Both the position numbers and the translations under genes were made by a program. Below are positions 1-55,410 of a stretch of 55,410 nt of DNA, one piece after another. The notes beneath the pieces are model-generated. The model searched no databases, was not told where the DNA came from, and worked only from the letters and a program-made list of their open reading frames with translations. Position 1 is the first letter of the stretch; each line of letters begins with the position of its first letter. Source of the stretch: a virus; the IMG/VR virus record IMGVR_UViG_3300031746_002172, positions 1 to 55,410 of that record; one strand, given 5' to 3'.

Positions 1-152
1 CTAACATATATAATACAAATACATCCGGAAGTGTTATTGTATGGTTATCAGGAGGTACTCCCGGGGAAAGATATACTGTTGCTTGTTTAATTGAAACAAA
101 CAGGGCGCGCATTGATGAACGCTCTATTAAAGTGGATGTACGGAATCGCTAA
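1..152 (+). CDS. C-terminal end of a fibre/tail-adaptor-like protein (partial)
   Basis: The reading frame is open from the left edge and ends at TAA 150-152, so only about 49 C-terminal residues are present. They contain a run like SVIVWLSGGTPGERYTV followed by RIDERSIKVDVRNR. From memory this matches the end of small phage fibre-tail adaptor proteins (an Ig-like fold ending in a TDERSF-type strand). It precedes a surface-protein gene in the same direction, which fits a tail or fibre location. The start and most of the protein lie outside the window, so the family call is tentative. Confidence 0.6.
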   Translation, partial: NIYNTNTSGSVIVWLSGGTPGERYTVACLIETNRARIDERSIKVDVRNR

Positions 153-198
153 ACCGTTTAAAATATGACTTTTAAGTATCTTCACAATAGGAGGAAAT

Positions 199-1761
199 AT
201 GTGGGTTGAAAAAATAGAAAAAAGAACTCAAAAATCCAAAACCTTTTATGACGCAGATACAAATAAATACCAAGCAGAATTAACAATACACGACAAACAT
301 TTTAAAAACGAAACCGATAACTGGATTGACGTAGACGAGAATTTTGAAGATGGCGGAATACATAGCAAAAAATGTGATAAAACACGCCATGCAATCCATA
401 TCGCTAATGGCGGGGCAAGAAGATGGTATCCACGTAGAAATATAACCACAGAATATGTTGATATAACAAATATTCAATATTATACAAATCAATGGAGAAA
501 TCTTAATCTTCCTACCCCCGCTTGGACAAACAATAAAACTGAATGGGATATGACCAACCTGTATGCCAGTATCACGAATACTTGGCGCAGGATAAAAGCA
601 GACTTTACGCTTAAGAACAGTAGTGCTTATACCCGCTTGAGATTTGCGGTATCTTTTGTTGGATTGACCTATAACGCTACTACGGGGGAATTGACCAGCA
701 CTACTGATGGATTGGTGTGGGGAACTATCGATAAACCGACAGCCAAAGATGCGAATGAAGTTGATGTTCCTGTCACGCAGGTCTATTCAGGTGGATATAT
801 TGAGTGGTCGGTAGATACGACGGGTGCGACATTCCCGATTTACGTTGACCCGACCTTCACCGATGGATACGGTGGGGATGTAAATAGTGCTTATGATACA
901 TATTTAGATTATACCGACCCCGATACTATTAAGGGTGCTCTTACTTACATCACGTCTGAAACAGATAATGCTAGAGCATTATTACGATTTGATTTATCCA
1001 GTATTGCGGCTGAGAGTACATGTACTACAGCTACTCTTACTCTTGTTGACGACGATTGTAAAGATGCGACACATTATATTTATCTCCTTTCTGTTGCCAA
1101 TAGAGACTGGACGGAAGCGGGAGCAACATGGAATCACAAGATACATACTACAGACCATTGGGCGGGTTCTGTTGGTTGCAATACGGAAACTACGGACTAT
1201 CTTGCTACAGCTATTGGTTCATTTTCAACTTTACTTGCAAATGCCGATGGTACTTCTTATACCTGTGATTTAACAAACACTACGGTTGAGGGTTTATTCG
1301 GTGGAAATATTGATTTGCTAATTAAGGGTAGTCCTTCGGGAAATAATTGGTTTTTCTCCTCCGACCGCGCCACAACTGGTTATCGCCCTAAACTGGTGGT
1401 GGAGTATACAGAAGGAACTAGTGCAATTGAAGGCTCTACTTCTTGGGGACAGGCGACTGGCGCTCAAGAAGGAAACGTTAGAACTTTTTCCGGGAATTGG
1501 ATTGGAAACGGTTTTGTTTCTGGTTCGGGAAATTATGAAAAAATGTATTTGAGTTCAACGGCTTATATGGAATCCGAAGTAGTTAATACAGGTGCAAACT
1601 CTATTGATTTATATCAAAACAAATATAGCGGAGGAGATACAGGGGTATTAAAATATCGCAGTGGCTCTAGTGTTGTAGATTGTCAAGCCTCTGCATGGCA
1701 AACTTATAGTGGTTCTTTTACTTCATTGGGATATACCCAATTGAGAGTAGAAGGGTCTTAA
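199..1761 (+). CDS. DNRLRE-type virion surface protein
   Basis: A 520-residue protein with no signal peptide. The start is set by AGGAGG a few bases upstream of ATG. The N-terminal 200 residues are tryptophan- and tyrosine-rich beta sequence. Residues of about 220-405 look like a DNRLRE/CBM96-type beta-sandwich: a DTYLDYTDPDT-like opening, ALLRFDLSSI, a WTEAGATW strand, and a closing GYRPKLVVEYTEG. This domain is known from cell-surface and phage tail proteins and binds polymers such as polysaccharides. The last 110 residues form another serine/glycine-rich beta domain. Position after a fibre-like gene suggests a tail fibre or appendage protein for host-surface binding. The exact ligand cannot be inferred. 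Confidence 0.6.
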   Translation: MWVEKIEKRTQKSKTFYDADTNKYQAELTIHDKHFKNETDNWIDVDENFEDGGIHSKKCDKTRHAIHIANGGARRWYPRRNITTEYVDITNIQYYTNQWRNLNLPTPAWTNNKTEWDMTNLYASITNTWRRIKADFTLKNSSAYTRLRFAVSFVGLTYNATTGELTSTTDGLVWGTIDKPTAKDANEVDVPVTQVYSGGYIEWSVDTTGATFPIYVDPTFTDGYGGDVNSAYDTYLDYTDPDTIKGALTYITSETDNARALLRFDLSSIAAESTCTTATLTLVDDDCKDATHYIYLLSVANRDWTEAGATWNHKIHTTDHWAGSVGCNTETTDYLATAIGSFSTLLANADGTSYTCDLTNTTVEGLFGGNIDLLIKGSPSGNNWFFSSDRATTGYRPKLVVEYTEGTSAIEGSTSWGQATGAQEGNVRTFSGNWIGNGFVSGSGNYEKMYLSSTAYMESEVVNTGANSIDLYQNKYSGGDTGVLKYRSGSSVVDCQASAWQTYSGSFTSLGYTQLRVEGS

Positions 1762-1786
1762 AATAAAATTTACAAGGAGAAAAAGA

Positions 1787-2521
1787 ATGAGGTCTTTAGT
1801 TACTGGTGGGGCTGGTTTCATCGGAAGTCATACTGCTAAACATCTTCTATCTATGGGACATGAGGTTATTATTTTAGATGACCTCTCGGGTGGATATATA
1901 GAAAACCTCCCCAATGGTGTTAGATTTATTAAAGGTTCTATTACAGATAATGAGCTTGTTCAATATTTATTTGCTACAGAAAAATTTGATTATGTATATC
2001 ACGAGGCGGCGTATGCAGCCGAGGGACTTTCTCATTTTATAAGAAGATTCAATTATGAAAATAATTTAATTGGCAGTATAAATTTAATTAATGAGGCAGT
2101 AAAAAATGAAATAAAATGTTTTGTATTCACTTCCTCGATGAGCGTATATGGTTCTAACCCTACCCCTTTTACTGAAAATATGCCTCTTATGCCAGAAGAT
2201 TCTTATGCAATTTCTAAATATGCAGTAGAAAGAGATATATTAGCAGCACACGCAATGTTTGGTATAAACTATATAATATTTAGACCTCATAATGTTTATG
2301 GGGAAAACCAGAACACCGGAGACCGTTTTAGAAATGTTATAGGAATTTTTATGAGACAAATTACTGAAAATATGCCTATGACTATTTTCGGAGATGGTAC
2401 TCAAACAAGAGCCTTCTCTTATATCGATGATGTTGCACCATATATTGCAAATTCAATTACAAATCCAAAAGCATTAAACCAAATAATTAATATTGGTGGG
2501 GGATATACCCTGTACAATTAA
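1787..2521 (+). CDS. NAD-dependent sugar epimerase/dehydratase, N-terminal part (frameshifted)
   Basis: This 244-residue frame is an extended short-chain dehydrogenase of the GalE type. The Rossmann motif TGGAGFIGSH is at residues 6-15, a TSSMSVYG strand carries the catalytic Ser, and a DSYAISKYAVE segment carries the YxxxK pair. Such enzymes interconvert nucleotide sugars, for example UDP-glucose and UDP-galactose. The frame stops early at TAA 2519-2521, just after INIGGG. The missing C-terminal third follows in the +1 frame (2493-2789). Dropping one G from the run at 2498-2502 gives one continuous product of about 334 residues, the usual family length. ATG follows an AAGGAG site. Confidence 0.75.
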   Translation: MRSLVTGGAGFIGSHTAKHLLSMGHEVIILDDLSGGYIENLPNGVRFIKGSITDNELVQYLFATEKFDYVYHEAAYAAEGLSHFIRRFNYENNLIGSINLINEAVKNEIKCFVFTSSMSVYGSNPTPFTENMPLMPEDSYAISKYAVERDILAAHAMFGINYIIFRPHNVYGENQNTGDRFRNVIGIFMRQITENMPMTIFGDGTQTRAFSYIDDVAPYIANSITNPKALNQIINIGGGYTLYN

Positions 2522-2789
2522 TTATCTTTCTGATTCTGTTGCTAATGCATTTGGTATAATACCATCTATGCTACATCTTCCAGAAAGATTTGAAGTGTAC
2601 AACGCTTATTCAGACCATTCAAAAGCATACAATATTTTTAATATTAAAAATACTACTTCTTTAGAAGATGGTTTGGAAAAAATGGCGAAATGGGTAAAAG
2701 AAGTGGGAATAAGAGAAAGCAAGCCTTATCATGCTATTGAGATAGATAAAAATCTACCTCCTAGCTGGAAGACTATTACTACAAAATAA
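2493..2789 (+). CDS. Sugar epimerase/dehydratase, C-terminal part (+1 frame)
   Basis: About 98 codons continue the epimerase begun at 1787 in the +1 frame. DIPCTINYLSDSVANAFG matches the substrate-domain segment that normally follows the NIG motif in GalE-like enzymes, and the tail KNTTSLEDGLEKMAKWVKE is the typical C-terminal helix. There is no ribosome binding site, and the only in-frame initiator near the junction is a TTG inside the upstream frame. It is therefore unlikely to be an independent gene. It is the displaced 3' part of the same gene, through a sequencing or assembly slip in the G run, a real mutation, or programmed slippage. Confidence 0.7.
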   Translation: MVGDIPCTINYLSDSVANAFGIIPSMLHLPERFEVYNAYSDHSKAYNIFNIKNTTSLEDGLEKMAKWVKEVGIRESKPYHAIEIDKNLPPSWKTITTK

Positions 2790-2892
2790 AATCTTAATTT
2801 TATACGGGAGGAAAAAGACATAAAATAAAACCATTATGCCACCATTAATTTGTAATATTTTCAAAAAAAACAATAAAAAATAGGAGAAAAGT

Positions 2893-3846
2893 GTGAAAAA
2901 CAGTAAAATATATATTGTAGTTATTGTAGCTTTAATTATTGTGTCTTTGTTTGGTTGTTCTGTATTTCCTACAAAAAACCCACAAGGACTTTTAGATAAT
3001 AAGCCTCGTCTCGCAGTGGAATCTGCTTTTGATAGCGAACTTGAAATTTTGCTTTCGGAAACTACTGATAAAACCGAATATGTTTTAAATGGTAAAACTT
3101 TTACAACAGGTGTTCTTCATGGTGTTGATGTTGTTCTTTTCCTTAGTGGTGTCAGTATGGTTAATGCCGCTAGTAATACCCAACTTCTTTTTGACAACTT
3201 TAACCTAAGAGATTTAATTTTCTCAGGTATTGCTGGAGGGGTTAACCCAAGCTTAAATATTGGTGATGTTGTAATACCTGCACAATGGGCACAATACCAA
3301 GAGATGACTTATGCCCGGGAAGTTGACGGAGAATTTATTCTGCCCTTTGGTGGTGTACCGGAATTTCCAAATTACGGTATGATGTTTCCCAATTCAGTTA
3401 CAGTAAACCAAAAAGATAACGCACCCGATGAGTATGACACTATGTTTTGGTTTCCTGTTTCTAAAGAATTACTCTCATATACAACGTCAATTCCAGAAAC
3501 ACTTCTTCAAAAGTGTACTCCCGATGGGGTTTGTTTAGATAAACAGCCTATTATTAAAATTGGTGGAAATGGTGTAGATGGTCAAACTTTTGTTGATAAT
3601 GCGGAATTTAGAACTTATGTATGGGAAACATTCCAAGCAGATTCTCTGTCTATGGAAACAGCCGCTGTCGCACAAGTAGCTTATTCAAACAATATTCCTT
3701 TCCTTGGTTTTAGGTCTCTTAGCGATTTAGCAGGAGGCGGAGAGGGAGAAAACCAGATTGGGACATTCTTCCAACTTGCTGCCGATAACTCGGCTGCTGT
3801 TACCTTAGCTTTTATTGATAACTATAAAGCTGGACTTGATAAATAA
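2893..3846 (+). CDS. Lipoprotein of the MTA/SAH nucleosidase (PNP/UDP phosphorylase) family
   Basis: A 317-residue protein starting at GTG after TAGGAG. The N-terminus is a lipoprotein signal: positive charges, a hydrophobic stretch, and the lipobox LFGC with Cys22. The rest resembles 5'-methylthioadenosine/S-adenosylhomocysteine nucleosidase, which cleaves the adenine-ribose bond. Visible family marks are the glycine-rich SGIAGGVNPSLNIGDVVIP strand-turn, SMETAAVAQVAYSNNIPFL (equivalent of the nucleoside-binding ME of E. coli enzyme) and FRSLSDLA (equivalent of the catalytic Asp). A membrane-anchored nucleosidase in a phage is odd. It would sit outside the host membrane, perhaps altering the lysogenic or infected cell surface or purine salvage. 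The enzyme class is fairly clear; the role is not. Confidence 0.7.
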   Translation: MKNSKIYIVVIVALIIVSLFGCSVFPTKNPQGLLDNKPRLAVESAFDSELEILLSETTDKTEYVLNGKTFTTGVLHGVDVVLFLSGVSMVNAASNTQLLFDNFNLRDLIFSGIAGGVNPSLNIGDVVIPAQWAQYQEMTYAREVDGEFILPFGGVPEFPNYGMMFPNSVTVNQKDNAPDEYDTMFWFPVSKELLSYTTSIPETLLQKCTPDGVCLDKQPIIKIGGNGVDGQTFVDNAEFRTYVWETFQADSLSMETAAVAQVAYSNNIPFLGFRSLSDLAGGGEGENQIGTFFQLAADNSAAVTLAFIDNYKAGLDK

Positions 3847-3865
3847 ACACAAGGTATATAATCGT

Positions 3866-3891
3866 TCTGGCGGGGGTCATACTCCGCCAGA
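3866..3891 (+). terminator. Strong hairpin between accessory genes and the packaging module
   Basis: TCTGGCGG pairs with CCGCCAGA. Adding a G-U and a G-C pair gives a 10-bp GC-rich stem with loop GTCATA. No U-tract follows, so it may be an mRNA 3'-end or processing hairpin rather than a classical intrinsic terminator. It separates the nucleosidase gene from the candidate small terminase gene. Confidence 0.5.
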
Positions 3892-3927
3892 GCATATAAA
3901 AGTCTAATTTTATGAAGGCGAAATAAA

Positions 3928-4887
3928 ATGGAAAATAATGAAAAAGAAAAATACTACTGCCGAAAATGTATGAAATCTCTCCCGGAAGATAATTTTTATC
4001 AAGCTATGGACGGTGGTTTAGTAGATAGTAATACCAAATTTTCTGTGTGTAAAAACTGCGTACAAGATATTTTTGATATTGTATATAAAGAATTAAACAG
4101 CATGGAAAAAACAGTACATCGTCTATGCCAAATATTTAATATTAAATTTACAAACGAAGCTCTTGATGCTACAAAATCTCATATACAAACCATGTTAGAA
4201 AATGGGAAAAATGTAAAAGCTATATTTTCGATTTATCTGATGAAGCTAACGGCTACTAAAAAATCGATGAACAAGGGCGGTGTAAACGATTTTCAATATG
4301 AAGATGTAGGAACTATTTTCACAGAAAAACAAATTGATACTTCAAGTGTTCCAATGCCTATGGAAATTGTTAAATTTTGGGGAAACGATTTGAGTAGGGG
4401 AGATATTGAATTTTTAGAAAACGAATATACTGAATTTAAAAATACACATTCGGCGGACACCAGAGCGGAGGTTGTTCTTCTGAAACAAGTGTGTTATACG
4501 CTACTGAATATTAAAAAAGCAAGACTCGCCAGTGACCCAACAGATAAACTTGTAAAAGAATTACAAGATTTAATGAAAAGTTTGACTATATCTCCAAATG
4601 TCGCTAAATCTAACGCTTTAAATGCGGGAGGCGACAGCTATGGGCAATGGATTGCGGATATAGAACGTAGTGAGCCTTCACAATGGTTGCTCTCTGACCC
4701 TCGTGGACAAATTTATAGAGACGTGGGTGATACAGATTCTTATTTTGAAAAATATATTGTACGCCCTCTCAGGGGATTTATTACAGGAAGCCGTGATTTT
4801 AACGTTGACGAAAATGAAGAAATAGAAAGAGAATTTGACGATAGAGAAGTAAATAATTTTGTGAATCTCGATGAGGAAATAAATTAA
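3928..4887 (+). CDS. Putative terminase small subunit with zinc ribbon
   Basis: A 319-residue protein placed directly before the large terminase, separated from it only by a homing endonuclease gene. The N-terminus has a zinc-ribbon pattern, C11-x2-C14 and C41-x2-C44, suited to DNA or protein binding. The middle is helical and lysine-rich (LLKQVCYTLLNIKKARL), followed by a conserved-looking GDSYGQWIADIERSEPSQWL segment and an acidic C-terminus. It is longer than most small terminases (100-200 residues). The call rests mainly on synteny: small terminases recognise the pac/cos DNA and hand it to the motor. No sequence motif proves it, so it could be another DNA-binding packaging accessory. ATG follows GAAGGCG. 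Confidence 0.5.
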   Translation: MENNEKEKYYCRKCMKSLPEDNFYQAMDGGLVDSNTKFSVCKNCVQDIFDIVYKELNSMEKTVHRLCQIFNIKFTNEALDATKSHIQTMLENGKNVKAIFSIYLMKLTATKKSMNKGGVNDFQYEDVGTIFTEKQIDTSSVPMPMEIVKFWGNDLSRGDIEFLENEYTEFKNTHSADTRAEVVLLKQVCYTLLNIKKARLASDPTDKLVKELQDLMKSLTISPNVAKSNALNAGGDSYGQWIADIERSEPSQWLLSDPRGQIYRDVGDTDSYFEKYIVRPLRGFITGSRDFNVDENEEIEREFDDREVNNFVNLDEEIN

Positions 4888-4900
4888 TAACTAGTAATAA

Positions 4901-4957
4901 ACTGTAGCAAATAGGGTCATTCCCGAAAAGCATATTCTGAATGTCTGTTGCTACAGT
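4901..4957 (+). ncRNA. Three-way-junction structured element, copy 1 (upstream of a GIY-YIG gene)
   Basis: Outer stem P1 is ten perfect pairs, 4901-4910 with 4948-4957. Inside it lie ATA, hairpin P2 (GGG/CCC, 4914-4916 with 4922-4924, loop TCATT), the linker GAAAA (4925-4929), hairpin P3 (GCAT/ATGT, 4930-4933 with 4941-4944, loop ATTCTGA), and CTG. The same order of stems and the same junction nucleotides recur at 7400-7467 and 31434-31495 with different stem sequences, which is compensatory variation. It ends 39 bases before the start of the homing endonuclease gene. Whether it acts as RNA or DNA is unknown. Confidence 0.55.
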
Positions 4958-4996
4958 ATTATATTTCAGAACTTATTACAGAGATAAGGAGAAAAA

Positions 4997-5599
4997 ATGA
5001 ATAGCGGAATCTATTGTATTGAAAATTTAATAAATGGTAAAAAATATATAGGGAGCGCGTCTAGTTTATTCGCTAGAAAATCCGACCATTTTTATTGTTT
5101 AAAAAATAATAAACATAATAATACTCATCTACAAAGAGCATATAATAAATACGGACATGAAAATTTTATTTTTAAAATTCTAATTATTTGTGAAATATTT
5201 GAATTAAAAAAATATGAACAATTTTTTGTTGACTTTTATAAACCTGAAATTTACAACATTTGCTTGAAGTGTGTCGATTCTAGATTCGGTGTAAAAGCGT
5301 CCATAAAAACAAGAAAAAGAATTATAAAAAATCACGCCGACATCTCTGGAGAAAATCATCCGATGTATGGGAAGCATCGTTCAGAAGAAACTAAGAAAAA
5401 GCTATCGGAAATTAATAAGGGTCAAAATAATCCTAATTATGGAATTCCCAAATCAAAAGAAACAAAAGAAAAAATTTCAATAGGGAATAAAGGAAAACAT
5501 CGTTCAGAAGAAACAAGAAGAAGATTGTCTGAATCTCTGAAAGAATACTGGAGGAAAAAACATGAAGAAAACAAAGAAATCATCAACTCCTCCACTTAA
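4997..5599 (+). CDS. GIY-YIG homing endonuclease with NUMOD3 repeats (copy 1)
   Basis: A 200-residue protein. The nuclease domain shows GIY at 4-6, YIG at 17-19, catalytic-type Arg at about 27 and a Glu near 75. The C-terminal half has NUMOD3 DNA-binding motifs (GENHPMYGKHRSEETKKKLSE and relatives, each with an NPxYGxxxSxET core). Such enzymes cut a target lacking their gene and spread by repair. The gene lies between the candidate small terminase and large terminase. A three-way-junction element lies upstream. The last codons include GGAGG, which is the ribosome binding site of the terminase gene, and the two frames overlap by 38 bases. Start chosen at ATG after AAGGAG. Confidence 0.9.
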   Translation: MNSGIYCIENLINGKKYIGSASSLFARKSDHFYCLKNNKHNNTHLQRAYNKYGHENFIFKILIICEIFELKKYEQFFVDFYKPEIYNICLKCVDSRFGVKASIKTRKRIIKNHADISGENHPMYGKHRSEETKKKLSEINKGQNNPNYGIPKSKETKEKISIGNKGKHRSEETRRRLSESLKEYWRKKHEENKEIINSST

Positions 5600-7394
5600 A
5601 AATATGAAGCCATATTCCCGAAGTAATGAATCCTTGAAATTTCTCGGTGAAAAGGAAATGACAAAGCAGAAACGAGACCGTATAAAAAGTTGGACCAGCT
5701 TCTATAGGCAAAACCCATCGTATTTTGTAGAGCATTATATGGAAACACCTTTATATCCTTTTCAGCGCTTTTGGATTAATTTAATGGCTAGGTCCACGGA
5801 GTTTGTGGGTATAGCTTCTCGTGCCAGTAGTAAATCGTGGCTTATAGCGGTGTATTCTATTGCTAGATGCATTTTGTATCCTGGCACAACCATAGCATTA
5901 GCTTCTTCTACAAAAGCACAGGCTGGTCTTATTATTTCTGAAAAATGCAGGTCTTTACGAGACGAACACCCCAACATTGCCAGAGAATGTTCTAACCTTG
6001 TTTCTAATCAGAACCAATGGCGTATGGATTTTTTCAATGGTTCCAAAATAAATGTTGTTGTTTCTGGAGAAGGGGGCAGGGGGCACAGGTCCAATGTGAC
6101 AGTCTTGGAAGAAAGACGTTTAATACCCAACGAAATTATAGATTCTATTATCCGTCCCTTTCTTGTTTCACGCCAAGCACCTTATATGAAAAATCCTAAA
6201 TATTCAGAAATTGCAGAACTTAGAGAGGAACCACAAGAGATTATTATTTCTTCTGCACATTACAAATCATATGAATGGTATCCAGAAACGAAGAAATTCT
6301 TAAAAATGATTGCAGACGGGGATACTAATACCAAAGCATTGTTTTTGGATTACCCGATTTCAATTCATCATGGTATAAAGACAAAAAATCAGATGATAAG
6401 AGAGAGGTCCAATATGGACCCCATAACTTTTTTAATGGAGTATGGAAATATACCTTATGGTTCTTCAAGTCTTTCTTTTTATAAACTCGGACTATTCGAT
6501 AGAAATATAAAAAGAAGTTGGAGACCAATCAGGGATGAAGTATATTTGACAACCAGAAAAAATAACTATGATATACCAAAACTATCTGATGAAATGCGCA
6601 TAGTCTCTGTTGATATTGCTATGAGGGCAGGTTCTACAAACGATAATACTATTATAAGTTGTGGTAGATTATTACCTAGTAAAAAAGGTTGGATGACAGA
6701 AATAGTTTATATGGAATCCCACAATGGTAAAAATACTAATTTACAAGCTTTAAGAATAAAACAAATATTCGAAGAATTTCAAGGAGATGCTCTCGTTCTA
6801 GATTTAGCGAGTGCAGGAATAAGTGTTTTTGATGCACTAACTTCAGTAACAAAGGATGAAATAAGAGGAGTTGAATATAAACCTTATACCGTAATGAATT
6901 CTGCATTAGTTGACCAGAAAGTATATGATGAATTAATAGGTAGAACACTCGGAAGAGATGCGTTTGCCTGTATATTTCCTATCTCTGCTACTGCTCCTTT
7001 AAACTCTCTAATTGCTGTTAAATTTAGAGAGAGATTAAAGAAAAAATTAATCGCATTTTTAATTGATGATAATAGCGAAGAAGAATTTTTAATAAGGTCA
7101 GGAAATAAAGATATCTTAGACCAAGACGATACTGGTATTAGAGCATATCTATTACAATCCCATCTACAAACAAGCTTATTTATAAACGAGAGTATCGCTT
7201 TAGAAATGGCTCCCGCAAACGGTTTAGTAAAATTGGTCGAACCAAGTGGTGCTAGAAAAGACCGTTATACATCTGTTAGTTATCTTAATTACTATGTATC
7301 TTTAATGGATATTGAATTATTAGGATTTAGATATAACGAATGGGATGATGAGGAAGCTTTTCTAGGTGTGTCGTTTGTAGTATCAGGAGGTTAA
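5562..7394 (+). CDS. Terminase large subunit (packaging ATPase and nuclease)
   Basis: A 610-residue motor protein that translocates DNA into the prohead and cuts it. The ATPase domain has a degenerate Walker A, SRASSKS, at about 86-92 and a Walker B strand NVTVLEE at about 178-184 ending in the catalytic Glu. The C-terminal RNase H-like nuclease has Asp351 in RIVSVDIAMRAG and Asp414 in ALVLDLASAG, with a further acidic site near the C-terminal YYVSLMDIE. Length is normal for the family. The start lies within the 3' end of the upstream endonuclease gene, whose codons supply the GGAGG site, implying translational coupling. The portal follows after a second endonuclease gene, the usual order for packaging modules. 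Confidence 0.92.
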   Translation: MKKTKKSSTPPLKNMKPYSRSNESLKFLGEKEMTKQKRDRIKSWTSFYRQNPSYFVEHYMETPLYPFQRFWINLMARSTEFVGIASRASSKSWLIAVYSIARCILYPGTTIALASSTKAQAGLIISEKCRSLRDEHPNIARECSNLVSNQNQWRMDFFNGSKINVVVSGEGGRGHRSNVTVLEERRLIPNEIIDSIIRPFLVSRQAPYMKNPKYSEIAELREEPQEIIISSAHYKSYEWYPETKKFLKMIADGDTNTKALFLDYPISIHHGIKTKNQMIRERSNMDPITFLMEYGNIPYGSSSLSFYKLGLFDRNIKRSWRPIRDEVYLTTRKNNYDIPKLSDEMRIVSVDIAMRAGSTNDNTIISCGRLLPSKKGWMTEIVYMESHNGKNTNLQALRIKQIFEEFQGDALVLDLASAGISVFDALTSVTKDEIRGVEYKPYTVMNSALVDQKVYDELIGRTLGRDAFACIFPISATAPLNSLIAVKFRERLKKKLIAFLIDDNSEEEFLIRSGNKDILDQDDTGIRAYLLQSHLQTSLFINESIALEMAPANGLVKLVEPSGARKDRYTSVSYLNYYVSLMDIELLGFRYNEWDDEEAFLGVSFVVSGG

Positions 7395-7399
7395 ATATA

Positions 7400-7467
7400 A
7401 TTGAACGGATAGAAATTGTGTCATGAACAATTTTGAAAAGAATAATCCTAAATTCCTTCCGTTCAAT
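7400..7467 (+). ncRNA. Three-way-junction structured element, copy 2 (upstream of a GIY-YIG gene)
   Basis: P1 is ten pairs, 7400-7409 with 7458-7467. Inside are TA, P2 opened by a G-U pair (7412 with 7434) and continued by AAATTGT/ACAATTT (7413-7419 with 7427-7433) with loop GTCATGA, the linker GAAAA (7435-7439), P3 GAAT/ATTC (7440-7443 with 7452-7455) with loop AATCCTAA, and CT. The architecture matches the copies at 4901 and 31434 although the paired sequences differ. It sits 33 bases upstream of the second homing endonuclease gene and fills most of the gap after the terminase gene. Confidence 0.55.
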
Positions 7468-7500
7468 AAATATATTAGGAAATTACCATAGGAGGTAATT

Positions 7501-8136
7501 ATGCTAAAAAGTATTTATACTAAAACAGGAATTTATTGTATTGAAAATATAGTTAATGAAAAGAAATATATTGGAAAAGGAAAAAATATAACAACAAGAT
7601 GGTCTGACCATAAATGGAAATTAAAAAATAAAATTCATGATAACAAACATCTTCAAAATGCGTGGGATAAATATGGAGAAGAAAATTTCAAATTGTGGAT
7701 TATAGAAGAATGTAAAGAAAGCGAATTAATAGAAAAAGAAATTTTTTATATTTCTCTATACAATACAAAAAATACAGGTTATAATATGACAGATGGAGGA
7801 GACGGAATTCCCGGGCATATACATTCTGAAGAAACAAAAATAAAAATGTCTAATTCTCAAAAAGGTAAAAAACAAACGAAAGAACAAATAAAAAAAAGAA
7901 AAAATACAATTATAAATTGGACCGACGACCAAAAAGAAATTGCTTATATAAACAGGTCGAATGGTCACAAGAATCATATCGTTTTAGAAAAAACAAAAGA
8001 AAAATTGTCGGAATACTTTAAAAACAATCCTTCAAGAAAAAAGGGCAAATATAAACACTCCGAAGAAACCAAAAAGAAACTCTCCGAATCTTTAAAAAGA
8101 TATTGGTTAGAAAGGAGAACACAAGATGACAGATAA
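7501..8136 (+). CDS. GIY-YIG homing endonuclease with NUMOD3 repeats (copy 2)
   Basis: A 211-residue protein. GIY is at 10-12 and YIG at 23-25, with an Arg-containing helix (TTRWSDHKWKL) and the catalytic Glu in LIEKEIFYISLY. A GYNMTDGG turn closes the nuclease domain. NUMOD3-like repeats (HSEETKIKMSNSQKG, HSEETKKKLSESLKRYW) make up the C-terminal half. It lies between terminase and portal and overlaps the portal gene by 11 bases. Its final codons carry AAGGAG, the portal ribosome binding site. The N-terminus is six residues longer than in the other copies. ATG follows TAGGAGG. Confidence 0.9.
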   Translation: MLKSIYTKTGIYCIENIVNEKKYIGKGKNITTRWSDHKWKLKNKIHDNKHLQNAWDKYGEENFKLWIIEECKESELIEKEIFYISLYNTKNTGYNMTDGGDGIPGHIHSEETKIKMSNSQKGKKQTKEQIKKRKNTIINWTDDQKEIAYINRSNGHKNHIVLEKTKEKLSEYFKNNPSRKKGKYKHSEETKKKLSESLKRYWLERRTQDDR

Positions 8137-9901
8137 AACAAATGAAGAAAATTTAATCAGTGAAGAAAATGTTTGGTCAGTTATAGAGTTTGCTCGTGCA
8201 ATGACAAATATGTACGGACAGGGCTATTTAACCCCCGAACTTATTAATCAACGCATGCGTGATATTACCCTAAATCCAATGGCGGCTACAGAAAGTGAAC
8301 TTAATACAGCACTTTCTTCGCCTAAAGATAGCGAATTGCAACTTCGCTCTTTTTCTCAAGATTTCGAAATGAAATCTATGGTTTATAAAAGGCTTATCAC
8401 CTATATGGCTGATATGCTTGCGTTTGATATTACATATACATCAAGTGCAGAACTTAAAGATTATGAAACCCCGAAATATAAAAAAGACCTAAAAACAGTA
8501 GAAGACATTCTAGAAAAATTCGCTTATAAAAAAGAATTATCTATTGCTGTTAAACAAATGGTAAGGAATGATGCATATTTTGCTGCTATTAGAGATTTAG
8601 GAGATAGTATTGTTTTACAAGAACTTCCTGCCGATTATTGCAAAATAACCGGAAGATGGGAAGGTGGCTTTCTATTCAGTTTTAATATGTTTTGGTTTTT
8701 AATTCCTGGGGTTGATATCAACATGTATCCAGATTTCTTTAGAAAGAAATATAAAGAAATATGGGTAAACGGAAATCAGCAAAAACCATATATACCTTCC
8801 ATGCCACCGGAGATGAGAAATTCGACTTGGATTTATTGGGTTGATATTCCTATCGATGTTGGTGTATGTTTTAAATATTCTCCTGAACTCGCAACTAGAT
8901 TGCCATATTTTACACCTTTGTTTAGTGATTTGATTTTACAATCTTTAATGCGTAATCTTCAAAAGCAAGCAACTATGGCTGCGGCAAGTAAAATGATTAT
9001 CGGTCAAGTTCCAATGCTAAACAGAGACGCTAAAGCAAGTGTAAAAGATATGATTGCTATTAGCCCTGATTTACTTGGTAAATTCTTAGCATTAGTAAAA
9101 AGCAGTATTAATGAAGCTATTAAAGTTGCTTCTGCGCCTTTGGAAGATATGAAGGGTATTAGTTTTGACTCAGAAAATGAGTTATACGATAGTTATTTAA
9201 AAACAACACTGGCTTCTAGTGGTGTAAACACAAACTTGATATTTACAAGCGATATTAAGCCAAATGTTCTTGAAACTCAATTGAGTTTGAATGTTGATGA
9301 GCAAATGATGACAGCGCTATATGACCAATTTAATATCTTTATGAATTATTATATTAATAAATTCACTAAGATGTTTAAATTTAAATTTGTTTTTGAAGGT
9401 ACACAATTTTTCCTAAACAGACAACAAAGATTAGAATCTATAATGACTTTGTTTAATGTGGGGATTATTTTACCTCAAAAAATAGCGGCTGCTATAGGAA
9501 TGAAACCCGCTCAATTAAGAAAACAGTTGGAAGAAGCACAAGGGAGTGGGTTTATGGATTTGATTAAACCACCCGCTCTCGAAGGTCAAAAGCAAATAGC
9601 GGAAATAACAGGTAAACAGCAAAAAGATTTAACTGACCAAACTGCTAAAAACCAGCGGGAGTTAGCAGACCAAACTGCTAAAAATCAAGAAAAGGTTGCA
9701 GAAAAACAAGCTAAATTGAATCCAAAACCTGCCCCCGGTGTACCCGGTGTGGCAACTCCTGCTAAACCCGAGGGAAAAACAACTGCTACGGGACAACCCG
9801 CTAAGCCAGGTAGACCCCAAGAAGATATAACAAAAATCTCAGAGGAAACTGAGGATACCCGGAGCGGTGGACAAAATTTAGGGCGCGGTGGAAAAATCTA
9901 A
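8126..9901 (+). CDS. Portal protein
   Basis: A 591-residue protein directly after the terminase block, in the position and size range of portal proteins, the dodecameric ring at the capsid vertex through which DNA passes. Visible traits fit the family: an alpha/beta wing region with many aromatic residues (TGRWEGGFLFSFNMFWF), a long helical segment (LILQSLMRNLQKQATMAAASKMIIGQVP) and a clip/crown-like region with TSDIKPNVLETQLSLNVDEQM. The C-terminus is low-complexity with two copies of DQTAKNQ and a proline/alanine-rich tail, probably disordered. No single motif is diagnostic. The call rests on synteny plus general character. Start at ATG after AAAGGAG within the upstream endonuclease gene. 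Confidence 0.8.
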   Translation: MTDKTNEENLISEENVWSVIEFARAMTNMYGQGYLTPELINQRMRDITLNPMAATESELNTALSSPKDSELQLRSFSQDFEMKSMVYKRLITYMADMLAFDITYTSSAELKDYETPKYKKDLKTVEDILEKFAYKKELSIAVKQMVRNDAYFAAIRDLGDSIVLQELPADYCKITGRWEGGFLFSFNMFWFLIPGVDINMYPDFFRKKYKEIWVNGNQQKPYIPSMPPEMRNSTWIYWVDIPIDVGVCFKYSPELATRLPYFTPLFSDLILQSLMRNLQKQATMAAASKMIIGQVPMLNRDAKASVKDMIAISPDLLGKFLALVKSSINEAIKVASAPLEDMKGISFDSENELYDSYLKTTLASSGVNTNLIFTSDIKPNVLETQLSLNVDEQMMTALYDQFNIFMNYYINKFTKMFKFKFVFEGTQFFLNRQQRLESIMTLFNVGIILPQKIAAAIGMKPAQLRKQLEEAQGSGFMDLIKPPALEGQKQIAEITGKQQKDLTDQTAKNQRELADQTAKNQEKVAEKQAKLNPKPAPGVPGVATPAKPEGKTTATGQPAKPGRPQEDITKISEETEDTRSGGQNLGRGGKI

Positions 9902-9952
9902 TTAATAAAAATGTCTTAATCTGTTAAAAAAGATGGAGGCGAAAGGAGGAAA

Positions 9953-10441
9953 ATGAAACTCTTAGATAGTCTAAATAATGCTTTTAATGAGCAAATTACA
10001 CACGAATACCGAAATCAATTGATATATACTCAATTAGAGTCTATTTTCGAAGATTTTCAGCTTAAAAATATCGCCAAATATTTTCATGAGCAATCTTTAC
10101 ATGAAAAAAGTCATGGAGATAAAATAGTTGGGTATTTAAACGATAGAACAGGTGGGAAAGTTAATATCAGAGAAATTGATTCCCCGATAATACCTTTTTA
10201 TACAATCGATACTTTAGCAAGCATTGGGGATTTGTATATTTCTACAGAAGAAAGTACAACCGAATCTCTAGAAAGTATTTATGACTTTGCTTTAGGAAAT
10301 AAATCATATATAGATTTACCCCTTCTTTCTGATATGTTACAAGAACAAGTAGAAGAAGAAGATTCAGCCAACGAATTTGCTTTAAATATAAAAATGACAA
10401 AAGATTTAGTTTTATTTGATAAATCTTTTTCAGGAGGGTAA
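9953..10441 (+). CDS. Ferritin (non-haem, FtnA-like) in the head gene cluster
   Basis: A 162-residue protein, close to the usual 165 of bacterial ferritins. It aligns by eye with E. coli FtnA along its length: LNNAFNEQITHEY with Glu18, LHEKSH with Glu51 and His54, an acidic STEES helix supplying the Glu94 equivalent, EQVEEE (FtnA has EQHEEE), and a final LVLFDKSFS matching LYFIDKELS. The ferroxidase ligands are therefore present. Ferritins oxidise Fe(II) and store it in a 24-subunit cage. No signal peptide, so cytoplasmic or virion-associated. It lies between portal and protease-scaffold genes behind its own AAGGAGG site. Whether it goes into the capsid is unknown. Confidence 0.85.
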   Translation: MKLLDSLNNAFNEQITHEYRNQLIYTQLESIFEDFQLKNIAKYFHEQSLHEKSHGDKIVGYLNDRTGGKVNIREIDSPIIPFYTIDTLASIGDLYISTEESTTESLESIYDFALGNKSYIDLPLLSDMLQEQVEEEDSANEFALNIKMTKDLVLFDKSFSGG

Positions 10442-10450
10442 ACATATGTC

Positions 10451-10642
10451 ATGATTACTAATCCGGAAATAATTACTGAAAAATATAGATGTAACAAATA
10501 TGTTAAAAGTTGGCTTATATTTCACTGTCGCTTGCCTTTATTGAGCTTCGATAAAAAATATTTTTATTTTGCTAAAACAGATAAGCTAAAAGAGTGTTTG
10601 AAAAAAATGCCTTTAGATGTAAAAATATTATCTATATTATAA
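10451..10642 (+). CDS. Small DUF5659-like protein
   Basis: A 63-residue basic protein starting at ATG about 13 bases after AGGAGG, which lies in the last codons of the ferritin gene. An earlier ATG at 10445 hits a stop after two codons. The segment LLSFDKKYFYFAKTDKLKECLKKMP resembles DUF5659 proteins, in which a short beta hairpin (the FYF strand) is followed by a helix. These are small proteins of unknown function frequent in phages of Bacillota. Its place inside the head module may mean only that it shares late expression. No catalytic residues are evident. Confidence 0.6.
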   Translation: MITNPEIITEKYRCNKYVKSWLIFHCRLPLLSFDKKYFYFAKTDKLKECLKKMPLDVKILSIL

Positions 10643-10668
10643 AAAACCCAAGGAAGGGAGGTAAATTG

Positions 10669-12585
10669 ATGAAAAAAATTAGTTTTGCAATTGAAAATGT
10701 TGAAATGATTCAGGAAAATCCTGATTCTAACTTCGCTCTTTTGGCTTTAGACTTTTTTGCTTCTGGAGATAATCTTCACGATATGTATGTTTCCGAAGAG
10801 ACACTACTTCGCACAGCAGATACAATTAAGAATTGCCCTCTTGTCTGGAAATATGATGCGGTGCTAGATGATGTCTATACACATGACCCCGAAGAGGTTC
10901 CTTGCGGTTTTGTTCCAGATAGTACTATAATCACAAGTAAAAAACTGGAAGATGGGAGGACAATGTTATCAGCCATAGCTTATGTGTGGAAAAGATATAC
11001 TGGTCCATTGTTAGGTTTCTTCAAGAGGGATGGAGGAAAAAAGCCTGTCAGTGTCGAAATGAGCGTATATAAAACTCAACCAAAAAAAGACGGAAAAACT
11101 GAACTTCTTGATTTTAGATATGAAGGGGTAACTGTTTTAGGAAGTTATGTGACTCCTGCTATACCTATGGCTAATGCAACTGTTTTGTCTTTTGCAAAAG
11201 AATATGAGGAAGATTTAGAGAAGGAATTCTCTTTCACAGAAATCATAATCCCCAAAGAAGTAAGATATGCTGTTGAAAAAGGTCTTGAAATTCGAAAAGA
11301 GGAGGGAGGTGGTACATCTACAGGTATCGCCTTTGCACGATATTTAACTAAAAATAAAATAATAACTCCCGAAAAAATAAAAGAAATTAATAATTATTTT
11401 TCCACACACAAACATAGCAGAGAAACCGTTGACTGGCTTCTTTTCGGTGGAGATTATGCAAAGGAATGGGCAGAAAATATGTCAGAAAAAATTGACAACG
11501 AACTTGTCACATTTCCTTATAAGTCAAAGGCGGATGTGAATCCATCTTTAAAGGGTATTACCCCTCCCATTTCTCTCGCCCAAGCTAATGCGATTGCTGC
11601 GCAAGCAGATTCGATTGGTTCAGATGATAAGAAAAATGGTTGGGCTATTGCAATAAGTTCGTTTAAGAAAACTCATCATGTAGAAGATGAAAAATGGGTA
11701 AAAAACGAAGGTAGTACTGTAAAAGCGTCTGCGGACGATACAGAAGATTTTATCAAGGAGGATACTATGACCGAAGAAGAAAAAATGGCAGTTGAAAAAG
11801 CCGAAGCAGATGCAAAAATGGCTGCTGAAAAAGCCGAAGCAGATGCAAAAATGGCTGCTGAGGTAGAAGAAAAAGCAAAAATGGCTGCTGATGAAGAAGC
11901 TAAGGCAAAAATGGCTGCTGAGGTAGAAGAAAAAGCAAAAATGGCTGCTGATGAAGAAGCTAAGGCAAAAATGGCTGCTGATTCAAAGGTTGCTGCTGAA
12001 AAAGCAGTAGCTGAAAAAATGGCTGTTGATGAAGCAAAAGCTAAAGCAGCAGAGGAAGCAAAGAAAAAGTTAGAAGAAGAGAAATCAAAGAAATTTGAAT
12101 TCCCCATTGAGAAATGTGGTGAAATGTTCTCAGCAGATGACGATGAAGATGATGTAAAAATGGCTAAGGTGGAATGCGCCAAAGGCAAAGAAGCAGACTT
12201 CGGAATCGTTATGAATGGTCTATTTGCAAAAATCGAAAAGCTATGTAATAAGATGGCATTAATGGCTGAAGAGAAAAAAGCATATATGGCAGAAAACGAA
12301 GAACTCAAGAAGTTCAAAGCAGAATTAGAGGGTCAACAGAAAGAGTTTGCAATTAATGAAACTTTGAAAGAACTCTCTGTGTCTGTCTATCTTCCTGATG
12401 ATGTTAAAGCAGAAATGAAAGCGGATGCCGCAAATTATACTTTAGCAAATATGGAAGCATGGAAAAATTCCTGCAAAGCAAAATCATTTGATTTTGCAAT
12501 CAGGATTCCCCAAAGCAAGGGCACTATAGAAGTTGGACTACCTTTTGGTGGTGCAACCAAGAAACAAAAAAGCCTTTGGGATTAA
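10669..12585 (+). CDS. Head maturation protease fused to capsid scaffold/core protein
   Basis: A 638-residue protein. Start chosen at ATG 10669, just after GGGAGG; the frame is open upstream but has no better site. The first 200 residues look like a prohead protease domain (KNCPLVWKYDAVLDD, EVPCGFVPDS, KPVSVEMSVY, VTVLGSYVTPAIPMA). A second domain (about 215-280: VEKGLEIRKEEGGGTSTGIAFAR through VDWLLFGGDYAKEWAE) and a third (about 290-350: PPISLAQANAIAAQADSIG) match modules I associate with phage head core proteins. The remainder is an Ala/Glu/Lys-rich coiled coil with short tandem repeats, typical of scaffolds. The protein would organise the prohead and then be processed. The catalytic residues were not identified. 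Confidence 0.7.
   Translation: MKKISFAIENVEMIQENPDSNFALLALDFFASGDNLHDMYVSEETLLRTADTIKNCPLVWKYDAVLDDVYTHDPEEVPCGFVPDSTIITSKKLEDGRTMLSAIAYVWKRYTGPLLGFFKRDGGKKPVSVEMSVYKTQPKKDGKTELLDFRYEGVTVLGSYVTPAIPMANATVLSFAKEYEEDLEKEFSFTEIIIPKEVRYAVEKGLEIRKEEGGGTSTGIAFARYLTKNKIITPEKIKEINNYFSTHKHSRETVDWLLFGGDYAKEWAENMSEKIDNELVTFPYKSKADVNPSLKGITPPISLAQANAIAAQADSIGSDDKKNGWAIAISSFKKTHHVEDEKWVKNEGSTVKASADDTEDFIKEDTMTEEEKMAVEKAEADAKMAAEKAEADAKMAAEVEEKAKMAADEEAKAKMAAEVEEKAKMAADEEAKAKMAADSKVAAEKAVAEKMAVDEAKAKAAEEAKKKLEEEKSKKFEFPIEKCGEMFSADDDEDDVKMAKVECAKGKEADFGIVMNGLFAKIEKLCNKMALMAEEKKAYMAENEELKKFKAELEGQQKEFAINETLKELSVSVYLPDDVKAEMKADAANYTLANMEAWKNSCKAKSFDFAIRIPQSKGTIEVGLPFGGATKKQKSLWD
11851..11970 (+). repeat. 60-bp tandem direct repeat in the scaffold coiled coil
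   Basis: Two exact 60-bp units (11851-11910 and 11911-11970) each encode twenty residues of the AKMAAEVEEK / AKMAADEEAK type. They are preceded by two 30-bp units encoding KAEADAKMAA. The identity at DNA level indicates recent duplication, so the helix length can probably change by slippage in register with a ten-residue period. Confidence 0.85.
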
Positions 12586-12630
12586 AACCAAGGGTATATC
12601 AATTTAATTTAAAAACAGGAGGTTTTTATT

Positions 12631-13164
12631 ATGGCACATGCAGTTTTAATTCCATCAGCAATTGCAGCAATGAACATCGATTCTTTAAATAGAAGCGTTA
12701 TGAGTGGCTCTGTTGCATTAGATAATGGTAACGTTTTATTAATGGGTGCGGAGTACACTTCCGGTAGTTTAACAGAAGTATTTGCTGTTACTCCACCAGT
12801 TGCAGGTTCCGCTACGAATTTATGGATGGCATATTCTGGTGACGAAATTGTTGTTACCAACGCTCAATACAAAGGTCTTGACCCTGACCCACGTAATTTC
12901 TTCAATGCGGCAGGTAAGGTATTTTCCGCTTACAAGCCACAACTTGGAGACATTATAGTACTTACAGCCGATGCTTTTACCGGAAGTTTCTCATCTAATA
13001 CCTATGCTGGTACTATCGCATATAGTTATAAGTTAGAATGGGCAAATGCACAAGGAACAGGTCTGGTCTACAAATATATTGCAACAACATATATTTCCCT
13101 TGCTACTGGTGCTATTGATAACCAGCGTGTTGCAGCTTATAAGCTGGAATGCGTTTCTATATAA
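12631..13164 (+). CDS. Probable capsid decoration/accessory protein
   Basis: A 177-residue, mostly beta-strand protein rich in Ser, Thr, Ala and Gly, placed between the protease-scaffold gene and the major capsid gene. That is where many phages keep the head decoration or stabilising protein. An N-terminal MAHAVLIPSAIAAMN is followed by SVALDNGNVLLMG and EVFAVTPP strands. I do not recognise a named family, and the function is inferred from position, size and composition. ATG follows AGGAGG, indicating high expression as expected for a virion protein. Confidence 0.5.
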   Translation: MAHAVLIPSAIAAMNIDSLNRSVMSGSVALDNGNVLLMGAEYTSGSLTEVFAVTPPVAGSATNLWMAYSGDEIVVTNAQYKGLDPDPRNFFNAAGKVFSAYKPQLGDIIVLTADAFTGSFSSNTYAGTIAYSYKLEWANAQGTGLVYKYIATTYISLATGAIDNQRVAAYKLECVSI

Positions 13165-13189
13165 TTTTGGATAAAAGGAGATATATATT

Positions 13190-14317
13190 ATGAAAATCCC
13201 AAATCAAGTACTTACTTTCGCAGGTGAACAGAACTTAACACCTTATAAAATGTTCGTTGATTATTGGAATCACTATCGTGCTTTAAACGGTGCGAAAAAT
13301 GTTGAATATCAACAAAATACAATTACACCCGAGGGTGCAGTTGTACCTCTTAGCTTCTCAGAAAAAGAGGAAAAATTAAATGCAGCTTTAAAACGTGAAA
13401 TTTTACGTGTAGCAGGTGTTCAAAATTTTGACACGTTCTCTATTGAGACTTGGGCAAATCACCCTGCTTTAAAGTGGGCAACCTTCGCAGTTATTTCTGC
13501 TGTTATTGATATGATTCTTCCAGAAACTATCATTGACAGTATTGGAATTTACTCCGAAGTTCGTACAATCGGTTGGGGCGACTCAGCGGCGTTCGATGTA
13601 AGTCCTCGTGATTTATTCATCGTTTCTAAAGCAGGTCGTAGCAAGAGAACAACCGAACTACACAAGCAGTTCAAAGGTCAGATTACAGTTATTCCAGAAC
13701 CTCGTGAAATGACAGTATTTGTGTCATTAATGAAAGTTCTTGCAGGAAAAGAATCTTTAGCAGACTTTGTTATGAAGATGGTACGTTCATTCGAGACAGC
13801 ATTAGCTGTTGACGTGTACAATGCTTTCTACACTGCAATGGATGCTGTTGACGCTACTGCAAGCACTGGTTTACTTGTAGCTGGCTATACTCAGTCAGAA
13901 TTTGTTCGTCTTTCACAAACTGTTGCTGCGTGGAATGGTGGTTCAAAAGCGGTTGCTATCGGTACTCAGCGCGCTTTAGCGAGCATTCTTCCTGCAAACG
14001 CCAACTATCGCTATGATTTCCAAAGCGAATACGTGAAAGTTGGTTATCTACGTGATTTCCAAGGAACCGATATTATGGTACTCCCACAGGTAGCTGATTG
14101 GCAGACCCCATTCGGTTTGAAACTCTCAGATTCTCGTATCTGGCTTGTTTCCCCTTCGTCACAAAAACTCATCAAGGTTGTTTTGGAAGGTAATGTACTT
14201 TCATATACCAGTGATGTTTACGCAAACGCTAACTTAATTCAAACTTCAACCCTTATTAAGAGTTGGGGTACCGCTGTTGCAACTAACGCTGTTGCTGCAA
14301 CAATTCAATTAGCATAA
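13190..14317 (+). CDS. Major capsid protein (HK97-type)
   Basis: A 375-residue protein right after the scaffold and decoration genes and ahead of a terminator-like hairpin, the normal place for the abundant shell protein. The middle has an acidic LPETIIDSIGIYSEVRTIGWGD stretch, then SKAGRSKRTTELHKQFKGQITVIPEPREMTVFV, resembling the spine and P-domain strands of HK97-fold capsids in phages of Bacillota. The C-terminal half has GYLRDFQGTDIMVLPQVADW, an A-domain-like segment. Codon usage is noticeably less AT-biased than in the endonuclease genes, consistent with high expression. No protease cleavage site could be assigned. Confidence 0.8.
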   Translation: MKIPNQVLTFAGEQNLTPYKMFVDYWNHYRALNGAKNVEYQQNTITPEGAVVPLSFSEKEEKLNAALKREILRVAGVQNFDTFSIETWANHPALKWATFAVISAVIDMILPETIIDSIGIYSEVRTIGWGDSAAFDVSPRDLFIVSKAGRSKRTTELHKQFKGQITVIPEPREMTVFVSLMKVLAGKESLADFVMKMVRSFETALAVDVYNAFYTAMDAVDATASTGLLVAGYTQSEFVRLSQTVAAWNGGSKAVAIGTQRALASILPANANYRYDFQSEYVKVGYLRDFQGTDIMVLPQVADWQTPFGLKLSDSRIWLVSPSSQKLIKVVLEGNVLSYTSDVYANANLIQTSTLIKSWGTAVATNAVAATIQLA

Positions 14318-14330
14318 TCTATTATAGAAT

Positions 14331-14350
14331 AGGGGCGGGAAACCGCCCCT
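14331..14350 (+). terminator. Hairpin after the major capsid gene (GAAA tetraloop)
   Basis: AGGGGCGG pairs with CCGCCCCT around a GAAA loop, giving eight pairs. It is followed by TCCTAAAAAA rather than a long U-run. It could be a weak terminator or an mRNA-stabilising 3' structure that sets the capsid message apart from the connector genes. Confidence 0.65.
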
Positions 14351-14374
14351 TCCTAAAAAATATTAAGGAGAAAA

Positions 14375-15025
14375 ATGAACAAAAAATCATCTACACAGCT
14401 TTCAGCCGACGAAAAAAAAGAAGTCGAAGCTTTGAAAGCAAGACTAGCCGAATTAGAACCAACCATTGATACCGTAGAACCAGAAATGGGAAAACGTACA
14501 ATAGAAACTGGAAGAAATAAAGTTCTGCTAGACGATTATGTACCTGTTATGAGCCTTTTGCCTTATAGGTTAAACCTATCAACTAAAGAAGGTGGGCAGG
14601 GAGATGTTAAAAAATTTACCAAGTTTGGGGAAGTGAAAAACATTCTTTATAAAGATTTGGTAGATATAATAGAAGTCAATCGAACTTTCATGGAATCAGG
14701 ATATTTTTATATACTTGACCCGTTAGTTATACGCCAGCATGGTCTGGATGAAGTTTACTCCAAAATATTAACAAAGGAAAAAATAGAAGAAATACTAAAC
14801 AATATAAACACAGAATATTGTATCGACCTTTATAATTCATCCAATTCAAATCAGCAAAAAGTAATTGTACAATTGCTTATTGAAAAAGTAAAGAATGACT
14901 CTGGCTCTGTAAATTTGTATACTGTAGATAGAATTTCCAGATTATCAAAAATTGATATTGCACAAAAAGCAGAAGAAGAGAAAGCTTTAGCAGAAGAATT
15001 GGTTGAACAGAACCAACAACAATAA
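14375..15025 (+). CDS. Conserved-type phage structural/assembly protein, unknown
   Basis: A 216-residue protein after the major capsid gene. The N-terminus is a short charged coiled coil (DEKKEVEALKARLAELEP). The core (VLLDDYVPVMSLLPYRLNLST; FGEVKNILYKDLVDIIEVNRTFMESGYFYILDPLVIRQHGLDEVY) looks like a conserved domain, possibly regulatory or scaffold-like, and the C-terminus is Glu/Gln-rich coil. I do not recognise a named family. Its place between capsid and connector genes suggests a virion or assembly protein. The following endonuclease gene starts 20 bases after its stop. ATG follows AAGGAG. Confidence 0.5.
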   Translation: MNKKSSTQLSADEKKEVEALKARLAELEPTIDTVEPEMGKRTIETGRNKVLLDDYVPVMSLLPYRLNLSTKEGGQGDVKKFTKFGEVKNILYKDLVDIIEVNRTFMESGYFYILDPLVIRQHGLDEVYSKILTKEKIEEILNNINTEYCIDLYNSSNSNQQKVIVQLLIEKVKNDSGSVNLYTVDRISRLSKIDIAQKAEEEKALAEELVEQNQQQ

Positions 15026-15045
15026 AATAATCAAAAGGAGGTCAA

Positions 15046-15732
15046 ATGATTGGCATCTATTGTATCGAAAATACTGTGAACAATAAGAAGTATGTCGGTC
15101 AAGCTATTGATATTAGTAATAGAATAATAAGACATAGAAATAGTTTGAAATATAATAGACATAGAAATAATCACCTCCAAAAAGCATATAATAGGTATGG
15201 TAAAGAAAATTTTAAATTTTCTATTATTCAAGAATGTAATGAAAATCTTTTAGATTTAATGGAAAATTATTGGATTATTGCCTACGATACTCTTAATCCG
15301 GATAAAGGATATAATATAAAAACAGCGGGAAGGAACGGAAGACATTCTAAAGAAACAAAAGAAAAGATGTCAAAATCTAGAACAGGAAAAATCCATTCGG
15401 CAGAAACAAAAGAGAGAATGTCAAAATCTTCCAAAGGAAAAGTTTTTTCAGAGGAGCATAAAAAAAATATATCTAAAAATCACGCAGATATTTCTAAAAA
15501 TAATAATCCTTTTTTTGGAAAGAAAAGAAAAATCACCTCTTCTAAGTTTTTAGGCGTATGTTTTAAAAAACCCAATAACAAATGGGTCGCTGGAATATGT
15601 TTAAATGGAAAAAGTAAATATATAGGAATTTATGAAAAAGAAGAAGATGCAGCAAAAGCATATGATTCTTATATAATCACAAATAATTTAAGCAATCCGC
15701 TTAACTTTTCATATGGAGGCGAAAATGGCTAA
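15046..15732 (+). CDS. GIY-YIG homing endonuclease with NUMOD3 and AP2 domain (copy 3)
   Basis: A 228-residue protein. GIY at 3-5 and KKYVG (a YIG variant) at about 14-18, with Arg and His in the NRIIRHR helix and Glu in LMENYWIIAYD. NUMOD3-like repeats (RHSKETKEKMSKSRTGK and two more) follow. From about residue 165 there is an AP2-type DNA-binding domain: KFLGVCF, NKWVAGICLNGKSKYIGIYEKEEDAAKAYD. AP2 domains in phage endonucleases bind the homing site. No three-way-junction element precedes this copy. The stop overlaps the next gene by eight bases and GGAGG in the last codons is that gene's ribosome binding site. Confidence 0.9.
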   Translation: MIGIYCIENTVNNKKYVGQAIDISNRIIRHRNSLKYNRHRNNHLQKAYNRYGKENFKFSIIQECNENLLDLMENYWIIAYDTLNPDKGYNIKTAGRNGRHSKETKEKMSKSRTGKIHSAETKERMSKSSKGKVFSEEHKKNISKNHADISKNNNPFFGKKRKITSSKFLGVCFKKPNNKWVAGICLNGKSKYIGIYEKEEDAAKAYDSYIITNNLSNPLNFSYGGENG

Positions 15733-16183
15733 TACAAGTTTATCTGAGATTTACGATTATTTTCTTATGACTGTTACTGATTATAGGCTCATAGATTTGT
15801 TTAATACATCTCTCCCGGATTTTGAAGATTATCTACAAAAATGGTTAGATTTTGCAATTGTAGATTTTAAAGTATGTGACCAAGACCTAAATTACAATAA
15901 TACCACAAAAGAATTCCCGGCTGAATTAAGCCGGGACAATAAAACCATCTTAGCTACGCTAATGATGAGATATTGGCTCCAAAAGGTTGTGGGAGATATA
16001 ACCCAACTAAATTTGCATATAACTGACCGAGATTTTAAGATAGCTTCTGAAGCACAAAATCTAAGAGAAAAATCAAATCATCTAAACATAGTAAAAGAAC
16101 AATGTTCTCAGCTATTACAAGATTATAGTTATAAAAGAAATGACTGGACTGATTGGTATACCCAATCATTCTCGGGGGTGTAA
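15725..16183 (+). CDS. Putative head-tail connector protein
   Basis: A 152-residue helical protein. The ATG at 15725 is preferred over an in-frame ATG four codons earlier because GGAGGCG lies just before it. The sequence (VTDYRLIDLFNTSLPDFEDYLQKW, NKTILATLMMRYWLQKVVGDITQLNLHITDRDFKIASEAQNLREKSNHLN) fits a small helical connector or adaptor, one of the rings between portal and tail. The call is from position after the capsid gene, size and helical content. It is not a recognised named family. Its expression is probably coupled to the upstream endonuclease gene. Confidence 0.55.
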   Translation: MANTSLSEIYDYFLMTVTDYRLIDLFNTSLPDFEDYLQKWLDFAIVDFKVCDQDLNYNNTTKEFPAELSRDNKTILATLMMRYWLQKVVGDITQLNLHITDRDFKIASEAQNLREKSNHLNIVKEQCSQLLQDYSYKRNDWTDWYTQSFSGV

Positions 16184-16184
16184 T

Positions 16185-17513
16185 ATGACTTATGAATATA
16201 AATCCATCCCCGCTTCAATGTATGCAGGAGCAAAAAAAGGGGAAAACCCTAAACAACAATATATTGATTTATTCCAACAAACTCTTAATGAACAATTTTA
16301 TAACTCTTCAAGTTGGTGGACTATTCGAGAAGAAACAGGAATAGGTACTGAAAAATATGCTAACATGGATGTTCGTATAAATCATGTTATCAACGCAGAA
16401 ACTGGTTTAAAACTTGGAGACGACTGGAAAACAGTTTTGTTTCCTGACCTAAATCATCAATTAGATTTAGGACTACGCTATATATTTGATAATAACACTT
16501 GGATAGTTATAAACACCGAAGTAATCAAAAATATAGCAGCAACATGCACAATTAGAAGGTGTAATAATACACTTAGATGGATTGATGAAGCAACAGGTGT
16601 TTATTATGAAGAACCTTGTGCTATAGAATATCTGGTAAAAGAACCAAGAGATTATATTACACAAGGTTCGCCTTTCCCAACTCCCGGTGGATTTTTACAT
16701 ATTATAACTCAATTAAATGAGCGAAGTGGTAAAATAAATGAAAACCAAAGGTTCTTGTTTGGAAATCCTGAACATTGGGTATGTTATAAAGTGACAGGAA
16801 CAGGTATAAATGACTTTACAAATGTTACAACTTATGACAATAACAGTGCTCACATACTAACATTAGATTTAATTGCTAATTTTCTTAATGAGGAATTGGA
16901 TGATATTGTTAACGGTATTTGTGATGTACATACTAATGTTTATCATGTTACTTTAAATAGTGGGAGTATATCAGGTTCCCCCACTGGGGCAATACAATTA
17001 AATGCAAATGTTATTTATAATGGAGACAGTGTTATAAGAGCAATAGAATGGAAAAGCTCTAACCCTACAGTGGCTTCCGTTAGTGGAAGCAGCGGAAGTA
17101 CTCTTGTTGCTTTCAACACAAATGGAAATTGCACAATAACGGCTTCTGTCTATGGAAATCCAGCAAGTGATACTTGTTGGGTGACTGTTAGTGCTAGCCC
17201 AACAATGAATAACAATATACTAATCAGTCCAAATACAAATTATATTCTAGAGGGAACTAATAGAACATATTCAGTTTATCTATATGAAAATAATATTCAA
17301 TCGTCTGGTTCGTTTATTATTACATGTAGCGGTAGTAATGTTCCATCTACTAGTTATATATTTTCTCAAACTGATGGAAATCACTTTAAAGTTACAAATA
17401 TGTTAAAAGATTTAACATCTCACCTGACAGTACAATGCACAACTGGTTCCGTTGTAGCTCCAAAATCGTTTGATATTTTCTTACGTGGAGCATGGCAATT
17501 TGATACTGCTTAA
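16185..17513 (+). CDS. Neck/head-closure-like protein with C-terminal Ig-like (BIG2) domains
   Basis: A 442-residue protein. ATG 16185 follows GGGGGTG; the frame extends 45 bases further upstream inside the previous gene. The first 240 residues (LNEQFYNSSSWWTIREETGIGTEKYANMDVRIN, CTIRRCNNTLRWIDE, NQRFLFGNPEHWVCYKVTG) look like a beta-rich head-closure or stopper protein, with the cysteine pair in the RRCNN strand. Residues of about 250-335 form a BIG2-type domain (WKSSNPTVASVSG), followed by a second Ig-like domain. Ig-like domains are often appended to phage virion proteins and may bind the cell surface weakly. The neck role is inferred from gene order. Confidence 0.55.
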   Translation: MTYEYKSIPASMYAGAKKGENPKQQYIDLFQQTLNEQFYNSSSWWTIREETGIGTEKYANMDVRINHVINAETGLKLGDDWKTVLFPDLNHQLDLGLRYIFDNNTWIVINTEVIKNIAATCTIRRCNNTLRWIDEATGVYYEEPCAIEYLVKEPRDYITQGSPFPTPGGFLHIITQLNERSGKINENQRFLFGNPEHWVCYKVTGTGINDFTNVTTYDNNSAHILTLDLIANFLNEELDDIVNGICDVHTNVYHVTLNSGSISGSPTGAIQLNANVIYNGDSVIRAIEWKSSNPTVASVSGSSGSTLVAFNTNGNCTITASVYGNPASDTCWVTVSASPTMNNNILISPNTNYILEGTNRTYSVYLYENNIQSSGSFIITCSGSNVPSTSYIFSQTDGNHFKVTNMLKDLTSHLTVQCTTGSVVAPKSFDIFLRGAWQFDTA

Positions 17514-17525
17514 AGGAGAAAAACA

Positions 17526-18086
17526 ATGCCAAATATACCAACACAAGACATCGGGTTTATAGCCTATAATGATTTTCAACGTTTTAACCAAATATCGTAT
17601 ACTTGTATAAAACACATGATGGATAATAATGAATCAGTTTGGAAATTATTGAAATATACTAGCCCTGATGCTTGGAATAAACCAGATTTAACACAAGAAG
17701 AAAAAGCGGCTCTAATATATGCTGGACAACAAGATAGTTCAAAATATAATGTTTTTATGGATGGGAAACAACCCGATGTTTTAGTAGAAGAAGTAACATT
17801 GGTAAGAATAATGCCGCATTACGCTATGGGTTATAATCGTACTATTGGTGTTATTGAAGTAAGCATGGAAATATTTTCCCATTATAAAATAAATCATTTG
17901 TCTAATTATACTACTAGAATTGATACAATTGCGGGAGAACTTCTTGCTTTATTCAATGGTGTAAATATAGGTATATTGGGCTTGATGGCTATAGATAGGA
18001 TGATTGACCAAAGTTCTCGCTTATTCCAAGCTGGTCAAATACCGTTTGGTGGAAAACAAATAATATTCTCAACTTACTCGGCATAA
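17526..18086 (+). CDS. Putative tail completion/neck protein
   Basis: A 186-residue protein between the neck-like protein and the tail tube region. It has mixed helix and strand content, with strand-rich centre (DVLVEEVTLVRIMPHYAMGYNRTIGVIEVSMEIFSHYKI) and a GVNIGILGLMAIDRMI helix. Size and position fit tail terminator or completion proteins that join the tail tube to the head. No diagnostic motif is seen. ATG follows AAAGGAG, and the next gene starts four bases after the stop, indicating one operon. Confidence 0.45.
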   Translation: MPNIPTQDIGFIAYNDFQRFNQISYTCIKHMMDNNESVWKLLKYTSPDAWNKPDLTQEEKAALIYAGQQDSSKYNVFMDGKQPDVLVEEVTLVRIMPHYAMGYNRTIGVIEVSMEIFSHYKINHLSNYTTRIDTIAGELLALFNGVNIGILGLMAIDRMIDQSSRLFQAGQIPFGGKQIIFSTYSA

Positions 18087-18090
18087 AAAT

Positions 18091-18879
18091 ATGGATATTT
18101 CATATTATATTACTTATGATTTACCTATTCCGTATAAAAATATAAATATATATCCGGTAACAGTAAAAGACTATATACTCTTTAATATTTATTCTCAATG
18201 CTTAAATATAGATAAAAATAGCATCCCCAACCCGGAAATAATCTCAATGACTTATATGGAATATGTTTTTAATATTACTGAAAAAAATCCAGTAGATTAT
18301 CCTTACCTAATATGGTTCGATAGGCTATTGGCAATGTGTCTGAAAGAAGATGATACATTTACAGAAATACAAGAAAGCATAAAAAGATATAGATACGACG
18401 ATGAAACAAAGAAACCCTTTTTCCTTATTAAAGAAGAGAAATATACATCTGATGATTTTGATAAAATAAAAGAAATAATAGCAACACAAAATCTTGTAGA
18501 CTTAATAGACGAAAATATTTCTAAAGAAGTTAGGGATTCTATGGAAAAAGCCAGAGAATTTAAAAGAAAAATAGCTGGTACAGGGGTTGCATCTATTGAA
18601 GATTATATTATCTCTCTTTCTGTTTCAACAGGATGGACTCATGAATATATATACTCTATGAGCATAAGGAAATTTATAAAGAGCATAAGGAGAATGGATA
18701 ATCTAATACACTATAAAATTTATCTAGGAGCAAGTATGTCGGGGATGGTTGAGTTCAAAGATAAGTCGTTTATTAAACACTGGTTAACAGATTTAGACGA
18801 TAAAAATGAGTACGATGATGTTACTATAGACTTGCAAGAAATGCAAGATAAAGTATCATTCGACAGTGCTAAAAAATAG
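18091..18879 (+). CDS. Conserved-type tail protein, unknown function
   Basis: A 262-residue mostly helical, charged protein. Segments such as YPYLIWFDRLLAMCLKED and the C-terminal SGWTHEYIYSMSIRKFIKSIRRMDNLIHYKIYLGASMSGMV look like a conserved core. It has no clear ribosome binding site and starts four bases after the previous stop, so translation is probably coupled. Position before the tail tube gene suggests an assembly or connector role. I do not recognise a named family. Confidence 0.45.
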   Translation: MDISYYITYDLPIPYKNINIYPVTVKDYILFNIYSQCLNIDKNSIPNPEIISMTYMEYVFNITEKNPVDYPYLIWFDRLLAMCLKEDDTFTEIQESIKRYRYDDETKKPFFLIKEEKYTSDDFDKIKEIIATQNLVDLIDENISKEVRDSMEKAREFKRKIAGTGVASIEDYIISLSVSTGWTHEYIYSMSIRKFIKSIRRMDNLIHYKIYLGASMSGMVEFKDKSFIKHWLTDLDDKNEYDDVTIDLQEMQDKVSFDSAKK

Positions 18880-18912
18880 CATTTATTAAAAAAATACAGG
18901 AGGTTTAAAATT

Positions 18913-19965
18913 ATGGCTATAAAGAAATTCTTGACAAGTGTCGCAGACGTTTTTGGGTATGACAACGATGATAATCTGCTTTTCGTAGCAAAGACACTGC
19001 TAGACAGTTCTATCGAAGTTTCTCTAGGTTCAGCACCTGTTCGTGGTGGACGTGGTAATCAATTGCTTTATACTTACTATCACACTGCGGAAATGAAATT
19101 TAACTTAACAGAAGCGCAATGGAATCTAGAATTAGTTGGAGCAACAGTGGGTGGTACATATGAACTTGGTAACTATTATGTGCAAGAAACCATAGCAGTT
19201 CAAGGTAGTTCTGGTTCTGTTAGTGAAATACCTTTAGCGTTCACAGGTACAACCATATATGGTTGGGCAACTTCTCCTTTGGGTGTTACCCAACGAGTTA
19301 CATTCAGTGGTTCAATAGGAAGTTTTCCTGTTGTAGGAACTGAAACAAGTGGAAATTGGTGTGTACGTTATCTTACAGCAAACGTAAGTGCTGGAAAAAG
19401 TATCACCATCAAAGCAAGTATGATTCCACAAGTTTTGAAATTGGTTATGGAAACTCAGTTGAATTCTGCTGATGTTACTACAAATAAGATTGGTATGGTA
19501 CAAATTATTGTACCTAGAGCACAACTTTCAGGAGCTTTTACAATCTCCATGAAAGCTGATGGTGTATCCAATACACCGCTTACTGGTACGGCTCTTGCTT
19601 ATACACCAACCGCTACAGGTGCAGATGCATGTACAGTTGATTCATACTATGCTACAATTACTGAAATTATAGATAATACAAACTGGTATGATAATATTTC
19701 GTCATTATCTTTTTCAGGTGGAAATGTTTCATTAACAGTTGGTGAAAGTAAAACCTTTGTGGTTTATGCTATTCCTTATACAGGGAGCGCTTTTAAAGTT
19801 CCTAATGTATATCTTTCTTTTAGCTCCACTGCTGCGAGTTGCGTAAGTGCTGCACCTCATAGTGGTTCAGTTGTAGCATTGGCGGCTGGCTCGGTTGTTA
19901 TATCGGCTTCAGCTACGTCGGCTTCTACAATTATCGGGTATGTCGGAGTTACAGTTGCCGCATAA
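18913..19965 (+). CDS. Major tail tube protein with C-terminal Ig-like domain
   Basis: A 350-residue beta-rich protein behind a strong AGGAGG site and followed by a hairpin terminator, as expected for an abundant tail subunit. The N-terminal 240 residues have alternating strand patterns and a FNLTEAQWNLELVGA segment typical of tail tube folds. Residues 260-350 (SLSFSGGNVSLTVGESKTFVVYAIPY ... AAGSVVISASATS) form a BIG2-like Ig domain. Decorated tubes of this type occur in many siphophages. The call rests on fold-like character and gene order before the chaperone and tape measure genes. Codon use is less AT-rich than neighbouring genes. Confidence 0.65.
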   Translation: MAIKKFLTSVADVFGYDNDDNLLFVAKTLLDSSIEVSLGSAPVRGGRGNQLLYTYYHTAEMKFNLTEAQWNLELVGATVGGTYELGNYYVQETIAVQGSSGSVSEIPLAFTGTTIYGWATSPLGVTQRVTFSGSIGSFPVVGTETSGNWCVRYLTANVSAGKSITIKASMIPQVLKLVMETQLNSADVTTNKIGMVQIIVPRAQLSGAFTISMKADGVSNTPLTGTALAYTPTATGADACTVDSYYATITEIIDNTNWYDNISSLSFSGGNVSLTVGESKTFVVYAIPYTGSAFKVPNVYLSFSSTAASCVSAAPHSGSVVALAAGSVVISASATSASTIIGYVGVTVAA

Positions 19966-19969
19966 TAAT

Positions 19970-19992
19970 AGGGGTAGAATAAAACTACCCCT
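19970..19992 (+). terminator. Hairpin after the tail tube gene
   Basis: AGGGGTAG pairs with CTACCCCT (eight pairs) around a seven-base A-rich loop, followed by TTCTATATT. This is a modest intrinsic terminator that could lower expression of downstream genes relative to the tail tube gene. Confidence 0.7.
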
Positions 19993-20012
19993 TCTATATT
20001 AAGGAAAACAAA

Positions 20013-20306
20013 ATGCCAAAAAAGAATATTGAAGAAAATATAGACAATAGAGAAAAAGAAAGTATAGAATTTCCCGTTGAACCTGTTTTCGATTTGAAAG
20101 AAAGTGAAGAAGTAATAGAAGAAATTGAAAAATCTGTAGAATCAAAACCTACATCTGATAAATTTCCCTTTACAATTCTTAGAGTCGATTCTGCGGGATT
20201 TTATGGGATTGATAGCAATGGAAGCGGAACAGAAATCGCTATCCCGGAAGAATATAAAAATAAGAAATTAAAAGCTGGCGATATTATTTATGTATCTAAA
20301 AGCTAA
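20013..20306 (+). CDS. Small acidic tail-module protein, unknown
   Basis: A 97-residue acidic protein after AAGGAAA. The N-terminal half is Glu/Lys-rich and probably disordered. The C-terminal half (FPFTILRVDSAGFYGIDSNGSGTEIAIPEEYKNKKLKAGDIIYVSK) reads like a small beta-barrel. Residues of about 19-42 (FPVEPVFDLKESEEVIEEIE) closely resemble the 38-residue ORF at 25557 and, more loosely, the tape measure N-terminus, so this may be a shared assembly peptide. Function unknown. Confidence 0.6.
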   Translation: MPKKNIEENIDNREKESIEFPVEPVFDLKESEEVIEEIEKSVESKPTSDKFPFTILRVDSAGFYGIDSNGSGTEIAIPEEYKNKKLKAGDIIYVSKS

Positions 20307-20326
20307 TTATAAAGGAGGATTAAATT

Positions 20327-20734
20327 ATGGCTTTAACTTCAACACAAATTACAAATTTGAATAACTCCATGAGCGCCGCACAAGATGTAGCGCTAGGGAG
20401 TGTATTAGATGCTTTAGTAACTTCTGGAAGTATAGTTATTTCTGGAAGTAGCGTATCTGGCTATAAAAGGATTATCAGTGGGTCTTTTACCCCGAGTGGT
20501 CCAGTTATACCAATAGTTACAGGATTATCAACTGTTCTCGGGGTTGTAGCTGAGTTATCGGGAAGTCCTACAAACATACACAGTAAGGTTACGGCTACTA
20601 CAGGTAGTGTTGCGGGGGTTATTTGGGTCTCGTCTTGGATGGTTACTAGCGCAAGCTGGACACCTTTGATTGCAGCTTCAGGAAGCATGGCGGCACACTA
20701 TGCCCTTGTATCTTGGATTGCTTACGGAACATAA
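20327..20734 (+). CDS. Small Ser/Thr/Val-rich structural-type protein, unknown
   Basis: A 135-residue protein rich in Ser, Thr, Ala, Val and Gly (SIVISGSSVSGYKRIISGSFTPSG), with an N-terminal helix (STQITNLNNSMSAAQDVALGSVLDALV). Predicted mostly beta. It has a strong AAAGGAGG site and ends just before an efficient terminator, so it is probably made in quantity and may be a minor virion or decoration protein. I do not recognise a family. Confidence 0.55.
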   Translation: MALTSTQITNLNNSMSAAQDVALGSVLDALVTSGSIVISGSSVSGYKRIISGSFTPSGPVIPIVTGLSTVLGVVAELSGSPTNIHSKVTATTGSVAGVIWVSSWMVTSASWTPLIAASGSMAAHYALVSWIAYGT

Positions 20735-20745
20735 TAACATATAAG

Positions 20746-20777
20746 AATACACCGTCATTGAAAAATGACGGTGTATT
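20746..20777 (+). terminator. Strong intrinsic terminator
   Basis: A 14-bp stem (AATACACCGTCATT with AATGACGGTGTATT) around a GAAA tetraloop, followed by TTTTTATCTTTTTT. This is the clearest rho-independent terminator in the window and closes the capsid-to-tube transcription unit before the chaperone and tape measure genes. Confidence 0.92.
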
Positions 20778-20807
20778 TTTTATCTTTTTTAAAAAAATGG
20801 AGAAATA

Positions 20808-21407
20808 ATGGATAAGGTTAAATTGGAGATAAAAACTCCGGAAAACAAAATAATTGAATATGATGGGGTAAGTATAGAAATAAACCCATTTATCGATTTT
20901 TCAGAAGAAGTACTTTTAATCAACGAATATATTAAAGATTTCTTTGGAGACATAACTGAAATTGTGGTAGAAAAAACTAAATATCATGTTTTTGAAGCAG
21001 AATGTAGGTTAATGTTTTATATTATCCAACTCAACACAAACATTGACATGAGTGATGTGGATAATAATATATACGTCGATGATAAACTTTGGGAAATGAT
21101 AACTAGAGAAATTACTAATTATTGGAATTTTAAAAGAAGATTAGACGAAGTTGTTTATGAAGTAAAAGAACAAGAAAAGTTAGACAACTCACTCGGAAAA
21201 GTTCTTTCTGATTTATTAGCAAAAGCCGAAGGATTTATAGACCAAATAAACAAGATTTCCCCGGACGATATTAAGGAATTACAAAATGTTGGAATGGGAC
21301 TTATTGATGATTTAGAAAAAGCTAATATCATGAGAAACCCTTCTGATTTAGCTTCTATAGAGCAACCTTTAATAGACGAACTGAATGATGGGATAAAAAA
21401 GGAATAA
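20808..21407 (+). CDS. Putative tail assembly chaperone
   Basis: A 199-residue acidic protein upstream of the tape measure gene. N-terminal strands (DKVKLEIKTPENKIIEYDGVSIEINPF) are followed by helices. Size, charge and position fit tail assembly chaperones (lambda gpG analogues) that coat the tape measure. No slippery frameshift site joining it to the next gene was recognised; the next gene starts two bases after its stop. Assigned from context only. ATG follows TGGAG. Confidence 0.45.
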   Translation: MDKVKLEIKTPENKIIEYDGVSIEINPFIDFSEEVLLINEYIKDFFGDITEIVVEKTKYHVFEAECRLMFYIIQLNTNIDMSDVDNNIYVDDKLWEMITREITNYWNFKRRLDEVVYEVKEQEKLDNSLGKVLSDLLAKAEGFIDQINKISPDDIKELQNVGMGLIDDLEKANIMRNPSDLASIEQPLIDELNDGIKKE

Positions 21408-21408
21408 A

Positions 21409-21621
21409 ATGATAGGCAGACTAAAGCGTTCCCTTAGTGAACGTTGTCCGGAATGTAAGAGCATACTTCAAATTAGAGTGAGAGACATAAGTGAAATAAG
21501 AAATGGAATTCCTGTTGTTGTTGCTGAAGAATACATTGCTTGTTCTAATAAAAATTGTGGGTATGAAAGAGAAATGGAGCAAAAAAGGATACGCAGACAA
21601 GAAGATGATTTAGCCTTTTAA
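21409..21621 (+). CDS. Small zinc-ribbon protein
   Basis: A 70-residue protein with four zinc-type cysteines, C13-x2-C16 and C45-x4-C50, separated by a basic beta hairpin, and a charged C-terminal helix. It lies immediately after the candidate chaperone gene and has only a weak AAAGGAA site, implying coupled translation. Zinc ribbons bind nucleic acid or protein, and the target is unknown. It may be a tail assembly factor or a regulator riding in the late operon. Confidence 0.65.
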   Translation: MIGRLKRSLSERCPECKSILQIRVRDISEIRNGIPVVVAEEYIACSNKNCGYEREMEQKRIRRQEDDLAF

Positions 21622-21676
21622 AAGGATAATTTTATGGACCTTCTTGTAAATTATAGTTATAAGGAGGTAAAATATT

Positions 21677-22882
21677 ATGATGAATATTGAAGTAGGAAAT
21701 CCATTTTTTACTCATAAAGAAAGAATATCGGAAGCAATGAAATACGGATTAGGAAAAGGTCTTACTTCTAAAGATATTGTAGATTTTATCCAAGATATAC
21801 AAGAAGATACAGTAGATTCTACGTATAAGAAATATTCTGGTAATATGTCTTTGGTAGCAAAGGATTTATTTGGGGCTGCGAATGTTCCTAACGATGTGGC
21901 AAAAGCTGTAGAGGATAAATTTACAATAATTAAAAACATGTTAGAAACAGCAGCGGGAAATGCTGCGGCAAAAGGAGTATATACACTAGCTGTAGATGAA
22001 AAAACCGGATTACCCAGTAAGCAAATAAGTTATGAAACTGATAAAGGGATTATAAAATTCCTAGGGGATGTTCCAATTAACAAGCAACAACTGGGAAATT
22101 TTTTTCAAGATGTATTAATTTTTAATAATGTAAGTAGTCCTGGAAATAGTCCATTACCGGATATTCCCGGAGTTGCAGAAATAAAAGAAACACAAAGAGC
22201 CGGAGAAATAAAAGTTGCTTCCTACACAATAGCAATGATAATCGATGAATCAGAACCAAGTATTGAAAAAGCAAGAGATATACTATTAGAAGCAGAAAAA
22301 ATGGAAGCAATGGCTCTACTAGAATTATATATAAAAATGAAAAATCTTTTACTGATAATTTCCGAACCATATTCTCCGGGAGGTACTGCGATATCTAGAC
22401 AATATGTTTTTGTCGCAATGGCGCTATATGTAGAACTTAAAATAAGAGAAATAAGAAAATTAGTAAAAAGAGGAATAGCAGAAGCAATGACATCTCCTCA
22501 AAAACATTTTATACCGAATTCCGGAGATTATCTAAAAGATACTTCCACAAGCCCGGGTCCAATTGTTAGATTTGAAAGATTAACTTCTGATTTTGAAACC
22601 GTAGAAGTAAGCGGAAAAATTACAGTTCAAGAAACTTTTAAAATATCTATGGAAAATTTAGATTTTTATGCAACATTTGAGGGAGGAGCTTTAAGTCGTA
22701 ATAAAATTAATCCGATGATGCAAACATTTAAAACATTACAAAATTTATATACGAAAAGATATGATATGATTACTTATGATAATAATATATTCGAAAGACA
22801 AAGAAAAGGAACGTCTTTTTATATGAGTTTGACAGATAAAACTATGCCATCGTTTGGATTTGATAGAAGTAAACTTACATAA
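21677..22882 (+). CDS. Unknown tail-module protein
   Basis: A 401-residue protein behind AAGGAGG. The N-terminus is helical (YGLGKGLTSKDIVDFIQDIQEDTVDSTY). A central region has two long helices (DESEPSIEKARDILLEAEKMEAMALLELYIKMKNLL, and YVFVAMALYVELKIREIRKLVKRGIAEAM), and the C-terminus is mixed. There is no signal peptide or zinc site. It is upstream of the recombination genes and the tape measure gene. I do not recognise a family, and a tail assembly role is only suggested by location. Confidence 0.5.
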   Translation: MMNIEVGNPFFTHKERISEAMKYGLGKGLTSKDIVDFIQDIQEDTVDSTYKKYSGNMSLVAKDLFGAANVPNDVAKAVEDKFTIIKNMLETAAGNAAAKGVYTLAVDEKTGLPSKQISYETDKGIIKFLGDVPINKQQLGNFFQDVLIFNNVSSPGNSPLPDIPGVAEIKETQRAGEIKVASYTIAMIIDESEPSIEKARDILLEAEKMEAMALLELYIKMKNLLLIISEPYSPGGTAISRQYVFVAMALYVELKIREIRKLVKRGIAEAMTSPQKHFIPNSGDYLKDTSTSPGPIVRFERLTSDFETVEVSGKITVQETFKISMENLDFYATFEGGALSRNKINPMMQTFKTLQNLYTKRYDMITYDNNIFERQRKGTSFYMSLTDKTMPSFGFDRSKLT

Positions 22883-22920
22883 AAAAATAAAATACTTATT
22901 TAAAAAAGGAGAATAAAAAA

Positions 22921-23292
22921 ATGTTAGAAAATATTTTAATGATTATTGCCGGATTAGCCGGATTAGGTGCATTTGTTTCTATTTTTATAAGTGTACTTAA
23001 AAAAGTTGGTGTAATTAAAGATGGTCAATCAGAACAATGGTATCAAGGAATCAGCCTCTTTGTATTCCTTGCAGTAACAGTTGTTTACTTCTTAAAAGTA
23101 CCTATTGTATGGTCAGATGTAAACGAATGGCTCAAGTTACTTACATTTATTTTGGGTTATGTCATTCAAATCTTGGGTGGTCAACTTACTTACAACACCA
23201 TTAAAGGTACACCTTTGTTTGGTTTTAGTTATGAGAAAAATCAACAAAGAGCAGAAGCCAAAGCAAACGCTGGAAAAGAACCAGTTAAATAA
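22921..23292 (+). CDS. Small membrane protein, holin-like
   Basis: A 123-residue protein with three hydrophobic segments (about 4-25, 45-62 and 70-92) and a charged, lysine-rich C-terminus, followed by an intrinsic terminator. This general layout resembles some class I holins, but the endolysin gene is 29 kb away and another set of holin-like genes sits next to it. A role in tail tip membrane contact or superinfection exclusion is equally possible. ATG follows AAGGAG. Confidence 0.5.
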   Translation: MLENILMIIAGLAGLGAFVSIFISVLKKVGVIKDGQSEQWYQGISLFVFLAVTVVYFLKVPIVWSDVNEWLKLLTFILGYVIQILGGQLTYNTIKGTPLFGFSYEKNQQRAEAKANAGKEPVK

Positions 23293-23305
23293 TCTATCTA
23301 TTTAG

Positions 23306-23336
23306 GAAGGGAGTATATGAATAATATACTCCCTTC
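23306..23336 (+). terminator. Strong intrinsic terminator
   Basis: A 13-bp stem (GAAGGGAGTATAT with ATATACTCCCTTC) with a five-base loop, followed by seven or more T. It separates the tail genes upstream from the resolvase-recombinase island. Confidence 0.92.
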
Positions 23337-23353
23337 TTTTTTTGGGAGGTATA

Positions 23354-23818
23354 ATGGAAACATATGTATATGCATTAGATTTATCTTTAAATTCTACAGG
23401 GGTATGTATTTTTTCCAATGATGGTAAATTTGTAAAAGCATTTACCATAGATACTAAAAGCGAAAATGAAACCAAGCTTAAGCTACAAATTATTGGAAAT
23501 GAATTAAAAAAAATAGCAAAAGAATATGCGCCCGAAATACTTGTGATTGAACAAGGGTTTACTCGTTATAATCAAAGTACTCAAATGATTTTTAGAGTTC
23601 ATGGTTTAGTAAATTATTTATTTGCAGAATATGAACAGACCTATTATCCGGCATCCAGCGTAAAAAAGATAGTTGGAGGAAAGGGGAATATGACTAAAGA
23701 AGAAATATATTGGGTGATTAAAGAGAAATACCCAAAAATAAAACTTCAGAATTATGACGAGTCAGATGCTTTTTCTGTAGGGCTTACATTCTTCATTAAG
23801 AGCGGAGTTATAAAATGA
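23354..23818 (+). CDS. RuvC-like Holliday junction resolvase (poxvirus A22/phage type)
   Basis: A 154-residue protein. ATG 23354 follows GGGAGGT; an in-frame TTG four codons earlier is inside that site. The RNase H-like fold is visible with Asp9 in VYALDLSLNSTG, Glu66 in EILVIEQGF and Asp138 in YDESDAF, the acidic triad of RuvC enzymes. GGKGNMTKEE at about 108-117 is the usual basic loop. Such enzymes cut branched DNA during recombination and before packaging. It overlaps the next endonuclease gene by four bases and forms an island with it and a recombinase inside the tail module. Confidence 0.85.
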   Translation: METYVYALDLSLNSTGVCIFSNDGKFVKAFTIDTKSENETKLKLQIIGNELKKIAKEYAPEILVIEQGFTRYNQSTQMIFRVHGLVNYLFAEYEQTYYPASSVKKIVGGKGNMTKEEIYWVIKEKYPKIKLQNYDESDAFSVGLTFFIKSGVIK

Positions 23819-24531
23819 GAAAATTAGACACTTGTTCTTGTATATATTGTTTTGAAAATATAATAGATAGTAAAAAATATATAGGTCAAACTCAAGATAT
23901 AAATAGAAGATATAAGAGACACATGAGAGAACTTGAAAATAATAAATCAAATAATGTCTACTTTCAAAAGGCATGGAATAAATATGGAAAAGATTGTTTT
24001 AAGTTTTTTATTATAGAGAAATGCCATATAGACTTATTGGATGAAAGAGAGATTTATTGGATAAAAGAATTACATTCTCACTCCACAGAAAGCGGATATA
24101 ATATATCGTGGGGAGGAATCACCCCAATGAGAAATGTAATTATTACAGATGAGCATAGAGAAAAACTAAGAGTGGCTCTTTCTGGTATAAACAACCCCAT
24201 GTACGGAAAACGATTATCTAAAGAAACATTAGATAAAATATCCAAAGCACTAAAGGGAAGAGTTGTTTCCGAGGAATCAAGAAAAAAAGCAAGCAACTCA
24301 TCGTCTTGTAAAAAAAATAAAAACAATAAATTAGGATATATAGGAATAACAAAAGATAAACACAATTATTTTATAGTTAGAATTGTTAATCCTACAAATA
24401 GGAATAGAATATATTTAGGTTATTACTCGGATATCATCGAAGCTGCAAAAACTTTTGACAAATCATCTTGGGAATTTTATCATGATTTAGGTAAACTTAA
24501 TTTTCCTCAAGATTATCAAAACGGAGAATAA
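23815..24531 (+). CDS. GIY-YIG homing endonuclease with NUMOD3 and AP2-like domain (copy 4)
   Basis: A 238-residue protein overlapping the resolvase stop by four bases. The GIY motif is changed to CIY (about 9-11), while KYIG is intact, as are Arg in NRRYKRHMREL and Glu in LLDEREIYWIKEL. NUMOD3-type segments (GINNPMYGKRLSKETLDKIS) lead to an AP2-like C-terminal domain from about residue 172 (LGYIGITKDKHNYFIVR, RIYLGYYSDIIEAAKTFD). There is no structured element upstream. The last codons contain GGAG, the ribosome binding site of the recombinase gene two bases beyond its stop. Confidence 0.88.
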   Translation: MRKLDTCSCIYCFENIIDSKKYIGQTQDINRRYKRHMRELENNKSNNVYFQKAWNKYGKDCFKFFIIEKCHIDLLDEREIYWIKELHSHSTESGYNISWGGITPMRNVIITDEHREKLRVALSGINNPMYGKRLSKETLDKISKALKGRVVSEESRKKASNSSSCKKNKNNKLGYIGITKDKHNYFIVRIVNPTNRNRIYLGYYSDIIEAAKTFDKSSWEFYHDLGKLNFPQDYQNGE

Positions 24532-24533
24532 AA

Positions 24534-25529
24534 ATGCCAAGAAAAACATTTAGAAAAATAATAACATCTGATGAATTAACATCACAAATGAATTCTGAAA
24601 ATATATCTTTAATGAATAGGTTTTTAAAAGATAAACAAATAAGGGTTAGCCCTAAAACTATTACAGTTTATGAGTCAAATTTGACAATGTTTTTATCATG
24701 GAATCTTTTAAATAATAACAATAAAAAATTTACAGATATTAAAAAATTAGAATTTTCCGAATTTTTCTCTTATGCATCAGAAGAATTAAAACTAGGTTCG
24801 GCTAGATTAAATAATCTTAGAAGCACATTATCTTCTCTATCTAATTTTATTACTAAGTTCTATGACGAAGAATACCCTAATTTTCGCAATGTGATTTTGA
24901 ATATTATAGAATCGAGTCCCAAAGAAATGCGGAGAGAAAAAACTATTTTAACAGACGAACAAATGGAAAATCTTTTAGAACACTTAAGTAAAAATGAAAA
25001 GCAACAAGCGTGTTGGCTCGCCCTCGCTGCAACTAGCGGTGCTAGATTTACAGAATTATTATGTTTCGAGACAGATTTAATTGATGAAAATAGAACTGCG
25101 TTTGGAGATTTATTTATCGAAACCACAAAGCAAATCCGTACAAAAGGCAAGGGAAAATCAGGAAAATTACTTTATAAATATATTTTAAAAGAAAAGTTTA
25201 TGCCTTATTATAAAGAATGGCTTAAAGAAAGAGCCAAAATTTTAAAAGAAAAAAAATTAAATCATAATTTTTTATTTATTAAACAAGACGGAACTCCTGC
25301 TACTGGTGCTACTGTACGAGGTTGGATTGAAGGCTTTGAAAAATATTTAGGTGTACCCTTTTACGCCCATGCGGTCCGTCATTATTTAGTAACATTATTT
25401 TCAAAGAAAAATATACCCCCACAATTAATTAAAGAATTAATGGGGTGGTCAAGTGATATGATTCAAATTTACGACGACACATCAGCCCGAGATAGAATAT
25501 ATGAGGGTTTAGAGAACTTAAAATTGTAG
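24534..25529 (+). CDS. Tyrosine recombinase (XerC/D-like integrase)
   Basis: A 331-residue site-specific recombinase. An N-terminal SAM-like core-binding domain spans about 25-125. The catalytic domain shows Arg171 in SGARFTELL, a Lys in the hairpin near 204-208, His279 and Arg282 in HAVRHY, Trp305 in MGWSS (His in many relatives, Trp in Cre) and nucleophile Tyr313 in IQIYDDTS. All residues needed for strand exchange are present. It may integrate the phage, resolve genome dimers, or drive a local inversion. No attachment site was recognised nearby. Expression is coupled to the upstream endonuclease gene. Confidence 0.9.
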   Translation: MPRKTFRKIITSDELTSQMNSENISLMNRFLKDKQIRVSPKTITVYESNLTMFLSWNLLNNNNKKFTDIKKLEFSEFFSYASEELKLGSARLNNLRSTLSSLSNFITKFYDEEYPNFRNVILNIIESSPKEMRREKTILTDEQMENLLEHLSKNEKQQACWLALAATSGARFTELLCFETDLIDENRTAFGDLFIETTKQIRTKGKGKSGKLLYKYILKEKFMPYYKEWLKERAKILKEKKLNHNFLFIKQDGTPATGATVRGWIEGFEKYLGVPFYAHAVRHYLVTLFSKKNIPPQLIKELMGWSSDMIQIYDDTSARDRIYEGLENLKL

Positions 25530-25556
25530 TTTTATGGTTTTATTGAGGAGGTTTAT

Positions 25557-25673
25557 ATGACAATAGCTTCTGGAAGCAGAATAGAAATTATCTTCCCTAT
25601 TGCAACTGTCTTCGACATTAAAAAAAGCGAAGAAGTGATAAAAGAGATGGAGAAGGAGGTGCTAGATGGCTAG
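25557..25673 (+). CDS. 38-residue peptide resembling the tape measure N-terminus
   Basis: A short ORF with a strong GAGGAGG site eight bases before its ATG. It ends at TAG 25671-25673, overlapping the tape measure start. Its N-terminus reads ASGSRIEIIFPIATVF while the tape measure begins ASGGLEIVFPVTTVF, so the two are paralogous. The second half (VFDIKKSEEVIKEMEKEV) matches residues of about 24-43 of the small protein at 20013. It could be a separate assembly peptide, a leader that couples translation, or a duplicated old start of the tape measure gene. Confidence 0.55.
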   Translation: MTIASGSRIEIIFPIATVFDIKKSEEVIKEMEKEVLDG

Positions 25674-28600
25674 TGGTGGTTTAGAGATTGTATTTCCTGT
25701 CACGACAGTGTTTATGCCGAGTTCTGTTGATAAAACGGTAGCCGATATGAATGCTAAACTTTCCCAAGCATCCAAGTCATTTAAGCTTGACTTACCTGCT
25801 ATGCGGGAAGGTAAAAGCATGGTTAACATGCTAGGTGGTATTGAAGAATTTACAAAAATGACTGATGCGGCTACTCTCGGAACTGGAAAATTAATAGCAA
25901 CTTTTAAAACTATTAAAACAGAAAAAGGAATATTTAAAATTCAAACCGGGGAAGTTAAAGAACTCGGAGATGCATTTGGTGGAACTACAAAAATAGCAAA
26001 AGATTATACGCAGACAGAAAAAAATTTACAGAAAGCTATAGACGAAGGGAAAGTTAAACTTCTTTCAGAATCTCAGGCTATGGAAAAGTTTCAGCAGATA
26101 GTAAAATTGACTTCAACTGATACTGACAAAATGGCAGGTGATTTAACAAGATATACTGCTGCGGCTGATAAAAACGAAAAAAAATTATCTGGAATGAGGG
26201 GTACTCAGGTTAGTGCAGCAAAACAATCTGTTGCTGCACTAAAAAATGAGATAGAAACTTTTACAAGATTAGGGAAAGCGGGAGAACTCACCGCAGATAA
26301 TGTGAAAAAATTGAGAGACGCATTTGCGGGAATGAATACTGCAATGGAAGGTACAAAAACTGGTGCAAATGTATTTCAGAGTTTTTCCAATAGAATTGCT
26401 AATGCAGTTCAACAAACAATTGCTTATTCTTTTTCTATTGGTTTAGTATATAAAGCTCAACAATTTCTCAATGATTCTATTAAATATGCTATAGATTTAA
26501 ATACGGAAATGGTAAAAATTCAAGTACTTCAAGCAGAAGGTGCAAAAACACCAGAAGAAATAAATGCACTAGCACAATCTTTTAATAAGTTAGGTCAAGA
26601 AATGGGTGCTTCTACCCTTGAAATAGCAAAAGGTAGTGTTGAATGGTTCAGACAAGGTAGAACTGTTGCAGAAACACAAAAACTCATGATGGCATCTATG
26701 ATGCTTTCAAAATTAGGTGCTATGGAATCTGCTGATGCTACCAATTATCTTACATCTATTACAAACGCTTTCAAAATTTCTGTAGATGATACAGCAAGTG
26801 TTGTTGATAAACTTATTGCGGTAGATAATATCGCAGCAACCAGTGCGGGTGAACTTGCAACCGCTTTAAGATATACTTCTGAATCGGCTGCTTTAGCTGG
26901 TGTTGGTCTAGAACAGTTAATTTCATATATCGGTACTGTCTCTACTGTTACCAGACAGAATGCAGAAATGATTGGTCAAGCGTTTAAGACCATGTTTGCT
27001 AGAATGACCCTTATTCAAGGTGGTGGTACAGATGAAGAAGGTTGGACAATCAGTAAAGTAGAAAAAGCTTTAACCGCTGTTGGTATTGAAATGAAAGAAG
27101 CCGACGGTACTTTCCGCAACATGGGTGATGTATTAGAAGATACTGCTGCCAAATGGGATACTTTAGGTGAAAGAGAACAAATAGAAATTGCTGTTGCTAT
27201 TGGTGGTGTACGTCAAAAAGAAGCATTCCTCGTTTTGATGAATAATATGGATAAGGCTCTTCAATATCAGGCAGCCCAAACTGACCAAAATGGTTTAGCA
27301 ATGAACCGTTATGGTACTTATTTAGAGAGTGTTGAAGCTAAACAGGGACAACTTACAGCAGCATTTGAAGAATTCAAAATATCTATAATTAATTCCGATA
27401 TGATAAAATGGTTTTTAGATGCGCAAATTAGTATAATGGGGTTTGTTAATTCCCTCGGAGGGCTTAAAGGAATTATTCCTATAATAATTGGATTATTATT
27501 AGCTTTTAATGCCGAAACAATATTAACCGCAATCACCAGTGTCACAGGTTTAACAATAACAGTTGGGGGATTATCAGTCGGATTTCTCGAACTTGCCGCA
27601 GCAGTAGGAGTTGCTGATGCTGCACTACTTTTCTTCGAGGCTCTTATAGCTCCTTTATTAATTGCTATTGCGCCTATATTATTAATTATTGCAGGAATAG
27701 GATTAGTAACCACAGCAGTAGTAATGGCAGTACGTAAAAATGCTAAGGAATTAGCTGATAATAAAAAAGCCTACGAAGAAGCAACAGTATCTGTAGATGA
27801 ATATATTAAAAAAGTTCAATCTATACCAGACAAATTAAAAGAAGCTAGAGATATATTCAAACAAATAGAAGAATTAAGAAGTAAAAAACAAAAGCAAGGA
27901 TTTTTAAACGAAGAAGATACAGAAGCTTTACAAGCGGCATATGAAAAATTAAAAGGAATAGCTCCCAATCTAGATTGGAAATTTAATGAGGGACGTCCTT
28001 TCTTAAGCATGGCAACAGATATAGATACTGTTATAGATAAAATAAATGAACTTAAGAATGCAACGCAAGAAGAAAAAGACGCTTTTAAATTATATATGGA
28101 AACACAAGGTCCAGCATATAACGATAAAGTAAATAAAATGGAACTGGAATTAGAAAAGCGTAAACTTCTTACAAATGCATTAAATGTATATGCTGATGCT
28201 GAAGAAAAAAAATTAGGAAGTGGTGCAGAGGCTGTTGCACAATATTTAAAAAATCTTAATGATGCAAAAGGCTGGATGCATTTTTCTGCTAACGCAACTT
28301 ATGCATTAGACTCAGTTACATCCCAATTAAAAGAAGCCGGGGAAGTTGGTTCTGAGAACTGGACAAGCAGTTTGAAGAAAATGATGGATGATACCAACGA
28401 TATTTTTAGTCAAAGTGAATCCGATATAAAAACAGAACAAGATAAATTTATAGAAATATTTAGTAGTGGTTTTGATTCTGCTACCGGAGAAATGAAACCT
28501 TGGCTTAAGGAACTGGTCGGAGATGCTTATGATTCAAAATTTATTCAAGACCTTATAAATAGAGTAAAAGCTGACGTAGATGCTGCATTAAAGGATTCTT

Positions 28601-31428
28601 CTACAAAACCCACAACAATCAACAGAAAAGAGCAACTCAACGCCGAGCAAGAAGAGCGACGTATAGCTGGAATTATCCAAGCCAATGATTTATACGATAA
28701 GCAACTTCAGCAAATAAATATGATAAAAGATGGGCTTTCGGGTCTTCAAGCTATAACTGATGATAATACTAAATCTCAATTAGATTTTGATACTGCTGTA
28801 TCTAAATTCGTTGATGAAATCAACAACGCTAATATAGAAGGTCTATCTGTAACTTTGGATGATTTTAAAAATAAGACAACACATGCGTTTGATATAGATT
28901 TAATTAAAAAATGGGGAAAAGCAAATCTTCAAAACGCAGACGCATTAAAATTATTAAAAGCTCTTGATATCGATTTATACAATTCGGTTGTAAATGGCGC
29001 TAATTCTGCATCGGCAGCTATAGATGGAGTAACAGCAAAAGTATGGTATGAGGGTCAGCAATATACCCTAACAACTTCTCAAATGGACCAAACTAATCAA
29101 TGGCTTGCAGATTCCATCTGGAATTTAGCAGAAGCTGGTACACAAGGTATAGCATGGACAACACAGCAAGGCACTTCATTAACGACTTATTCATCAGCAC
29201 AAATATATGATGCTGTAGCAAAAGGTTATATAACCTTTGCTGATTTAGTTGATAAAGCCACAGCATTAGCAATACAAAGAGGGGTAGAATTAACTACTGT
29301 CTTAAAAGAATTATTAGCGGGATTTGCATCTGGTTTGCCTTTTAATGCACCTGCCCCATTATCTATGCCATCAATCCCATCTGGCGGTGGTGGTCCACCT
29401 AAAAAAGACCCCCGAGCAGAAGCGCTTGAAAAACAAATAAAAGCATACGAAGACGAAATAGAATTAATGCAAGAACAATTGGAAATCTATGATGAACAAA
29501 TAGATGCCATTGATGATTTAATAGAAATAGAAAATAGAAAGAAAGAAGTAATTCAAGACCAGATAGATATTTATGAAAAGCAAAAAGACGCAATTGACCG
29601 TCAAATAGATGTACTTCAACAGCAGATAGATTTACTTGACCGTCAAGTAGAAATGCTTAACAGGCAAACAGCCGAAATTGACCGTCAAATAGAAATGTAT
29701 CAAAGGGAAATATCCTTAATTGACCGTGAAATAGAAATGTATGAGAGGCAAAAGGCTTTAATCGATGAGCTAATAGCCGCTCAAGAAGAATTAATAAAAC
29801 CTTTGGAAGAGCAGAAAGATGCAATTGATAAACAACTTAGCAGTTTTAAAGAAGCTATCGATTTACAAAAAGAAGCCCTACAACTTCGAAAAGAAGAAGC
29901 AGACTTCTTAGATGAACTTACTAAAAAGAACAAAGCCCTCGCTAACTTGGAAGCCGAAATTGCTATTGCATCTTTAGATACCAGCGAAGAAGGTATAGCA
30001 AGAAGATTAAAATTAGAAGAAGAAGCTGCCGCAGCTAGAGAAGATTTAGCTAAGACTCAAGAAGATAGAGAATATGACCTTCAAGTACGCGGTTTAGATG
30101 ATGCATATGCGGCTTTTGAAAAGGGTATGAATGCGCAAAAAGCATTACTCGATGACCAAATAGCTAAAATTCAAGAGGTTATAGACAAATATAATACACA
30201 AAAAGAAGCAATCGATGCTTTGATAGTACCTCTTGAAGCTGAAAAACTAAGAATAAATGACATAATATATGGTCTAGAACAACAAAAGATACCAATAGAA
30301 GATGCTATATTTCGTTTAGAACAAGAAAAAATAAGAATAGAAGACTTAATATACCCGCTAGAACAGCAAAAAGTAGCTTTAGATGAACTAATATATCCAC
30401 TTACTCTGCAACAAGAAGCCATTGATTTAATAATACACCAATACGAGGATGAAAAGCGAGCAATAGAGGATTTAAAAAAGCCTATTGAAGACCAAATAGA
30501 ATTAATAGGCGATAAAATAGAAGTACTTCAGGATGAATTAGATTTAATTAATGAAATAAAAGAAGCCATCGGGGGAGGCGGAGGCTTGACTAGTGCTTAC
30601 AATGACCATACATTAGCCGTTAAATTGGCTGCCGCAGAAATATTAGGCAAATGGGGAGAAATAGGAAAAGCAATCGGTCTTACTCAAGAAAAAATTGAGG
30701 ACATGATTCAAAAAGAACTGGACATGGGTAGCACAATGGAACAAGCAAAAAAGCATGTAAATGCCGAAATTCAGCAAATGATAGATAAAATAAACGAAAT
30801 GAGAGCAGCACTAGCGGCAGCACTAGCGGCAGCTAATGCCGATGCTGATTTAATAATTCCCGAAGCACCAAATATTACAGAACCCCCAAACCCCCCAGGA
30901 CCCGGTGAAGGTCCTCAAGGTGGTATGCATGAAGGCGGTATTGTCACAAAGCACGGAGATAAAAGATATTCAGGGGTTTTAAAAGATACAGAAGTATTTT
31001 CCAAATTACTAAAAGGTGAATATGTAGCCACAGAAGACCAGATGAAAAGGTTTTTAAGAAGTACACTTCCCAATATAGCAGTAGAAGTGGGCAACATGTT
31101 CTCCGAAGAAGAAAAGAGATTGAAAAATAAAGGTGAATCAAAAGTGCAGGGAATACCTGAAAACTATACTAAGCCTCCTAGTTTTAATATAGAAGCAATT
31201 AAAATAATTTCTCCAACCCAACGCTCTTCGGGAGAACTAACAAGACCAATAACACCTAATCCTCGTGAAAATACTTATGGAGATATGAGTTTTGAGATGA
31301 ATATAAATGTCGAAGGTTCTTTAGATAAGACAGTATTACCTAAACTTAAAAAAGATGTAATTAAAGAAATAAATAAAAGCCTCGAAAGAAGGGGTATAAG
31401 AAGGACAGCGGATTCGTTTGCTATATAA
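25666..31428 (+). CDS. Tail tape measure protein
   Basis: A 1920-residue protein, the largest in the window. Residues of about 265-560 resemble the TP901-type tape measure core (NTEMVKIQVLQAEGAKTPEEINALAQ, MGASTLEIAKGSVEWFRQGRT, SAGELATALRYTSESAALAGVGLEQL, NAEMIGQAFKTMFARM). A cluster of hydrophobic segments spans about 595-690, likely inserted into the host membrane at DNA entry. A very long coiled coil with 14-residue periodicity covers about 1255-1630. At roughly 0.15 nm per residue the tail would be near 290 nm, a rule-of-thumb estimate. AAGGAGG lies just before ATG. The C-terminal region has a GGMHEGGIVTKHGDKRYSG turn. Confidence 0.93.
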   Translation: MASGGLEIVFPVTTVFMPSSVDKTVADMNAKLSQASKSFKLDLPAMREGKSMVNMLGGIEEFTKMTDAATLGTGKLIATFKTIKTEKGIFKIQTGEVKELGDAFGGTTKIAKDYTQTEKNLQKAIDEGKVKLLSESQAMEKFQQIVKLTSTDTDKMAGDLTRYTAAADKNEKKLSGMRGTQVSAAKQSVAALKNEIETFTRLGKAGELTADNVKKLRDAFAGMNTAMEGTKTGANVFQSFSNRIANAVQQTIAYSFSIGLVYKAQQFLNDSIKYAIDLNTEMVKIQVLQAEGAKTPEEINALAQSFNKLGQEMGASTLEIAKGSVEWFRQGRTVAETQKLMMASMMLSKLGAMESADATNYLTSITNAFKISVDDTASVVDKLIAVDNIAATSAGELATALRYTSESAALAGVGLEQLISYIGTVSTVTRQNAEMIGQAFKTMFARMTLIQGGGTDEEGWTISKVEKALTAVGIEMKEADGTFRNMGDVLEDTAAKWDTLGEREQIEIAVAIGGVRQKEAFLVLMNNMDKALQYQAAQTDQNGLAMNRYGTYLESVEAKQGQLTAAFEEFKISIINSDMIKWFLDAQISIMGFVNSLGGLKGIIPIIIGLLLAFNAETILTAITSVTGLTITVGGLSVGFLELAAAVGVADAALLFFEALIAPLLIAIAPILLIIAGIGLVTTAVVMAVRKNAKELADNKKAYEEATVSVDEYIKKVQSIPDKLKEARDIFKQIEELRSKKQKQGFLNEEDTEALQAAYEKLKGIAPNLDWKFNEGRPFLSMATDIDTVIDKINELKNATQEEKDAFKLYMETQGPAYNDKVNKMELELEKRKLLTNALNVYADAEEKKLGSGAEAVAQYLKNLNDAKGWMHFSANATYALDSVTSQLKEAGEVGSENWTSSLKKMMDDTNDIFSQSESDIKTEQDKFIEIFSSGFDSATGEMKPWLKELVGDAYDSKFIQDLINRVKADVDAALKDSSTKPTTINRKEQLNAEQEERRIAGIIQANDLYDKQLQQINMIKDGLSGLQAITDDNTKSQLDFDTAVSKFVDEINNANIEGLSVTLDDFKNKTTHAFDIDLIKKWGKANLQNADALKLLKALDIDLYNSVVNGANSASAAIDGVTAKVWYEGQQYTLTTSQMDQTNQWLADSIWNLAEAGTQGIAWTTQQGTSLTTYSSAQIYDAVAKGYITFADLVDKATALAIQRGVELTTVLKELLAGFASGLPFNAPAPLSMPSIPSGGGGPPKKDPRAEALEKQIKAYEDEIELMQEQLEIYDEQIDAIDDLIEIENRKKEVIQDQIDIYEKQKDAIDRQIDVLQQQIDLLDRQVEMLNRQTAEIDRQIEMYQREISLIDREIEMYERQKALIDELIAAQEELIKPLEEQKDAIDKQLSSFKEAIDLQKEALQLRKEEADFLDELTKKNKALANLEAEIAIASLDTSEEGIARRLKLEEEAAAAREDLAKTQEDREYDLQVRGLDDAYAAFEKGMNAQKALLDDQIAKIQEVIDKYNTQKEAIDALIVPLEAEKLRINDIIYGLEQQKIPIEDAIFRLEQEKIRIEDLIYPLEQQKVALDELIYPLTLQQEAIDLIIHQYEDEKRAIEDLKKPIEDQIELIGDKIEVLQDELDLINEIKEAIGGGGGLTSAYNDHTLAVKLAAAEILGKWGEIGKAIGLTQEKIEDMIQKELDMGSTMEQAKKHVNAEIQQMIDKINEMRAALAAALAAANADADLIIPEAPNITEPPNPPGPGEGPQGGMHEGGIVTKHGDKRYSGVLKDTEVFSKLLKGEYVATEDQMKRFLRSTLPNIAVEVGNMFSEEEKRLKNKGESKVQGIPENYTKPPSFNIEAIKIISPTQRSSGELTRPITPNPRENTYGDMSFEMNINVEGSLDKTVLPKLKKDVIKEINKSLERRGIRRTADSFAI
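29430..30560 (+). repeat. 14-residue coiled-coil repeats in the tape measure protein
   Basis: This stretch encodes repeated units such as LEQEKIRIEDLIYP and LEQQKVALDELIYP, and earlier ones like DRQIEMYQREISLI and DREIEMYERQKALI. Units are 14 residues (two heptads, 42 bases) with hydrophobic residues at a and d positions. They give a rod of defined length, consistent with a ruler function. Confidence 0.8.
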
Positions 31429-31433
31429 TAAAA

Positions 31434-31495
31434 AAGAATGGGATAGGATGACCTCATGAATCATCTGACAAGCGAGACTCCCGTTTCCCATTCTT
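31434..31495 (+). ncRNA. Three-way-junction structured element, copy 3 (upstream of a GIY-YIG gene)
   Basis: P1 is ten perfect pairs, 31434-31443 with 31486-31495, followed by ATTTTTT. Inside are TA, P2 (31446-31451 with 31461-31466, opening with a G-U pair, loop CCTCATGAA), the linker GACAA (31467-31471), P3 (GCG/CGT, 31472-31474 with 31482-31484, loop AGACTCC) and T. Order and junction bases match the copies at 4901 and 7400. It lies six bases after the tape measure stop and 25 bases before the endonuclease start. The U-tract means this copy could also terminate transcription. Confidence 0.55.
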
Positions 31496-31520
31496 ATTTT
31501 TTGGAGTACAGGAGAATAGA

Positions 31521-32345
31521 ATGGAAACAGGAATCTATTGTATAGAAAATATGATAAACAATAAAAAATATATAGGAAAATCAGTAAATATTAATAAAAG
31601 ATGGAATGCTCATAAAAGAGAATTAAATAATAATATTCATAAAAATGACCATCTTCGAAAAGCATGGTGTAAATATGGAAAAGAAAATTTTAAATTATGG
31701 ATTATAGAAAACTGTGAAGAAAATATTTTGTTAGAAAAAGAAATATATTGGATAAAGGAATATAAAACCAATAATCCGGAATTTGGTTATAATATGACAA
31801 AAGGAGGGGATGGTTCTTCCGGACGTGTTACATCAGAAGAAACAAAAATAAAATTAAGAGAATCTCATAAAAAGTTAGGCAAAGGAAGGCATCTCTCGGA
31901 AGAAACAAAAAACAAATTAAGAGAAATTAACAAAGGGGAAAATAATCCTAATTTTGGAAAACATTGTTCAGAAGAAACAAAAACAAGAATATCAAATTCT
32001 AACAAAGGAAAAACTAGGCTAGAAGAAACAAAAAAGAAAATGTCTAAAAATCATTGGGATTCATCTGGAGAAAATAATCCTTTTTTCGGAAAACATCATT
32101 CTGAAGAGACAAAAAAGAATATGTCCGAAAATCATCCTAACCGAACAGGAGAAAACAACCCTAAAGCAATACTTAAGGAATCAGATGTTTTAGATATTCT
32201 AGATTCATTTTTTATTAAAAAATTTACAAAAAAAGAAATTTCAGATAAATATTCAAAAAAATGTTCTTCTAAAAATATTAATCATATTTTAAAAGGGGAG
32301 AGTTGGAAACATATATATAATATGTTTATGGAAAAAGGAGGTTAA
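31521..32345 (+). CDS. GIY-YIG homing endonuclease with extended NUMOD3 array and C-terminal HTH (copy 5)
   Basis: A 274-residue protein. GIY at 4-6, YIG at 17-19, Arg in NKRWNAHKRE and Glu in LLEKEIYWIKEY mark an intact nuclease domain, closed by GYNMTKGGDGSSG. At least four NUMOD3 units follow (GENNPNFGKHCSEETK, GENNPFFGKHHSEETK and others). The last 50 residues (LKESDVLDILDSFFIKKFTKKEISDKYS ... INHILKGESWKHI) look like a helix-turn-helix. It separates the tape measure and distal tail genes. The final codons (MEKGG) carry AAAGGAGG, the next gene's ribosome binding site. ATG follows CAGGAG. Confidence 0.9.
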   Translation: METGIYCIENMINNKKYIGKSVNINKRWNAHKRELNNNIHKNDHLRKAWCKYGKENFKLWIIENCEENILLEKEIYWIKEYKTNNPEFGYNMTKGGDGSSGRVTSEETKIKLRESHKKLGKGRHLSEETKNKLREINKGENNPNFGKHCSEETKTRISNSNKGKTRLEETKKKMSKNHWDSSGENNPFFGKHHSEETKKNMSENHPNRTGENNPKAILKESDVLDILDSFFIKKFTKKEISDKYSKKCSSKNINHILKGESWKHIYNMFMEKGG

Positions 32346-32347
32346 AA

Positions 32348-33151
32348 ATGAGTTCTTTCTATGCGTTCGACTTTTCTTATGATGGAATTCCATCTGCAAC
32401 TTTCGACCTCAAGATTGTAACCTTTGAGAGCGCCGGGCTTTTCTCTGGTGTGGGGAGTGCGAATGTGAATATTTTGTCGCAAAGAGTTTTAAGGAAATCA
32501 AAAATTTATTTTTTGGGCAGAACACAGGAACCGGTTTTAGAGTTCCCCCTAACTTTTGCTACACAAAGACCTATCAGTGCAATGGACAGAGACCTTATTT
32601 CTGCGTGGTTGTTTGGTAGAGCGGAATATAAAAAACTGTATATTTTACAAGACGATTTAAACGGGGCTTATTTTAATTGTTTTATGACTAATCCAGAACC
32701 TCAATATATAGGAAACATGAACTATGCTTTCACATGTACAGTATCTTGTGATAGTCCTTGGGCTTATGGACCAGAAAAAACTATTTCAGGAAGTGCTTCT
32801 TCTACATCCACAGCAATGCTTGAAATTTATAACTCATCCAGCGAAGATGAATATCTATATCCAACAGTTCATTTTATAATGAGTGGGGCAACCCCCTCAT
32901 CTTTTTACATGACTAATTATTCAGATAATGAGAGGATGTTTGGTTTTACAGATATGCCATCTGCTTCAATAGAAGCTACAATAAATAATGATATGCAAAT
33001 GATAACATCAGATACAACTGGTTTATTAACTTATTTTAATAATTATTGGTTTAGGTTAATACCAAAAATTAATCTTGTAGCAGTTTCTTCTCCGCAAACA
33101 GTTGATTTATTTGAAATTAAATTTACAGAGAGGTTTAAAATAGGAGGTTAA
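32348..33151 (+). CDS. Distal tail protein (Dit-like)
   Basis: A 267-residue protein right after the tape measure block. The opening FYAFDFSYDGIPSATFDLKIVTFESAG and the strand EFPLTFATQRPISAMDRDLISAWLFG are typical of siphophage distal tail proteins, whose N-terminal belt domain forms a hexameric ring at the tail tip. VSCDSPWAYGPEKTI is the usual transition to the second (galectin-like) domain. It would link the tube to the tail-associated protein encoded next, which starts two bases after its stop. Start chosen by the AAAGGAGG overlapping the upstream endonuclease stop. Confidence 0.85.
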   Translation: MSSFYAFDFSYDGIPSATFDLKIVTFESAGLFSGVGSANVNILSQRVLRKSKIYFLGRTQEPVLEFPLTFATQRPISAMDRDLISAWLFGRAEYKKLYILQDDLNGAYFNCFMTNPEPQYIGNMNYAFTCTVSCDSPWAYGPEKTISGSASSTSTAMLEIYNSSSEDEYLYPTVHFIMSGATPSSFYMTNYSDNERMFGFTDMPSASIEATINNDMQMITSDTTGLLTYFNNYWFRLIPKINLVAVSSPQTVDLFEIKFTERFKIGG

Positions 33152-33152
33152 A

Positions 33153-35528
33153 ATGACAGGAATTCCAAGTATAAACTTCGATTTTTTTAATCTAGCGGAG
33201 ATTCCAACCTTCACATTATGTAACCCGAACAAAGAAAAATTATATGCACTAGGGGGAATATCAGAAAGAAAATATACTCCAAGATACAATGCTATTTCCG
33301 AATTAAATTTTCGAGCAGATGAATATATTGATGGAATTTTAATGCCATATTATGCATATATTGTCAATAGAAGATTAGTATATGTTGATAGTATAGGATA
33401 TTTCATGATAACTGGTATTAATGAAAATAATGACGGTATTATTAAATATAAAGAAGTTGATTGCCAATCTTTAGAAGTAGAATTGTCATCTAGAAAATTA
33501 ACATCGTTTGTATCTGGAAATGGTTTATATGATTCAAGCGGGAGTCTAATATCGCTTGGTCCAATTCCTGTTACTCTAACACAATTATATATTGAATTAC
33601 AGCAATATCTTGCTGGTTGGACGTTTGATATTATTCCTGATATAATTGATACTAAATACAGAAGTTTTGATGTAGCAGATACGAGTATTTATAATCTTTT
33701 AATGACTGATATCGAAGAAGCCTATGAATGCATCTTTGATTTCGATACGATTAATGATGTGATATTTGTTTATGATGCCAATGAAGATATAGAATTAACA
33801 GATATATTTATCTCACATGATAATGTAATTACGTCAATGACAGTTGATGAAGTAACAGATGAATTAGCTACTTGCCTTTTTGTTGTTGGTGGTGGTGATT
33901 TAGGTATCACTTATGTTAATCCATTAGGAAATAATTATATATATAATTTTCAATATTTTAAAAATACAGAATGGATGGATTCATCTTTAATAGACGCTAT
34001 AGGGGAATGGGAAAATAAATATTCAGATTTTATGCCATCATATAGTTTTCAAATATTAAGTTTATTTGAAGATAGTGAAGATAAAATGGACCACGATATT
34101 CAATTAGCAACCATTTCTGGTTCTGCTCTCACATGGCAAACACAATATAATTTTTATTTGCAAAGCGGAAGCAGTATAGATGACCAAACAATGGTAGAAA
34201 TTCATGAATATTTGATGGTACTATATACAGCGGCAAGTGCTGTACAAGCAGAAATAGCAATATTAGAGAGCAATATGGATGGACATTTTACAATTCTTGC
34301 TGGAATAGCAGATAGTTTAAGTTTTAATAATCCTGCTAACTTCAGTATGAACCAATTAAATCAACTACAACCTTTTATAATACAATCATCATATGTTAAT
34401 GATAATATTATATTAACAGATATTATGACTTCTGCATCGAAATTATTACAACAAGCATCGTTATATAATCAAGCCGTAGGTATTTTAGAAAAAATATCAA
34501 TGCCGAGATATAGTTTTGAAATCGATAGTGTTAATTTCTTGCAAATTAAAGATTTACAAACCTTCGGAGCGCAATTAGACTTAGGAAAAAAAATTACATT
34601 AGAAATAGAACCAGGAAGATATTTGTTACCCATACTATTAGGGGCAGATATAGATTTTGATAATCCCACAAATTTTAAATTAATATTTGGAAATCGTTTA
34701 CGTCTAAATGATGAGACATATCGCTTTAATGATTTAATGACTAAGGCGTTGAATGCGGGAACAGCTATAAATCTAAATTCCCAAGCATTTAACAATTGGA
34801 CAAGGGATTATAAAGCCGGATATTTAAATCTAACCACCGGAATAACAGTAGGAGGCATACAGCCAGCAGAAAAAATTGATATTAATCCCGGTAGTATAAA
34901 TCTTATATCAAATGCTTTGCTATGGAATGGCATACCCCTTAATCTATGGGGCTTAGTAGGAGGTGGGGGAAGTGGAAGCGGTCTTACCGAAATTAAAATA
35001 ACTTTATTTTCAGGTGGGGTTAGTGTGGCAATGTATGACCCAACTCCTGTTGGTCTTAATGCGGCAATTACTGCGGCAAGAGTGGGGGATGTAATATTTC
35101 TTCCCGATGTAGATATAACTGGAAATTTCTCTATCCCCACTGGGATTAATTTAGTTGGAGTTAGCAGCCGTGAAAGTATCATTGAAGGACAAGTCACAAT
35201 AGAACCCGGTTGTCTTTTAGAAAATTTAAAGATTATAAATCAAGCAAATAGTGCTGATGGAATTTATACAGTGATTGCCACAGAAACTACTAGCGGAAGT
35301 GAAATTTCTAGGATAAAGGGTTGTGAAATATATGCTTATCAATGTGGTTCTGGCTCTACGGTTTCTGTATATATAAGTGGTTTAGGGGTAGACCTGCTTG
35401 TGGAAAATTCTACTATTGTTGCAGATAGCAATGGTGGAGTGGGTTATGCTTTTTCAAGTAACGGTGGAAATTGTAACGTATATCACAGTCAATATTATGC
35501 TAAAACAGAAGTTTTTCACGATATTTAA
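33153..35528 (+). CDS. Tail-associated (Tal/gp27-like) protein with beta-helix C-terminus
   Basis: A 791-residue protein directly after the distal tail gene, the normal place of Tal proteins at the tail tip. The first 400 residues show a baseplate-hub-like beta fold (INFDFFNLAEIPTFTLCNPNKEKLYALGGISERKYTP; GYFMITGINENNDGIIKYKEVDCQSLEVELSSRKL). A helical linker follows. From about residue 620 the sequence becomes a short parallel beta-helix: GLNAAITAARVGDVIFLPDVDITGNFSIPTGINLVGVSSRESIIEG, then LLENLKIINQANSADGIY. This resembles pectin-lyase-fold spikes that bind or cut cell-surface glycans. No peptidase motif was recognised. ATG follows TAGGAGG. Confidence 0.75.
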   Translation: MTGIPSINFDFFNLAEIPTFTLCNPNKEKLYALGGISERKYTPRYNAISELNFRADEYIDGILMPYYAYIVNRRLVYVDSIGYFMITGINENNDGIIKYKEVDCQSLEVELSSRKLTSFVSGNGLYDSSGSLISLGPIPVTLTQLYIELQQYLAGWTFDIIPDIIDTKYRSFDVADTSIYNLLMTDIEEAYECIFDFDTINDVIFVYDANEDIELTDIFISHDNVITSMTVDEVTDELATCLFVVGGGDLGITYVNPLGNNYIYNFQYFKNTEWMDSSLIDAIGEWENKYSDFMPSYSFQILSLFEDSEDKMDHDIQLATISGSALTWQTQYNFYLQSGSSIDDQTMVEIHEYLMVLYTAASAVQAEIAILESNMDGHFTILAGIADSLSFNNPANFSMNQLNQLQPFIIQSSYVNDNIILTDIMTSASKLLQQASLYNQAVGILEKISMPRYSFEIDSVNFLQIKDLQTFGAQLDLGKKITLEIEPGRYLLPILLGADIDFDNPTNFKLIFGNRLRLNDETYRFNDLMTKALNAGTAINLNSQAFNNWTRDYKAGYLNLTTGITVGGIQPAEKIDINPGSINLISNALLWNGIPLNLWGLVGGGGSGSGLTEIKITLFSGGVSVAMYDPTPVGLNAAITAARVGDVIFLPDVDITGNFSIPTGINLVGVSSRESIIEGQVTIEPGCLLENLKIINQANSADGIYTVIATETTSGSEISRIKGCEIYAYQCGSGSTVSVYISGLGVDLLVENSTIVADSNGGVGYAFSSNGGNCNVYHSQYYAKTEVFHDI

Positions 35529-35552
35529 GAAGATGATTAAAAGAGGTATTTT

Positions 35553-36908
35553 ATGACATATAAAGAAAATAGTAATGTGTATTTAAATAGTAGTGAAACG
35601 CCTTGTAGAACGGGATTCTTACGTAATTCAGGACATAATCGTATTAACACTATGGGAATGGGAATAGAAACAAGGGATACCAGAAATACAATAAATCTTA
35701 GCGAAAATGTTGACCTCATGTGGGAAAATAGAAGTGTGTTATTAGGAATAGGACAAGATTGGGTTTGTTGGACAGACCCTCATATTGTGAATGAAAACTA
35801 TATATATTTTCTAGATGTTACTGGTCATGGGATTGGTCAAGATACATTAGTGATAACTGAATATAATATTATTACGAAAGGAAATACTCAAATAACGGTA
35901 AACACATTTGATGATTTTTCTTTATCTTCAGGTGTATTAATGTCATTTTTGGAAGACCGAAAAATATTAGTTGTTCCAAGGTCTTACTCGATTGAGCCAT
36001 ACTGGGAATGTCCTATCTATCTTTTAAATTTTGAAACAGGTTCATCTGTGGACTACGGTATTGTTACTGACCCAAGAAGTTTGGCAATATTAATGAAATC
36101 CAACGGGGATTTATGGATATATCTATGGAGTTATACATATGACTCGGAAATTGAAGAATATACAGGATATCATTTTATGTATAGAAACTATACACAAAAT
36201 ACAGCGTGGGAAATACTTGGTTATAATTCAGAAATTATTGGTTATGATGATGTACCAAATTTTGATTTTGTATTTTTAGGAGAAGACTATTTGGTTGTTT
36301 GTAATTCTTATTATGTTGGTGGAGGACCTCCTCTTATTGTGGCACACTCCCTAAAATTAAGCGATAATTCATTAATAACTAGTTCTCCTGTATACGGAGA
36401 AATTGGAGGAAACAGTATGAAGCTGTATGGTTCTGCTCCTGATAACCAAAATAAGTTTGCAATATTTACATCTACAGACCAAGGATTTATAATATATTAT
36501 CCCGAAACCAACAATATATCAAGAATAACAGACATTCTTGACCCTGTACCTTTTTCAACAAAAGATAATGCATATATTATATCTAGTTCTACCGGAAGCC
36601 TTTACAAAGTAGATGGAATGATATCTCAGGGAACATTACCGCTTGATTCTTCCGGCGTTTGGTCTAGTACAGCTAATTTAATAGACGAGTATGGTCCTTC
36701 TTTATGGTGGTTCGATTGGGAAAATCTATCATTAAAACAATTAGCGTTTGATGGAACAATCATGCGTAATATTTCTATACCCGCTGCCGAATGGGTTGCA
36801 GGATATAATAGTAGTTGTATGCAAGCGGGAGATAGAATTATAGTAAATATGAAAATTCAACAACCATCAAGTTATAATTATGGTTGGAATCATTATATAA
36901 TAACATAA
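35553..36908 (+). CDS. Host-recognition-region protein, beta-propeller-like, paralogue 1 of 3
   Basis: A 451-residue protein with repeating strands rich in Trp, Tyr, Asn and Asp, suggesting a beta-propeller-like or related all-beta fold. It starts MTYKENSNVYLNSSETPC, a form also seen in the next two genes, and has matching internal strands (FLEDRKILVVPR; MYRNYTQNTAWEIL). There is no signal peptide or enzyme motif. A place after the tail tip genes and the existence of tandem paralogues fit receptor-binding or accessory tail proteins under diversifying selection. ATG follows AGAGGTATTTT. Confidence 0.55.
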   Translation: MTYKENSNVYLNSSETPCRTGFLRNSGHNRINTMGMGIETRDTRNTINLSENVDLMWENRSVLLGIGQDWVCWTDPHIVNENYIYFLDVTGHGIGQDTLVITEYNIITKGNTQITVNTFDDFSLSSGVLMSFLEDRKILVVPRSYSIEPYWECPIYLLNFETGSSVDYGIVTDPRSLAILMKSNGDLWIYLWSYTYDSEIEEYTGYHFMYRNYTQNTAWEILGYNSEIIGYDDVPNFDFVFLGEDYLVVCNSYYVGGGPPLIVAHSLKLSDNSLITSSPVYGEIGGNSMKLYGSAPDNQNKFAIFTSTDQGFIIYYPETNNISRITDILDPVPFSTKDNAYIISSSTGSLYKVDGMISQGTLPLDSSGVWSSTANLIDEYGPSLWWFDWENLSLKQLAFDGTIMRNISIPAAEWVAGYNSSCMQAGDRIIVNMKIQQPSSYNYGWNHYIIT

Positions 36909-36917
36909 GGTGAAATT

Positions 36918-38390
36918 ATGACATACAACGAATATGCAAATTTATTTCTTGAGGGAAGCCAGATACCTTGTTTAATACATCACATGTCAGGAGGTGCAGA
37001 CTATAGATTCAAGGTCTATTACCCCTGGGAACTAGGACAAACAATACCGAATAATGTTACCACACTGACACCAAGGGAGATATTAACACCATTATATGGC
37101 TTCGATGGTTTTCTTTGTGAAATGTCTGCAAATCATGCTTTTATAATGATACCTCGTTGGGAAGACCCAACTTTTGATACTCATTTATGCTGGATACCAA
37201 CAAATGAAGTCGGTGATGCTGTGCATTATATACCTCCCGAGGGTTGGATTTATGATATGGCTACAGTTAGCGATAATGAAGTATATATAATCGTAGAAGA
37301 TTATATTGAAAATGTACAAGATATTATGCGTCTTCAAAAGATTACTTTCACTGATAATGACGTAACAACAGAAAACATATATTCATGGGAATATTACGAT
37401 ATATGGGAAGGTTCGATATATGGAATATGGGATAATATTCATACACTTCATGTAAAATATGGAGCTTATGATTGTATATATTTGTTCTGGTTATATATGT
37501 TAGATGAGGGAGACGGATTCGATTATGTTTGCAGAAGTATTGTATATAACATTGCAACTGGTCAAGTGTTCGATAATTGGGTAAAACTTTTTGATTATAA
37601 TGCTGACCTATATTCACTATATTATCAACATACTACCGCTACTATACACAATAATCTAATTGTTTTTGGGGTTTGTTGTGAAAATGGTTTATGGGACAAC
37701 TACAACCCACCATATTATCCAGCACCTCAAATTGAAATTGTTATGGTGGATATAATAAACGGAAATATAACCATTTTAAATAATATATTGAAAGACCCCG
37801 AATATTGGTATATAGATGGTGGAGCATTAGATTATACGAATAACAAGTATTATTTTTCGGCATGGTATGAAGCTAATGGTTGTTCTAGTGTATATAGTGT
37901 AAACCTTAATAATCCTATAGCTATTCTAGATGAAGAGATTTCTTTACCTTTATCATTAGCGTTTGGAACCTATGACCAAGGGCATAATCGTGGATATCTA
38001 TTTGATGAACCGAGTAGTAGTTCAATGCCAGGAATGGCTCCATTCTATGATTTTCCTAACTTAAATTATATAGATGAAATTTATTTATCTCTAGTTAAAG
38101 GTTGGGGGGATGGTGGTGCTCTATATAGAGAAATGGATATGGATAATAATATAGTATGGAACCTTCAACTAGATAAACTCGAAGGAAAATCTCTCAATGG
38201 TGGAATAAGCAGAGACATCCCAATTGAGCCACCTTTGAGTTTTTTTTATCCTATTGGTGGTCCTCCTTTTAATAATTGGAATCGTATGGCATATCTCAGA
38301 ATATTAGATGGAAAATGTATTGTTTTGATATACTCTCGAACTGATATTATACCATATGAATATAGTCAAAGATGGTATTTATTAGAATAA
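36918..38390 (+). CDS. Host-recognition-region protein, beta-propeller-like, paralogue 2 of 3
   Basis: A 490-residue protein starting MTYNEYANLFLEGSQIPC, the shared N-terminal signature of this trio. The body is aromatic-rich, all-beta (LCWIPTNEVGDAVHYIPPEGWIYDM; ENIYSWEYYDIWEGSIYGIWDN), with several strand pairs spaced as in a propeller. It is the most divergent of the three in the body. Its ribosome binding site AAGGTGAAATT is nearly the same as that of the following copy, consistent with gene duplication including the leader. Function is inferred only from position. Confidence 0.55.
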   Translation: MTYNEYANLFLEGSQIPCLIHHMSGGADYRFKVYYPWELGQTIPNNVTTLTPREILTPLYGFDGFLCEMSANHAFIMIPRWEDPTFDTHLCWIPTNEVGDAVHYIPPEGWIYDMATVSDNEVYIIVEDYIENVQDIMRLQKITFTDNDVTTENIYSWEYYDIWEGSIYGIWDNIHTLHVKYGAYDCIYLFWLYMLDEGDGFDYVCRSIVYNIATGQVFDNWVKLFDYNADLYSLYYQHTTATIHNNLIVFGVCCENGLWDNYNPPYYPAPQIEIVMVDIINGNITILNNILKDPEYWYIDGGALDYTNNKYYFSAWYEANGCSSVYSVNLNNPIAILDEEISLPLSLAFGTYDQGHNRGYLFDEPSSSSMPGMAPFYDFPNLNYIDEIYLSLVKGWGDGGALYREMDMDNNIVWNLQLDKLEGKSLNGGISRDIPIEPPLSFFYPIGGPPFNNWNRMAYLRILDGKCIVLIYSRTDIIPYEYSQRWYLLE

Positions 38391-38404
38391 AATGAGGTGA
38401 AACT

Positions 38405-39700
38405 ATGACATACAAAGAATATGATAACATAGAACTCGAAGGTAGCGGTACAATTTGTCCAACCCTGAGGTTTGTAGGTGTTCGTAATGGACCACCTGTG
38501 GAAATGGGTACAAGTCGCACTTATGAGAATTTCAATGGAGATTGGGATAGGGTAGGATATAGTGTAAATGGTACTTTCCTTGATGAAGTTTCTTGTTGTT
38601 CTGAACAATATATCTATTACATAATATTACCTGATGATTTGTATTACGGAGATATTGTTGCACATGAATACGAAATAGCTACAGGTACAATCAAATCAGT
38701 AACACTTTATTCCAACCCCGATTCTAGCAGTTGGAGAGGATTTATAGCTTATCTCGAAGGTAGAAAAGTTATTTGTTATCCTGGTAATGACGCAGAAGAG
38801 CTTTTGTATATTGTAGACTTTGAAGACCTCTCGAAAACTGATATAAACGAAGAATTTGTAATATGGGCTGTTAGTACTGCGCAGCGAGAAAATAGGGATA
38901 TATATATTATCATCAATAGTCTAAATGTTCTTTATATAAAGAACTATACTCAAAATGGAGTTTGGAATAGTGTTAGTATCAATCCGAATTGGGTGGATTA
39001 TTCTTTTGTTCAAGATAGATATTGGGTATCACCATATACAAATGGATATAATTTATATGCAGATATTGTTGATATAGTAAACGGTACTGTACAAACAACC
39101 AACGGTTTAGTGATGGCTACTGGTGAACATAACACTCGTGCTTTTCTTCGTGGCTTAGGAGGGGATTATGAAACTGGTTGCGTTTATTGTATTGGTACGG
39201 AAGCGAGACCAGATAATATCTATTTCCCTGACCATTATGCATCCGTTATGGAAATATCAAAAATAGACCCTGTAGCAGCAACAATAACCTCGGTATATAC
39301 TGATTCATCTCATCCTAATCTCGTAGGTTCTGGTGTTGGTGGGTATATTAAGACAAGCAAAAATTATGCTTATTGCTTCAAAACAACACCTAGTGGTACA
39401 GGAAATATCATAAGATGCCATAACCTTAGTAACGTAGGAACCTTTCCACAATATTACATGACATTCTATGGAGCACAGCTTATGAACGACGATGAAAGCT
39501 ATTGGTTTGTTGATGAAACTGACGATACAATAAAACATAGAAGTCTTTCTGGTGATACAATAGGCTCTTACAGTATTCCAAATCGTGCACATCCGTATAC
39601 GGGGTGGTTGGATAATCTTAATAACAGTCTTGTCTATTGTGAAAATATGCAACAGTCTTCATCCTTTAATCATTGGTATAGTATATATGTATTAGTATAA
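38405..39700 (+). CDS. Host-recognition-region protein, beta-propeller-like, paralogue 3 of 3
   Basis: A 431-residue protein starting MTYKEYDNIELEGSGTIC. Internal matches to paralogue 1 are easy to see: LEGRKVICYPG against FLEDRKILVVPR, LYIKNYTQNGVWNSV against MYRNYTQNTAWEIL, and similar endings (MQQSSSFNHWYSIYVLV against IQQPSSYNYGWNHYIIT). It is closer to copy 1 than to copy 2. The leader GAGGTGAAACT precedes ATG. It is followed by a 92-base AT-rich gap in which I see no gene. Confidence 0.55.
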   Translation: MTYKEYDNIELEGSGTICPTLRFVGVRNGPPVEMGTSRTYENFNGDWDRVGYSVNGTFLDEVSCCSEQYIYYIILPDDLYYGDIVAHEYEIATGTIKSVTLYSNPDSSSWRGFIAYLEGRKVICYPGNDAEELLYIVDFEDLSKTDINEEFVIWAVSTAQRENRDIYIIINSLNVLYIKNYTQNGVWNSVSINPNWVDYSFVQDRYWVSPYTNGYNLYADIVDIVNGTVQTTNGLVMATGEHNTRAFLRGLGGDYETGCVYCIGTEARPDNIYFPDHYASVMEISKIDPVAATITSVYTDSSHPNLVGSGVGGYIKTSKNYAYCFKTTPSGTGNIIRCHNLSNVGTFPQYYMTFYGAQLMNDDESYWFVDETDDTIKHRSLSGDTIGSYSIPNRAHPYTGWLDNLNNSLVYCENMQQSSSFNHWYSIYVLV

Positions 39701-39792
39701 AGGATGATATATTTAAGTAGAGATAATGTATATATTTTAAATTGTTATTTTTTGGAAAATAGTATTCTTTATGAAATAAAGTGAGGTGAATT

Positions 39793-41541
39793 ATGCCAGC
39801 TATACCACTTAGAGGAGACCGTTCAGCTTGGAATTCAGCATCTTACCAATCTTTACATGCAAATGATATTGACACAAGCGCAAGTGCTATACATCACAGT
39901 TTAGGTATTGGGGCTTTTCAAGCGGCATCTGGAAGCCATGTTCACGATTCAGAAGGAGGTTCTGGTTCTTCAGTAATCAATCATTCTCATTCCGGAAGTC
40001 AAGTTGGCGATGGTGGAAAATTAGGTTGGGATAATGTATGGTCAGACGCTGTACATGACCATAGTGGAAGTGCAGAAGGCGGTAAAATTACTGCATCTAA
40101 TTTAAGTAGTGGGGCGGCTGTATATGGTTCTGTATTAACAGCAGATGGTTCTGGAAGTTCTATTTGGAGTCCTACTTCCGGTACTATAACAACATTAGAC
40201 AATATTGAAAATGTATATGTTCCTGCCCCCAATGATGGGGATGTACTTTCTTGGAATGCTTCTACAGGCTCGTGGGTGGCTTATCGCCCTGTTGATTGGA
40301 GAGTTACTTTAACTCAAGATACAAACACAGATGATAGTGATAAAATATTTACAGTTCCAGAAAGTTATGAATGGCAAATATTATGGGTTTGGGTGGAATA
40401 TACATCAACAGCCACAGGGGGTACTAGGCAACTCGAAATTCAAATTCAAGATGCTAGCAGTAATGTAATTGGTCAATTTCAAACAGGGGTTACGCAATCT
40501 GGAGGACTTACTTATAAATATTTATTTGGAATTGGTGTCCCGGATTTAACCACTGTTCGTGATGATAATAATGTAACAACCCCACTAGGGGCAGCCACAT
40601 TCTTATCAGCGGGACAAAAAATAAGAATATGGGACAATAATACAGTAGATGCTTCTGCTGATGATATGGTAGTTAGAATACAATATGCGTCTCGCAATTT
40701 GAGCATAGAAGATTTCAATCCTCCTACGGGAGCTAATAATAATACTCAGTTACAAACATCTGATAAGATACAATTAATTCAATATCGTATTTTAGCAATT
40801 AATAATTCTACTCAGTTACAAACTTCTAGTAAGCCTATACTATCATGGCGCTTCATGGTATTAACAACTGATAATGCAGTACAAATACAAACTTCTGGTG
40901 TAATAACATTACCAGCACAAACTCACGGATTAATAGTTAATAACTCAACTCAATTACAAACTTTTGAAAATGTAACGCTTACCCAATATCAAATATTGAT
41001 AATACACAATATAAGTCAAAAACTAATTAGTGACAAAACAACATTATCAATAATAGAACATTCTTATGTATTACTTCAAAATATAGAAATGACTCAAACC
41101 GTTGATAATATAGAAATAACCTTATATTCAGGAGTAGATACTCAATATTCTTCTCAAACACAAACGTCTGAGAATATAATATTATTTAGCAGTTCAAAAT
41201 ATTTAGTAATGAATGATTCTGCTCAATTGCAAGCAATTAGCGATATCGGAATGATGGTTACTAACAAACCAACTTTATCAATGAAAAATGCAATTCAATT
41301 GATAACATCTAATAAGGTTACATTTAGCAATATGACCACTTTGGCAATAAATAGTTCTATTCAATCACAAAACTCCGATAAAATAATGTTAACACAAAAT
41401 CAAAAACCTCTATCCCTTAAAGATACAGATGCTAAATTAATTTCTGACAAAATAACACTACAAAATATATTATACAATGGACAATTGGGAATTAGTAATT
41501 CAAACCAAATATCTATTTCTGATAAAATAACATTGGTATAA
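39793..41541 (+). CDS. Fibre-like protein with HxH motifs and 22-residue repeats
   Basis: A 582-residue protein. The N-terminal 100 residues have three HxH motifs (HVH 49-51, HSH 64-66, HDH 88-90) in Ser/Gly-rich context, a style seen in trimeric phage fibres where HxH clusters bind metal. Residues of about 170-305 form a beta domain that is duplicated as the next gene (DDSDKIFTVPESYEWQILWVWVEYTSTATGG; AGQKIRIWDNNTVDASADDMVVR). From about 313 to the end there are degenerate repeats of the type INNSTQLQTSDKIQL, shared with the 1595-residue protein at 46034. A tail fibre or appendage role is likely. ATG follows GAGGTGAATT. Confidence 0.6.
   Translation: MPAIPLRGDRSAWNSASYQSLHANDIDTSASAIHHSLGIGAFQAASGSHVHDSEGGSGSSVINHSHSGSQVGDGGKLGWDNVWSDAVHDHSGSAEGGKITASNLSSGAAVYGSVLTADGSGSSIWSPTSGTITTLDNIENVYVPAPNDGDVLSWNASTGSWVAYRPVDWRVTLTQDTNTDDSDKIFTVPESYEWQILWVWVEYTSTATGGTRQLEIQIQDASSNVIGQFQTGVTQSGGLTYKYLFGIGVPDLTTVRDDNNVTTPLGAATFLSAGQKIRIWDNNTVDASADDMVVRIQYASRNLSIEDFNPPTGANNNTQLQTSDKIQLIQYRILAINNSTQLQTSSKPILSWRFMVLTTDNAVQIQTSGVITLPAQTHGLIVNNSTQLQTFENVTLTQYQILIIHNISQKLISDKTTLSIIEHSYVLLQNIEMTQTVDNIEITLYSGVDTQYSSQTQTSENIILFSSSKYLVMNDSAQLQAISDIGMMVTNKPTLSMKNAIQLITSNKVTFSNMTTLAINSSIQSQNSDKIMLTQNQKPLSLKDTDAKLISDKITLQNILYNGQLGISNSNQISISDKITLV
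40735..41541 (+). repeat. Degenerate 22-residue-type repeats, fibre protein
   Basis: This part encodes roughly ten imperfect units around a core of NNSTQLQTSDNI followed by a short hydrophobic strand. Spacing is less regular than in the array at 47640-49290, and several units have lost the core, so this looks like an older or decaying copy of the same array. Confidence 0.7.
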
Positions 41542-41558
41542 ACAAAGGAGAAGATATT

Positions 41559-41975
41559 ATGACTACAGCATGGAGAATTGCTCTTACTCAGGATATAACT
41601 GAAAATGATAGTGACAAAACATTTACTGTACCAATAGGTGTAGAATGGGAAATATTATGGATTTGGGTAGAATATACGTCAACAGCAACGGCTGGAATAA
41701 GGCAACTAGAAATCCAAATTATAGATACTGGAAATATAATTGCTCAATGGCAAACAGGAGTAACACAGCCCGAAGGACTTACTTATAACTATTTATTTGG
41801 TGGAGGAATTCCAGATTCTACAATAACCCGAGATATTAGTTACATAACAACCCCTTTAATGGGTGCACAGTTTTTAGGAGCAGGACAAACCATAAGAATA
41901 TGGGACAATAATGCAATTGATGCTTCTGCTGATGATATGATTGTTCGTATGGAATACGGATATCACCAAATATAA
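41559..41975 (+). CDS. Single-domain paralogue of the fibre-protein beta domain
   Basis: A 138-residue protein that repeats almost the whole beta domain of the upstream fibre-like protein: NDSDKTFTVPIGVEWEILWIWVEYTSTATAG, RQLEIQI, QTGVTQPEGLTYNYLFG and AGQTIRIWDNNAIDASADDMIVR. It lacks the HxH N-terminus and the repeats. A stand-alone copy could occupy a separate position on the appendage, or be a product of gene duplication followed by loss of the ends. ATG follows AAAGGAG. Confidence 0.65.
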   Translation: MTTAWRIALTQDITENDSDKTFTVPIGVEWEILWIWVEYTSTATAGIRQLEIQIIDTGNIIAQWQTGVTQPEGLTYNYLFGGGIPDSTITRDISYITTPLMGAQFLGAGQTIRIWDNNAIDASADDMIVRMEYGYHQI

Positions 41976-41990
41976 AAGGAGGAGTTTATT

Positions 41991-42998
41991 ATGACTAGAA
42001 TATTCACAGAAGGCGCAGAAATGCAGGATACTGTATTTTGGAGCGGATTATACCAGGTTGTGACAATTGGTAATACCACACCGTTTGCAAGTTCTTATTA
42101 TTATCATTATGGATATGACGTGGGCTCATGGAAAAACTTTACTGCCATCTCAGAATGTTACGCAAGAGTAAGATTGAGAGTAAAGTCCCATTCACAAGGT
42201 CATACATTTATATCTTTCAGACTAAGCAGCACCACAGTCGCTTATATAGCGGAAGATGCACTAAACCGCTGGATAGCAAATGTAACAACGGTGGGTGTAG
42301 TTGGCACATCCGTAGGAGTAATCATACTCAACAGTTGGTGTCTTCTTGAAGTATATTTCAAAGAAGCCAATGCTCCCAATGGTCGGTTCGTGCTCAGTGT
42401 AGATGGAAATATAGTCATTGACTATACAGGTGATACTCAGCCAGCAGCCGACACTACATTTGATAATGTCTACTTTCGGTCAGCCAGTACTAATGACAGC
42501 TTTGATATAGACGACCTCGCTCTCAACAATACCAGCGGACTCATGGATAATAGTTGGTGCGGGGATGGGATTGTTGTAAAAATTACTCCTAGTGGTTCAG
42601 GTACTGTAAATAACTGGTCAAATAGCGGTAGTGTTTCCGGAAGTGCTAATTATCTTTATGTAGATGAATATCCTTCTGATACTACTACATATACTTATTG
42701 TTCCGCAAGTTCTACTGGTGTTAAAGATAAATATGCCATGAGCAATCTTGGTGGAGGAATAGGAAGTATTACCCGTATATTTTCAGAAGCAAGGATTAAA
42801 AAAGAAGTAGCCGATTCAACTACAATTAAGTTAGGATATCTTCCGAATGGAGGAACAGATACAATGAGTGGTTCGGTTGCTCTTTATACAACATATGCAC
42901 AAGCAATAGGAACTAGTGCCAGTGCTAATCCGGTCACAGGACTTGCATGGACTGTAGCTGATGTTAATGCCCTAGAATATGTTATAGAGATGAGTTAA
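41991..42998 (+). CDS. LamG/jelly-roll-like virion protein, paralogue 1 of 2
   Basis: A 335-residue protein opening MTRIFTEGAEMQD. The N-terminal 180 residues resemble a laminin-G/concanavalin-like sandwich, with the telling segment WCLLEVYFKEANAPNGRFVLSVDGNIVIDYTGDTQ. The C-terminal half (DNSWCGDGIVVKITPSGSGTVNNW ... NPVTGLAWTVADVNALEYVIEM) is a second beta domain often found in phage structural proteins. Concanavalin-like domains commonly bind glycans. The next gene is a close paralogue. ATG follows AAGGAGG. Confidence 0.65.
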   Translation: MTRIFTEGAEMQDTVFWSGLYQVVTIGNTTPFASSYYYHYGYDVGSWKNFTAISECYARVRLRVKSHSQGHTFISFRLSSTTVAYIAEDALNRWIANVTTVGVVGTSVGVIILNSWCLLEVYFKEANAPNGRFVLSVDGNIVIDYTGDTQPAADTTFDNVYFRSASTNDSFDIDDLALNNTSGLMDNSWCGDGIVVKITPSGSGTVNNWSNSGSVSGSANYLYVDEYPSDTTTYTYCSASSTGVKDKYAMSNLGGGIGSITRIFSEARIKKEVADSTTIKLGYLPNGGTDTMSGSVALYTTYAQAIGTSASANPVTGLAWTVADVNALEYVIEMS

Positions 42999-43012
42999 AG
43001 AGGAGGGATAAT

Positions 43013-44014
43013 ATGACTAGAATATTTACTGATGGCGCAGAGATGCAGGATATAAGTTTTTGGGATATAACGCTTGGTGTTTCTGTAGCATCAGCTACTC
43101 CAGCTATAAGTCCTTATTACTATATTAACAATGCTCAACAAGCCTATAAAAACTTCGCTGCATTATCCGAATGCTATCTTAGAGTAAGATACCGAAGCAA
43201 TAATGTTAATAATACAAGCCCTGCATTTCCTAGTTTCAGGCTTGACGCAACTGTCGTCGCTGCATTAAAGTTCAATGCAACTGGTCATTTTCAAGCTTCC
43301 GTTACTACTGTAGGAGTAGTAGGAACTTCCCTTATGGTAGCCGATAATAACACATGGTATCTAATTGAAGTATGGTTCAAAGAAGATAATGCTCCTAATG
43401 GAAAGTTCGTAGTTTATGTGGATGGAAATCTGGTAATTGACTATACAGGTGATACTCAACCCGCCACAGCAACTACATTTAATAATTTTTATTTTGACCA
43501 AAACGGGGGAGTTCAAGGAATGTATGACGACCTCGCTTTGAATGATACTGCCGGGGTTGTGGATAATAGTTGGTGTGGGGATGGAATTGTAGTAAAAATC
43601 ACTCCTAGTGGTTCGGGTACTGTCAATAATTTTCTTAACAGCGGTAGTACTTCTGGAAGTAGTAATTATACTTATGTAGATGAATTTCCAAGTGATGGAG
43701 ATACAAGCAATGTTTACGTCTCTGCAAGTTCTACTGGTGATAAAGACCAATATAGGATGAGCACTTTTGATGGTGCAGGGAAAAATATACTTCGAATTTA
43801 TCCAGAAACTAGAATTAGAAAAACAAGAGGAGATAGTTCGACTATAGAAGTAGGTTATCTTCCTAGCGGGGGTACAGACCAATTATCAGGTTCACAAACT
43901 GTTGGTATAGCCTATAGTGCAGTAGTAGGGACTAGCGCTAGTGCCAACCCGGTTACAGGTCTTGCGTGGACAGCTTCTGACCTAAATTTGTTAGAATATA
44001 TTATTAAAAAATAA
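43013..44014 (+). CDS. LamG/jelly-roll-like virion protein, paralogue 2 of 2
   Basis: A 333-residue protein that follows the same plan as the preceding gene from MTRIFTDGAEMQD to NPVTGLAWTASDLNLLEYII. The second domain is most conserved (DNSWCGDGIVVKITPSGSGTVNN nearly identical), while the glycan-type N-terminal domain has diverged. This pattern suggests duplication with different binding preferences, or proteins of a hetero-oligomeric appendage. ATG follows AGAGGAGG. Confidence 0.65.
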   Translation: MTRIFTDGAEMQDISFWDITLGVSVASATPAISPYYYINNAQQAYKNFAALSECYLRVRYRSNNVNNTSPAFPSFRLDATVVAALKFNATGHFQASVTTVGVVGTSLMVADNNTWYLIEVWFKEDNAPNGKFVVYVDGNLVIDYTGDTQPATATTFNNFYFDQNGGVQGMYDDLALNDTAGVVDNSWCGDGIVVKITPSGSGTVNNFLNSGSTSGSSNYTYVDEFPSDGDTSNVYVSASSTGDKDQYRMSTFDGAGKNILRIYPETRIRKTRGDSSTIEVGYLPSGGTDQLSGSQTVGIAYSAVVGTSASANPVTGLAWTASDLNLLEYIIKK

Positions 44015-44033
44015 TTAATTTGAAGGAGATACT

Positions 44034-46019
44034 ATGGCAGCCAATGCGGAAAAAACTGTTGAATATGCTTTTGCTACTAGCGGAAGCAACATAGGAACGG
44101 GTACATCACTGGGGGCATCAACACGCTATGATTTTACTTTAATTGGTATAACTATACCTGAAATAGCATCAAGAAATTTTAAATCAGTAATATTAGAATG
44201 TTATTATAGGGATGCTTTTACTACTGTTTACAATACTTCTGGTTGGCGTTTAGGCATTACCTGTGGAAGTAATGCTGCCAGCGATGTAGATTATACCCCG
44301 ACTGCTATAGCTAATACAGGAGACCATGAAACCAGTTGCGTTATACGTGATGTTACCGATTATTTCAACAGTAATTTTGGGACAAGTGCGAGTAATAGTT
44401 GTCAAGCCAGTTTTGCAATGTCAACCGCTACATCTGCTTGTGTAGCAAATATATCAGCAAAACTGTATATAACTTATGAATATGAAGCATCAGCATCAAG
44501 AACTATAAAAACTGTACGGATTCCGATTCAGAGCGGAAGCTCTCTCCTAACGGCTGCTGCAATTGAAATTGGTACAGGTGGTACAACTCCTGCACCCGCT
44601 AATCAAATTCCGGCATTAGATACATTTCTCCCCGAAACAAATAAAACTTATCAATCAACATGGTTTGAAATGTTTGGAAATGATGGAGGCGCAGCAACTA
44701 CAGATTTTAAAGCCAATTATCAAATAAATACTGGTGCAATTGCTCCTAGGTGTCATTTAGAAGAAGCCTTAAGTACAGGAACATTTTTCCACGATATTTG
44801 GCTAACAAAATATAATAATGGTTCTGGTGTAATAACAGACGCTTATACAATCAGCGCAAGCGCTGCTAGTGCTTTTAAAGCTTACTCAGATTTAACAAAT
44901 AGATTTGATGCATTCGGGGGTTTGCTCTATGTCACATATGAATATGATTCTACATCTGCAAGTGTAATGAATTCAGTAATTCTACCATTTGATACTGATT
45001 CAGCAAACGTTATGGGTACATCGGCTTCTAATGCTAATGTAAACGGAAAGGAATTTTGGATAACGGAATCTAATATAATATTAGCACAATCGGGGGTATT
45101 ATTATATGTACAATCTGCGGGTGGCGCTACTTTAAATATTGGTGCAGGTTCTCAAACAGTACGTCCCTATACTTTAACCGCTTTAGTTAACTCTGGAGGA
45201 CATTCTTTAGTACACAGAATTGACCATAATTCCGGCGCAACCCTAGTTAGAGGAAAAAATACTATTAATATAAAAGCATATACAACTGCTGCTACTGGTG
45301 CGGCAAATACACTAACAGGTTTTTTATATTTAAATTATACTTCAAATTCTGCGATTGGTGGTGAAAAATGTCACAGCCATACAACTATATGGTATAATAC
45401 ATCTCAGCTTTCGACAGGTACAGTAGCCACCGAAAATGATGTTTTAACTACTGGTCAACGTACACCAACCATAATTTCCACCGATTATTATTTAAACGGA
45501 GTAGGTTATGAAATAAATTCAAGATTTGGAGTAGCGAGCAATTTAATTTATTTATATGGGGACAAATTAACCGGAGAATACAATGAAGACGGGTGGCAAA
45601 CCCTTTGCTCATGGTATTCCACAAACGACGGTGAATTATCTAGTTATCGACAGATTGAGGATGCTTTAGACTATTTTAATATTGATGGAAAACGAAGTAG
45701 AGGTAAAATGGATATAGAAATTGCGCGTACATATCGTTTGACTTATTCTACGGCAGCGCTTTTTTGGTTAAAAACCTATCTTACTTATCATACCAATACC
45801 TTTACTGTCAGTGGTTCATTTACTGGTCCAGCAGGACTAGGAGAAAATGTTCAAGTAAATATTTATAGAGTTGATGACAATTTTTGGAGTGGTTCAGTCT
45901 TAAGTACGGCGAGCGGTTCGTTCTCCGCTCTTGTAATGGATAATGTTTACCCTTATTTTGCATCCGCAAGTCAAGATGCAACCCACATAGGAAGGTCTGC
46001 TAGCGCTTTAGCAGTTTAA
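44034..46019 (+). CDS. Large all-beta virion appendage protein
   Basis: A 661-residue protein of repeated beta-sandwich-like domains. The first two have comparable strands (VILECYYRDAF ... AKLYITYEYEAS; STWFEMFGND ... GLLYVTYEYDS), each closing with a YVTYEYxxS strand, and a third ends FLYLNYTSNS. The C-terminal 100 residues (NTFTVSGSFTGPAGLGENVQVNIYRVDDN ... GSFSALVMDN) resemble a carboxypeptidase-regulatory or Ig-like cap. No enzyme motif seen. Fits a structural component of tail fibres. ATG follows AAGGAG. Confidence 0.55.
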   Translation: MAANAEKTVEYAFATSGSNIGTGTSLGASTRYDFTLIGITIPEIASRNFKSVILECYYRDAFTTVYNTSGWRLGITCGSNAASDVDYTPTAIANTGDHETSCVIRDVTDYFNSNFGTSASNSCQASFAMSTATSACVANISAKLYITYEYEASASRTIKTVRIPIQSGSSLLTAAAIEIGTGGTTPAPANQIPALDTFLPETNKTYQSTWFEMFGNDGGAATTDFKANYQINTGAIAPRCHLEEALSTGTFFHDIWLTKYNNGSGVITDAYTISASAASAFKAYSDLTNRFDAFGGLLYVTYEYDSTSASVMNSVILPFDTDSANVMGTSASNANVNGKEFWITESNIILAQSGVLLYVQSAGGATLNIGAGSQTVRPYTLTALVNSGGHSLVHRIDHNSGATLVRGKNTINIKAYTTAATGAANTLTGFLYLNYTSNSAIGGEKCHSHTTIWYNTSQLSTGTVATENDVLTTGQRTPTIISTDYYLNGVGYEINSRFGVASNLIYLYGDKLTGEYNEDGWQTLCSWYSTNDGELSSYRQIEDALDYFNIDGKRSRGKMDIEIARTYRLTYSTAALFWLKTYLTYHTNTFTVSGSFTGPAGLGENVQVNIYRVDDNFWSGSVLSTASGSFSALVMDNVYPYFASASQDATHIGRSASALAV

Positions 46020-46033
46020 AGGGAGGTGCAAAA

Positions 46034-49000
46034 ATGGCATACTCTCATGATATATTTTTATGGGATTCAGGAAATACCTTTGGTATCAAACTTAGTGAAC
46101 AAGGTCTCAGTCTTGTTGTCAACAGCACTAATCAAGCACAATATTCCCAACCAGTAGGGATTGCATTAAGAGTTAACGATACAACTCAAGCAATAACATC
46201 TGAAAACCCAATAATAAATAGTCATAATCCCGGCAACACTGTTTTAAGTAAAGTCGGTTCTTTTAATGCGGATACCGTCAAAAACATAGGAGAAACACAG
46301 GCAATCAGTGGAATTGGTTTCCAACCTAAAGTTGTTTTGTTTTGGTGGACAGGTTCACATAGTACAATAGATGCTGTTGTCAAAAACAATTCCAATAATG
46401 GATTTGGTGTGGGAACCAGTGCTTCTAGTATATTTTATGTAGATATATCTCTGCAAGACGCTACAACAACATCACTTACCAGTTCAGCAATGTCAGGAAC
46501 TAATGTAATAGGTATATATAGTGATTATGATAGTCTCGGTGGAGAATTCAATTTACAATCAATGGATTTAGATGGATTTACTCTCATTGTTAATACTAAA
46601 TTTGTTAATGATTATCGTATCTCTTATCTCGCTCTCGGGGGTGATGAATTAAAAGAAATATATGTTGGTAGTTTAAATACCCCTACAAGTTTAGGAAATT
46701 ATACTACAAGTGTAGGCTTTAAGCCTGATGCAATTATATTTGCAAATACTGATAGTACATCTGATATATATCGAACAGATGCAAAATTTCAAATTGGATG
46801 GGCTGCTTCAAATGGCGGACAGGGAACTATCGCAGGAGAAAGTAACTATTTAGGTGGAACCAGTAATACAATGGCTTATGGATATGGGGGAGAAGTTATT
46901 ACGTCTACAACAGTAGCTGGCACTCCGGGAACTATCGGATTAAGAGAATCTTTTGTTGATTTTACCAATAATGGGTTTATATTAAACCATCTTGAAGGTG
47001 CAGCAAGCAGACTTATACATTATATCGCTTTTAAAGGTGGAATTTATCAAGTAAATCAATTAAACACAAGAACAGACACAAATCTAGAATTTAATACCTT
47101 GGGTTTTAAACCATCTGCTGTATTGTTTGCATCTATAGGACAACCCCAATGTACTCAGGATATACCTATAGTCGATAACAGAATATCTATAGGCGCAATG
47201 GCAAATAATATAGATACTTCTATTACCCAGGCTGTTACCGCAATGGTTGATGTAGACAACTTAGGTACTATGTATGTTTATAACGCAAATTATGATACTG
47301 CTGTTTATGCAAATATACATCAATATGAAAGTTCGGCAGTATATTTAATGGATGTTCCCTATGTAGCAACAAATGGTTTTTACACAAAAACGAGTATTGT
47401 AGATAATGCCCGAAACTGGGTTACATATCTTGCTATTGGTGGAAATCCGAGAATAGGGGAACATATACTACTAGTTAACAATGCTGTCCAAATACAAACC
47501 AGTGAAAATACAATTTTAGTTCCTCTTATCAATTTTTATCAAAGTAATGCTGCTATAATGGTTGAGTATGAAGTAGATTCTTATATGCTAGTAAGTAATG
47601 CAGCAATAATGGTTGAATATAATTTACATGTAGATTTGTTGGTCAATGATGTAACTCAATTACAGACATCTGATAATGTAATAATAACCTATATTCCAGA
47701 GCCTCTGACTTTAACAATACAAGATACAACCCAATTACAGACATCCGATGATGTAATAATAACCTATAATCTGGAAATTCCAGATTTAATAATACAAGAT
47801 ATAATACAATTACAAACTTCTGAAAATATAATATTAACCAGTCATTATAATATAGCTTATCAAACTAATTCCGCTATAATTATTGAATATACAAATTTAC
47901 CTAGTGCAACTTTAACTAGTGCAGCTATAATAGTTGAATATACAAATTTACCTAGCGCAACTTTAACTAGTGCTGCAATAATGGTTGAATATAACCTTCG
48001 TTTTAGCTTAATAGTTCAAGACATTACTCAATTACAAACAAGCGATAATATAACTTTTATTATGGCTATTGTATTTACTATTCAAGATTCGGCACAATTA
48101 CAAAGTTCCGATAATGTAAATCTAATTCAACATTATCTTTTAACAATTAACAATATTACTCAATTGCAAAATAGCGATAATATAAACTTAATTCAACATT
48201 ATCTTTTAACAATTAACAATATTACTCAATTACAAAATAGCGATAATATAAGTTTAACTCAACATTATGTATTAACAATTAATAATTCTACACATTTACA
48301 AGCTAGTGATAATATAAGTTTAACTCAACATTATTTACTAGCGATTAATAATTCTACACATTTACAAACCAGTGATAATATAGATTTAACTCAACATTAT
48401 CTTTTAATAATTAATAATACTTCTCAAATTTTAATTTCTGATAATATAGATTTAATTCAACATAGTGTATTAGCAATTAATAATTCTACACATTTTCAAG
48501 CCAGCGATAATATAAGTTTAACTCAGAACAATATATTAATAACTAATAATGTTACTCAAATACAAGTTGTTGATAATATAATATTAAATTATCATGCAGA
48601 AGAAGCATTTGTCCTAGAAATACAAAACGGAACACAGTTGCAAATATCGAGTAATATTATTTTAACCCAATATTATATATTATCAATAAATAATTCTATT
48701 CAATTGCAAGCATGTGATAATATAATATTAACTCAACATCACACACTTTCAATAAATAGCACTATTCAACTGCAAATTTCCAATAATATAAATCTTGTCC
48801 AAAATTATATATTGTTAATTAATAATACAACACAATTACAAAATTCAGACAATGTAATATTAATTCAACATCAAATTCTAATTAGCAATAATGCCATACA
48901 ATTACAAATATCAGGCAATATATTATTAATTCAAAATCAAGTTTTAGTTATTAATAATGTTATACATTTACAAATTTCTGGCAATATACTATTAACACAA

Positions 49001-50821
49001 CATTATAATCTAACAATCAGCTATTCAACTCAATTACAAGCATCTGACAATGTAGTATTAACACAGCATAATATCTTATCTATCTTAAATGCTACTCATT
49101 TGCAATTTTCGGATAATGTACAAATACTTACAGTTGGAATTTTAGGAGTTCATGATTCTACTCAACTACAGTTATGTAATAATGTAATAATAACAGGACA
49201 CGGAGAATCTTTTAGTTTAATAATCAACAATACAGCACAAATACAAACATCAAATAATATCTCTTTAACTTTCTATACTGCTCCCGAAAGTGGTCCATAT
49301 TTTTCTAAGGTTGGTAGTTTTAATATTGATACAAGTAAAACAGTAGGGCAAACTCAATCTATTAGAGAATTAGGATTTCAACCAAAAGTTATTTTATTCT
49401 GGTGGCATGGGAGCACATCAATAATCAATGAAGTTTCGGGAAGTACAATCAGTTTTGGTATTAGTTCAGCTACAAGTGGTACTAATAGAGGCATGCATAT
49501 TTCTATATCAGAAGACAACCAAGCTTCAACAGATGCATATAGTTATTCGTCTGCTGTAGAAATTGTTCGTATATATACAGACACCGATACCATAGATGGA
49601 ATTCTTGATTTTTATTCGATAGATTCAAATGGTTTTACAGTTATTGTAAATGACCAGTTTACGAAAACATATCGCATAAATTACTTAGCACTCGGAGGTT
49701 CTGATGTAACAAATGCCCGTGTAGGTTATGATACGTTCCCCGTTCCTACTGGAAATAAGAGCTACACAGGTGTTGGATTTAAACCGGATGCGGCATTATT
49801 CTTTACAGGATTTACAGCTTCTCTACCTCTCGGGAGCCTTCAGGTTTATCATAGTATTGGTATGGCAACAAGTAGTTCTAATCAAGGTGTAATCTCAACA
49901 ACCACAGCAGACAATCAAACCACATCTAACGCAAGGGGTTATGGAAATAATCAAGATGTTACTGCTAATTTAACATTTAGTTCTACCACATGCTCTAGAC
50001 GTAATTCGTTTGTATCATTTGATAACGATGGTTTTACTTTAAATAATATGGATGGTGCAGCAGCGCTTTATTTCTTTTATGTGTGTATTAAAGGTGGTAG
50101 GTATAGTGTTGGAGATTTAACAACTGTTACAGATGGAAGTGATATTGTTGAAACTGTTGGTTTTAAACCTAAAACATTATTATTTATGAGTGCTAATCGT
50201 GCCCATAATACTAGAGATGTAAACTCAGTACAAGGTTCTATGAGCATAGGGGCTGCAACTTCTACTAGTAATCGTATAGCATCTTCTTTTTGGAGTGAGA
50301 ATGGTCTTCCAGATACAGAAACAGCTTTTTCTGTTTATGATGATGCTGTTTATGTTAACATAAAAGACGATGGTGTTATAGGAAAGATGGATTTAAAATC
50401 TCTTGATTCTACTGGTTTCACAACAGTTATGGATACCCCTGACCCGTCCGGTTGTTGGGTTATGTATTTAGCAATAGGGGAATCAGTTATTAAAAATGCA
50501 ATACAAATCCAAACTGCTACTAATATTACAATAGTATATAACCCTCTGACCCTAGTGATGAATAATTGTTCGCAAGTTCAAACAGGGGATAATCTTAGAA
50601 TAGAAACAAATATACATATAATAATAGCCCAAGCTTCTGTTCAAATACAATTTTCTGATAATATCAGAATAGAAACAAGTATATATATGTTAGGAATGAT
50701 TATCGATTCTACTCAAATTATAACATCAGAAAATATACTTCTTGGAAGTGGTACTAAAAAATATATATATGCCCATAGAAAGATATCATTTGGAATTGGT
50801 AAAAAAGGCGTTGGAATATAA
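46034..50821 (+). CDS. Giant repeat-containing virion appendage protein
   Basis: A 1595-residue protein in three parts. Residues of about 71-470 hold a tandem of beta domains beginning KVGSFNADTVKNIGETQ and including GFQPKVVLFWW and GFKPDAIIF strands. Residues of about 470-1085 are an array of 22-residue repeats with core INNSTQLQTSDNISL. Residues of about 1090-1485 repeat the first part (KVGSFNIDTSKTVGQTQ, GFQPKVILFWW, GFKPDAALFF). The C-terminus has a few more repeat units and a basic end. The duplicated globular ends around a repetitive shaft suggest a long fibre or adhesin. ATG follows GGGAGG. Confidence 0.65.
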   Translation: MAYSHDIFLWDSGNTFGIKLSEQGLSLVVNSTNQAQYSQPVGIALRVNDTTQAITSENPIINSHNPGNTVLSKVGSFNADTVKNIGETQAISGIGFQPKVVLFWWTGSHSTIDAVVKNNSNNGFGVGTSASSIFYVDISLQDATTTSLTSSAMSGTNVIGIYSDYDSLGGEFNLQSMDLDGFTLIVNTKFVNDYRISYLALGGDELKEIYVGSLNTPTSLGNYTTSVGFKPDAIIFANTDSTSDIYRTDAKFQIGWAASNGGQGTIAGESNYLGGTSNTMAYGYGGEVITSTTVAGTPGTIGLRESFVDFTNNGFILNHLEGAASRLIHYIAFKGGIYQVNQLNTRTDTNLEFNTLGFKPSAVLFASIGQPQCTQDIPIVDNRISIGAMANNIDTSITQAVTAMVDVDNLGTMYVYNANYDTAVYANIHQYESSAVYLMDVPYVATNGFYTKTSIVDNARNWVTYLAIGGNPRIGEHILLVNNAVQIQTSENTILVPLINFYQSNAAIMVEYEVDSYMLVSNAAIMVEYNLHVDLLVNDVTQLQTSDNVIITYIPEPLTLTIQDTTQLQTSDDVIITYNLEIPDLIIQDIIQLQTSENIILTSHYNIAYQTNSAIIIEYTNLPSATLTSAAIIVEYTNLPSATLTSAAIMVEYNLRFSLIVQDITQLQTSDNITFIMAIVFTIQDSAQLQSSDNVNLIQHYLLTINNITQLQNSDNINLIQHYLLTINNITQLQNSDNISLTQHYVLTINNSTHLQASDNISLTQHYLLAINNSTHLQTSDNIDLTQHYLLIINNTSQILISDNIDLIQHSVLAINNSTHFQASDNISLTQNNILITNNVTQIQVVDNIILNYHAEEAFVLEIQNGTQLQISSNIILTQYYILSINNSIQLQACDNIILTQHHTLSINSTIQLQISNNINLVQNYILLINNTTQLQNSDNVILIQHQILISNNAIQLQISGNILLIQNQVLVINNVIHLQISGNILLTQHYNLTISYSTQLQASDNVVLTQHNILSILNATHLQFSDNVQILTVGILGVHDSTQLQLCNNVIITGHGESFSLIINNTAQIQTSNNISLTFYTAPESGPYFSKVGSFNIDTSKTVGQTQSIRELGFQPKVILFWWHGSTSIINEVSGSTISFGISSATSGTNRGMHISISEDNQASTDAYSYSSAVEIVRIYTDTDTIDGILDFYSIDSNGFTVIVNDQFTKTYRINYLALGGSDVTNARVGYDTFPVPTGNKSYTGVGFKPDAALFFTGFTASLPLGSLQVYHSIGMATSSSNQGVISTTTADNQTTSNARGYGNNQDVTANLTFSSTTCSRRNSFVSFDNDGFTLNNMDGAAALYFFYVCIKGGRYSVGDLTTVTDGSDIVETVGFKPKTLLFMSANRAHNTRDVNSVQGSMSIGAATSTSNRIASSFWSENGLPDTETAFSVYDDAVYVNIKDDGVIGKMDLKSLDSTGFTTVMDTPDPSGCWVMYLAIGESVIKNAIQIQTATNITIVYNPLTLVMNNCSQVQTGDNLRIETNIHIIIAQASVQIQFSDNIRIETSIYMLGMIIDSTQIITSENILLGSGTKKYIYAHRKISFGIGKKGVGI
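47640..49290 (+). repeat. Array of 66-bp (22-residue) repeats in the giant appendage protein
   Basis: About 25 units encode INNxTQLQxSDNIxLTQHYxL. Some adjacent units are almost identical in DNA, for example those at 48125 and 48191, exactly 66 bases apart, while others have diverged strongly. Each unit reads as two short beta strands with polar turns, which would suit a beta-solenoid or stacked-hairpin shaft. Related but poorer repeats occur at 40735-41541. Confidence 0.88.
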
Positions 50822-50903
50822 AAGGCACATTTTATGTTGCATACTCAGAGGAAACGTTCTTCATTATAATAAGTAACTCACACAAATTTAAAGGAGGTTT
50901 GAT

Positions 50904-51221
50904 ATGGTTGATATAGTAATAAGCCCGATACATACACTAATATGGGCAGTATCTTTTTTGGGAATACTTATTTCTTTATTTTTTATATGGAAATATAATG
51001 ATAAGAGGGGATATATTATTGGTCCCCTTACTTATTTTTTAAATGTATTCTTTTATAATTTAGTTTTACATGCAACTTATATATGGGGAATGAATATTTT
51101 AACTTTTAATCAGTTAGAAATATGGTCAGGAGTAGTACGCTTACACTCTTTACTTTTACTTATAGGTTTCATTGTTTTTACACCAGTAAGATATAACAAG
51201 AAACAGGAGGCGAAAGAATAA
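50904..51221 (+). CDS. Small three-segment membrane protein, paralogue 1 of 3 (holin-like)
   Basis: A 105-residue protein with hydrophobic segments at about 12-30, 40-58 and 80-97 and a short lysine-rich tail. The pattern GILISLFFIWKYNDKRGYIIGPLTYFLNVFFYNLVLH, then IWSGVVRLHSLLLLIG, recurs in the next two genes. It lies upstream of the endolysin gene, so a holin or holin regulator is a fair guess. It follows an 82-base gap with no gene and a strong AAAGGAGG site. Confidence 0.6.
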   Translation: MVDIVISPIHTLIWAVSFLGILISLFFIWKYNDKRGYIIGPLTYFLNVFFYNLVLHATYIWGMNILTFNQLEIWSGVVRLHSLLLLIGFIVFTPVRYNKKQEAKE

Positions 51222-51224
51222 ATT

Positions 51225-51521
51225 ATGACAACAATACAGGAATTTAGTTCGGTATATGGGGTAATGCTTGGAATATCTGTTTTTGGAATAATTATGTCTT
51301 TTATATGGATGTCTCGTAATAAGAAAGGTTGGCAATATATACTTACCCCGCTTTTCTTTTTTTTAAATACATTCTTATATACCACTGCATTACGATTGAA
51401 TATGCTTACTCATGAAGGAAACGAATTGTGGGAAGGTATAATTATTTTACATGCATTATTCTTATTTGTATTGATGCTCTTTACGATGCCATTAAGACTT
51501 CCAATTGGAAGAGGGGGGTAA
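51225..51521 (+). CDS. Small three-segment membrane protein, paralogue 2 of 3 (holin-like)
   Basis: A 98-residue protein sharing with its neighbours the order: hydrophobic segment (VMLGISVFGIIMSFIWM), basic loop (RNKKGW), segment (YILTPLFFFLNTFLYTTALRLN), then LWEGIIILHALFLFVLMLF. The conserved Asn in FLN and the His before the last segment stand out in all three. The C-terminus is shorter and less charged than in copy 1. It starts three bases after the previous stop. AGGAGGCG lies about 15 bases upstream of ATG, a long spacing. Confidence 0.6.
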   Translation: MTTIQEFSSVYGVMLGISVFGIIMSFIWMSRNKKGWQYILTPLFFFLNTFLYTTALRLNMLTHEGNELWEGIIILHALFLFVLMLFTMPLRLPIGRGG

Positions 51522-51524
51522 ATA

Positions 51525-51815
51525 ATGGATTATATAATTCTAGACTCATTTCTACATTATTTTATGATTCTTGGACTTTTTATTAGCTTAGGGGTATGGT
51601 CTTACTGGAGTTTTAAAAATAAATGTCAAAGAAATTATGCTATAGCACCTATATTATTTTCAATTAATGCCTTGTTATTTGGTATTTCAGCAGAGTTTAA
51701 CTTGCTTTCAAAAAGTATTTTCGTAATTTGGGGAGATATAGTATCCATACATGGGACAACTATTTTGATTATTATTGGTGTAATATTTATACAATATTTA
51801 GGAGGTAAAAAATAA
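51525..51815 (+). CDS. Small three-segment membrane protein, paralogue 3 of 3 (holin-like)
   Basis: A 96-residue protein with the same arrangement: MILGLFISLGVWSYWSF, basic loop (KNKCQRNY), AIAPILFSINALLFGISAEFN, and VIWGDIVSIHGTTILIIIGVIFI. It is the most diverged of the three. The stop shares one base with the start of the next gene (51815), so translation is coupled. Three paralogues in a row next to an endolysin could be holin, antiholin and a third regulator, or subunits of one hetero-oligomer. Confidence 0.6.
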   Translation: MDYIILDSFLHYFMILGLFISLGVWSYWSFKNKCQRNYAIAPILFSINALLFGISAEFNLLSKSIFVIWGDIVSIHGTTILIIIGVIFIQYLGGKK

Positions 51816-52390
51816 TGGATTCTACTCTTATCGCATCAATCGTTATTGCTGTAGTTGCAATAATTCCGGGCGCATGGGCGCTCATTAATCAAGGAAAAAA
51901 GGATAGTATACAATCAAAAATAGATTTAGGAAAAGCTACTCAAGATGCAGCGGTAACTATCATTGCTCCATTACAAACCGAAGTAACGAGATTACAAACT
52001 AGAGTCCTAGACCTTGAAAAAATACTGATAGAAAAAACTACTGAAATAGGCAGGTTAATGGAAACAAGTGTCGATAAAGATTCTGAAATTCGTAAATTAG
52101 AATATAATTTAGAGGGTTTGCAGTTACGTTTAGACGCTTTTGAAATTAAAAGAAAAAGCAAATCAAGTGGAAGCAGTACAGAAATAGACAAAAAGATAGA
52201 AGATGTTTTAAAAACAGCGGAAGAAAAGAAAGAAAAAATCAAGCTTTATACTAATCAAACCATTGAGAAAATAGCGAATGGTCACACTGATGATAAAGAG
52301 CGAATCAAGTTTTATACTGAACAAAGCATTGATGAAATAATAAATATTAATCAAAATAAATTCAAAAACAAAATAGAAACGGAGGAATAA
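51815..52390 (+). CDS. Membrane-anchored coiled-coil protein in the lysis region
   Basis: A 191-residue protein. Residues 4-24 form one transmembrane segment (LIASIVIAVVAIIPGAWALI) followed by basic residues and a long coiled coil (LQTEVTRLQTRVLDLEKILIEKTTEIGRLM). Near the C-terminus a motif occurs twice: EKIKLYTNQTIEKI and ERIKFYTEQSIDEI. Layout resembles XhlA-type or spanin-like lysis accessories, but these are weak resemblances. It overlaps the previous gene by one base and ends directly before the endolysin start. Confidence 0.55.
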   Translation: MDSTLIASIVIAVVAIIPGAWALINQGKKDSIQSKIDLGKATQDAAVTIIAPLQTEVTRLQTRVLDLEKILIEKTTEIGRLMETSVDKDSEIRKLEYNLEGLQLRLDAFEIKRKSKSSGSSTEIDKKIEDVLKTAEEKKEKIKLYTNQTIEKIANGHTDDKERIKFYTEQSIDEIININQNKFKNKIETEE

Positions 52391-53407
52391 ATGGGCGCTA
52401 AAATATGTCCCGTATGTGGTGGCACACAGGTAAACTGCCCTACATGCGGATATCCCCCAAAAAGAGTACTGCCTAAATTAAGTATATATGATAGAGTATA
52501 TAGTGCTTTATATGGTGCAGTGAGTTGGGAAGTACAGGGAATAGATATCTCTAAATGGAATGGAAACATGAGTTTTTCAGTCACTAAGACAAAGTGCCAA
52601 TATGTAATTATGAGATTAGGTTATGGCACACAATGGAAAGACGCTAGTTGTGATACATTCTATCGAGATGCAAGAGCACAAGATATACCTGTTGGTGTTT
52701 ATTGGTTCTGTAACATAGGACAGGATGCTAATTTGACAGCAACAAGTTTTGCGGAAGAAATAGCTACTCACTCTCCGCAACTAGATGTTGTTTTAGATGC
52801 CGAATCTACTGTTTTAGACCCCGCTGGTACATTAAACTGGCTAAAGGCATGTGATGCAAAATTAACAGCTTTAACTGGTAAAAAAGCTATGATTTATACA
52901 AGCGCTGGTTTTTGGAACTCAAAAGTTGCTAGAAGCAGTTACTGGACAGGGAGAAACTTGTGGGATGCTAATTGGACTACCAGAGATACCCCGACAATAC
53001 CTTATGATTGGGTTGGTTGGTCACATTGGCAATGGAGCGCAGATGGGAATCAAAAAGCAGCCGAGTATGGTTCGACAAACGGAGACCCCGATATGGACTT
53101 GGATAGGTTCAACGGTACATGCGTTCAATTCAACGCAAAATATGGTACTCATATTGTACCGATTGGAGGGGAAGTTCCTCCTCCTCAGCCACCTCCCGGC
53201 ACTGTACCGGAAGTAGTAATTGTAAATACAGGAGAAGCAAACCTACGTCACGCACCTAATCCAACTGACCCGAGCGTTATATGCGGGAGTTCTAAAATGG
53301 GTCAAAAATTATATCCCGAGGCAATTGAGAAGGATGCCTACGGAAAAGAATGGTACAAATTAGGTAAAAAGATATATATCAAAAAAGAACTTACAAGATT
53401 GCCTTGA
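52391..53407 (+). CDS. Endolysin: zinc ribbon, GH25 muramidase and SH3-like domain
   Basis: A 338-residue lysozyme that cleaves the N-acetylmuramic acid to N-acetylglucosamine bond of peptidoglycan. The GH25 domain spans about 48-250: Asp52 in GIDISKWNG, Asp136 and Glu138 in VVLDAES (the catalytic acidic pair), and DMDLDRFNGT near its end. A proline-rich linker (PPPQPPPG) leads to an SH3-like cell wall binding domain (about 275-338, ANLRHAPNPTDPSVICGS). Unusually, the first 20 residues carry C6-x2-C9 and C16-x2-C19, a compact zinc ribbon. There is no signal peptide, so release depends on a holin. ATG follows CGGAGG. Confidence 0.92.
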   Translation: MGAKICPVCGGTQVNCPTCGYPPKRVLPKLSIYDRVYSALYGAVSWEVQGIDISKWNGNMSFSVTKTKCQYVIMRLGYGTQWKDASCDTFYRDARAQDIPVGVYWFCNIGQDANLTATSFAEEIATHSPQLDVVLDAESTVLDPAGTLNWLKACDAKLTALTGKKAMIYTSAGFWNSKVARSSYWTGRNLWDANWTTRDTPTIPYDWVGWSHWQWSADGNQKAAEYGSTNGDPDMDLDRFNGTCVQFNAKYGTHIVPIGGEVPPPQPPPGTVPEVVIVNTGEANLRHAPNPTDPSVICGSSKMGQKLYPEAIEKDAYGKEWYKLGKKIYIKKELTRLP

Positions 53408-53419
53408 TAGGAGAAAAAT

Positions 53420-54172
53420 ATGGAAAATTTTAATTTGCGTTTTGGAAAGCGTCCTCCCATTAGAGATTATCGCACATTTTTACTTCAAAATTACTTGCGA
53501 GATGATGTCCCAACACCACCCGATAGTTTTGAATCTTTAAAAAGGGTATATGAAAATATTGACCCTGATGACCCAACTATTCTTTTTCCAATGATGGACA
53601 ATGACCAAATTGGGGATTGCACAATTGTAGGAATGGCACATGGGGATACAGTATGGAGTGGTTTAGTAGGAAACAAAAGTATTTATTCAACCGAATTAGT
53701 TAGGAAAATATATTTTCATTTAACTGGTGGGGACGATACGGGATTAGCCATGCTTACAGTATTAGATTATTTTAGAAAAAACAAAATACTCGGAGAAACA
53801 ATATATGCATATATGAGTCTTAATTCTCATAATCACACACATGTTAAGCAAGCAATTAATTTATTTGGAGGACTCTTTATAGGATTTCAAGTACAAGAAA
53901 AATGCTTAGAAGAATTTAAAAATAGAACACCTTGGAAACCGGGAAAACTTTTAAATTCAGGTCATGCTGTTTTTATAACAGGTTATGATAAAGACGGTTT
54001 AAATATTCTTACTTGGGGAAATACCCAACGTGCAACATGGGGTTGGTGGGATTGGTGTGTGGATGAAGCTTATGTCGTTCTTCCTCCTGAAGCAGAAAAT
54101 CCTGAATTTGCACCCGGTTTTGATTTTGCTGCACTTAAAAAAGACTTAGTATCAGTATCAGAATGGATGTAA
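53420..54172 (+). CDS. Papain-like cysteine peptidase
   Basis: A 250-residue protein just after the endolysin. The papain-family catalytic set is visible: Gln63 and Cys67 in DNDQIGDCTIVGMAHG, His182 in NSGHAVFITGYDKDG and Asn201 in LTWGNTQ. The spacing of about 115 residues between Cys and His and 19 between His and Asn is usual. There is no signal peptide or propeptide. Possible roles are a second lytic activity against peptidoglycan peptides, processing of a virion protein, or a host-directed protease. The lysis context favours the first, but this is inference. ATG follows TAGGAG. Confidence 0.75.
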   Translation: MENFNLRFGKRPPIRDYRTFLLQNYLRDDVPTPPDSFESLKRVYENIDPDDPTILFPMMDNDQIGDCTIVGMAHGDTVWSGLVGNKSIYSTELVRKIYFHLTGGDDTGLAMLTVLDYFRKNKILGETIYAYMSLNSHNHTHVKQAINLFGGLFIGFQVQEKCLEEFKNRTPWKPGKLLNSGHAVFITGYDKDGLNILTWGNTQRATWGWWDWCVDEAYVVLPPEAENPEFAPGFDFAALKKDLVSVSEWM

Positions 54173-54173
54173 A

Positions 54174-54260
54174 GTGACTATTTGGATTCCAATAATCTGC
54201 TTTATGGTAGGTTCATTGGTTATAATATTATATATGTTTAAAAATAGGAGGATTAAATGA
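54174..54260 (+). CDS. Possible 28-residue single-pass membrane peptide
   Basis: A short ORF starting with GTG two bases after the peptidase stop and ending at TGA that overlaps the next ATG (ATGA). It encodes a hydrophobic segment (IPIICFMVGSLVIILYMF) followed by KNRRIK, a typical positive-inside tail. The ribosome binding site is poor (GGAT). The ATGA overlap and membrane pattern support a real gene, for example a lysis accessory, but an ORF this short may be chance. Confidence 0.4.
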   Translation: MTIWIPIICFMVGSLVIILYMFKNRRIK

Positions 54261-54454
54261 AGGAAAAAATTGTTAGAGGATTGGCTATAGCGGTGGTCGG
54301 TATTATATCCACAGCACTAGTTGCATATTTGAAAGATGAAGATAATAGAAAGCAAGTAAAAATGCTTGCAAAAGAATATCAAGTAAAATTTCAAAAATCA
54401 GCTAGAAAGACAAAGAAATTTGTCGATAAGAAAGTAAAAGCTTTAAAAGCTTAA
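54257..54454 (+). CDS. Small membrane-anchored basic protein
   Basis: A 65-residue protein with one N-terminal transmembrane segment (VRGLAIAVVGIISTALVAYL) and a strongly basic helical tail (KFQKSARKTKKFVDKKVKALKA). It is the last + strand gene before the two-way terminator. Such proteins are common at the end of lysis cassettes, but no specific function can be given. ATG follows TAGGAGG. Confidence 0.6.
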   Translation: MKEKIVRGLAIAVVGIISTALVAYLKDEDNRKQVKMLAKEYQVKFQKSARKTKKFVDKKVKALKA

Positions 54455-54460
54455 TAAATA

Positions 54461-54493
54461 AAAATGGGTACGCAAATTTTGCGTACCCATTTT
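54461..54493. terminator. Bidirectional intrinsic terminator between convergent genes
   Basis: A 14-bp stem (AAAATGGGTACGCA with TGCGTACCCATTTT) with a five-base loop. It is followed by T on the + strand and, read from the other side, by T as well. It lies between the end of the late + strand region and the minus-strand nucleotide metabolism genes, ending transcription from both. Confidence 0.92.
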
Positions 54494-54504
54494 TTTACTG
54501 TTTT

Positions 54505-54858
54505 CTACTTCTCTAGGATTTCTCTTTCGTGTAATAAATCTCTATTCTTTGCATGATGTTCTGTAAACTTTTCTGGATAACGTGCTTCCAATTTAGCTAC
54601 ATTGGTTTCAATAATCTTTTCCAAATCAAGATAGTTAATTCGACAGAATCCGGCGATATAAAACATTAAATCTCCAATTTCTTCATTTACATTAATCCAA
54701 TCAACTTCCTTCTTATATGCCATATCTTTTTTAAAAATATCAATCAATTCACCAATTTCCGTGACCATTCCAAAGAGCATATGGGTAATATCGTCTCCCG
54801 GTGATTCTAATCTTGCAGATGTATTTTTTGTCCAATCTACATAATCATTTAGTTTCAT
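54505..54858 (-). CDS. MazG-like nucleotide pyrophosphohydrolase
   Basis: A 117-residue all-helical protein with the MazG motif: GMVTEIGELIDIFKK supplying the ExxE pair, followed about 24 residues later by NVNEEIGDLMFYI (the ExxD metal-binding pair). These enzymes hydrolyse nucleoside triphosphates to monophosphates and pyrophosphate, or lower (p)ppGpp. In phages they are thought to clean the nucleotide pool or sustain host metabolism. It is read from the minus strand together with the ribonucleotide reductase gene, nine bases downstream of its stop. AGAGGAT precedes ATG. Confidence 0.85.
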   Translation of the reverse strand: MKLNDYVDWTKNTSARLESPGDDITHMLFGMVTEIGELIDIFKKDMAYKKEVDWINVNEEIGDLMFYIAGFCRINYLDLEKIIETNVAKLEARYPEKFTEHHAKNRDLLHEREILEK

Positions 54859-54867
54859 ATTATCCTC

Positions 54868-55410
54868 TTAATCATAGTAAGTTACGGTTTTTTCTAAAAC
54901 ATTGTCTTTTGTGCAAATCAAACATTTGTGCTTCCCATCTACGTGTACCATATCTCCTCCGCAAATCGGGCATTTGTCCTTTTTTATATTCTTTGGAGTT
55001 AAAACTTCTACTTGGCGTGAACCATTACGGTAGACAGCCAAACCTTTACAGCCTTCTTTCCATGCCATAACAACAGCTTTTCCAATTGTTTCCCTATGGG
55101 TATGAGTGGGAAAATTAATGGTTTTTGAAACCCCGCTATCAATATATTTTTGTGCCGTGGCTAAAGTCATAATATGCTCTTCCCAAGTTACTTCTCTAGC
55201 ACCATTCGAAGAAACAGCACAGCGAAAATATTCTTTATCGGCTAAATTATTTTCAAAAGTGTAACTTCCAGTTTTGTCATTTCGTATAGTAATCTCAGAA
55301 AAAATTGGTTCTATACCACTAGAGCAACTAGCTAAAAGACTAATTGTGCCTGTAGGTGCAATTGTGGTGAGTGTCACATTTCTACGTGGAATAGGTAAAT
55401 TCTCACAAGC
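54868..55410 (-). CDS. nrdJ: Adenosylcobalamin-dependent (class II) ribonucleotide reductase, C-terminal part
   Basis: The frame is open to the right edge, so about 180 C-terminal residues are seen and the 5' part is missing. RRNVTLTTIAPTGTISLLASCSSGIEP is the strongly conserved loop of class II reductases. QKYIDSGVSKTINFP and WKEGCKGLAVYRNGSR are the typical closing segments. A C-terminal zinc ribbon (CPICGG ... CLICTK) follows, as in B12-dependent enzymes that make deoxynucleotides independent of oxygen. Such a reductase would feed phage DNA synthesis in an anaerobic or microaerobic host. With the MazG gene it forms a minus-strand nucleotide unit. Confidence 0.88.
   Translation of the reverse strand, partial: ACENLPIPRRNVTLTTIAPTGTISLLASCSSGIEPIFSEITIRNDKTGSYTFENNLADKEYFRCAVSSNGAREVTWEEHIMTLATAQKYIDSGVSKTINFPTHTHRETIGKAVVMAWKEGCKGLAVYRNGSRQVEVLTPKNIKKDKCPICGGDMVHVDGKHKCLICTKDNVLEKTVTYYD

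Follow-up and report, generated by a model that had tools for sequence, protein, structure and literature searches.

The window, by which we mean the whole 55.4-kb stretch of a virus record that was analyzed, encodes a TerL related to those of SP-beta-like phages and, according to Pfam, five homing endonuclease genes (HEGs) of the GIY-YIG/NUMOD3 type, which start at positions 4997, 7501, 15046, 23815 and 31521. A search of the window with a covariance model (R2, described below; filters off) retrieved exactly three copies of a structured element, each on the same strand as a GIY-YIG/NUMOD3 ORF and just upstream of it, with E-values of about 1e-10 or better; the next match was the antisense of copy 3, with 21 bits, and all the others had 14 bits or less. 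An earlier, sequence-only reading had placed three such copies at these same sites and with this scheme of stems, and both the search and the inspection of the sequence bore it out. The features of the three units, all on the plus strand, are as follows:

4889–5548 (+): mobile unit 1, comprising a 12-nt leader, the RNA and a GIY-YIG/NUMOD3 HEG, inserted after the preceding gene's stop codon (4887) and ahead of the terL Shine-Dalgarno (SD) site
4901–4957 (+): copy 1 three-way junction; P1 4901–4910/4948–4957, P2 4914–4916/4922–4924, GAAAA 4925–4929, P3 4930–4933/4941–4944, P3 loop (L3) 4934–4940; R2, 41.8 bits
4965–4971 (+): copy 1 decoy (putative pseudoknot strand) TTCAGAA, a 7-nt complement of L3 TTCTGAA
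4979–4982 (+): copy 1 SD-side match, weak (CAGA), in the loop of the hairpin CTTATT/GATAAG
4997–5599 (+): GIY-YIG/NUMOD3 homing endonuclease gene 1 (Pfam)
7395–8125 (+): mobile unit 2, element plus HEG 2, separating the stop codon of terL from the start codon of the structural gene that follows
7400–7467 (+): copy 2 three-way junction; P1 7400–7409/7458–7467, P2 7412–7419/7427–7434, GAAAA 7435–7439, P3 7440–7443/7452–7455, L3 7444–7451; R2, 62.0 bits
7475–7480 (+): copy 2 decoy TTAGGA, pairing with L3 TCCTAA
7489–7493 (+): copy 2 SD copy TAGGA, inside the SD TAGGAGG, in the loop of the hairpin AATTACC 7481–7487/GGTAATT 7494–7500
7501–8136 (+): GIY-YIG/NUMOD3 homing endonuclease gene 2 (Pfam)
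31429–32347 (+): mobile unit 3, element plus HEG 3, between the tape-measure stop codon and the DUF6558 tail gene
31434–31495 (+): copy 3 three-way junction; P1 31434–31443/31486–31495, P2 31446–31451/31461–31466, GACAA 31467–31471, P3 31472–31474/31482–31484, L3 31475–31481; R2, 42.3 bits
31503–31507 (+): copy 3 decoy GGAGT, pairing with L3 ACTCC
31511–31514 (+): copy 3 SD copy GGAG, 6 nt upstream of the ATG
31521–32345 (+): GIY-YIG/NUMOD3 homing endonuclease gene 3 (Pfam)

The R2 search of the window found no element before the other two GIY-YIG/NUMOD3 genes (15046–15732 and 23815–24531), which show the usual tight junction with the preceding gene. The second of these overlaps the end of a RuvC-like gene and may use translational coupling instead of an RNA.

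For model R2 we used 22 phage elements, two of which (L010 and L497) bridge to a known RNA family; it replaced a first model, R1, which had three rows and no tail and missed diverged copies. Further elements were gathered with a structure descriptor, pattern scans and R2; the descriptor returned many chance matches when applied without a pseudoknot, and with it the real elements scored at least 22.8 (one, 20.3) vs. a maximum of at most 21.6 for shuffled sequences. The consensus is P1 (6–11 bp), TA, P2, GAMAA, P3, (C)T and P1′, and the sequence of the three stems varies freely while their pairing is preserved. In the 22-row alignment there were double-sided changes at 17 of the 18 pairs, and the covariation score was 0.93, vs. 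at most 0.18 with the partners slid, although this score is an upper bound because structure, through hand-coded rules, guided the alignment, and pair counts lean towards it. The P2 closing pair was G-Y in all 22 rows (G-U in 16, G-C in 6). The selected, covarying structure of the sequence-only reading is thus well founded, as are its TA and GAMAA junction bases, with GATAA or GAAA also occurring, and the G-Y closing of P2; conversely, P1 is not always exactly 10 bp, and TCAT in the P2 loop, taken for a constant feature, is one among several loop types. A hammerhead-like reading of the GAAA junction was discarded, as we found no CUGANGA core, and the elements had no match to any known ribozyme family in Rfam.

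Comparison with related phages revealed sites lacking each of the three units. In the near-identical phage G001, window positions 4888 and 5549 are adjacent (contig 70958/70954), so that unit 1 is missing as a whole, with its HEG, RNA and 12-nt leader; this site is also empty in L586 and L589. The site of unit 2 is empty in L581, L586, L591 and L593, where the terL stop codon leads directly into the next gene, and is occupied by a diverged unit 2 in L584, L585 and L595, while in L603–L607 the tape-measure gene leads directly into the tail gene with no unit 3. The joint absence of element and HEG at all three sites indicates that the two make up a mobile cassette with the RNA at its 5′ end; the element lies within 5–12 nt of each unit's left end. 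Additionally, in G003 a copy-1-like RNA precedes a copy-2-like HEG and a copy-3-like RNA precedes a copy-1-like HEG (L200, minus strand, 15687–15748 and about 12040–12100), indicating that RNA and gene can recombine. At the junction of terL with the next gene, L587, L594 and L597 conserve the 3′ end of a HEG-like frame, the cassette body and the RNA being gone; this C-terminal remnant was apparently retained as the source of the SD for the following gene.

The position of the element so near the left end of each unit could also suggest a feature acting at the DNA level, i.e., a structure for cleavage, recombination or replication that moves the cassette. We give this very little credence, since the sequence of the stems is free as long as pairing is kept, orientation and ORF spacing are fixed, and homing as known requires the nuclease alone; likewise, the frequency of G-U pairs, as seen in the closing of P2, favors RNA.

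The expectation of additional copies in related phages was borne out by the R2 search. The 20 R2 matches that were fetched were all followed by a same-strand ORF of at least 147 aa, 11–76 nt past the end of the match. Among 36 downstream ORFs scanned there were 13 of the GIY-YIG type, 7 with DUF4379, up to ten from several HNH families, in counts that can overlap, and one helicase-like ORF; in Proteobacteria the element precedes integrase-adjacent ORFs of no known function. The RNA is therefore tied to mobile GIY-YIG cassettes, as first proposed, but is not specific to them. The helicase-like ORF (weak DEAD match), preceded by the RNA at positions 3127–3185 of L051, is the sole phage case clearly unlike a nuclease. 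HEGs lacking the element are common, and two scans of 200 sources, mostly GIY-YIG loci, yielded few additional carriers, indicating that the RNA is confined to a subset of HEG cassettes. Eleven isolate phage records, chosen for HEG homologs, a related terminase or an int-alpA match, gave three matches, all weak (E 0.004–0.03), and one int-alpA-like sequence was read by eye in Klebsiella phage P12620-1. Some elements are located in phage tRNA arrays, so an upstream translated gene is not required. The contigs of L497 and L485 contain long tRNA arrays interrupted by RNA-bearing HNH cassettes; L497 also encodes tmRNA, and L485 a class A RNase P RNA.

In being a small, structured RNA at the end of a cassette that mobilizes a nuclease gene, the element resembles the HEARO/omega RNAs found with IscB, and on this analogy it had been suggested that it might be a guide, which would make it a guide or scaffold RNA of the nuclease. 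Omega RNA, however, is the guide scaffold of one nuclease family, whereas the phage element accompanies many unrelated, stand-alone nucleases (GIY-YIG, HNH or DUF4379) and has no guide segment. The analogy is left without support because none of these partners is of the IscB/TnpB type, with RuvC and HNH; moreover, the element lies inside the cassette, an adjoining variable guide was not seen, and the element is missing from two of this phage's five GIY-YIG genes. This reading is thus disfavored, and we regard it as extremely improbable.

Besides the three-way junction, the sequence-only reading had missed two features, a pseudoknot between L3 and a downstream segment and a complement of L3 over the SD. 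L3 is complementary to a segment situated 5–12 nt 3′ of P1, designated here the decoy, with which it can form the pseudoknot, and the sequence of the decoy recurs over the SD site of the downstream ORF. The L3/decoy pairs differ widely: ACUCC/GGAGU in the copy 3 group, UCCUAA/UUAGGA in copy 2, UUCUGAA/UUCAGAA in copy 1 and L010, AAUCCGA/UCGGAUU in L485, UAGCCUC/GAGGCUA in L202 and UCCUUG/CAAGGA in L573. Examples of the SD-side copy are TCGGATTTCGGAAG (L485), GAGGCTAAAGAGGCAAG (L202), ACAGGG...ACAGGGAG (L574) and TGAAGGcgctTGAAGGAG (int-alpA L330); its end is typically 5–10 nt from the start codon, with a median of about 7. The three strands can change together at one site, as in copy 2 (L3 UCCUAA, decoy UUAGGA, SD UAGGAGG) and its counterpart in L584 (UCCUGA, UCAGGA, CAGGAGG).

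Overall, L3 matched its own decoy better than those of other elements (277 vs. a mean of 175.8; 0/2000 shuffles) and, likewise, its own SD (228 vs. 179.5; 0/2000). Permutations within groups gave 0/2000 for the decoy and 1–2/2000 for the SD copy, and an independent set of 17 elements outside the model gave 0/5000 for each, although these counts are not exact probabilities because related sequences are not independent. Part of the L3-SD match is also to be expected, as L3 resembles a general anti-SD, and the SD copy is frequently just 4–5 nt long; in copy 1 and L010 the second match to L3 is of 4 nt and off the SD core. By sequence, L3 could pair with the SD of the HEG behind it, weakly in copy 1, as would be expected of a leader that controls the ribosome binding site (RBS). 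A complement of at least 5 nt downstream of L3 was present in 22 of 24 int-alpA-type elements, which were found by pattern without any pseudoknot condition (shuffled mean 3.75, maximum 9). The lengths of P1 and of the linker were inversely correlated (r = −0.61; 0/5000), in a trade-off that is inflated by the greedy extension of P1, and they add up to 16.6 ± 1.4 nt; such a constant distance from junction to decoy is what a pseudoknot would demand. In int-alpA and in phage leaders with a long spacer, the SD copy is often located in the loop of an additional hairpin or adjacent to it, with a hairpin score of at least 4 in 19 of 25 int-alpA and 8 of 24 phage elements.

An Rfam search of the whole window gave no match, and since the three copies are below the gathering cut-off of int-alpA (RF02996; 35.8 bits), we consider them as diverged relatives of this family and not members. 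Nevertheless, they have the int-alpA consensus fold, P1-UA-P2-GAAAA-P3-CU-P1′; two phage elements exceed the cut-off (L010, 35.9 bits; L497 10560–10629, 40.8 bits), and R2 reciprocally finds 13 of 25 int-alpA loci from Proteobacteria at E < 0.05 (best, 1.3e-7). From these sequence comparisons, the phage element belongs within an int-alpA superfamily; therefore, the RNA is not wholly new and represents an HEG-associated phage variant. The phage elements differ from int-alpA in being AU-rich, with the inner P1 pair mostly A-U, a shorter P3 and often GACAA or GATAA, and in preceding HEGs rather than int-adjacent ORFs; the window copies lie between phage structural genes and HEGs, instead of between the integrase and alpA. 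A search of the phage collection with the int-alpA consensus returned mostly short chance matches.

Genuine int-alpA elements from E. coli score 55–65 bits, and the gene order there is integrase, int-alpA, an ORF of ca. 310 aa and alpA; these ORFs had no Pfam match and matched one PHROG, of unknown function. As in the phage elements, int-alpA has a decoy downstream of L3 and an SD copy, both absent from the Rfam model, which suggests that the gene it controls is probably the ca. 310-aa ORF and not alpA. The family is reportedly derived from a 2017 paper on 224 candidate RNAs.

Rfam assigns int-alpA to the type "Gene; sRNA", and a paper that names it includes it among predicted small RNAs. The Rfam type, together with the precedent of AbiF, in which an RNA precedes the gene (PMC12373285), would be in line with a small RNA acting in trans or an antitoxin-like RNA binding the gene product, as in type III toxin-antitoxin or AbiF-like systems. 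We see a rather slim chance of this, because the same element occurs with unrelated proteins (GIY-YIG, HNH, DUF4379, no known function), L3 fits the SD of its own ORF, and neither a repeat array nor a terminator-like site was found near the copies. Instead of the tandem repeats and the toxin RNase partner of type III systems, we found a single element with partners of the DNA endonuclease type.

Of the early suggestions that the element could regulate, guide or mark the mobile unit, the first fits best: we consider it likely that the element is a cis-acting 5′ leader of mobile HEG cassettes that controls translation of the following ORF. Pairing of L3 with the decoy during transcription would create a pseudoknotted domain and leave the SD free; when this domain is disfavored, L3 would act as an anti-SD and turn the ORF off. 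Such a leader could set the level or the timing of a potentially harmful nuclease, and int-alpA would be the same device on integrase-adjacent accessory ORFs. The predicted L3-decoy duplex is on average stronger than that of L3 with the SD (−6.2 vs. −4.5 kcal/mol), which suggests that ON would be the default state.

No promoter or terminator above chance was found at the copies, and expression of the cassettes thus probably depends on read-through. A transcription terminator or attenuator, with P1 and a U-rich linker halting read-through, might be deduced from the T-rich linker 3′ of P1 in several copies (ATTTTTT in copy 3). However, many linkers are not T-rich (AAATATA in copy 2, ACTCTT in L309), no terminator-like site was called at the copies, and termination here would cut off the essential genes downstream of the cassette; we hence disfavor this function as very improbable. 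The intercistronic position in a read-through operon, and the combination of a junction with an L3-downstream pseudoknot, could also correspond to an element for mRNA stability or processing, either as a barrier to exonucleases or as the mark of a cleavage site, which would protect the mRNA of the HEG and of the downstream structural genes. The flaviviral xrRNA, which we take to be topologically alike, likewise has a three-way junction whose L3 pairs downstream of P1. Even so, this role is unlikely: it leaves unexplained the covariation of L3 with the SD-side copy and the SD spacing, and to our knowledge E. coli, a host of int-alpA, has no RNase J-type 5′-3′ exonuclease, which also counts against it.

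Control of translation by the leader agrees with what is known of other phage HEGs. In T4, the RBSs of I-TevI/II/III, segB and mobE are sequestered by RNA structure (PMC2988022), so the need for such control has precedents, although the device is different. In both cases an RNA structure lies just 5′ of the HEG, and it limits translation in T4 and would do so here; conversely, the T4 structures hold the RBS in a stem, whereas the loop of a pseudoknotted junction could here choose between decoy and SD, and the leader is common to several HEG families. Gene seg43(25) of Aeromonas phage 25 also has a stable structure immediately 5′ of its RBS, which does not contain it, but this is a single hairpin with no anti-SD loop or decoy reported (PMC2988022).

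These analyses offer a testable function for the orphan family int-alpA, to which they add a pseudoknot and an SD-matching switch strand not recorded before, and describe one leader RNA that is common to several unrelated families of phage HEGs and moves with them. Translational control of selfish genes may therefore be widespread and modular instead of peculiar to T4. With more doubt than confidence, we also contemplate a widespread class of switches in phages and Proteobacteria, in which an anti-SD loop on a junction sensing a ligand or protein would pick decoy or SD; the conserved junction bases are compatible with a putative ligand-binding aptamer. It would be a plug-in 5′ module of unrelated selfish genes, which would restrict the translation of many HEGs to one shared condition of phage or host. 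Should the switch respond to a signal, this would amount to a new natural switch of translation that could be attached to any gene.

The comparison with G001 also revealed that terL is there interrupted near codon 175 by a 1.1-kb insertion (L007 485–1592, corresponding to window 6082/6092), which contains a LAGLIDADG-like ORF (553–1359) and a structured-looking 3′ part; it looks like an intron, and an Rfam search for a group I intron gave no match at the cut-off. Both L583 and L587 have terL insertions near the same codon. In the same comparison, window positions 40297–44004 and 47592–49164 appeared as internal duplications of the tail region.
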